A DNA stretch of 38,244 bases from a virus. The notes under the pieces are model-generated. The model saw only the letters and a list, made by a program, of their open reading frames with translations, searched no databases and was not told the origin of the DNA. The stretch covers positions 1 to 38,244 of the IMG/VR virus record IMGVR_UViG_3300032304_002234; one strand, 5' to 3'. Below are positions 1 through 38,244 of this stretch, piece after piece (the stretch's first letter is position 1; every line of letters starts with the position of its first letter). Made by a program: the position numbers and the translations under genes.

Positions 1-122
1 GGGCCGCCGGCAATGCCATTGTAGATTTCTAGAAAATTTGAATTGATCTTGGCACCACCGGCGTATAGACTATCGCCGTCGTTGTTGTTGGGTGTTCCCA
101 GATAGATTGGTTGATATGCCAT
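1..122 (-). CDS. Partial virion structural protein, N-terminus only (NSNF motif)
   Basis: The reading frame opens at an ATG at 122 and is still open at position 1, so only about 40 residues are visible; the protein begins MAYQPIYLGTPNNNDGDSLY and continues to KINSNFLEIYNG. A D-G-D-SLY...K-NSNF-E-Y pattern of this kind is, from memory, a common N-terminal signature of fibre-like and baseplate-associated structural proteins in T4-like marine phages, probably an oligomerisation or attachment segment. The ATG has AGGA about 6 bases upstream and lies 8 bases beyond the gp15 stop, so it continues the same transcript. The function of the full protein cannot be judged because its C-terminal part lies outside the window. 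A related motif (NELDDNFRQL) occurs in the 208-aa protein at 5571-6197. Confidence 0.7.
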   Translation of the reverse strand, partial: MAYQPIYLGTPNNNDGDSLYAGGAKINSNFLEIYNGIAGG

Positions 123-130
123 GTTAGTTC

Positions 131-889
131 CTAGTAATTTGTTTCATCAACATCGAAGGTGAAGTCAAATGTGTCGCTGGGTAGCGCAGTCGCTGGATTG
201 GTTGACACCGTATATTTAGCGGTGAGCTGATCCAGGTCTGTGTTGTTGAATACACTGACAATGCTGTTGCGAATAATGCTCTGATTCTCTACCGGTCCAT
301 AGTAGTAGAGCTTCATGGTAAATGTATAGGTCCAGATAATCATTCTCTGCTGATCCAGAGCGCCTTCATAGTCGTCCTGAAAACTTACACTGTTAAGAAT
401 GATGGGCAGGTCGTGCTTGATGCCCATTTCAGGTATGTAGTTTACAGTGACATTGAAGTCGGGATTGAAGGCAGGAACAATCTGTTCAAATATCTGCAGG
501 CCGTCTTCCTGATTCTTAGCATAGGCGTAGAGGTTCACAGTAAGGTTGTAGGGTACTGGTCCATAGACTCGCTTAGCCGACGACTGACCTACTGGTGTAG
601 CAGTCTGGTTCATGCTATTGGTTTTTCTGGCACCGTCGTATTCAAAGGCTATGATTTCAAAGCTCAATCTGGGTACAACGGTCTGTATTTGTACATTGTC
701 TGGGTTAGGCAACTGCTGAATAATGGTCAGCATTTTATTCTTGGGTGAATATGACAGGGGCACTCGCAGACGTTGTACTACATTGTTGTTGCCATCCTTG
801 CGCTGTATCTGTATCTTGTTGAACATGGCACCAAAGGCTATGATGGCCTTGCGAGTGGTTCCATGGTAGTATATTTTATTGTCAAACAT
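131..889 (-). CDS. gp15: gp15-like tail sheath stabiliser / tail completion protein
   Basis: 252 residues; T4 gp15 has 272. The N-terminus (FDNKIYYHGTTRKAIIAFG, then F-N-I-IQRKDG) and the following VPLSYSPKNKML and VPRLSFEI match the gp15 family as I know it from T4-like phages. In that family gp15 forms a hexameric ring on top of the finished tail, stabilises the contractile sheath and joins the tail to the neck. The C-terminus is rich in acidic and aromatic residues (DTFDFTFDVDE). The ATG shares one base with the gp14 stop (TAATG), with only a weak GGTGAA upstream, so translation is probably coupled to gp14. The gp13-gp14-gp15 order agrees with a joint role in head-tail joining. Family assignment is confident; the precise role is inherited from T4. 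Confidence 0.88.
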   Translation of the reverse strand: MFDNKIYYHGTTRKAIIAFGAMFNKIQIQRKDGNNNVVQRLRVPLSYSPKNKMLTIIQQLPNPDNVQIQTVVPRLSFEIIAFEYDGARKTNSMNQTATPVGQSSAKRVYGPVPYNLTVNLYAYAKNQEDGLQIFEQIVPAFNPDFNVTVNYIPEMGIKHDLPIILNSVSFQDDYEGALDQQRMIIWTYTFTMKLYYYGPVENQSIIRNSIVSVFNNTDLDQLTAKYTVSTNPATALPSDTFDFTFDVDETNY

Positions 890-1659
890 TATCGGTTCAC
901 CAGTTCACCAAAAGGGTTGATCTCTGTGAAGTCCAGGACATCCAGAGCCAGGGTATTGAATTGTTCGTTGTCTGCTATAGGATCATGTCCCTGTATTGTA
1001 AATCCTTCGTACATCAACTGACCAGTGTCGGCTACATTGAAGGCTGCATCATTGAGCAACAATGCACTTCCATCTTCTAAGCTGATTCCATAGTTACCAG
1101 TATCCATGTTATGCTCTGAGTCAACGATGTCAACTTCTGGTACTCCAGTGGTAACTCGTTCTGAGCTGTACTGCCAGATTTCACAGCGCAGTTTGTAGAC
1201 GTGTAGTTTGCCTAACTGAAAGAAAGGATTGAGTGCATCGACATGTTTAATTTCAAAATAACTTTCTGTCAGGGGCATGTAGAGAATGTCGCCTTCACTG
1301 GGGCGGTTAGGCAAGGGCAGTACTGAGCTGCGACCATAGCCTACTACATCTTCCCAACGACTGCGCACCACAACGAATGTAGCTGTGTCTCGGAGTTCAA
1401 TGCCAAACTTCTGCATGAGATCGCCGTCGCCACCATAGCCGTCTACATTCTCCAGATACATTTCCAGGGGTATGGCATTCTCAAACTTGGCCAGCACATC
1501 GTCTTCGAAGATGGTGTCTCGAAATACTTCGGTGCGGGGCAGATAGAAGATGTCAAAACCATAGGCTTTGATGGCTTCGGTAATTAGATTTTCTATGAGC
1601 CGTTGTTCGCTGGTGCGCCCGCCTGGTATGCCACTCTGGAGATAGAAGTTGGTAGACAT
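889..1659 (-). CDS. gp14: gp14-like neck protein
   Basis: 256 residues, the same length as T4 gp14. The N-terminal section (SEQRLIENLITEAIKAYGFD, FYLPRT, DTIFEDD, then FENA.PLEMYLENVDGY) follows the gp14 neck-protein pattern: a helix, an IPR-type strand, and an acidic loop before a Y-N-G-Y-G-GDGDLMQKFG segment. In T4 gp14 works with gp13 to close the filled head and form the collar to which the tail attaches. A central stretch (P-EGDILYMPLTESYFEIKHVD) resembles the beta-sheet core seen in relatives. The start is an ATG overlapping the gp13 stop as TAATG; the end overlaps gp15 in the same way. No insertion or truncation is evident. Confidence 0.9.
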   Translation of the reverse strand: MSTNFYLQSGIPGGRTSEQRLIENLITEAIKAYGFDIFYLPRTEVFRDTIFEDDVLAKFENAIPLEMYLENVDGYGGDGDLMQKFGIELRDTATFVVVRSRWEDVVGYGRSSVLPLPNRPSEGDILYMPLTESYFEIKHVDALNPFFQLGKLHVYKLRCEIWQYSSERVTTGVPEVDIVDSEHNMDTGNYGISLEDGSALLLNDAAFNVADTGQLMYEGFTIQGHDPIADNEQFNTLALDVLDFTEINPFGELVNR

Positions 1660-2630
1660 TAGCCCACCATGAAGTTAGGTGGCTCAGTATAGGTGGTCTG
1701 CATTTCAGCTTCCAGCTCTTTGATTTCCTCTACGGCTTCGTCATAGATCTTTTGACCGTTCAAGGTAACACCGCCGGGCATCTGTATGCCTTCGAACTTT
1801 TTAAGGTTGGTACCCCACTGACGTTTGATCAGGGCCGTGGCATAGCGTTTTAAATATCTGTCGTTGTACACATCGGTGTAGACATTGGGATCAATGATTC
1901 GATAAACTTCCAGGACAATGTATTCTCCTGGATCAGCATCGGTATCCCAGCTCATGTCCAGGAACACCTTGTTCATGTGACGTTGAAAGCGAAATCCTTT
2001 GCTGCCTACCAGCAGCTGATCAATCAACGATAACTGTTGCTTGACCTGCTGATAATAGATCATGGATGTGCTTAACAAATCAAACAGATCGTTGAGACGC
2101 AGCTGATAGCGAATATCCCACATGTAGGCCTGGCCTGTATTGATGGCAGTGAATGGCATGACTCGGACCACACCAACTATGCTGTCGTCCAGGGGAATAT
2201 ATCTTAGGTCTGTGCTGCCCAGAACGATGCTGCTGACGGTTGAACTAACCTGAGTATTGGCACCACGAACAACTTCACTGGTCTGAAATGTACCAACTAT
2301 GCCTTTGATCATTAGACTGGTGCCAATGCTGCTGACATCGCCAGGTATTTCAACACAGACTGTGCCACGGGCACCGCTGGTGGCACCAGTAACAATTTCG
2401 CCCAGACTAAACTGTGCGGCCACGCTGCTGCTTAGATTAAGGCGACTGGCAGTAACTCTGTGAGTAAAATACAGTCGTTCTACAGCGTCATAATGAAAGT
2501 CTCGATAGTAGGAGAAAGCCTCGTCGATACGATCTTCGACCTGATCGTCGTCCACGTTGATTTCCACCACAGGATGCCCCAGCTCTCTGAGGCAATAGTC
2601 GATGAGACCCTGTCTGCTTGCAACTGCCAT
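1659..2630 (-). CDS. gp13: gp13-like neck protein with small inserted domain
   Basis: 323 residues; T4 gp13 has 309. The N-terminus (SRQGLIDYCLRELGHPVVEI, then NVDDDQVEDRIDEAFSYYRD) is the strongly conserved opening of the gp13 neck proteins of T4-like phages. The C-terminal half (YRIIDPN, RYATALIKRQWGTNLKKFEG, MPGGVTLNGQKIYDEAVEEI) also matches the family. Residues about 65-135 hold an extra beta-rich segment containing GEIVTGATSGARGTV, a small module often inserted in phage structural proteins. gp13 and gp14 together form the neck collar that closes the head and accepts the tail. The ATG has a strong AAGGAGA four bases upstream, one of the best ribosome sites in the window, so the neck genes can be initiated independently of the 975-aa gene upstream. 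Confidence 0.9.
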   Translation of the reverse strand: MAVASRQGLIDYCLRELGHPVVEINVDDDQVEDRIDEAFSYYRDFHYDAVERLYFTHRVTASRLNLSSSVAAQFSLGEIVTGATSGARGTVCVEIPGDVSSIGTSLMIKGIVGTFQTSEVVRGANTQVSSTVSSIVLGSTDLRYIPLDDSIVGVVRVMPFTAINTGQAYMWDIRYQLRLNDLFDLLSTSMIYYQQVKQQLSLIDQLLVGSKGFRFQRHMNKVFLDMSWDTDADPGEYIVLEVYRIIDPNVYTDVYNDRYLKRYATALIKRQWGTNLKKFEGIQMPGGVTLNGQKIYDEAVEEIKELEAEMQTTYTEPPNFMVG

Positions 2631-2639
2631 GTCTTCTCC

Positions 2640-5567
2640 TTAGGCCTGGGCTTCTGTCCAACTTAGACGCAGGTTGCTAACAGTAGCTGGACCTGGACTG
2701 GCATTTCTTAGAACAATGGTCAGGATATCTGGTGCATTGGGAAAGCCTGGAGTTTTTTGACTACCAGGACCACTGACTATACTGTTGCCCAGATCTCGAA
2801 CCTGACTGATGTCATAGTTGTCGGCGCCTGCACTGGTAACGAAGCCGAAAATCTGTTCACCGCCTAGAGCCAGGGTGGTGTTACCGGTATGGTCAATGAT
2901 CTGTGCCAAGGATCCAGCACCAATCTGAGTAACGATACTGGTATAGCCCCAGACATCTGGGAACACTGGAGTAGTTGATCCACCAAAGCTTGTTGGGTTT
3001 AGAATACCCAAAACCTGAATACTTGTATTACATACCAGACCCAGACTTCGTGTCTGCAGCTGCATGCGATTAACAAGTTCACGCACACCCCACTGCGATG
3101 CAATGCTGTTGTCCACGCTGGGTGCTACACGAATACTTAATACTGCAATACTGGTATTTCCATTAATGATAGTTTGAGCTCCCTGACGAGCATAGGCGAA
3201 CGCAATGCTTCGGTCATCGTCAAAGCCACCGTCCATGATTACCGACGTACCCCAGTGCAGGATTACCGGAGCACAATCGCAGCTGATATAGGTTATGTTG
3301 GCCTGCGAACTTGTTCCTATAACTCCCCCTTCAAATTCTGTGGGAATAAAGGTTACATTGCCGGTTGTACCACCAAACTGACGTCTGCTTAGACCAAAGA
3401 TATTCCAGCAGCCTGCAATCGAACTATTGGCTGACTTGCCATTGTAGGTCATGACCTCAGTATTGGTGCCCTGCTGCATTAGAATTGTTCCTGAGCTGGC
3501 CCAGTACTGTGCATCTCTGACCACCATGGTGGTATCAGCACTGGCTAAATTTACACCCGGTGCTACGGTGCTGCCCGATACCAGCTTGGTATAGGGACCA
3601 ACGTTGATGATTTCATAGCGGGCCGGCAGGTTACCGGATCGCATATAGGCCTGAGTATTGACATTGTTGTTGGCAACCTTGTGACAGAACACAACATTAC
3701 CGTCGGTCATTCTGAATCCAAAGCGAACAAAACCTGCACCATACCAGGTATAGTCAATGTAGCACATCTGCATTCTGGCCAGGTCTACGTTATAGCCACT
3801 GGGTCCTGATCCGTCGCATCGATCCAGATTCCACTGCGATTGTTCGGTTCTAATATTCTGAGTCAGGTTTACACGCACACCACTTACTGTGGGTCCACGA
3901 TAGGGTGGCGATATCTCCATGCTGGTTGCACTGTCAACCTGAATTACCTGATAGCTCTGACCACGTATTACAATTTGATCGCCGGCTACTAATTGTTTAT
4001 GTAACTTGGTATTGACACCAGTAACTGTGGTTGATCCGCTGGTTACATTGACTGCGCCCATGAGCTCTTTGGTGCTGTTACGACGAACCGCAAACAGGGT
4101 AGTACCATCGTATTCAAAATAGAAGCCGTTTTGGAAGTCAAACAATCCAACACGCACATTGGCACCTTTCCAATTTTTAATGGTCATGGACGCATTGAAT
4201 CCGCCCGGAGATGAATCAGTGCTGGTACTGGTTGTAAAGAATTGTATACTGCGGGTAGAGCCTGTAGTCACTTCTCTAACAGTAAATATACCATTGTAGA
4301 CATTGGTAGAACCCAGATTGGTCTCAATGCCTTCGATGATAGCAGCAACACCGCTGGTAAAGTTAGGTGTCTGCTGCAGAGTCATGGTTACCGACGTGCC
4401 AACCGCTGTAATTGTATTGATATCATAGTGTGGTGTTAACTTGGTACCAGTGGACATGGCCAGGCCCTTACCACTCTGATAACGGAAATAACGTCGAGTC
4501 TGACGTACAGCCTGGATACCTTCTTGAATATTAGACGAACTCAACATTACACCGCCGTCGCTGGGACGATGAACGAAGGTGGCTTCGGGGCGTGGCATTA
4601 CGCATACATTGCCCAGAGTAGGTGAGGTTGTACCAGTCTGAACTGCTGTAGTTATATAACGGAAGGTTGTTGGGCTAGGAACATCATAGACATTCCAGTT
4701 ACCATTGATGGTAGTGGTTGTTGCACTGTTGATAAGAATAGGAGCATTGGGTAACAGTCCATGTTTGCCTGTGGTGGTTACTGTGATTACCGATCCGGTT
4801 GTAATGGCAGCTCCGGCTGCAGCATTGTCCGACGTAATGGTGGACACCACATATCTCATGGGTACGTTGTTCATATCATAGTTATAGCCGGCCTGCACTG
4901 AAGCTGAACTTGTATAAATTGAACCAGAAATCTGAGCCTTGGCAATATAGGTAAAGGAAGTCAGGGTTGAGCTAACCACAACAAATGCACCTTCGGCATT
5001 CAGGTTATTGGTATACTGGACATTGACCAGATCACTGGTGTTGACACCATGAACACCATTGGTAATTACAACAATCTGAGAGCGGGGAGTATCATTTAAA
5101 CCTGTGATCTGCTGCACGTTAAGACTGTTGGCACCGCCCTTGTAGAAGTAGGCTGGCATGTTGTTCAACAAGGACATGCTTTCCCATTTAATGGGCTGCA
5201 GGCCATATTCAAAGTCGGTGTCAATTAAACTTTGTCCAGCTGATATACGAATTTTGTTGGTTGGATCCTGTTGCGCTTCGGCAACCACTATTCGCTCTTC
5301 GGGCAGGTCTTCCATGATCTGTATGGGATCAGCTGCATTCATGCTGGTGGTATTGTAGTTCAGCACAAACTGCGTACCTGTGCTGCTAAATGGGCAGGTG
5401 TAGCTAAGAATTCTTAGATCAGGATCACTGAAGTTATAGAGTACGGTGTTGCTGGTAGCATTCATGACCAGCAGCAGGTTTTCCTGTGGGATTATACGAT
5501 TGGGAATCGTAATGGTCTTGGTTGCTGGATTGAATGTATAATACTCACTGACTATGCGTTTTGCCAT
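2640..5567 (-). CDS. 975-aa virion structural protein of T4-like marine phage type
   Basis: The protein opens MAKRIVSEYYTFNPATKTIT, then I-NRIIPQENLLLVMNAT and YNFSDPDLR, an opening I recognise from large structural proteins of T4-like marine phages. Later landmarks also fit: HRPSDGGVML and RQTRRYFRYQSGKGLAMSTG near residues 325-375, FDFQNGFYFEYDGTTLFAVR about 470, a GSTTVTGVNT...GDQIVIRG module about 505-560, and IDYTWYGAGFVRFGFR near 610. The role in the particle is not established; a baseplate- or tail-associated protein is likely. There is no signal peptide and no membrane segment. The ATG has AGGAG eight bases upstream, which overlaps the last codons of the 208-aa gene, and the stop overlaps the ribosome site of gp13. 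A NATAAATA element lies about 75 bases upstream. Confidence 0.8.
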   Translation of the reverse strand: MAKRIVSEYYTFNPATKTITIPNRIIPQENLLLVMNATSNTVLYNFSDPDLRILSYTCPFSSTGTQFVLNYNTTSMNAADPIQIMEDLPEERIVVAEAQQDPTNKIRISAGQSLIDTDFEYGLQPIKWESMSLLNNMPAYFYKGGANSLNVQQITGLNDTPRSQIVVITNGVHGVNTSDLVNVQYTNNLNAEGAFVVVSSTLTSFTYIAKAQISGSIYTSSASVQAGYNYDMNNVPMRYVVSTITSDNAAAGAAITTGSVITVTTTGKHGLLPNAPILINSATTTTINGNWNVYDVPSPTTFRYITTAVQTGTTSPTLGNVCVMPRPEATFVHRPSDGGVMLSSSNIQEGIQAVRQTRRYFRYQSGKGLAMSTGTKLTPHYDINTITAVGTSVTMTLQQTPNFTSGVAAIIEGIETNLGSTNVYNGIFTVREVTTGSTRSIQFFTTSTSTDSSPGGFNASMTIKNWKGANVRVGLFDFQNGFYFEYDGTTLFAVRRNSTKELMGAVNVTSGSTTVTGVNTKLHKQLVAGDQIVIRGQSYQVIQVDSATSMEISPPYRGPTVSGVRVNLTQNIRTEQSQWNLDRCDGSGPSGYNVDLARMQMCYIDYTWYGAGFVRFGFRMTDGNVVFCHKVANNNVNTQAYMRSGNLPARYEIINVGPYTKLVSGSTVAPGVNLASADTTMVVRDAQYWASSGTILMQQGTNTEVMTYNGKSANSSIAGCWNIFGLSRRQFGGTTGNVTFIPTEFEGGVIGTSSQANITYISCDCAPVILHWGTSVIMDGGFDDDRSIAFAYARQGAQTIINGNTSIAVLSIRVAPSVDNSIASQWGVRELVNRMQLQTRSLGLVCNTSIQVLGILNPTSFGGSTTPVFPDVWGYTSIVTQIGAGSLAQIIDHTGNTTLALGGEQIFGFVTSAGADNYDISQVRDLGNSIVSGPGSQKTPGFPNAPDILTIVLRNASPGPATVSNLRLSWTEAQA

Positions 5568-5570
5568 GAA

Positions 5571-6197
5571 TTAATCTCCTAGGACTATGCTATTGGCTGA
5601 AAATGGGTAACGTGGACGTTGTTGTCTTGATGCCGATACAGTATTTATCCTGATATCTGCGACTTGACGAAATTCAATGGCTCGATAAAAAGTAATTGTT
5701 GATCCAGTTACTTTAAATGTATACGATGGTTCTGCTGTAAAATCTATGATCCACGGACCTAGCGTAGATACCTGAGCTACTGCAGGTCGGTAACTACGGT
5801 TGCCAATAAAAACAGTAAAATCTTTGTTGTCGCCATAGTGTATGCCAGTGGCAATGCTGCTGCCGCTGTCCACTTTCAAGGTAAATGATTGAGTTTGATT
5901 GTTGAAGAAATTGCTGATATCTCGTAGTACTGTGACTATACCACCACCGCCGCCACCGCCAGTTGATATACTGCTGGCAGCCCATGCGGAACCAGACCAG
6001 ACTAGTGCCTGGCCAGTAGTAGGTGCCGAAGAACTTAGAGCGTAGCCACGTAGCGATATGACGGAGGGAGCACTGGTGCTCCCCCCAATATCACCGCCAA
6101 CTTCAATCTTGGTTAGATTGAGTTGACGGAAATTATCATCTAATTCATTGTTGGTAAGCGGCGAACCCTTGTCAATGCGCAGTGTTAATGTTGCCAT
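5571..6197 (-). CDS. 208-aa fibre-like structural protein with Gly-rich linker
   Basis: The N-terminus (MATLTLRIDKGSPLTNNELD, then DNFRQLN) is a short attachment-type motif seen at the head of many phage fibre and baseplate accessory proteins. Next comes TGQALVWSGSAWAAS at about residues 60-75, typical of tail-fibre shafts, then a run of seven glycines near residue 80, and a C-terminal beta-rich domain of about 120 residues (RDISNFFNNQTQSFTL, SYRPAVAQVSTLGPWIIDF). The glycine run looks like a flexible hinge between a docking N-terminus and a folded head. The gene lies 24 bases after the 183-aa gene, with GAGG about 10 bases before the ATG, and its stop sits at the ribosome site of the next gene. 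It is probably a small fibre or decoration protein; the exact role is unknown. Confidence 0.7.
   Translation of the reverse strand: MATLTLRIDKGSPLTNNELDDNFRQLNLTKIEVGGDIGGSTSAPSVISLRGYALSSSAPTTGQALVWSGSAWAASSISTGGGGGGGIVTVLRDISNFFNNQTQSFTLKVDSGSSIATGIHYGDNKDFTVFIGNRSYRPAVAQVSTLGPWIIDFTAEPSYTFKVTGSTITFYRAIEFRQVADIRINTVSASRQQRPRYPFSANSIVLGD
5642..5649 (-). promoter_or_regulatory. Possible T4-type late promoter (GATAAATA)
   Basis: The minus strand reads GATAAATA, one mismatch from the T4 late consensus TATAAATA. It lies inside the end of the 208-aa gene, about 75 bases upstream of the 975-aa gene start at 5567. It is supported only by motif and position. Confidence 0.35.
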
Positions 6198-6221
6198 GGA
6201 TTGGCTGCCTCATAATCTAGA

Positions 6222-6773
6222 TTAGGAGACAGTGATGGTCCAGGTAATCTGCAATGTATCGTCGTTACCCTTGTTGACCGCATTGAATGTGGTACGGCAA
6301 AGCATGGTACCACCTGACACCTGCATGTTCGAGCTATTAAAGATACCAGCTTCGGTAATTGCAGTAGTGTTGCTGGTGTTGGTACGCTGTGGATTGTTGA
6401 CACCAAAGGTCGCCACATAGGTTACAATGCCTGTGGAAAAGCTGCTGCTTGACAGCACTGCGCGGTTATAGCCTGCAATATCGCCACCGAAAGTAACTTC
6501 GGCTGTTAAGCTGGTGTCGTTGACTGTGGCTGTGGTTACTGAGGTACCAATGGCCATGTGTGACATACAGCTGGTCAGTGTACTGGACGAACGATTGTCG
6601 GCTGCTAAACCAGCCACACCATTGGGTCCAACCATACGAGTAGCGATATAGGTCTTACCACTTTGTACAACCAGGTTGGGAATATAGCGGCGTTCCTTCA
6701 CAGTCCCGTCTGGGCCCATGAGTGTGATATCAACGCTGCCACGAAGCTTTGCTTTTTCTTCGTAATTTGTCAT
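6222..6773 (-). CDS. 183-aa structural protein, probable fibre/tail accessory
   Basis: Residues 1-40 contain LRGSVDITLMGPDGTVKERR followed by YIPNLVVQSGKTYIATRMV; the C-terminus has TAITEAGIFN, GTMLCRTTFNAVNKG and LQITWTITVS. This N-LVV-GK...HMAIGT...EAGIF...L-RT-F--V-KG--D-L-I-W pattern is, from memory, a widespread family of small virion or fibre-associated proteins in tailed phages. No enzymatic motif is visible. It follows the giant 2906-aa gene by 17 bases, with AAGGAG ahead of the ATG that overlaps the end of that gene, and an exact TATAAATA lies about 113 bases upstream of the ATG. Position next to the giant fibre suggests a partner in the same appendage, which is an inference. Confidence 0.72.
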   Translation of the reverse strand: MTNYEEKAKLRGSVDITLMGPDGTVKERRYIPNLVVQSGKTYIATRMVGPNGVAGLAADNRSSSTLTSCMSHMAIGTSVTTATVNDTSLTAEVTFGGDIAGYNRAVLSSSSFSTGIVTYVATFGVNNPQRTNTSNTTAITEAGIFNSSNMQVSGGTMLCRTTFNAVNKGNDDTLQITWTITVS

Positions 6774-6790
6774 TTTTTGCTGCTCCTTAT

Positions 6791-9700
6791 TTAAGTGAAT
6801 GAACGCGATTCCCCGACATAGTCTTCTGCGAAGTAATCTATGTCAGCGTAGTCTGTCATGCGAAGTGTTCCATTACTGACCATAGTATTTATATTATTCA
6901 AACCGTCAAGATTGGTCAGGTCTTTTGATATGAACGATGCCAGCCTGTCGTCGCTGGTTGATAATACATCGTTCTTTGGTGCCTGGTCCAGCAGATAACT
7001 GAAGTTACCGTCTTTTTCGCCCAGTATATTCTGAATCTCTGCCAGCGATAATTGATACTGCGCCTGCAGAGCCAGCAGATCTGTGATTGAAAGTATGTCT
7101 TCATTGCCCAAGAGTTTATCAATATCCTTGCGCAGTGCATCTTGGCTGACGAGGATTTCGGTCTTGGATAAACTGATATCGAAGAATCGTTGAGTCTGTT
7201 CAACAATCTGGACATCGGTCTTGGATAGACTGATGCTCAAGGCCAGCGCATCTGAATTCTGCACTGCGTCGCTGTTGTTCTTGCCTGGTACCAGGTTAAT
7301 TCCTGTGTCTGTGCTACTAATTTCATCAACTCTGGCAATTGCAACATCCAGGACAATTCTTTCACGATCATCGCCACTGACGCGACGTCCTGTGAAGCCA
7401 GGCAATCCAATGCTGACTGAATCCTGTTTTAATATGGTGGTGGCATAGGTCAGTCCATCGAAGGTCTGCAGGAAGTCGTCGGGTACGGTTGCATCGTTCA
7501 GTAGCTTGGTAATGGCAAATTTTGGAGCAACGTCGGCAATGGCTATGAAATCCTCGATGCTGCGAACCGTGGAATAGGTCAGACTAAAGAAGTCCAGGGT
7601 TCCAACTTCGTCCCGATCCATGGAACTGCGACTCACTGTTACCGATGACTGCTGAAATTCAACGTCGGGGCTAGAATCTATGGTGTTTAGTATGACTGTA
7701 CCAGCTACTCCACGATGTGCAACAATGGCAACATCCAAGGTCTTGTTATCGGCAACAGTAATTTCCTCACGCAGACGTTTGCTGACGCTCAAGAACGATG
7801 CATCGGAGATAGTAATACTGTCGAAGTAGAATTGTTCTGGAGTTGGTATAAACAATATTATGTCAATTAAATCAGCCAGGCTAATGGTATCTGGAGACAC
7901 CAGCTTGCTGACATCCAGATATTTGCGTTCGTCGCCAGCCAGAGAATCTGCTTTGACTGCTGCTATACTGAACTGCTGTACATCCACTGCTATGGCAACA
8001 TTGTTGATTAGGTTGTCAATTTTTAACTGCAGCTGATCGGTTTCAGTTGTTGTATCTTCATAGCGTTTAAGCTGAGCTACTAATATCTGTTCTAGACTGA
8101 CCACAGTATCTGTTCTAGCTCCCAGCACAACATCCATGAACACACGCTGAGCAGTAGCTATTTCGTCGTAGCGCGATGTGGCATAGGCATAGGTCAGTCC
8201 GTCGAAGGTCTGCAGGAAGTCGTCGGGTACGAAACTATCGGCAAACGTCTTGGTTATGGTAAAAAATACTGGGCCCTGAACAATGGCCAGGTCGTCAAAC
8301 ACTGATCTGCTAAATGATCCGACTAGACTTGCTAGATCAGCGAGAGTAACAACATCAGACTTGACCAGGGATATAGCCAGGCTTCTTTGATCATCTAAAG
8401 TCTGTGCATCAGCCTTGACTAAACTAACATCAAATCTGCTGACATCGGTTTCAGCAAAACTATCGGCCAATAACTTGCTTTGTGCAAATGCAAGCTGATC
8501 TGAACTAACAATACTATTATTGGTAAACTGGGATATGGCAAACTGGGTGGCATCCTCATTGTTTACTAGTTCAAAGAAGAATTTATTGCTAACATAGATC
8601 AGAGCCAGTACATCATCGGCAGCAATATTATCGACATTGTATTTGCTGATACTCAATGCTTTAAGTTCGTCTATGCTCTGAACTTCGGCTAGTTTACGAA
8701 TATAAGAACCAACTGGTCTGAATACATCCAAGGCATCAACATTCTCTAGACGATTTAATCCTATCTGCAGAGTCTTGACGTCCAGCATGGTAACTGGATG
8801 TGTATCAGAATAGGTTGTGGTTAAAGTTCCAGAACCAGCTGTAAATGGTGTTGAACTTGTCCAAACTGGACCTCCGCTGGTTGGTACCAGGGTAAAGTTG
8901 TTGGGACTGGAATCAACGTTTACACCACCGCTGGATGTAAACAATGCCAACAGCTGTGTACCAGCAATGGCTGTTAAGGGTTCGGTAGGTGGTGTAAAAT
9001 TGCTGGTATAGACTGCAGTACCTTTGACAATACGGAAATTGGTTATAAAACCGCTGTATTGTCCGCCGGCATTGCCAATCTGCATGTAGGCAAGTTGAGC
9101 ATTGGAGGTGAGCCAGTAAAAGGAATTGTTTTGTGCTGTACCATTGACATATAGCAGATGCGTACCATTGTTTTTCACATAGGCATAATGATTCCAGGTA
9201 TTGAACGCCAGTGTAGTATTGGATGTTAAAGTAAGGTTACCGCCGGCACCGTTGCCCTGCGTAACTGTGAGGCGGCCTGAATTCTGCGTAATGGTAAGGA
9301 AACCCGATGAGAATGTGGTGTCACCTGTACTGTTGCGCCAGATACCCTGCACACCGTTGCCGGCTGCCTGATTGCTCCACCACTCAACAGTAAAATCACC
9401 GGTGCCATAGGTAAAGGCTGTACTGGTGGCAATCTGCCAGGTACGGTTAACTATGCCAACGTTGAAGTTACCGCTACCACCTACACTTGCACTTGTGCCC
9501 GATGCTGTTACTACAAGATTTCCAGCCAACTTGTTAATGTTAAAATTGGTGGTCTCCAGACCATTGGTATTGCGGAACCCTGTGTCTGTACCAATACTAA
9601 TGCTGTCTGTGTTCGGCTTGCCTTGTACAAGGGCAGTAAGATCAGCAATACCAATGGATTCCGTTTTAGTGCCAAGCACCATGTTCATGAACATACGCTG

Positions 9701-12700
9701 TGCTACATCAATGGAGTCCTGACGCAACATGAAGCCAGCGTAGGTCAATCCATCGAAGGTTGCCAGGAAGTCATCGGGTGCAAAGCTATCGGCAAATGTC
9801 TTGGTTATGGTAAAGAATGTACGCTGATCTGCAGCTGTCACAGCATCTTCAAGCTGTCGATTAATTATGTAAAGCAGACTAAACAGATCCAGCATGCCAA
9901 CTTCGTCGGGACTGCGCGCTCCACGCACCACCGTTACCGACGATTGTTCAAATTCAACGTCGGGGCTAGGATCTATGGTGTTTAGTGTAACAGTACCTGC
10001 TACACCACGATAGGCTGTCAATGCTATATCAAAGTTGGTGCGATCTGCGTTGTCCAGAGCATCAACCTTACCTAAACCTATTGCATTGGTTGCACGATCT
10101 GTAGAATCAAAGGCATCAATCACTGGTTTGGTTACTGTCAATGCCACCAGTGTTTGACTAGCAGTCACTGCGTCTGCTTTTGTCAGTGATAGGTCAAATA
10201 CTCGATTGTCGGTAATTGTCTGATCATCGACCTTGAGCAGGCTGATCTGTTGAGTAACGCTGTCTACTACAGTAATAATTTCAACCAGTCCTTTGCCACG
10301 CGTTGTTGTAACAACATCGCTGGCAGTCAATACCTCGGTCTTATTTAGTGCAATACTGAATATTGGTTGTTCGATAACAATTGCAGTATCGCGATTAACC
10401 TTGGTAAGTGTTTTAAATGGTCGGTCGTCGATTGATATACTATCTGTGTTTGCCTTGGTAATAGCAAAGCTAATTCGTTCTGTGTTGAACTGACGCTGAT
10501 CTATACCGCCGCCAATGCTAATAGCATCGGCAAACAATGTTGATTTAATGATGGCAACAAAAATAAGATCAATGGTACCAACCACATCTGGCGATCGGGC
10601 GCCATAGCTGAACAGCACCGAGGATTGCGCCAGGTTGCCTGCGGCGTTGATGGTTTTGAGCTGCACCTGACCAGCCACACTGCGATAGGCAGTCAATGTA
10701 ACTGCCTTGGCAGGCCTGTCGATTATCGATAATATTTCAGCACTACCAGCACGGGCCGGAGATAGAATAGTGCTGACTACAGACTTGAAAGAATCAGCCA
10801 TGTTGGCTGGATCCAACAATATACCTTTGCCTGCATCAAATTTAACATTCTCCAGAGGCTCGCTGGAAAGACGTATTCCTACACCAGTTATAAATGTGTA
10901 ACTAGTAGTATAAATGTCGGCAATGTAGGTTCCACCACTGTCAATTGTAGTGCTGGTGGTTCTAGTATATTCATTATAGGCCTGCAGAGTCGAACCCGTG
11001 GTAATCTGATAACCCCAGGCAAACAGTGACTGATTGGACAGCATGTTGGATCCAGCAATACCATTGGGCTGAATAAATATGTTCCTGTTTGAACTTGCTA
11101 CTGAAGTAAAGGTTGCGCTTAGCCGTTGCCAGTTTTCAGTCAGAGTCAATGAAGTCTGACCAGTACGAGAACCACCATCAAAATTACCTATGGCGCAAAT
11201 ATATCCAACAGAACTACCATCACCTTTTAGATACACACTATGTGTATATTGAACACCGGCCTTCAATGTTTTAACATCATCTTGTTGGATATAACTACCA
11301 GCAAAATTAACAACCAGTTTGTCGGCTGTTAAGGTGCCGTCTGGTGCTGTAGTCTGATTGGCAACTGGTGTTACACCAGTCCCAGTCCAGCGCGATGTTG
11401 TAAAATCTTCGCTCCAGGTTATGATATTGCCAGCAACAGTCAACGATGTTGTTTCAATAAATGTACCAACAGATGATATTAGAACGCCTGTTATACCCTG
11501 TCTACCAATGAACAGTCGATCAGTATCTTGTGCAGTAACTGTAACACCACTGAACGATCTGTTTACACCCTGTGTTGCAAATTTATTGGACTGCAGTGTT
11601 GTCTTGTCGTTGTTGTTAATTGTAACAAGACTTGTATTTGGTGGTTGAACGTAGCTGCCTGTAAATAATCTACCTATGCGAGTTGTTGCAAGATTCCGCA
11701 ATGACGGATCATATGGACCTTGTTCTTGGTTGGAAAATCCTGTTTCGGTGCCTGCAGGATTACCAAAGAAGGTGGTCAATGACATACCAATGCTGGTAAA
11801 AGATGTACCAGCACCTGTTGTAAAATACGCCATGGGCAATGGCCATATACTAGCACCACCATTGATCCTATAAGTAGAATCTACTCTCAATGTCTCTGCA
11901 GATTTAAAAATCCAGCTATTCTGACCTGCACTGCTGCTATACCAGAAACCCGAGGTTGCTGTACTTGTACCATTGCGGGCAATTATGAATAACCCTTTAA
12001 CTGGATCAAATGCAATGCTGCTATAAACAGCAAAATCAACATAGGTACCATAGGTACCAGTGCTTGTAGTAAACGTCTTGGTTGCTGGTTCAATGGTATA
12101 GGTTCTCCAGCTAGCAGTAACACCAGGGCTAGTGGTTGCTGATACGTGACCATTGGCACCAACCCAGACAAATGTACCATTGCCAAAGGCTAGATTAGGA
12201 TGTGCTGCATAATTATGTAAAATCCGATTGGCTGCCAATGAAGTTGATAGTCCAAAACTACCAGTCAACGAACTAAGATCGTGCAGTGTAAACAATGCAG
12301 CATAGGAACTATAGTTGGTTAGATGTACTACAGTCCAACCACTGCCATTTACTGCTCCATGATTTACAATATGACCACCATCAAGTTCTGCACCTATGGA
12401 TGTGGTTGCAAAAGGACCGCCAGCGCTCCAATAAACTCCGGCTGCTGTGGTACCAGTGCTGGTTGAGAACATGAATCTATAGGTACCACTGGTTGACGAG
12501 CAGGCCAGTCCATAGATAAAGGTTGGTTTTCCACGACCAGTTACATAAACTGGAAATCCAACTGTACGCCCTTCTCTATTAATGTATGTTACCCCACCTT
12601 TACTAGTCCACTGAGGTCCAACCCTTGAATACTGTACCTGCTCTGAACTTACATTGGAAACAAAGTTTATACCACCATCGAAACTGACGAAAGTAGCCGA

Positions 12701-15511
12701 TGGCCCAGTAACATCGTCAGTGGGACTTATTGGTCTTGCAGCTAATATAATAGTTTGCCCTGAAGTATCAGCACCAATTCGAAATTCAAAAGTTGAAGAA
12801 GCGAGAAGAGGACGTATATCTGTACCTTCTTTACCATTTTCTGAATAAAGGCATCGATAATTATTTGACTCAAAACTACTTAGAAACCAGTAATTACTAA
12901 ACTGTGAATAAACTGCGTTCGATACTCTATACGTGAATGGTGCAGTACCATTGGTAGTAAATCCAGTTGTAGTCTGATTCCAGGCCTCATAATATTCAAT
13001 AAGAGACTCATAGTCTGGTGCTACTCTGACACTATCGCTGGGTCGACGATCCTGACCCAGCCCTATGCGTTCTTCCATCGTTGCAGTATTATTGTCATAA
13101 TAGGTACGTATGAATATACCAGAACTGGTTCCACCTAACTGAATATTGGTTATACCCCAGTTGTCGCCTGAGTTAATACTTTGTGCAGTCTGACGCCAGC
13201 GCAATATAGTGCTACTAGTCTTGGCTAGTGCTGGTAAACTGCTGGTATACTGTGCCCAACTTGGACTACCATAGGTTGAGATGGCTAATATGGTATCTGC
13301 AGTTACAAAGGTCGATCCCTCGTCAATGCTATATTCAATGACCAGATCTTCGTTTAAATCTGGTTGCTCTCCACCATTGCTATTATTACCTGCAATATAG
13401 GCAAAATTAATGCTGACCGAAGTAATAGCTGTAAAATCTATGGGTACAGTGGCTACTGTACGATTTCCTGCACCATTGAAACTAATATATGGATTGCCAT
13501 AGACAGTTAAAAATCCATCATTAGAACCAATACCAGTACCCGAATTAGTTACCTGTACTGAAGCGCCAGCACTGGTGCTGGCAAACATGATAGATCCAGC
13601 AAAGGTTTGTCCAGCTACAATACCAATTAAATTTTCCTGTACACCAGTAAAAAAGTCAGCATTAGTATCAATTTGTGTTCTAAAGGTTGTATTAAAATTC
13701 CTAGTAATAGTAAAACTAATTCTTTCACTGGTATCATTTCGCCGATCTTGTCCACTACCAATGAACAAAGTATCTACTGGTAATTTACCAATTGTTAAAC
13801 TATCAGCCAATGAAAAACTATCTGTTCTAGTAGGAAATCCTATGGTATATATTTTGAAAAATACATCGGAGATAACCTGCGTATCTTCAAATCTTCTGAA
13901 TGCAGAAATTGTGCGTGTAAAGTTATCGATTGCCTGCACTGCATCCAGTCGACCCAGTCCATAGTTATAGGTAATGCCATCGAAGACAGCAGCCAAATCC
14001 TGCATGGTTGTTGAATCACCAAACTGTTTTCCTATGGCAAATGCTGGACGCCGATCTGCTGGATTGACTATAGAATTGTTAAACTTGCCAGAATTTTTAG
14101 CAATAGTTTCAATGACTAAATTGGTGTCACGCAGTACCTTGTTGGCTGTATAGAATGTGCGGGTAGCTGTCAATACAGCATCTTCAAGAACTCGTTGTGT
14201 TGCTAGAAGAAGAGCTATGGCTTCTCTGACGCTCTGAGCGTCAGTTATTCCTTTGCCAATTAACCTTCTCATGGCTTCAGAAGATACAATGGAATCTGCC
14301 AACTTCTTGATTGATGATTTGGCAATACGTTCAGTAACTGTTATTGTGTCCTGATTTACCTTGCCAATGACTCTGCTGGCAATTCTTTCCAACATGCTAG
14401 CTACATCGTTTTTACCAAGTCCAGCTGTTAAAGTCCGAACCTCGGACATGATTGCAGTATCCTGGAATACACGCTGTGCCAGGAAGATACGTTGTAATGC
14501 TTCGGCAACAACTGTGGCATCTGAACGTTGTACTGTGATTGCCAGCTGTTTATTATCAGCTGGTGTTGCAGCATCCTGATAACTAAATCCACGCTGCAGT
14601 AAGATGTTTTCAATGATGGACTGTGACTCATTGAACCTGCGATTAGCAGCAATGGTTCTAGAAAAATTATCAGACATGAAGATCGTTTCAAAACGATACA
14701 TGATGTTCTGATAGGTCAATCCATCAAATACTCCGGTTAAATCTAAAATGGTTGTGGTATCACGCAGTAACTTGGTGACAAACAGGACCGGCCCTGGGTC
14801 GTCACGATTGCGAATTCTAACACCATCAAACAATCCTTTGCCTACTGTTAATGCCTGGTCTTCAGTTGGTATAGCCTGATCTTGTTTTACTGCATTAATT
14901 TGTTTGGCCGTGGAATCAGACTGAGTAACGGTATCCCGATTGGTTTTACCAATGGTCAACGCTAGTCGGGTATCGACAATGGTCTGTATGTCTGCAGCAG
15001 CACGCTGATAACCCGCAGATATTCTAGTTGTGTCTATCAGGCTTTGACTATCAACCAGAGGACGAGTCAGTGTAAACTTGGTTGCTGTAGATACGAACTG
15101 TGCATCTTCAAATACACGGAAAGCAGCAATACGCAGGCTGATGCGTTCTAATATAGGCTCACTGTCGCTCAGACCTTTGTTGAGCAAGAACTGCGGAGTA
15201 TTATGTGTAATGAAGAACTGATCGGCCAGAGCAACCTGACGAGCCAACAACAAGATAGTTTCGTCGGACAATCCCAGGCGATCAAAGAAGTTGAATACAC
15301 TGCCATAGGGATTGGCAAGGGCACGACCAACAATGGTCTGTACCTGCACCCCACGTTTGATAATATCAGCTTGACTGACCAGTCCGCCGGTAATTACTGG
15401 CCCAGCTGTACTTATTCTACCGACTTTCTGTACAAAGACAGCCGATCCACTCTGAAGCTCTGCCAGAGTGACTACACTGGAACCACTGCGTGATATTTTA
15501 TTGATGGTCAT
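6791..15511 (-). CDS. Giant 2906-aa repetitive fibre/adhesin with embedded lectin-like domains
   Basis: The largest gene in the window. Most of it is built from short, loosely conserved acidic units of about 20 residues (patterns like SLTKADAVT...D and KTFADSFVPDDF). Longer modules recur: a TFDGLTYA module at least five times, and a module with RGVAGTV-LNTID...VEF-QSSVTV three times. Globular domains interrupt the repeats: a jelly-roll-like region at about 620-800 (PYISFNGAGNRT, EYSIDEGSTF); a region at about 840-1290 with Asp-box-like and propeller-like pieces (FVSFDGGINF, FGNGTFVWVG); a carbohydrate-binding-like domain at about 1360-1520 (APDGTLTADKLVV, SVYLKGDG); and a LamG/concanavalin-like domain at about 2020-2210 (GTGDFTVEWW, NTWNHYAYVKNNGTHLLYVN). 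The C-terminus (MTDYADIDYFAEDYVGESRS) resembles ends of marine T4-like virion proteins. Likely a long receptor-binding appendage; this is inferred from the domains and the neighbours. The ATG follows the previous stop by one base, without a clear ribosome site. Confidence 0.78.
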   Translation of the reverse strand: MTINKISRSGSSVVTLAELQSGSAVFVQKVGRISTAGPVITGGLVSQADIIKRGVQVQTIVGRALANPYGSVFNFFDRLGLSDETILLLARQVALADQFFITHNTPQFLLNKGLSDSEPILERISLRIAAFRVFEDAQFVSTATKFTLTRPLVDSQSLIDTTRISAGYQRAAADIQTIVDTRLALTIGKTNRDTVTQSDSTAKQINAVKQDQAIPTEDQALTVGKGLFDGVRIRNRDDPGPVLFVTKLLRDTTTILDLTGVFDGLTYQNIMYRFETIFMSDNFSRTIAANRRFNESQSIIENILLQRGFSYQDAATPADNKQLAITVQRSDATVVAEALQRIFLAQRVFQDTAIMSEVRTLTAGLGKNDVASMLERIASRVIGKVNQDTITVTERIAKSSIKKLADSIVSSEAMRRLIGKGITDAQSVREAIALLLATQRVLEDAVLTATRTFYTANKVLRDTNLVIETIAKNSGKFNNSIVNPADRRPAFAIGKQFGDSTTMQDLAAVFDGITYNYGLGRLDAVQAIDNFTRTISAFRRFEDTQVISDVFFKIYTIGFPTRTDSFSLADSLTIGKLPVDTLFIGSGQDRRNDTSERISFTITRNFNTTFRTQIDTNADFFTGVQENLIGIVAGQTFAGSIMFASTSAGASVQVTNSGTGIGSNDGFLTVYGNPYISFNGAGNRTVATVPIDFTAITSVSINFAYIAGNNSNGGEQPDLNEDLVIEYSIDEGSTFVTADTILAISTYGSPSWAQYTSSLPALAKTSSTILRWRQTAQSINSGDNWGITNIQLGGTSSGIFIRTYYDNNTATMEERIGLGQDRRPSDSVRVAPDYESLIEYYEAWNQTTTGFTTNGTAPFTYRVSNAVYSQFSNYWFLSSFESNNYRCLYSENGKEGTDIRPLLASSTFEFRIGADTSGQTIILAARPISPTDDVTGPSATFVSFDGGINFVSNVSSEQVQYSRVGPQWTSKGGVTYINREGRTVGFPVYVTGRGKPTFIYGLACSSTSGTYRFMFSTSTGTTAAGVYWSAGGPFATTSIGAELDGGHIVNHGAVNGSGWTVVHLTNYSSYAALFTLHDLSSLTGSFGLSTSLAANRILHNYAAHPNLAFGNGTFVWVGANGHVSATTSPGVTASWRTYTIEPATKTFTTSTGTYGTYVDFAVYSSIAFDPVKGLFIIARNGTSTATSGFWYSSSAGQNSWIFKSAETLRVDSTYRINGGASIWPLPMAYFTTGAGTSFTSIGMSLTTFFGNPAGTETGFSNQEQGPYDPSLRNLATTRIGRLFTGSYVQPPNTSLVTINNNDKTTLQSNKFATQGVNRSFSGVTVTAQDTDRLFIGRQGITGVLISSVGTFIETTSLTVAGNIITWSEDFTTSRWTGTGVTPVANQTTAPDGTLTADKLVVNFAGSYIQQDDVKTLKAGVQYTHSVYLKGDGSSVGYICAIGNFDGGSRTGQTSLTLTENWQRLSATFTSVASSNRNIFIQPNGIAGSNMLSNQSLFAWGYQITTGSTLQAYNEYTRTTSTTIDSGGTYIADIYTTSYTFITGVGIRLSSEPLENVKFDAGKGILLDPANMADSFKSVVSTILSPARAGSAEILSIIDRPAKAVTLTAYRSVAGQVQLKTINAAGNLAQSSVLFSYGARSPDVVGTIDLIFVAIIKSTLFADAISIGGGIDQRQFNTERISFAITKANTDSISIDDRPFKTLTKVNRDTAIVIEQPIFSIALNKTEVLTASDVVTTTRGKGLVEIITVVDSVTQQISLLKVDDQTITDNRVFDLSLTKADAVTASQTLVALTVTKPVIDAFDSTDRATNAIGLGKVDALDNADRTNFDIALTAYRGVAGTVTLNTIDPSPDVEFEQSSVTVVRGARSPDEVGMLDLFSLLYIINRQLEDAVTAADQRTFFTITKTFADSFAPDDFLATFDGLTYAGFMLRQDSIDVAQRMFMNMVLGTKTESIGIADLTALVQGKPNTDSISIGTDTGFRNTNGLETTNFNINKLAGNLVVTASGTSASVGGSGNFNVGIVNRTWQIATSTAFTYGTGDFTVEWWSNQAAGNGVQGIWRNSTGDTTFSSGFLTITQNSGRLTVTQGNGAGGNLTLTSNTTLAFNTWNHYAYVKNNGTHLLYVNGTAQNNSFYWLTSNAQLAYMQIGNAGGQYSGFITNFRIVKGTAVYTSNFTPPTEPLTAIAGTQLLALFTSSGGVNVDSSPNNFTLVPTSGGPVWTSSTPFTAGSGTLTTTYSDTHPVTMLDVKTLQIGLNRLENVDALDVFRPVGSYIRKLAEVQSIDELKALSISKYNVDNIAADDVLALIYVSNKFFFELVNNEDATQFAISQFTNNSIVSSDQLAFAQSKLLADSFAETDVSRFDVSLVKADAQTLDDQRSLAISLVKSDVVTLADLASLVGSFSRSVFDDLAIVQGPVFFTITKTFADSFVPDDFLQTFDGLTYAYATSRYDEIATAQRVFMDVVLGARTDTVVSLEQILVAQLKRYEDTTTETDQLQLKIDNLINNVAIAVDVQQFSIAAVKADSLAGDERKYLDVSKLVSPDTISLADLIDIILFIPTPEQFYFDSITISDASFLSVSKRLREEITVADNKTLDVAIVAHRGVAGTVILNTIDSSPDVEFQQSSVTVSRSSMDRDEVGTLDFFSLTYSTVRSIEDFIAIADVAPKFAITKLLNDATVPDDFLQTFDGLTYATTILKQDSVSIGLPGFTGRRVSGDDRERIVLDVAIARVDEISSTDTGINLVPGKNNSDAVQNSDALALSISLSKTDVQIVEQTQRFFDISLSKTEILVSQDALRKDIDKLLGNEDILSITDLLALQAQYQLSLAEIQNILGEKDGNFSYLLDQAPKNDVLSTSDDRLASFISKDLTNLDGLNNINTMVSNGTLRMTDYADIDYFAEDYVGESRSFT
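6886..6893 (-). promoter_or_regulatory. Late promoter candidate, exact TATAAATA
   Basis: The minus strand has an exact match to the T4 late promoter core TATAAATA. It lies within the last 35 codons of the giant fibre gene and about 113 bases upstream of the 183-aa gene start at 6773. A transcript from here would serve the 183-aa, 208-aa and 975-aa genes and the neck genes separately from the giant gene. Confidence 0.5.
7448..7486 (-). repeat. Intragenic DNA repeat A, copy 1 (TFDGLTYA module)
   Basis: This 39-base stretch matches 8192-8230 at 38 of 39 positions. It encodes the VPDDFLQTFDGLTY part of a repeated module of the giant fibre. A more diverged copy lies at 9743-9781. Confidence 0.85.
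7657..7691 (-). repeat. Intragenic DNA repeat B, copy 1 (VAGTV/SPDVEF module)
   Basis: This 35-base stretch matches 9952-9986 with a single difference. It encodes the LNTID-SPDVEF segment of a module present three times in the giant fibre protein. Confidence 0.85.
8192..8230 (-). repeat. Intragenic DNA repeat A, copy 2
   Basis: Second copy of the 39-base repeat at 7448-7486, one mismatch, in the same reading frame of the giant fibre gene. The distance between copies is 744 bases, a multiple of three, so recombination between them would keep the frame. Confidence 0.85.
9952..9986 (-). repeat. Intragenic DNA repeat B, copy 2
   Basis: Second copy of the 35-base repeat at 7657-7691 with one difference. 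The offset is 2295 bases, a multiple of three, so an exchange between the copies would remove the LamG-coding stretch without a frameshift. Confidence 0.85.
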
Positions 15512-15512
15512 G

Positions 15513-15851
15513 TCAACGCGTGACGTTTGGTGTCACTGTTACTATACCCTCAACAGCTCGGGTTTTTACACCGTTTGAGCTGTTGGTGATAAGAACATCG
15601 TAGACATATCTCCCATATTTTAAGGCGGCACTGGTAGTACCACGGAGATTGAGCTGTATTTCTCCGTTGGCTGGTACTGGCATGGTTACTGCAAACACTG
15701 CGCTGGCTGTGGTACTTTCATAGCTCTTACGCATCTGCGCCTGAGCACCATAGTTAGTCAGGTCCAGTGGAGCAGTATTGGTGCCATATAATTTAATGGT
15801 TGCTTCAAAATCTGATCCCTGGTCTATGGTTAGATTTGTTGTTATTGCCAT
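15513..15851 (-). CDS. 112-aa Ig-like/BppU-type baseplate or fibre adaptor protein
   Basis: The sequence reads as a compact beta-sandwich: IDQGSDFEATIKLYGTNTAP, LDLTNYGAQAQMRKSYES, then ANGEIQLNLRGTTSAALKYG and RYVYDVLITNSSNGVK. A QGSDF...PLDLT-Y-A-AQMR...Y-YDV pattern is shared with small virion proteins of T4-like phages and with the N-terminal domain of BppU-type baseplate proteins that connect receptor-binding proteins to the baseplate. It lies immediately upstream of the giant fibre gene (TGACATG, one-base gap) and one base after the coiled-coil gene, so it is likely made in step with the fibre and could be its adaptor; that role is inferred. No catalytic residues are evident. Confidence 0.72.
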   Translation of the reverse strand: MAITTNLTIDQGSDFEATIKLYGTNTAPLDLTNYGAQAQMRKSYESTTASAVFAVTMPVPANGEIQLNLRGTTSAALKYGRYVYDVLITNSSNGVKTRAVEGIVTVTPNVTR

Positions 15852-15852
15852 G

Positions 15853-16086
15853 TTAGCGTTCCAGTAATTTTGTCAGCAAAGATTTGATGTCTCCGATATC
15901 GGATTCCATGTTATTTATTCGACTTTCCATGGATTCAAATCGTTCCTGTTGCTGATTATGACTTTCTTTTATCTTTTTATATCGTTTATATGCGTCGGTA
16001 TTTACATCTACCACAGCATTGCTATAAAGATCACGCCTTAAATCGGTGTGATCTTTGACCTTTAGCAAATGTTCGTTATTAGGCAT
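15853..16086 (-). CDS. 77-aa coiled-coil small protein
   Basis: Residues about 5-40 (HLLKVKDHTDLRRDLYSNAV, then NTDAYKRYKKIK) resemble a small conserved protein found among the structural genes of T4-like marine phages, with a KVKD...L-RD...A-V--D---Y--Y pattern. The last 35 residues have a clear heptad pattern (RFESMESRINNMESDIGDIK, then SLLTKLLER) and should form a coiled coil, plausibly a trimer. I chose the ATG at 16086, which overlaps the previous stop by 8 bases with GAGG about 10 bases ahead. A TTG two codons further upstream (16092) is also possible. Location between the DUF4815 protein and the fibre genes suggests a linker or assembly role; the function is unknown. Confidence 0.7.
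   Translation of the reverse strand: MPNNEHLLKVKDHTDLRRDLYSNAVVDVNTDAYKRYKKIKESHNQQQERFESMESRINNMESDIGDIKSLLTKLLER
15912..15919 (-). promoter_or_regulatory. Possible T4-type late promoter (AATAAATA)
   Basis: The minus strand reads AATAAATA, one mismatch from the T4 late core. It lies in the end of the coiled-coil gene, about 61 bases upstream of the 112-aa gene and ahead of the giant fibre gene. Confidence 0.35.
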
Positions 16087-19000
16087 GAGCAATTAACCTC
16101 AGATTCTTGAATCGTGGAACACGGGCACCATTGGTTGTCAACATTACAATTTTGATTGTAAATGCAGTAAACTCTGGTAAGTCCAGTGGATTGCCTGCGG
16201 CATCTGTGTCCGTAATATCAATTTCAATTTCACTAAAGATATTACGATCATCTTCTCTGACAATGTTCAGTGTCGGTAAATATTTGTTCCAGACCTGACC
16301 TTCTAAGTCACTGTTGGCATTGCCTACTTTATAATAGATTTCAAAGCTGGCTTCAGACGGTACATTGGCATCGGCCAGTAACTTGATGCTGCTGGCTGGA
16401 TTCTCCAGGTTAATTCTGCGCACAACATACTTGCTGGCTGCAGTACTACCAACCAGGCAACGCTCGTCAATGAAGTCGCGTATCTGGTAAATGCTGATGC
16501 TTTGACCTGCAGCCTGGGTGGTAAAGTTGGCATCCAGGTATAGGATGGTACCATCCTGACTTACATCAACTACCCGCACACCAGTGCTGGTGCTGTTGTT
16601 GCCAGCAACACTGCTGCCTGAGACAACTATGTACTGTCCTGGAGTAATACTGGTAAACAGGTCCGGTGTAGTTGATATCAAACTTTCAGCAATACCATCA
16701 AAGGCAATGGTAGTATTGTTTACAGTTACTGCTTCATAGTCCACATTCAATATTGATCCTGTGGCTGCTGTTCCTACTGCAGGCAACGTGGTTGGTAGAC
16801 GTGTATCGCGACTTGGATTGTCGATACGATACTGACCTAACTGCATGTTCAGGGAACTTAGATCCACCAAGGGGCTGACTGCAGGGTCTGTGCTGGTCAG
16901 GGTAAACTTACCAGTAAAACTTTCTTTCCAGTTTGTGGGTGCCTGACCGCCAGCAACCTGCTGATTGTCGGCTGCACGATAGAATTCATTGACATCGCTA
17001 AGCACAATTTTCGGTGCAGTCAAGAAGTTCGTAGTGTTGAAGGTCAGTGCCTGTGTAGATCTGGTATAGGGTTTACCAGTGGTTGCTGGTAAATCGGCAC
17101 CATCGTAGGTAAAGCCTGCAGTCTGTTCAGCTTCAAAGGTTAAAGTAGTTGGACTAAAGTTCAGGGTCTTGGCTGTTGGTGTAATTGCATGGTATAGCCA
17201 ATTGCTGGTAGCCATGATGTCATTGCCGCCAGCTACCACCGAAGTAACTCCGGTTACTGCACCTGCGCCCAGATTGGCAACTGTGTTTGTCTGTATGACA
17301 TAGCCATCAAAATCAATGGTATCAGTTGTGCTAATGGTTAATTTTGCATCGGAGTCACGAACAATGTCATTGTCAATACCTGTACCAAACAATTCAGTGA
17401 TTGGTATGCCATTGATGGTTGCCGTTGTGTTACCTGCAGCATACTGAGCCAACCAATAGGCACTGGTATAGCGGACAGTATCACCAGGAGCATGACCATG
17501 ATTGTCATGTCGCACACGAATCTTGTTGCTGCCATGAGTCATGACGAACGGATTTACTGGCAGGCCTGAAGCAGGGCGCTTGGCATTGACAACCCGACAC
17601 ACTGCCTGACTGTTGGTGTTAAATACTGCTCGATTAAGCACAAATTTCATGTCGCTTAACTGATCCTCGGTCCACAATGTACCTTCCTGTGATTTAAATA
17701 GACTACCCAACAGGGCCTGTATGCTATAGGTCCTGCTAGGATTGAATACATCGGTCTGACCCAGAGTAGCTACCCAGGCACGATAACGCACACTTTCGCT
17801 ACGCAGCATGATGGCATAGTTAATATTGGGCGCCAGGTACAGAGGCTGTCTTAAGGTAAACTTGGTAGGAGTCTGGCCTGTTGGGTCGGCATTGACTTCA
17901 TCAGGAAATTTAATCTGTGCTGTACCTGGTATGGGACTTGGTCCTGGCCGGCCACCGGCATCACAGAGACGCATTTCAAAATCTACTGGTACGCCACGTT
18001 CACTGCCCAGGGGTTTGGTATGGAAGAATACATCCACATCGGTAATGAACAGACCATTGGTAAACTGATCAGGTATCTTAAAGCTCTGTGCCAGAGGATC
18101 ATAGAACTGAGGTATAAAGGTCTTGGTGTTGGTAATGGTTGTCTGTAGTTCAAACTGAAAGCCACGTGCCGTATAGGTTGCTTCAACTCTACTATCCCAG
18201 TCATCGGGATCGTTGATTGGGCTGGTTGTCAGCATTATGGGTTTGGTTCCGCAGAGGAACTTGTCGGTGTCAGTATCTGGTAAATCAAACATGGCAACCA
18301 GTACACCGTCTTTGTCGGTATATAATACACCTGACGAGTCACCCATGATCTGGCTGTCATCGACTGTGGTATTGACCAGAGTCTTGGGATCGTTCTGATC
18401 TACTGCTACATAGAAAGTCTGATCCAGGGTACGTGATCGTTTGCCGCCAACGTTGGTGCCACTGCGAATATAGGCCGGTGATAGTTGGCCACGCTGATTC
18501 ACCAAATACAGAGTCTTGTCTTTCTGATACATGGCAACTGCACTGCCCAGATATCTACCACTGCCATAGTAATAAACAGCTACACCAGCAGTAAATGCCT
18601 TCATGTATTCTTCGCTGCGACCTGCGCTAGGCAAGGATAGCTGATAGGCATCACCGCGTGTACTGAAGCTGCGTTTTTCCTGCACATTCTGGAAGTATTC
18701 AGTAATGGTTCTCTGCACTGCTACATAGCGGGTTTCCCAGCGTGCATTTTTACCACCGCCAACACGCACACTCTGTGCCACTGTTTCAGTAATGGTTCTG
18801 GGTCTGGTGAATACATTGGGTTGTAATACACCGCCACGAACACCTGCGTCTGCGGGAATCTGATACTGTTCCTGCACATGCTTGTTTTCGTTACGTCCGC
18901 GCCATTTAGCCCAGTTACCTGGATCGGCACGCATGGTGTTGAACAACAGGGTTGGCATTTCATTGAAGGTTAGCTTCAGAGCCGGTGTTAGATATTCACC

Positions 19001-22000
19001 TATGGGTGTATCGTCGAAGAATGCATAGAATTTACTGTTGGGTTTCAATCCTGTGGCAACGAATACAATGGTGTTGGCTCTGCAGAATGGAGCAACTTGT
19101 TTGTTGACCATTCTGCTAAATACCTGCTGCGATTCTTCAGTCAATACACGAATTGGTCTGCGATCCGCAGCACGCATGGAAGCAATGGTGTTGGCTAGCT
19201 GGTTTTCGTTGGTATTGTTTACTGTTATGGTGCTGTATGAATTGATGCTTTCAAAGATATCAGTATCAGGATACAGCGACAATTTACCCAGATATTCAGC
19301 TTTAAGGAATGGCGCAACCGAAACGCTGGTGGTGGCCAGATCCTGACGCAGGAATGTACTGGTAGTATAGTTCAAGGTTAGTGCGTCACCGGTAATTCTG
19401 TAGTTATCTAAATCACGAGCTGAATTCATGAACTGAAGTTCCAGTCCACTGACTACTGCACCAGTAAAGTTAATCTTTTCGGTCAATACTGTATTGTTGT
19501 AGTTGGCACGTGGATACAATTCCTGCAGCTGTTCGTCTATGGATACTGCACGACTAAATGCAGGATCGGTGTTGCTATTGTCGGTAAAGTTGTCAACAAA
19601 AATACCGGTCTTGTAGCGTTCCAGTGTTGGGTTATTGTTGTCACGTATCTGCAGATTTTTAGTACTGCTTTCCAGTAAGTTCAAGCTGGTTAACTGTTCT
19701 AGATTTTCTACTCGACGTTCAATACCACCGATGTCTTTCATGGTATAGCGTTTATAGTCACGTTTGTCTACATTGACTTCCGGTGACATGGTGTCATAGG
19801 TATAGGGCGCCAGGCTGATAAAGTACAGGGGCAGGGCTTTACCATCGGTTGGTACTTCGGGTGTTTCTGGAGCAAGTCTGCTGCTTGAGCTAATGTTATA
19901 GAATTTACCGGCACGATCTAGCACCACAGCTTCTTTGCGAGCCAGATAAAAGGTTAGATCGGTATCAAAGGTTGTATCATAGCGGGGAACAACTGCATTG
20001 ATTAGACTGTTGTTGGTAGCATCTATCTTGGTACGGAAATCCAGAACGTCACCTAAATTAACTCCAGCAACCTTGGGCACCTTGCCATAGGGAATCTGTG
20101 TAAATGGTTCGTAGCTCTTGATGGTAAAGTAATCACCAGAACCGTGTTCAAAATAATCGAAGAAGATTTTGATGCTGCCATTGGGCAATGGACGGCCCGG
20201 ACGTATGGTCAATTTACCCAGATCATAGAAGGCAGCTGTCTGTCCATTGTCCAGATTATAGTTAGAAGTAACGTCGATGGCTGTAGCCTGTGTACCATCG
20301 GTCCAGGTAGTAACAAATTCTGTGGCCATTAAAATCTTGTTGACTCGCAGTATGTCGGCCTGATTCATGACCAGCTGTGATTTGGTTGCTGAACTGCTGC
20401 TCAGGAACTCCTGGGTTGCATCATAGGTCAGAGTCTTGGTACGATAACCACCCAATAGACTGTTGTCTACCGATGCGTGTCTTACAGGGAAGATAACACG
20501 AGCCGTGGTTCCTGCTATACCTGTAGCCAGGGTTAAACGGAATTGAGTATCACTGATATAGGTTACTGAGTTTACTGTAATCGGTGCGCTCAACGATCCT
20601 ACAGTATCTTCGGCTACCAGGAAATAGGATGCTGTGGTAGTAGCCAGGGTTTCACCACTTAGGTTGGTACCAGGTGCGCCACTCAGGGTTACATTGATGC
20701 TGGTTGTACCTGGACTCAGACCAGTAAGTCTGGATGTTTTATAGACAAAATAGTTGTTGTCAACCATGCTCTCCAGTGCCTTGGCTACTGGGAACACCAG
20801 GGCAGTCTTGTCGGCGCCATAGAGTTTGTTGGTAACACGAATCAAACTCTGTGGAGTTGTGCTGCCGGCAATTGTACCATCCAGACAGATAGCAAAGGCC
20901 ACGCTGTTGCTGCTAATCTTGGTAACATAGAGTTCATTGTTGCCAATGACAATTAAATCGTTGCTGCGCAGATCGGTCTGAAATTTAGCCGCAGCATCAC
21001 CGACAATTCGCATTGCTGTGCCCGAGGTTGCCGAACTGGTACCGCCATTGAAGTCTAGCAACTGCACCAGTCCATCAAGCTTGCGTGTATTGATGCCCAG
21101 AGCATAGTTCTGATATACATTGGCTGCAAAGCTGGCAGTTGTTCCGCTGTAGGGAATGCCATAGACATTGCTGACCAGGGTGCCAGTGCTGGCATTGATC
21201 AGAGTCAAGCTGGTGAACAACGAAGAGGTGGCATTGGCGCCCGCAGTAATGGTCATGCGGTTTTCAGTGGCAATGCTGACAATCCTGGATCTGGCTCCGG
21301 TATTACCAACATAGATTGTGGTTGGGCGAGCAATTTCAGATTGGAATCTAGTGGCTGTTCCTGTACCAATACCAAATATGGTACCTGATGTTAGACGCAC
21401 ATAGGCACTGGTGCCATTGCTAAATTCTGCAATATAGCTGGAAAATTGAGTACGGTCGCCGGCTCCTGGTGCACTAAGATTGGGTGACAATAACTGTGAC
21501 TGTGTACCACGAGCTAGTAAAACAATACCCGAAGTTGCTGGAAGGCTGACGCCTGCTACCAGGCCAGCATTGAAGGCAGCTGCTGCAAAACCAACAATCT
21601 GCAGTCTGGAAGTTGTTGCATCATCACCAGTGCTGTAACCTATGACCATATAGGAGCTGCAATCATTGGCAGTGGAACCTGTACCTGTAAATGGTGCAGC
21701 TGCACGTGCCTGGGCCTGAGCCAAGGTATAACCAGCGTCAGGTACACCGGTAATAGGTTCAACAAATTTAGCACTGGTATTGGTAATGGCACCCGAACTG
21801 TCGCAGAATGCAATGATCGAACCTATGGCTAACTGTGAGCTAAAGGCTGCACTAGCTGGAGCAGAAATTGTGAATATGTTACTGTTACCAACTGGAGTTG
21901 ACGCTACAATTGTTATGCTGGAAATATTGTTTACACCATCCCGTGTCTTCAATGGGCTGTTGTTGACCACGCTGCTCCAGCTTGTAGTCAAATAACGATT

Positions 22001-24010
22001 TTCAGGAATAGCAGTACCACTGACTGTCATGGTAGTATCATTGGTGATGCCAGTAATTACCCAGGAGCTGGTGGCATTACTGCTGGTTGCTATGGTCAGT
22101 GTATCGCCAACTCTGAGCTCTTTGGTGAACGCACTCTGATGTCCAAATACTGTGATGCTGGTAGAAGCTGAAACCTTGGCTGTCAATCCAGTGCTAGCAT
22201 TGTAGTAACGGTCCGCAAAACTTCTCCAGGGTGCGCTTAACCGACTTCCTTTACCAGCAAAATCTGTTAAACTGCTGTCTGAATAACTAAAGGTTGGTGT
22301 GAAGCTGACAGCACCACTGATCTGAACATAACTGCTGGTAACATCGGCACCAACATATTTTAATGCACCACTGAGAGCAAATGCACTCAGGGTTGTGCTG
22401 CTAGCAGGATCGGGAACAACAATGCTGACTACATCGCGCTCAAAACTCTTGCCTGGTTCCATTTTAACTGCGGTCAAACCAATCTTATAGGCACCTGTAG
22501 GATCTGAATCCAGATATACAATGCGGGCACTGCCCATGAGCTCACCATAGCCCAATATGCTATTGCTACCAGCTGGTATGCCGCGATCATATAATAGTGC
22601 AACAGGACCGGTGCTGACATTGGGCATACCTCGAGTCTGTACTGGATCAATCAGCGCATAGTTGCCCAATGATATTGGTATGCTGCGATTGTTCTGTGAT
22701 GCAGTATCACGAGACTTGCTGATTCTTAGTTTTGCGTTGCTGACTTTGTTGATTTCATAGCCCTGAATATAGGCTTTACCAATACCAAAGGCCAGAACTA
22801 ACTCACTGGAGTTACCCAGAGTAGTTGTGCTGGTACCAATGTCATAGATACCACGATTGCTCAGTGGCTCTTCGGTATAGCGCCAGCGCACACTACCATC
22901 AGCCACACTGGTGGTTTCGTCTACAGTAGACATCTCTTCGGGCTGTGTACCAGTACCACTGATGCCAGCCTGGATACAGGTAAAGTAGCGAGTAGTTGTA
23001 CCTGTTAAGACCGAGACATAGTCATCGATTTCATATCTGCTGTTTACATTCCAGGCGCCCCGATTGTTGCTGCGGCTTTCACGTACTTCCATGTTAAAAC
23101 TATCAACAATATAGTTGCCGCTTTCGTCGAAGGTACGACGAGCCAGTGTGTCTTCCAGGATATTGTACTGACTGCTATTGATGATCTGTTGCACTTCACC
23201 TTCTTCGACTCTGATAAGTTCAAAAAAGTTTTCCAGCGTGGCAGTCAATGCTATGCTGGTAAAGGTAGTGGCAATTTTAAATCGGTCTGCGCCGGGCGCA
23301 GCAACGTTGGCTGTACCAGCTGCATTGTCCAGCAAACTCAGATCCATTTCCGATGTAATAATTTCTTCGGTATAGGCAATACCAATTCTGGCATTGATTG
23401 CAGTAACATTGGAGATATATTTTTCAACTACAATTTCTGTGGTTGGTACGCTGACAAAGTATCCGCCCAGATAATAGACACCAGCCTGCTGTGCAGCAAC
23501 CGCACTACGACCAGTAACGCCTTCACCACCCTGTACTGTGACAGTAGCAGTTAAATTTTCCTTGACATACAAGGTGGCATTGGCCAAGAACAAAGTCTCG
23601 TCATTGCCAAAGGCATCCTGGTTCGCTGATTTGTATAATACAATCAGTGTAATAGGATCGGTGTCGGTAGCCTCTACTACCTTGAATACCGACGCTTCGA
23701 CCGCGGCATCATCGCCAGTTGACGACGTGGTAAGTATTTTACCTTCCAGATAGGTCAATGGTTCAATGCCCAGATTGATGGCAGCAATTTTCACAAAGTT
23801 GGCTCGACTATTATAGTTGACCTGACCAGGTATAACCATGCTGCCGTCTTTGAACACATGATTACCAAACTTGGTGATCTGATTCTGTAGTATGCTCTGC
23901 AGCTGATTAACCTCACGGGTTTGTACGGCTACTCCGGGTTTAAACAGTACCTTGTAGAACTGTTTATCCTCATCAAAATCGTCAAAATATGGTGACTGGT
24001 TGAAATCCAT
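16079..24010 (-). CDS. 2643-aa DUF4815-type virion structural protein
   Basis: The N-terminus (MDFNQSPYFDDFDEDKQFYK, then VLFKPGVAVQTREVNQLQSI) is the hallmark of the DUF4815 family of large baseplate or fibre proteins in T4-like phages. Further landmarks follow the family: GLKPNSKFYAFFDD near residue 1670, DPLAQSFKI with TDVDVFFHTKP near 1980, WVATLGQTDVF near 2080, and LLGSLFKSQEGTLWTEDQLS with DMKFVLNRAVF near 2110. Between about 560 and 1150 are several related beta-modules (for example VFGHQSAFTKELRVGDTLTI), probably a family-specific expansion. The C-terminus (VPRFKNLRLIAHA) is also typical. It is presumed to be part of the baseplate periphery or the proximal fibre; that is inferred from size, family and position after gp8. 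The ATG has AAGG eight bases upstream and an AATAAATA about 30 bases upstream. The stop overlaps the coiled-coil gene by 8 bases. Confidence 0.82.
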   Translation of the reverse strand: MDFNQSPYFDDFDEDKQFYKVLFKPGVAVQTREVNQLQSILQNQITKFGNHVFKDGSMVIPGQVNYNSRANFVKIAAINLGIEPLTYLEGKILTTSSTGDDAAVEASVFKVVEATDTDPITLIVLYKSANQDAFGNDETLFLANATLYVKENLTATVTVQGGEGVTGRSAVAAQQAGVYYLGGYFVSVPTTEIVVEKYISNVTAINARIGIAYTEEIITSEMDLSLLDNAAGTANVAAPGADRFKIATTFTSIALTATLENFFELIRVEEGEVQQIINSSQYNILEDTLARRTFDESGNYIVDSFNMEVRESRSNNRGAWNVNSRYEIDDYVSVLTGTTTRYFTCIQAGISGTGTQPEEMSTVDETTSVADGSVRWRYTEEPLSNRGIYDIGTSTTTLGNSSELVLAFGIGKAYIQGYEINKVSNAKLRISKSRDTASQNNRSIPISLGNYALIDPVQTRGMPNVSTGPVALLYDRGIPAGSNSILGYGELMGSARIVYLDSDPTGAYKIGLTAVKMEPGKSFERDVVSIVVPDPASSTTLSAFALSGALKYVGADVTSSYVQISGAVSFTPTFSYSDSSLTDFAGKGSRLSAPWRSFADRYYNASTGLTAKVSASTSITVFGHQSAFTKELRVGDTLTIATSSNATSSWVITGITNDTTMTVSGTAIPENRYLTTSWSSVVNNSPLKTRDGVNNISSITIVASTPVGNSNIFTISAPASAAFSSQLAIGSIIAFCDSSGAITNTSAKFVEPITGVPDAGYTLAQAQARAAAPFTGTGSTANDCSSYMVIGYSTGDDATTSRLQIVGFAAAAFNAGLVAGVSLPATSGIVLLARGTQSQLLSPNLSAPGAGDRTQFSSYIAEFSNGTSAYVRLTSGTIFGIGTGTATRFQSEIARPTTIYVGNTGARSRIVSIATENRMTITAGANATSSLFTSLTLINASTGTLVSNVYGIPYSGTTASFAANVYQNYALGINTRKLDGLVQLLDFNGGTSSATSGTAMRIVGDAAAKFQTDLRSNDLIVIGNNELYVTKISSNSVAFAICLDGTIAGSTTPQSLIRVTNKLYGADKTALVFPVAKALESMVDNNYFVYKTSRLTGLSPGTTSINVTLSGAPGTNLSGETLATTTASYFLVAEDTVGSLSAPITVNSVTYISDTQFRLTLATGIAGTTARVIFPVRHASVDNSLLGGYRTKTLTYDATQEFLSSSSATKSQLVMNQADILRVNKILMATEFVTTWTDGTQATAIDVTSNYNLDNGQTAAFYDLGKLTIRPGRPLPNGSIKIFFDYFEHGSGDYFTIKSYEPFTQIPYGKVPKVAGVNLGDVLDFRTKIDATNNSLINAVVPRYDTTFDTDLTFYLARKEAVVLDRAGKFYNISSSSRLAPETPEVPTDGKALPLYFISLAPYTYDTMSPEVNVDKRDYKRYTMKDIGGIERRVENLEQLTSLNLLESSTKNLQIRDNNNPTLERYKTGIFVDNFTDNSNTDPAFSRAVSIDEQLQELYPRANYNNTVLTEKINFTGAVVSGLELQFMNSARDLDNYRITGDALTLNYTTSTFLRQDLATTSVSVAPFLKAEYLGKLSLYPDTDIFESINSYSTITVNNTNENQLANTIASMRAADRRPIRVLTEESQQVFSRMVNKQVAPFCRANTIVFVATGLKPNSKFYAFFDDTPIGEYLTPALKLTFNEMPTLLFNTMRADPGNWAKWRGRNENKHVQEQYQIPADAGVRGGVLQPNVFTRPRTITETVAQSVRVGGGKNARWETRYVAVQRTITEYFQNVQEKRSFSTRGDAYQLSLPSAGRSEEYMKAFTAGVAVYYYGSGRYLGSAVAMYQKDKTLYLVNQRGQLSPAYIRSGTNVGGKRSRTLDQTFYVAVDQNDPKTLVNTTVDDSQIMGDSSGVLYTDKDGVLVAMFDLPDTDTDKFLCGTKPIMLTTSPINDPDDWDSRVEATYTARGFQFELQTTITNTKTFIPQFYDPLAQSFKIPDQFTNGLFITDVDVFFHTKPLGSERGVPVDFEMRLCDAGGRPGPSPIPGTAQIKFPDEVNADPTGQTPTKFTLRQPLYLAPNINYAIMLRSESVRYRAWVATLGQTDVFNPSRTYSIQALLGSLFKSQEGTLWTEDQLSDMKFVLNRAVFNTNSQAVCRVVNAKRPASGLPVNPFVMTHGSNKIRVRHDNHGHAPGDTVRYTSAYWLAQYAAGNTTATINGIPITELFGTGIDNDIVRDSDAKLTISTTDTIDFDGYVIQTNTVANLGAGAVTGVTSVVAGGNDIMATSNWLYHAITPTAKTLNFSPTTLTFEAEQTAGFTYDGADLPATTGKPYTRSTQALTFNTTNFLTAPKIVLSDVNEFYRAADNQQVAGGQAPTNWKESFTGKFTLTSTDPAVSPLVDLSSLNMQLGQYRIDNPSRDTRLPTTLPAVGTAATGSILNVDYEAVTVNNTTIAFDGIAESLISTTPDLFTSITPGQYIVVSGSSVAGNNSTSTGVRVVDVSQDGTILYLDANFTTQAAGQSISIYQIRDFIDERCLVGSTAASKYVVRRINLENPASSIKLLADANVPSEASFEIYYKVGNANSDLEGQVWNKYLPTLNIVREDDRNIFSEIEIDITDTDAAGNPLDLPEFTAFTIKIVMLTTNGARVPRFKNLRLIAHA

Positions 24011-24022
24011 GTTTCTTACCTT

Positions 24023-25459
24023 TTAGAAATTAATTACAATATTTATTTTTTCGTTCTGAGCCGCGTTGCGTGTTACGGGCTGGCGATAATCCAGGTACAT
24101 CAATTCTCCGCTATAGGGCTGTAGCTCTGGTGCTATCAACGTTGTGCTGCTGACTGTCTCGCTGTAACCTGTGCCAGTTAATACGTTGCCATTGACAAAC
24201 TGTTTAAGCTGCTTGGTTCCTGCAGTATCTATGCGAGTCACATCTGTGCCGGTAATAGTACTGGTATCACTGGCTACTGGATTGATGAACTGCAGATTAA
24301 CTGTACCCGAACTCTGGAATACAAAGATGCCTTGTGCTCCTGCAGTATTGGCTAAAATGGTATCAGCAGCTGGTGCAGTGGTTGCTGTTGAGCTCATGAC
24401 AACAATGCTGGCTATTCTAGCAGTATTGGCCGAACTTACTATGCTGGTGGTCCAGGTTGCTGTAGACGTCTGATACATTCGAGGATTCTTAACAATGGCT
24501 ACTGTGCGGAAGTCCTGATTAACTGGAACATCGGCATCTTGGAATCCACTGACTGTGGTGGCAACCATGGCATTGTGTGCAAAGCATTCAACCTGCAGGT
24601 TGGAACCGTGACCGCCTACTGGTGCAATGATAGCCGATGCTGTGGCTGCAACATTGGTAGAACTAGCAGTAATTGCTATCTTGGCCCAGGTATAACCAGA
24701 CCCTGGTGCAGTAACATTGATTCTTGTAATGATACCAGAACTGGTAATGGCAGTAGCTGCTGCGCCCGTACCATCGCCATAGATGGCAATCACGGGCTGA
24801 CTGCTATAACTGCCGCCGTTGGTGACTAAAATAACATCGATGCCCAGAACATTGCCCACTGAACTAATGTTGGTAGACGGAACTGGTATGTAGTTGTTGG
24901 TGATAAAGTCGGCATCATTGGCAGTAATGGTATACATGTATTTCCAGATGTAACCATCGGCCGTAGTTTCTGGTGCAGTACCAACCGTAATTGGAGCCAC
25001 AGTGCTGGTTATGCCTGTAGTATTGATGCTGTTGGTACCATTGAATAGACACTTGTACACCGAACTATTGCCTGTTACATAGACAATGCTGTTGCCGTCG
25101 TCCAGACTGAAACGACCCGACGAAGTTGCAGTGGCTGTGCTGATATCATGCCGATACATGTCATATTTGGTACCACTGACCCAGTTATAGCGTCGGGTTG
25201 CCAGTCTGACTTCACCACCAGTAATTCTAAGCGCTGCCATGGCATCGCGCCAGAGCGCATGTTCATTGATGGCATTGTCAGCGGGAATCGGTGGAATTAG
25301 GTCAGTGGGCACATATCCACTCTGTACCGCAAAATTGGTGCTAAGCGTGTCATTCCAGCTCTGTGGGCGACCCAGCACCAGATACATTTTGTCAATGGCA
25401 AATGTACTGACAAAACTGCTGGCAGCAGTGGTTCTAAATTTACTTGTTACTATGGCCAT
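24023..25459 (-). CDS. gp8: gp8-like baseplate wedge subunit, expanded
   Basis: 478 residues; T4 gp8 has 334. The opening MAIVTSKFRTTAASSF, then KMYLVLGRPQSWND and ALWRDAMAALRI, follows T4 gp8 (AIVTSKFRT, a GR-PW strand, then a DMW helix). The middle has a DGYIWKYMYTI-type strand and NNYIPVP, and the end (SGELMYLDYRQPVTRNAAQN, then EKINIVINF) matches the gp8 C-terminus (SGEMIYMENR...EEINILF). Residues about 209-295 are an insertion with GGSYSSQPVIAIYGDGTGAA and APGSGYTW, a repeat module common in phage structural proteins. gp8 is a dimeric wedge protein joining gp7, gp6 and gp10 in T4. The ATG has AAGGA six bases upstream, and a GATAAATA element in the preceding gap, so gp8 may have its own promoter. 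Confidence 0.87.
   Translation of the reverse strand: MAIVTSKFRTTAASSFVSTFAIDKMYLVLGRPQSWNDTLSTNFAVQSGYVPTDLIPPIPADNAINEHALWRDAMAALRITGGEVRLATRRYNWVSGTKYDMYRHDISTATATSSGRFSLDDGNSIVYVTGNSSVYKCLFNGTNSINTTGITSTVAPITVGTAPETTADGYIWKYMYTITANDADFITNNYIPVPSTNISSVGNVLGIDVILVTNGGSYSSQPVIAIYGDGTGAAATAITSSGIITRINVTAPGSGYTWAKIAITASSTNVAATASAIIAPVGGHGSNLQVECFAHNAMVATTVSGFQDADVPVNQDFRTVAIVKNPRMYQTSTATWTTSIVSSANTARIASIVVMSSTATTAPAADTILANTAGAQGIFVFQSSGTVNLQFINPVASDTSTITGTDVTRIDTAGTKQLKQFVNGNVLTGTGYSETVSSTTLIAPELQPYSGELMYLDYRQPVTRNAAQNEKINIVINF
24040..24047 (-). promoter_or_regulatory. Possible T4-type late promoter (AATAAATA)
   Basis: The minus strand reads AATAAATA about 30 bases upstream of the DUF4815 gene start at 24010, within the last codons of gp8. 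One mismatch from the late consensus. Confidence 0.4.
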
Positions 25460-25486
25460 GGTAGATCCTTGAGGATGTTCTAAAGT

Positions 25487-25494
25487 TATTTATC
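25487..25494 (-). promoter_or_regulatory. Possible T4-type late promoter (GATAAATA) ahead of gp8
   Basis: The minus strand reads GATAAATA, one mismatch from the T4 late core, inside the 37-base gap between the 2033-aa gene and gp8. This is the largest gap in the window. Initiation a few bases downstream would leave a short leader holding the AAGGA ribosome site of gp8. Confidence 0.45.
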
Positions 25495-25496
25495 GG

Positions 25497-28400
25497 TTAT
25501 GCAGCGCCCAGAACTGTTATATTTACAAAATCTGACGTAGTGCTGTTCCACTGATAGCCTGCGGGCACCGAAACTGAAATATTAACGGAGCTATCTCCAC
25601 GTGATTCAAATCTGGCGCTGAGTCGGTCATAAACGCCCGAACGGTTTGCATTGAATGGAATCCAGGTCCAGACGACCTGACTTGTTGTATCGCCGCTGTT
25701 TACTACATTGGTGCTGCTAATGGTGTTGCTGCTGTGTACATAGAATGTATTGGAATATAGCAGGGTCTGCCCAACAGCCACATCCTTGTAGTTCTGTTGA
25801 ATTTCGTTGTCATATAAGACACGGAAAGTACCAGCTGAGGATACTGAAACAGTAAATCTGTTGTTGCCTTCTTGTGAATTGAAGGTAAAATCCTTCATCC
25901 AGGTCAGCAACAAGACCAGGCTGCTGGCTGCGTTGACTGCAATACTGGTGCTTAACACTACTGTATTGGCTGTCAGGGTCAGTGTATAACTGCTGCTGTG
26001 ATACAGAGTGCGGAATGTTGTAAAGTCCACGTCATTGCCCTGTGTTACCAGACTATCGTCAACACCAATGATCGAACCTGCTTTATCAAAACTGGCACTG
26101 TCAGGTGCACCAATGACACGGGGCAGAGGATAATCTCGGCGATAGACATAGCTGATTGCTGATGTTGCAGCAAATGATTCAGTTATAGGCCCACCGACTA
26201 CTATTAAACTTGTATCGTTAATGATGCTGGTAATGGCAAAACTTGTATTTCCAATCTGCAGGAAGCCGTAGCGGAAGTCTGGTGTACGACCTGTTTCAGT
26301 TACCTCTTCGATGGTAACGCCGGCGCTGGTTGCTGTACCTGTGGTAATCTGTGGCAGGAATAGAGTGCTAATACCAGTAACCGAAATGTTGCTGCTATAG
26401 CTAGGGAAATACATGGTCAGGCCAGTATCATAGAAATTTCTAAGTATGGCACTGCCTGTGACCAATATAGTAGTATCATCAACAATCGATACCACTGTAT
26501 AACTACTGTTTCCAATTACCAGTCTTGTTCCTGGAACATTGCCTTTGTTAATGCCTAGATTGTCAATACCAGGAATACCATTGGTCAACCATAGTGTATT
26601 GGATGTCAATAAACTAGCATCATGATATCCACTGACTAAAAATCCCGACGTTCTGGAATTTTCGTATCTGGCAAATGTTGCGGTTTTTCCGGTAAAGTTT
26701 GCATAGACGCCACCACCAGATACTGTCATGTTACTGCTGGTATTAATACCAGTTAAAACAAATCTGCGATCTGCTGTAGCAGTTAAACCATTAACTAATG
26801 AGATTGAAACCGAACTATTTCCTGTTGCAGTCACAAGAGTTAAACTATTATTGTTATTAACCGTTACAATATTAAATGCACGTGATGCTGTTGAAATACT
26901 GCTGGTATTATTTCCCCAGTATTTAATTGATGTACTAGTCCAAGGTTGAGTTACTGAGGCATTAAATTGATCGGTTATAGAACTAATAGTGCGTGTTTCT
27001 ACAATGTATGCATTAACAGGACCAGCACCTTTAAAATATCCTCCAGGAGTAACACTGTCATAGATATTGGTATATCCTGTGTTTGCAATACTTGTAGTTG
27101 CCTGTAATACCAATGTAAAATCGCCTTGTTGGCCTCTAATCTTAGGATCTGAAGCCACAACATAATCTACATTGATGTTGGTTACAGTTCCAGCTGCATT
27201 GATATAAGGATGTGTGATCCGCACTATACTACCACTGCCAATTTCATCGCGTAATCTTGCAGTAGATCCCGATGATTGATTGCCGTAATTACTATAATAT
27301 GGTAGCCATTGATCCAATGTTAGAATTGTTGGATCCCAGGGTCGTAATCGTACTGTATTTATACTGAAGAAGCCGGAAGTAGCAAGGTAACCAGTTGGAT
27401 ATGCACGTGTAGAAAATTCTGTAATTAAATATTCACTGAGTCTGGCATTAGACGTTGTTTGTGCAGTATATCCGACCTGATATACCAACCAGGTAAGTTT
27501 AAATGGAACATCAATTTTTGGTATGGATTCAGATTTAGCGATAGCGCCTGATTCCGCCATTGTTTTTCCATAAACATAGATACCATTGTCACCGGTATAT
27601 GGAGTTGAAGATTTATAAAAATTCTTGGATTCCCAGGCATCAATAGTATTGTTAGTAACTGGATCAAACAATAGCCCACTGGGGTGTGCAGGTGCCCCAC
27701 CTGCAAACCAGATATTGGTAAGTTTAGTCCAACCAGCAGAAGTTGGAGTTTCCCCTGGAGCTGGTGGTACAGGATTTTCCGATAAACTATAATATAGTTC
27801 TAAATTTTGACCACCAGTTAGCGAATTGAGGTCATTGGTATATGATCCACTGATGTAACCATTGATCCTGCAGGCATGTAGTGTGCCAAATGTTGGTGTA
27901 GCCATGAACCAACGGCCATGTGTAGTTACACTGCTGCCATAGCTAAACAAATACCCATATCTGGTCACAGTGGCAGTACTAGAAGTATACAATAGACCAG
28001 TATTACTGGTACCATAGGATAGATCTGGCGAAGCCATGTATCCACCAGGAGGTATGGTTACTATACTTGATGTAAAAACTACGCAGGTAGGATTTGGATT
28101 AGGGATACTGACCGTAGCTCTAAATCCATCCCGTGGCCAACGAGAAATCACACCCAGAGAGGTTACCTCCAAAGCTGTAGTTGCACCTACTATGGTACCC
28201 AGCGCACTCCAATACATTGGGTTGTTTGTATATACCGATCCCTGTGTTCCTTGTTCTGCTTCTACGTTACCCAATCTAAACAACATGCTGGTAGAACTTG
28301 ACAAATTGTAGGTTGATACAATAGCAGATACTGCAGGAACTAAACTTTGTACATATCTTTGAGTATACGAAGACTCCTTGGATTCAAAATATCCTAGTGC

Positions 28401-31400
28401 TGGATTAAACACTACATAATTTATTATAGATGCTGTTTGATAGCCGGCTATTAAATCACCGTTGCGATTTGCAAAATATGTATAATATGTTTTACTAGAT
28501 CTAAATGCTGGATTATCACTCCAACTACCACCAGTAGCACCAGTGTCTGCAGCATAGTTCAATGTAATACCAGTAGAAGAATTCTCATAGAAAGTCATTT
28601 CCCACTGCTGACGTTTACCTGAATATCTGGTTATGTCACTGCTGGCTGTTGAGAATGTAATTTGTTCGGATGTAGAATTAACATTGTTGGCATAGGTACC
28701 CGATGAACTAAAGTATGGCGCTAGTAGATACTGTTTTGATTCCTGATATGCCACACCATCTGGTCCTACTTTCCACAGCGGTACATTGACAAAATTCCAG
28801 CTGGCCAAGCTAAATTGTTGCTGATATGGTGATATTGCTCCATGCAGGGTTACCGATGAAAGATAGGCTTCATTGAAACTTATTTCCCAACCCTGTGCTC
28901 GATTATCAGGAGAGTTACTATAAAATCCACCTTCCCAACGCACAGTAAATATTCGACTGGTTGTGAGAGCACTGCCAGCACTTACACCATAGTATACACG
29001 ATTACCAAATCTGGCATTAACTTGTACTGCAGTCCAAGGTGAATACGCTGGTCCGTCGGGCTGCGATTCTGATATATACATGGGTTCAATTCTGGGCAAC
29101 ACTGGTTGACTGTAGAACAGGCCATTGCTGGTTGTTACATTGGTGGTAATTGTGTAGCCGCTGCCGTCTTTCCAGTCACCCAAACTTACCCGCCCATGGT
29201 GTGAAATAAACAACTGATTATACGATGTAGTAAAGAAGTTAAATGACCAGGGCAGTGTTATCTGCCAGTAACCATTGGATACTGTTCCACTGGTTGGAGT
29301 AGTTGATACTGTGAGGCCTGCACCAGTGGTTAAAATATTAAAGTTTTGACCATAGATTGCATTAGGACCAGCTCCAAATGCAGCAACACCATAGGCAACC
29401 CAATCATTCTCTGAGGGATACTCATACCAACCATCGTAGTAAATTTTAAAATATCGATTAGGTGTAACACCAAAAGATTGATAGTATAAATTTTTTAGTT
29501 TATTGTTCCAGTATGGATTAACATAGATTCTAGGAACGGCTGGCTGGAATGATGATACAGTACCAGTAGTATTGGTTGTGCCATAGGCAGCAATGCTGGT
29601 ATCAAAAGCCACCAAACCAGTGCTATGCACATAGATTTTAGTTGTTGATGTGTCTAAAAAATAAATAGGAAACGGTACCTGCAGATCATAGCGAGCCCAC
29701 AATGCAGGATCTGTGTATTGACTCAGACTTGGTTCCTGTGATCTAGAGCTACCAACTGAACTTACTGTAGTTAAACTACTGCCAACAATGTTATAAGTTG
29801 GGTCAAGAGTTTCAAATCTGGTAATTAAATAACTGCTGCTTATAGCGGGTAAACTGCTGACCTGAACCAAGCGTCCTGATAATTCTTTGATTACTTTGAT
29901 GTTACCACCAACATACAATGAATTTAACTGACCATATTCATCATAGATGCTGGTAGATCCAGAAGTAAATACAATATTGGCTGGAAATGGAACATCGTTA
30001 ATTACAATTCTAGGCGTTGCTTGACCTGGAAATATAATAGGTCGATCAGTTTCATTGCTAACACCAGAGCTGGTATCGCCACCGGTTACCAATAAGTCAG
30101 ACAGGAATGCTGTACCTGCACCTGATGCATAGTAATAATAGTTGGGCGCGACCGGCGTTTGTGTTGGTAATGTTATTGTACCGGTAATAGCCAAATCATT
30201 GATGGTTACAACTGAGCTATAGTATGCATAGATTGGATTGTTGAAGGCATCAACTGTACCAGTATAATATCGCCAGATATTTCCCAGGGGCATTTCTGTG
30301 TTAAAATACGTTCCTGTACCTGTTATAACCATTTCACCACCCAAAGGCTGGGAAATACCACTGATGGTTCCTGTTATGCTGGTCACAGGCATGGTATAGC
30401 TGACGCTGTCGCGATTGATTGCAGTATTACCCGTGGTAGCAGCTGCACTAACTGTGCCAGTTATACTGGTAAAAGTAAATGATTCAACATAGCTGCGAAT
30501 ATTGTCTGCAGCATTCTGCAGAGCAAAAGTAATGTTTTCGCCACCATAGACAAAGTCTGCAGTATAGCTAACTATGCCGGCACTGGTGGTTTCGCTGGTA
30601 CCAGTTTTAAAGTTGGCCAGACGATCAAAGGAATAGCCAGGCTGAATAATAAAGTCGTCGGATGTTGCAAATCTTACTTCGGTACTGATGGCATTACTCT
30701 GCGCAAAGGTTGTGGCAACTGCACTGACTGCCACACTGGCATCATTGTCCAGTAAAATTTCACCGAACAGATTTCTACCGCTAGGGTGCAGCTGTTCTAG
30801 AACAGCGTCTTTCCAGCGATCCAGGGTAATACGAGTTTTAATAACATAGCTAAATCTCTGCCAGTAGATACTGTCCTGTATGACCTGATCCGAACTAAGC
30901 TGACTGCGTGTGCCACGTTGTGTACCAGCAGCCACATTGACTGCTGCAGTATTCTGTACTACAATCTGACTGCTGATACTGGTGGTAGCAGTATGCACCC
31001 AGTAGGTACCAGTAATGGTTTCTGAGCTGGAGAATGTACCACTGAGACTGCGATTCTGTACAGTCAGATCCCAAAGACCGTAGTTTTGAACAGCGTGTTC
31101 AATGATGGCTGTGGCAAAACTGCTGGTACCCTGCACAGTAACATGTTCCAGATTTCTGGGATTGCCAGTAACGGCTCGTACACGCAGAGTCTTTTCGACA
31201 TACCAATCACCGCCGCTGGTACGGAACAGACTGTCGCCCGGCAATTTAACAGTGATATCATCGTCAAAGAAGGCCCGGAAAAAGAATTCAAAGCTCTTGA
31301 GGCTGCCCTTGCTGCGATAGAAGTCACGGAAATTTTTAACCAGTACTGAGCGATTCAGAGCCGAAGTCTGTGGCAGGTTGGGAGCATAGGTATTGACAAA

Positions 31401-31598
31401 CTTGGTGGCCAGACTGCTGGCCGTGGTATCGATGTCGGCATTGAGCTGAATGTTCTGTATAATTTCCTGGGGATTGCCGCCCTGTTCTAACCACTCATAG
31501 TATTTGGTAACGAAGATAACAAAGATAGGATAATACTCCTGAACATATTCAGGTATCTGATTATCCAGAAAGTCTGTTATTTTTTTATCTAAGCTCAT
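25497..31598 (-). CDS. 2033-aa baseplate protein in gp7 position (possible wedge initiator)
   Basis: The N-terminal 135 residues are the recognisable part: FLDNQIPEYVQEYYPIFVIF, VTKYYEWLEQGG, then LVKNFRDFYRSKGSLKSFEF and FFRAFFDDD. This is an opening I know from a large structural protein next to gp6 in T4-like marine phages. By position between gp6 and gp8 it is the likely counterpart of T4 gp7 (1032 residues), but no direct gp7 similarity was seen, so this is inference. The rest is modular: two tandem beta-domains near residues 630-735 and 780-905 (KIYVHSTGLVAF and QLFISHHGRVSLGD, a NIDO-like pattern), a long unrecognised middle, two tandem modules at about 1665-1825 (GNSSYTVVSIVDDTTILV and GNTSFAITSIINDTSLIV), and a beta-rich C-terminus. 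The ATG overlaps the gp6 stop as ATGA, with AGGA eight bases upstream. Parts of the middle are notably AT-rich. Confidence 0.72.
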   Translation of the reverse strand: MSLDKKITDFLDNQIPEYVQEYYPIFVIFVTKYYEWLEQGGNPQEIIQNIQLNADIDTTASSLATKFVNTYAPNLPQTSALNRSVLVKNFRDFYRSKGSLKSFEFFFRAFFDDDITVKLPGDSLFRTSGGDWYVEKTLRVRAVTGNPRNLEHVTVQGTSSFATAIIEHAVQNYGLWDLTVQNRSLSGTFSSSETITGTYWVHTATTSISSQIVVQNTAAVNVAAGTQRGTRSQLSSDQVIQDSIYWQRFSYVIKTRITLDRWKDAVLEQLHPSGRNLFGEILLDNDASVAVSAVATTFAQSNAISTEVRFATSDDFIIQPGYSFDRLANFKTGTSETTSAGIVSYTADFVYGGENITFALQNAADNIRSYVESFTFTSITGTVSAAATTGNTAINRDSVSYTMPVTSITGTISGISQPLGGEMVITGTGTYFNTEMPLGNIWRYYTGTVDAFNNPIYAYYSSVVTINDLAITGTITLPTQTPVAPNYYYYASGAGTAFLSDLLVTGGDTSSGVSNETDRPIIFPGQATPRIVINDVPFPANIVFTSGSTSIYDEYGQLNSLYVGGNIKVIKELSGRLVQVSSLPAISSSYLITRFETLDPTYNIVGSSLTTVSSVGSSRSQEPSLSQYTDPALWARYDLQVPFPIYFLDTSTTKIYVHSTGLVAFDTSIAAYGTTNTTGTVSSFQPAVPRIYVNPYWNNKLKNLYYQSFGVTPNRYFKIYYDGWYEYPSENDWVAYGVAAFGAGPNAIYGQNFNILTTGAGLTVSTTPTSGTVSNGYWQITLPWSFNFFTTSYNQLFISHHGRVSLGDWKDGSGYTITTNVTTSNGLFYSQPVLPRIEPMYISESQPDGPAYSPWTAVQVNARFGNRVYYGVSAGSALTTSRIFTVRWEGGFYSNSPDNRAQGWEISFNEAYLSSVTLHGAISPYQQQFSLASWNFVNVPLWKVGPDGVAYQESKQYLLAPYFSSSGTYANNVNSTSEQITFSTASSDITRYSGKRQQWEMTFYENSSTGITLNYAADTGATGGSWSDNPAFRSSKTYYTYFANRNGDLIAGYQTASIINYVVFNPALGYFESKESSYTQRYVQSLVPAVSAIVSTYNLSSSTSMLFRLGNVEAEQGTQGSVYTNNPMYWSALGTIVGATTALEVTSLGVISRWPRDGFRATVSIPNPNPTCVVFTSSIVTIPPGGYMASPDLSYGTSNTGLLYTSSTATVTRYGYLFSYGSSVTTHGRWFMATPTFGTLHACRINGYISGSYTNDLNSLTGGQNLELYYSLSENPVPPAPGETPTSAGWTKLTNIWFAGGAPAHPSGLLFDPVTNNTIDAWESKNFYKSSTPYTGDNGIYVYGKTMAESGAIAKSESIPKIDVPFKLTWLVYQVGYTAQTTSNARLSEYLITEFSTRAYPTGYLATSGFFSINTVRLRPWDPTILTLDQWLPYYSNYGNQSSGSTARLRDEIGSGSIVRITHPYINAAGTVTNINVDYVVASDPKIRGQQGDFTLVLQATTSIANTGYTNIYDSVTPGGYFKGAGPVNAYIVETRTISSITDQFNASVTQPWTSTSIKYWGNNTSSISTASRAFNIVTVNNNNSLTLVTATGNSSVSISLVNGLTATADRRFVLTGINTSSNMTVSGGGVYANFTGKTATFARYENSRTSGFLVSGYHDASLLTSNTLWLTNGIPGIDNLGINKGNVPGTRLVIGNSSYTVVSIVDDTTILVTGSAILRNFYDTGLTMYFPSYSSNISVTGISTLFLPQITTGTATSAGVTIEEVTETGRTPDFRYGFLQIGNTSFAITSIINDTSLIVVGGPITESFAATSAISYVYRRDYPLPRVIGAPDSASFDKAGSIIGVDDSLVTQGNDVDFTTFRTLYHSSSYTLTLTANTVVLSTSIAVNAASSLVLLLTWMKDFTFNSQEGNNRFTVSVSSAGTFRVLYDNEIQQNYKDVAVGQTLLYSNTFYVHSSNTISSTNVVNSGDTTSQVVWTWIPFNANRSGVYDRLSARFESRGDSSVNISVSVPAGYQWNSTTSDFVNITVLGAA

Positions 31599-33442
31599 GT
31601 ATTGGTTCCTACTGTTACGATATTGATGCCATTTTCGTTTCCGCTAATGACATCAGATGTGGAATCATCTAGCAGCAAAATTTCATTGTAGCCTGGTGTA
31701 AAATCCAGACTGTCGGACTGTACTCGAGCATTGATTCTAACGTCGGTAATGTTACCAACATAGCCTGTGATGGTCAATAAATTAATCATTACTTCGCCGG
31801 TCAGATAATTTACTGTGCCCAGGTTATTATTTAGGACACCACTGTTGGCTAAATCATAGAGTTTAAGGGTGCCAGTACCAGCATAGTCTGCGGGTGCTGT
31901 ATCTGCAACATCTCGAATCTGTACTGTATAGGTGCCTGTGGTGTCGGCATAGATAAACTTGGTGCTGAACAATTCGCCAGGATGTAGTCTGGCTGGGAAT
32001 ATTATGCTGCCAGTAAACTGATTGATACCCAGATTGGGTACAATACGTTTCTGCAGATACTGAGACATGATAACACTTAGCACGCTGTCGTCTACATCCA
32101 TGAGCTGTTCCTGCAGCTGACTGGCATAGAACTTCTTGTTGAATTCTCTGAGATTGGTATCAATAAAATTGGTAATCTTGGTATTGATCAGCGAACTAAT
32201 CTGCTGAGCAGTACGATTGGTTCGGGCAGTGCTATAGGTTGCATTGACATCAAATTTTAAATAGGTAAAGGTTGGGTCTACAAATTCATGACGCACAGTT
32301 ACCAGGCTGCGGGGCTGTAGTATGTCCCGCACAATTCTGGTTTTTTCATCGTCGGTTAATATGTAACCAGTCTTGGGAGCTATGCTGATGTACACCACAC
32401 CATATTCGGGTGGGTTATTTTTTTCACCACCCCAGATGTTCACTGAACGAGCTGCTGGCAAATTGGCACTTATTAAACTGGCATAGTCACGTTCAGTGAC
32501 TGCCCGATTCTGTGTGACATAGGTATTGAGTGCATTGAATTTAATTTCGTCTGCCGTCTCTTTGACAGCACCACCACTGGGTTTGATCTTGGCTGTAATT
32601 GCACGATCGCCGCTAGCCTCGCCAAACAGACTGGCTGTAGTCCAGCTTACTGGAACATTGGTGCTGACATTGCCATTGGCACCGTTGCCCAACAGATAGC
32701 TCATTTTAACTATGTCACCGGCCGCTAAATTACGACCCAGTACGCCATCACCAAAATAGATCTGATAGAAGCCTTCGGTATTTTCTTCCAGATAGTACAC
32801 AGCACTGTTACCATCGATGTTTACAATGTTAGCAACCTCGGTAAAACTTTGACTGAAACTACTTGTTCCTGAATACTGTACCGACACCTGCAGAGTGCGA
32901 GTGTCCACACCCTGATTGGGAATTACATACTTGGTGGCTGGCGTTGAGCCTGCACCAACAGTATAATAGTAGTCTAACTTTCTGCCTTCGTAGACTTTGA
33001 CATCTCTGAAGGTATAAACACCGTTCACAGGACTGGCAACATAGCTTTCAATGTTGTAGAAAGTAAACGGCGTACCGTCTATATTAGTATTGAATGTCTG
33101 ATAACGATCCAGGGTAACTACTGTGGGATTGCCTGGTACCGACTGTAGTGCAATATCAATCGTGGCCTCTGCACTGTAGGCTGAGCGCGGAGTATAGCTC
33201 AGGTGCTTGGCCAGACTAGCCACACTTGAACGTTTCAAGGCTGTGTCAATAAACATCTCATTGGTGACCATGTTGGCCAACACAGCATTGTAGTGTGTGT
33301 TATAGGCCAGTATGTCCAGCAGCACGCTCAGGTTACTAGCATCAAAATCATAGTCTGTGAATTCTGTCTGATCTCTGAGGAAGTCCTTGAGATTGGTTTT
33401 GATGGTATCAAAATCTAGTTCGGTTACTCTGATGTTGGCCAT
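31595..33442 (-). CDS. gp6: gp6-like baseplate wedge subunit
   Basis: 615 residues; T4 gp6 has 660. The N-terminus (IRVTELDFDTIKTNLKDFLR, YDFDASNLSVLLDILAYNTH, YNAVLANMVTNEMFIDTALK) is diagnostic of the gp6/J-like wedge proteins of contractile tails. The middle has the expected strand with GFYQIYFGDGVLG and then TADEIKFNALNTYVTQNRAV followed by TERDYASLI. In T4, gp6 dimers form the ring that holds the wedges together around the hub and pass the contraction signal to the sheath. The start overlaps the gp25 stop as TAATG and its own stop overlaps the 2033-aa gene start, so gp25, gp6 and the large wedge protein should be made in coupled fashion. No insertion is evident; this is among the most standard genes here. 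Confidence 0.93.
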   Translation of the reverse strand: MANIRVTELDFDTIKTNLKDFLRDQTEFTDYDFDASNLSVLLDILAYNTHYNAVLANMVTNEMFIDTALKRSSVASLAKHLSYTPRSAYSAEATIDIALQSVPGNPTVVTLDRYQTFNTNIDGTPFTFYNIESYVASPVNGVYTFRDVKVYEGRKLDYYYTVGAGSTPATKYVIPNQGVDTRTLQVSVQYSGTSSFSQSFTEVANIVNIDGNSAVYYLEENTEGFYQIYFGDGVLGRNLAAGDIVKMSYLLGNGANGNVSTNVPVSWTTASLFGEASGDRAITAKIKPSGGAVKETADEIKFNALNTYVTQNRAVTERDYASLISANLPAARSVNIWGGEKNNPPEYGVVYISIAPKTGYILTDDEKTRIVRDILQPRSLVTVRHEFVDPTFTYLKFDVNATYSTARTNRTAQQISSLINTKITNFIDTNLREFNKKFYASQLQEQLMDVDDSVLSVIMSQYLQKRIVPNLGINQFTGSIIFPARLHPGELFSTKFIYADTTGTYTVQIRDVADTAPADYAGTGTLKLYDLANSGVLNNNLGTVNYLTGEVMINLLTITGYVGNITDVRINARVQSDSLDFTPGYNEILLLDDSTSDVISGNENGINIVTVGTNT

Positions 33443-33831
33443 TATCGTACTCGGGTAAATGTGGTGGTGAATACCGAAGGAGTTTCGGTGTTACGTATTT
33501 TATAGACAATCTCTATGAACATTTCATTGTTATCGTTCATGCTGACCTGTACATCCTGCACCTGTACACGGGGCTCAAATTTAACTATGGCATCGCGTAT
33601 TACACGCTGTGCTATACTCATGGTCAGTGGGTCGCCTAGTTCAAACAGCAGATTGTGAATCTGACAGCCCAGCTCGGGCTGAAATGGTCGATCATAGTGC
33701 TTGGTATGAATCAGATTGCGAAGTGCGCCCCTGATGGCGTTGTCGTCGAATTTGGCAGCGACGTCGCGTGTGCGCGGGCTGCGTGTGAATGCAGCATCTA
33801 GGTCTGAGTATGTGCGATTAGCTCTGGTCAT
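33442..33831 (-). CDS. gp25: gp25-like baseplate wedge protein
   Basis: 129 residues from the ATG at 33831; T4 gp25 has 132. An in-frame extension of 50 residues upstream is possible but is an Arg/Ser-rich shadow of the PAAR gene, so I reject it. The core DNAIRGALRNLIHTKHYDRP, then FQPELGCQIHNLLFEL and VIRDAIVKFEPRVQVQDVQV, is the gp25/GPW family pattern, including the P-F-P-G--I---LFE signature. In contractile machines this protein sits beside gp6 and starts sheath polymerisation at the baseplate. The ATG has GGAGG about 12 bases upstream, inside the end of the PAAR gene. The gene starts 8 bases after the PAAR stop and overlaps gp6 by one base. Confidence 0.92.
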   Translation of the reverse strand: MTRANRTYSDLDAAFTRSPRTRDVAAKFDDNAIRGALRNLIHTKHYDRPFQPELGCQIHNLLFELGDPLTMSIAQRVIRDAIVKFEPRVQVQDVQVSMNDNNEMFIEIVYKIRNTETPSVFTTTFTRVR

Positions 33832-33839
33832 GTTATTAT

Positions 33840-34130
33840 TTAGCCTCCGCAGAAGACGTTGCTTGAACCTTCTGCAACTGATGTACAACCTGTGATGGGA
33901 TCGCCGATGCGACCTGCTGCTTTGCCATTGACTCGAACTGAACTGCTGCCACTGGCTATGGGTGCCTGATGTGCTGGACAAGGAACACCAGGCAGCACGT
34001 GTGTTGTATTTAAATCACCAACACGACTCCAGGCCTTGCCGTTGACACGTACATTGGCGCTGCCCTGAGCGCGATAGGGTACTGAACAATGAACTACGTC
34101 GGCATCACCGACTCTGGCGACTGCGGGCAC
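33840..34130 (-). CDS. PAAR-domain spike tip protein (gp5.4-like), GTG start
   Basis: 96 residues with the PAAR layout: VARVGDADVVHC at the N-terminus, NVRVNGKAWSRVGDLNTTH in the middle, and SVRVNGKAAGRIGDPITGC near the end. Two internal V-VNGK-A-R-GD repeats are visible. His14, His44, His54 and Cys82 are candidate zinc ligands; the family binds one zinc with three His and one Cys. PAAR proteins form the sharp conical tip on the gp5/VgrG-type spike and pierce the outer membrane first. The start is GTG at 34130, with GGAG about nine bases upstream, and it overlaps the end of the 70-aa gene by 26 bases. Its place two genes after the spike gene fits a tip role. Confidence 0.9.
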   Translation of the reverse strand: MPAVARVGDADVVHCSVPYRAQGSANVRVNGKAWSRVGDLNTTHVLPGVPCPAHQAPIASGSSSVRVNGKAAGRIGDPITGCTSVAEGSSNVFCGG

Positions 34131-34317
34131 GTTCTATCTCCATTAATTGTTGTAGTTTTTCATTCCAGCCTTCAATTTGATCATGTTCATCTTCGGTATG
34201 CGGACCTGCAGGTATGTCAGGCACAAACTTGATGACATGATCAAAGTCTGTAGGAATGTCTTCGTAGTTCGTATAGGTCTGCAGTTTACCTGCTCGCATT
34301 ACTGTGAACTCAGCCAT
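34105..34317 (-). CDS. 70-aa conserved small protein between spike and PAAR genes
   Basis: The sequence contains AEFTVMRAGKLQTYTNYEDI, then PTDFDHVIKFVPDIPAGPHT followed by EDEHDQIEGWNEKLQQLME. A TY--YE-IP-D-DHVI-F-PD-P-GPHTE--H--IE-WN-KL--LM pattern is one I associate with a small uncharacterised protein at this place in T4-like marine phages. The N-terminal half looks like a small beta-hairpin unit and the C-terminal 25 residues form a charged helix ending in an Arg-rich tail. There is no known enzymatic motif. It shares one base with the spike stop (TAATG) and overlaps the PAAR gene by 26 bases, so the three products are likely made together. A role in spike/PAAR assembly is plausible but unproved. 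Confidence 0.75.
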   Translation of the reverse strand: MAEFTVMRAGKLQTYTNYEDIPTDFDHVIKFVPDIPAGPHTEDEHDQIEGWNEKLQQLMEIERARSRQSR

Positions 34318-37079
34318 TATTTGCTTAGATCACAGAGGAAGGTTTTCTTGATACCGTCGGGTCCAACTGCTACTGCATGATCCATGAAGGTGGCTACCTT
34401 GGGAAAAGCACTGCCAACTGCGCGATTGCCTGCAGGATTAAAGCTCACATGAATCCAGCTGGTAAAGCCGCCCTTGCCATGATAGTATTCTAACAGTAAC
34501 TGATCATAGGCTATGTTGTCACGTATCCAGAGTGCGATGTCATAGTGTTGTTGTATGTTACCAAAGCTTAGATCTACTGCCTGACCGATCAGATGCTGAC
34601 TCTTGGCAGAACCGCCTGAAGGTACATCAAATCTTAGCAGACTATTCATCTGCATGTTGGGATACTTGGCCTTGATTGGGTCCAGCACATTGACAGACAG
34701 TCCACGCAGGTTGTCCATGATCTGTGATTTGGTCAGACCAGCGTGCGTTGTGCGATTGGAGTTGCCCCAGAAGTCACGATTTTTAGCTGCACTTTCACTG
34801 CCTACATTGGCCAGGTCACCGAGTTTGAAACTGCGGCTCAATTGAATAGTATAGGGGAATTCACGATAGCTGCTAAACTCACCCATCTTGTACGGTGTAG
34901 GAGGAACAATGGCCGGAGGTCTGGTATCCGATCTCTTGCAACCAGCTGCCGAGGTTGCCTTACCGGCTTCGATGTCTGCAGGATTGCGTTTACCGTTGGC
35001 CACATCATTTTGTTGCTTGTTGGGATCTTCGCCACCGTCGTTGCCACCCTGGAATTCAGTGTCGGGATCACAGCCTACTCGAGTCAGTGGCGTAATAACA
35101 TTGTTGATGGGCGACGCAGTTTCCAAGGCACTTAGTCCCGATGCTGTAGCCGATCCAGCTACACCATCATTTAAGTCTATGGTAGATCCATCCAGTCCCA
35201 TGGCACCTGCAGATTTTATGTTCATGGTGCCGCCAGCCTGAGCATACATACTACCGCCGGCCTTTAAATGCAGGTTATTAGTGGCTTCCATGTAGATGTT
35301 GCTGGCACGAGCTTTAAGATCGCCAGCCACGTTGATGTTGGCATTGTTCTTAACATTGATGGTAGTTGTTCCCCAGACTTCCATGTCCAGGGTATCCCGA
35401 CTTAGTATGCGGGTAGCACCATCTACAGTAACATCGTATTCGCCTTTGATGTAGACCTTGTTGTTGCGAACATACACACCATAGGCATCACCCTGTACAT
35501 GCTGATGAAATGTACCATGCTGATCCATTTCCACAAATGTGCCAGTGCGATGATACAGATGCAGACGTTCACGCTGCGGTGTATCATCCATTTCAATGAC
35601 ATGACCACTCTCACTTTCTACCACATGATTGAATGGATAGCGAGCGCAGTAGGCTGCCTCGGGCTCATCCCAGCTACCATTGTTGGCAGTAGCCACGCCT
35701 GTGATCCTCTGCTCTGATTTGACCTGTATGATGGTGCCCGACGTATCGCCCGTGGCCAGCTTGTTGGTGTCTGGACGATCCTGATAATCACATCGTGGAT
35801 AGGCACTGTTGGGATCGGCAAATGGCGGAGGATTGCCCAGCTTGGGGTCATTCAAGATTTCTGTGGCTGGTGTGGAATTAGGATTGGGCTGATTGGTGTT
35901 GGCTCCTGGAGTAGATGTACCAACACCAGGAGCAGTTGTACCAGCAATACGATCACCGCCGGGCGTACCAGGAACCCAGTCAGCAGCAAATTTGGCCACC
36001 TTGTTCAACTGTTCCTGTCCTATGCTGCCCTTTTTGCGTATGTCGCCACCAACAACTATGCTGGTTACTAGTATGTTGCTGTCGTTCTGTGTACCACCTG
36101 GATAGTTGATGCCTGTGTTGCTGGTGGCTCTGCTTAAATTGGTCTTTAAAAACCAGGCAGCAATTTCGGCTGCAGTTTCAGGTTGATTGGCCAAGTCTGG
36201 ATTGGTTACTAATCGATCGTCGCTGTAGATTTCCTTGCTGGCCGCAGCATAGTTATACTTGCCAGTGATCTGAATAAATCCACGACCACGATACTTGTAG
36301 CCATCGCCAGCACTGATGTTGCCCAGACTACGTCCAGTTGTAGTACTTGCGCCATAGATGACTTCCGCAAACGTCGCTGTACTGGCCTTGACTGCTGTAA
36401 TCTGTGCGTCTGATAGTGCAGCAACCCGATCGCCAAACACTGTGCGAATTCTTTCGTTGCTGGTATTGGAATAGGAACTTAGATCCTCGGACTTGGTTTT
36501 ACCACCACATTCTTTTTCTACATTGCCTATGACAGCTGCTAAAAATTTACCATCGGTTAATCCACGCTTTTTACAGGCAGCTACAATTAAATCATAGTTG
36601 GTGTTCTTTTCCTGATTTTGTGGTGTTGGTGATTCTGTGCTGGTGGACGCTGTTACTGGATTGCCTGCACTATCTTTGACTACATTGCCTGAACTGTCCT
36701 TGATTACGCCGGGCTGATTGCCAGCTGCAGCTGCTTCTTGTGCGCCACAGGCACGTGAACGATCAGGCAAACCGCCTATGGTTCCCATCATCATGGGCTG
36801 TTGTTTGTCCTTGCCGTCGGCAAAGAAGCCTATGACCCAGCTGCCTTCTAGTGGACCTACCGGCGAACTTCCTTTGCCGCTGATGCCTGCCGACGTTATT
36901 GGCTGCATGGCCATGGCCCAGGGCAGATCCGAAGTAGGCAGGACCTCTTTGTTGTCCAGATGATAGCCCAGTATGCGTACACGACAACGACCAACCTTCA
37001 AGGGATCGTTGCGGTCTTCAACAACACCAATCCACCAGAAGAATCCGTCTTCTCCAAAAATATTAGTTATGGCGCTCAT
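34317..37079 (-). CDS. gp5: gp5-like central spike with GH19-like and M15-like hydrolase domains
   Basis: 920 residues; T4 gp5 has 575. Residues 1-105 form the N-terminal OB fold (WWIGVVEDRNDPLKVGRCRV, GSWVIGFFADGKDKQQPMMM). Residues about 160-375 look like a GH19 chitinase/lysozyme domain: GNVEKECGG holds the candidate catalytic Glu near 187-189, followed by GYKYRGRGFIQITGKYNY near 258-276. Residues about 475-635 are the repetitive triple-stranded beta-helix of the spike (HVIEMDDTPQRERLHLYHRT, then NINVAGDLKARASNIYMEAT). Residues about 790-893 resemble an M15 peptidase: SQHLIGQAVDLS near 826-838 and WIHVSF near 875-880 supply the His/Asp and His zinc-binding pattern. T4 gp5 has a different (GH24) lysozyme in this position. 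The spike would puncture the envelope and open the murein layer. The ATG overlaps the hub stop as ATGA. Confidence 0.9.
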   Translation of the reverse strand: MSAITNIFGEDGFFWWIGVVEDRNDPLKVGRCRVRILGYHLDNKEVLPTSDLPWAMAMQPITSAGISGKGSSPVGPLEGSWVIGFFADGKDKQQPMMMGTIGGLPDRSRACGAQEAAAAGNQPGVIKDSSGNVVKDSAGNPVTASTSTESPTPQNQEKNTNYDLIVAACKKRGLTDGKFLAAVIGNVEKECGGKTKSEDLSSYSNTSNERIRTVFGDRVAALSDAQITAVKASTATFAEVIYGASTTTGRSLGNISAGDGYKYRGRGFIQITGKYNYAAASKEIYSDDRLVTNPDLANQPETAAEIAAWFLKTNLSRATSNTGINYPGGTQNDSNILVTSIVVGGDIRKKGSIGQEQLNKVAKFAADWVPGTPGGDRIAGTTAPGVGTSTPGANTNQPNPNSTPATEILNDPKLGNPPPFADPNSAYPRCDYQDRPDTNKLATGDTSGTIIQVKSEQRITGVATANNGSWDEPEAAYCARYPFNHVVESESGHVIEMDDTPQRERLHLYHRTGTFVEMDQHGTFHQHVQGDAYGVYVRNNKVYIKGEYDVTVDGATRILSRDTLDMEVWGTTTINVKNNANINVAGDLKARASNIYMEATNNLHLKAGGSMYAQAGGTMNIKSAGAMGLDGSTIDLNDGVAGSATASGLSALETASPINNVITPLTRVGCDPDTEFQGGNDGGEDPNKQQNDVANGKRNPADIEAGKATSAAGCKRSDTRPPAIVPPTPYKMGEFSSYREFPYTIQLSRSFKLGDLANVGSESAAKNRDFWGNSNRTTHAGLTKSQIMDNLRGLSVNVLDPIKAKYPNMQMNSLLRFDVPSGGSAKSQHLIGQAVDLSFGNIQQHYDIALWIRDNIAYDQLLLEYYHGKGGFTSWIHVSFNPAGNRAVGSAFPKVATFMDHAVAVGPDGIKKTFLCDLSK

Positions 37080-38244
37080 GCTGTATTCCCTTGTGTATCT
37101 CGGTAGCTTTCCTTGACAATCTCCATGATCATCATGTGCTTGATTAGTGTAACTTTATGACGTATGGCAGTAATTAAATAGTAGCCACTGAACAGCGGAT
37201 CTTCACCGGTTTGTGTCTTGTCTGTTTCATCTTTGGGAGCTGCATCTGGATAGCTCAGGTAAATAACATTGCCTACCTCGGCATCGGTTCTGCCTGGTAC
37301 GGTAATGATCAACTTAAAATTACCCAACTCCTGCAGCACACTGACACGCTGTGGCAGAGTCTTTTCAATGATGTCGCTGACATTGGCAGGAGCATTGTTG
37401 AACAGATTTTCGTGTCTGGGATAGAAGTGAACATAGCTGGCTGGTGCGCGCAAGGCATCATCATTGAATGGAGCTTTACTGCTGCCTGCAATATCTTCCA
37501 GATGTTTGTAGTCCTTGTAGTTGGCTACATGATCATAGTCGAAGGTCTCATACTTCTTGGTCAGCAGATCCAGAGTAATCAATCTGTTGGCATAGTAACC
37601 GTTCTGTGTATTCTTAAATCCATTGAAGGTTTCCACAATCTCCAGATCTTCTACCTTCTTATAATCGTTGTCGATGTCACGCACATAACGACCATCGGCA
37701 CTTTCACCGGTAATTTTATTGGCCATGTTGATGTAGTCACGATAGATCTGTTTAGTGGTTACTGCATTGTCTATGATGGCTTCCATGTTGGCAAAGTAAT
37801 AGCCCTGAGTAGTCTCATAGAACAGAAAGCTCGGACTCTTGTAGGCTCGGGTGGTGGCACGAGCTGCCAACCAGTTTAAACAGTGCATAGGATGCCAGCC
37901 TGGACTGGTGAATGTGACTTCATTGTCAGGATCGCCGATAACAACCAGAGGACTTTCATCGCCAGCCTCACCAGTATTTCTGGGTATGGCCAGATTCTCG
38001 GTATAGATTTTACTGATCACCTCAATCATCGGCCCTTTGAAGGTTCGATACACTGGCGCCAGCATGTCAATGAACAATTCGGTTGAACAGAAGTGCAGGA
38101 TATAGCTCTGCATGCCTGTATCCCGCAACATCATGCGATTGGTAATGCTGTAGACTTTGAAGGTCTTGTAGATATGCTGCAGCAGGGTCGGCGTCTTGAT
38201 CTTTAGGCGTATGTATTCATCGCCAATAATAGGAAACTTACCCA
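37076..38244 (-). CDS. gp27: Partial gp27-like baseplate hub protein
   Basis: The frame is open through the right edge, so the N-terminus is missing; at least 388 residues are seen. T4 gp27 has 391, so the whole protein is probably somewhat longer. Visible landmarks are GDEYIRLKIKTP, IYKTFKVYSITNR, LHFCSTELFIDMLAPVYRTF, then FTSPGWHPMHCLNWLAARAT and FLFYETTQGYYFANMEAIID. These follow the hub proteins of contractile tails (gp27/gp44 type), where a trimer forms the platform that holds the gp5 spike and matches the tail tube. An ATG at 38134 is internal to conserved sequence and is not the real start. The position directly before the spike gene, with ATGA overlap, agrees with a hub-spike pair. 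Confidence 0.8.
   Translation of the reverse strand, partial: GKFPIIGDEYIRLKIKTPTLLQHIYKTFKVYSITNRMMLRDTGMQSYILHFCSTELFIDMLAPVYRTFKGPMIEVISKIYTENLAIPRNTGEAGDESPLVVIGDPDNEVTFTSPGWHPMHCLNWLAARATTRAYKSPSFLFYETTQGYYFANMEAIIDNAVTTKQIYRDYINMANKITGESADGRYVRDIDNDYKKVEDLEIVETFNGFKNTQNGYYANRLITLDLLTKKYETFDYDHVANYKDYKHLEDIAGSSKAPFNDDALRAPASYVHFYPRHENLFNNAPANVSDIIEKTLPQRVSVLQELGNFKLIITVPGRTDAEVGNVIYLSYPDAAPKDETDKTQTGEDPLFSGYYLITAIRHKVTLIKHMMIMEIVKESYRDTQGNTA

Follow-up and report, generated by a model that had tools for sequence, protein, structure and literature searches.

The gene at 34317..37079 of the window (the whole 38,244-base virus contig of IMG/VR record IMGVR_UViG_3300032304_002234) raises the question of how one phage spike protein could bear two different cell-wall hydrolases, one of them beyond the needle tip where a PAAR cap should bind. 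The features of the window for which positions are given here lie on the minus strand. The ORF encodes 920 aa, and its start overlaps by four bases the upstream gene for a baseplate hub/tail protein in the gp27 position (37076..38242; phrog_350, 2e-63), the 5' end of which is cut by the window. In the order of transcription, hub protein and spike are followed by a 70-aa protein (34105..34317; phrog_24555, 4e-11), a separate 96-aa PAAR spike-tip protein (33840..34130; PF05488, 2.9e-12), and the baseplate wedge proteins gp25 (33442..33831, with the start taken at an internal ATG; PF04965, 2.1e-16) and gp6 (31595..33442; phrog_219, 1.7e-153). The phrog_24555 protein is conserved and is also present in locus L002, which contains the spike relative discussed below. 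Other products of the window are head-completion, tail-sheath-stabilizer, wedge, and very long proteins, the last from three ORFs in the structural region (6791-15511, 16079-24010, and 25497-31598; 2906, 2643, and 2033 aa). Judged by gp6, the nearest cultured relatives are HTVC008M, Mosig, Melnitz, and BUCT-ZZ01.

By homology, the product belongs to the T4 gp5-type central spikes and comes from a T4-superfamily myophage. T4 gp5 is its best PDB match by sequence (phmmer, 3.3e-34) and also ranks first in a Foldseek search with the full-length model (6e-12), ahead of GH19 endolysins and the T6SS muramidase TseP; this model is a monomer with a pLDDT of 70 overall, about 85 in the GH19 domain, and poor values in the OB domain and the tip. 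The spike further matches the PHROG gp5 families 430, 694, and 1922, while NCBIfam and PADLOC searches gave no match. Its domains are an OB fold (residues 1-107; 36759..37079), a GH19 domain (158-375), a beta-helix (462-637), a linker of about 104 residues, and an M15 domain (742-905). The OB fold was recognized by Gp5_OB (PF06714, 3e-17), a profile that also matched 35/35 members of A3, and together with the T4 gp5 alignments this bears out the preliminary description, according to which the OB fold and beta-helix of a gp5-like spike had been retained. With T4 gp5 (PDB 1k28) the protein shares the OB fold, a hydrolase in the middle, the triple beta-helix, a PAAR-type cap encoded by a separate gene (gp5.4 in T4), and the hub operon. 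A chimeric or mis-assembled gene was considered and ruled out by full-length relatives on independent contigs, which have 85% identity to the spike in locus L002 and 56-61% in loci L013-L015. These relatives were recovered independently; the gene is intact and its layout no artefact.

One difference from T4 lies in the middle slot, where T4 has a GH24 lysozyme and the window spike a predicted GH19 muramidase-like domain (35955..36608). This region matches the GH19 profile PF00182 (Glyco_hydro_19) at 1.3e-6 with 28.9 bits, above the Pfam cut-off of 25.5, as well as PHROG endolysin family 181, and phmmer against the PDB retrieves the GH19 endolysins 7r6s (7e-12) and SPN1S 4ok7 (1.3e-10); 8p8e is a further match. 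The predicted structure is all-alpha (pLDDT about 85) and leads in Foldseek to GH19 endolysins and TseP. E190 (codon 36510..36512) aligns with the catalytic Glu in the HESGGF motif of the SPN1S endolysin. E198 (codon 36486..36488), the predicted second catalytic Glu, pairs with the second SPN1S Glu only after a one-residue gap, as the loop is one residue shorter than in SPN1S. We take the counterparts of both residues to be the catalytic residues of the SPN1S endolysin. Both are conserved in 42/42 GH19 rows of an alignment in which seed rows are counted twice. In TseP, the catalytic pair of the muramidase is E654/E663 (PMC11893102). The earlier proposal that a GH19-like domain replaces the T4 lysozyme is thus upheld by both the profile search and the catalytic Glu residues.

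The second putative enzyme is the C-terminal M15-type zinc peptidase domain (34365..34856). An M15-like peptidase beyond the helix had been proposed before, and its position and family stand; its extent does not, because the domain covers about residues 742-905 and is larger than the 790-893 suggested. Profile searches gave a divided picture. Peptidase_M15_3 (PF08291) stays below its cut-off of 23.2 on the window spike (E 0.0086, 16.6 bits) and reaches 5.9e-10 on the best relative, whereas residues 742-885 match PHROG 894, labelled endolysin, at 1e-12, and an HMM built solely from six stand-alone, endolysin-type phage M15 proteins finds the domain at E=1.8e-19 with the database size set to one million. 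Because this lysin-only HMM finds the window domain, its M15 membership is free of circular profiles. The M15-type zinc site, a His and an Asp seven residues apart plus a second His, is represented by H829 (34593..34595), D836 (34572..34574), and H877 (34449..34451), which are predicted ligands by homology, and E864 (34488..34490) is the predicted general base. R816, H829, and D836 are invariant in 154/154 M15 rows, and E864, W875, and H877 in 151/151, with seed rows counted twice as in the GH19 alignment. For both domains, therefore, matches are significant and the catalytic residues have not been replaced.

The fold of the C-terminal domain permits another interpretation. In a Foldseek search with the domain model (pLDDT 94.3), the top 36 PDB matches are Hedgehog N-domains without exception, although weak ones (TM 0.33, E 4e-3); a profile search of the PDB with the M15 alignment found only Hedgehogs, and a single-sequence PDB search with the domain gave no match. 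Hedgehog domains share the zinc-site fold, but to our knowledge there are no active peptidases among them, and the M15 fold alone is therefore no proof of activity. With Hedgehogs as the closest solved folds and profile matches, the domain might have kept the fold and the zinc site without being a peptidase and bind murein or a surface ligand instead. We consider this improbable, as R816, E864, and W875 are invariant along with the three zinc ligands. Moreover, a tree built from 96 M15 domains has an outgroup (support 100) of stand-alone peptidases, and this sister clade comprises small phage proteins, several of which are annotated as endolysin or peptidase M15. The very low dN/dS of the M15 domain also speaks against a mere binding role. 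Between the window and L002, dN/dS was 0.031 for M15, 0.039 for OB, and 0.134 for GH19, values that are rough because synonymous sites are close to saturation. Both active sites of the spike are intact and under purifying selection, and a peptidase remains the preferred reading of the C-terminal domain. Homology to endolysins lends good support to murein as the predicted target of both GH19 and M15.

A peptidase at the tip end had appeared puzzling, since it would lie where the PAAR cap should bind. The predicted triple-stranded beta-helix, or needle (35169..35696), was delineated by T4 gp5 alignments and a custom HMM. Spike residues 470-586 align to T4 gp5 376-492 with 46.9 bits, and residues 539-637 to T4 gp5 477-575 with 9.9 bits, which is weak alone; in this second alignment, residues 636-637 pair with T4 574-575. 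T4 gp5 ends at the helix tip. Because its last residues align at 636-637, the needle of the window spike appears complete and the 283 residues beyond it an addition, and for the same reason the PAAR-binding tip should be complete. Thus, the spike exceeds the T4 protein by about 280 residues that contain the M15 peptidase, preceded by a linker (residues 638-741; 34857..35168) modelled in low-confidence stretches. The complete helix tip, the long linker, the PAAR gene only 187 bases downstream of the spike gene, and PAAR-M15 fusions in other phages, which would bring the peptidase to this very position (see below), resolve most of the puzzle. Natural tip fusions in T6SS make it likely that a C-terminal M15 domain can coexist with PAAR on the needle, yet a VgrG with an artificial fusion at its tip, although secreted, was only inefficiently injected, with weakened PAAR binding as a possible cause (PMC7043769).

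The predicted two-enzyme spike is common to dozens of mostly uncultured phages. Two scans of IMG/VR recovered at least 570 and at least 521 confirmed relatives, and domains were surveyed in 160 kept IMG/VR loci, the window, and phage records. In this set, the order OB-GH19-helix-M15 occurs in at least 35 ORFs, corresponding to at least about 32 IMG/VR contigs once the window, BUCT-ZZ01, and one duplicate contig are subtracted. The spike has matches in 2,728 records of cultured phages, of which a single one, from Synechococcus phage BUCT-ZZ01, covers 80% or more of it. Its protein (UTS51949.1, 939 aa) has the same four domains on one chain and is divergent in sequence (32% identity over 97%); its record label is only gp5-like baseplate hub subunit. 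The M15 domain is matched by 83 records of cultured phages. It resides on gp5 in Cr30, pf16, Melnitz, and BUCT-ZZ01, and on PAAR in Vibrio phage 1.244.A and the Pseudomonas phages Milchi, Aura, and PA5oct; the other matches are stand-alone peptidases or endolysins. Caulobacter phage Cr30 resembles the window in the OB fold, middle hydrolase, helix, M15 domain, and adjoining PAAR gene of its gp5 locus, but has Phage_lysozyme2 instead of GH19 in the middle slot. Other M15-bearing spikes of the survey set have a VgrG3-like (at least 21), GH24 (at least 12), VanY-like (at least seven), split-gene GH19 (at least four), or Phage_lysozyme2 domain (at least two) in this place, and in at least 27 no middle hydrolase was found; in some cases two genes encode the spike, one for OB and the hydrolase and another for helix and M15. 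Mapped by parsimony on the M15 tree, the content of the middle slot switched nine times or more, although strongly supported branches force few of these changes. Across the relatives, M15 at the tip stays constant while the middle slot varies. As a separate observation, the two-gene spike of Acinetobacter phage nACB2 (L011:3965-6360), in which the OB part carries CHAP and the helix is preceded by a GH19-like domain, is another two-hydrolase spike.

Many relatives of 510-715 aa carry M15 without a detectable middle hydrolase, and in the window spike GH19 shows quicker evolution than the remaining folded domains. Both observations would fit a spike in which one domain alone matters for entry while its partner is a passenger on the way to being lost. 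This seems unlikely to us, given that both active sites are intact in all relatives carrying them and that dN/dS of GH19 is still about 0.13.

The peptidase is not bound to one carrier. The six PAAR-M15 rows and two gp5-M15 rows group together in the M15 tree (support 99) within the spike clade. In 5/5 loci where profiles detected a PAAR-M15 ORF and an OB ORF, gp5 stops at the helix; in Aura, which has M15 on PAAR, it likewise ends there, and none of the loci surveyed contained both gp5-M15 and PAAR-M15. M15 has moved between gp5 and PAAR. In Pseudomonas phage PA5oct, the PAAR-M15 fusion (L010:4425-5447) is located directly behind ribonucleotide reductase genes. Solo genes with a spike-clade M15 domain (L129:4425-5420, L121:4470-5498, and L114:4485-5393; 300-343 aa) have an N-terminal part of about 150 residues with a VFANG-like motif, and those in L129 and L121 come after ribonucleotide reductase genes, outside the hub operon. 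This N-terminal part, compared to PAAR in hhalign, gave a probability of 48.5%, and it is possible that the solo genes carry a degenerate PAAR half.

The endolysin label of PHROG 894 might also indicate that M15 acts at lysis rather than entry, after being freed from gp5 by proteolysis. The genomic setting makes this very unlikely: in almost every single-chain relative whose sequence leaves room for the neighbouring genes, M15 is fused to the needle or PAAR beside gp25 and gp6. Where single-chain loci extend far enough downstream (40 loci), gp25 lies within 3 kb downstream in 37, and a separate PAAR ORF is found in at least 19. The record of the fused PA5oct homologue, furthermore, carries an ESI-MS/MS (mass spectrometry) note.

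The model for entry is T4, where the gp5-gp5.4 needle is forced across the outer membrane as the sheath contracts and the gp5 lysozyme helps in murein passage (PMC7600766). The evolved VgrG/PAAR effectors of T6SS (VgrG3, VgrG2b) share with the window protein a gp5-like architecture in which a fused enzyme follows the beta-helix, and the metallopeptidase domain of VgrG2b has VgrG or PAAR as its carrier depending on the species (PMC6899460). However, these effectors belong to secretion systems, the VgrG2b peptidase is of another, HEXXH family, and T6SS VgrG effectors are not known to have a second hydrolase between OB and helix. Two phage OB genes (L054:5001-6083 and L071:5001-6236) encode a VgrG3-like C-terminal domain (PF21277, 1.7e-49 and 2e-24); judged by these profile matches, phage spikes and T6SS share hydrolase cargo. 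Phi29 gp13 and TseP resemble the proposed window spike as murein hydrolases that a phage tail tip or spike complex brings into the cell wall. For TseP, amidase as well as lysozyme activity is proven, and its muramidase domain structurally matches the spike GH19. Neither is a gp5 spike, and the peptide cutter is M23 in gp13 and a zinc amidase in TseP. The second domain of gp13 is lysozyme-like.

We therefore regard it as quite probable that the protein is a cell-puncturing T4-type spike with two murein hydrolases for entry, GH19 at the base and M15 beyond the tip. The domains, intact active sites, selection, synteny, and change of carrier are established above; enzyme activities, bond specificity, order of action, and co-assembly with PAAR are what we infer. 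As in T4, three spike chains would assemble into a trimer seated on the gp27-like hub, and upon sheath contraction the PAAR-capped needle would cross the outer membrane. The M15 domains, at the front on flexible linkers, could then cut stem peptides or cross-links, before the GH19 domains around the needle base cut glycan strands and the tail tube passes through the widened hole. Based on the 3:1 stoichiometry of T4, a gp5 carrier would provide three M15 copies per spike and a PAAR carrier one. The middle slot would accept different glycan or peptide hydrolases depending on the phage, with the tip M15 as the conserved payload. With slightly better than even confidence, we extend this to a modular two-stage murein breacher in a large, mostly uncultured T4-like clade, in which M15 hops between gp5 and PAAR, the base hydrolase is exchangeable, and the whole would be the phage counterpart of the T6SS specialized effectors.

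In the literature searched, which was largely outside subscription journals, no paper on gp5-M15 or phage PAAR-M15 was found; the Melnitz paper mentions T4-like structural genes and does not mention gp5, PAAR, or a peptidase. The recurrent two-enzyme architecture is thus apparently undescribed in this literature, although each component and the fusion principle are already known. It went unnoticed because public records say only "tail lysozyme," "baseplate hub subunit," "endolysin," or "PAAR." The architecture shows that phage spikes, like T6SS spikes, bear interchangeable enzyme cargo at the tip. Cr30 (Caulobacter), BUCT-ZZ01 (Synechococcus), and pf16 (Pseudomonas putida) offer testable cases for whether peptide cutting, glycan cutting, or both are needed for entry, and the same phages allow one to ask how a C-terminal extension coexists with PAAR.
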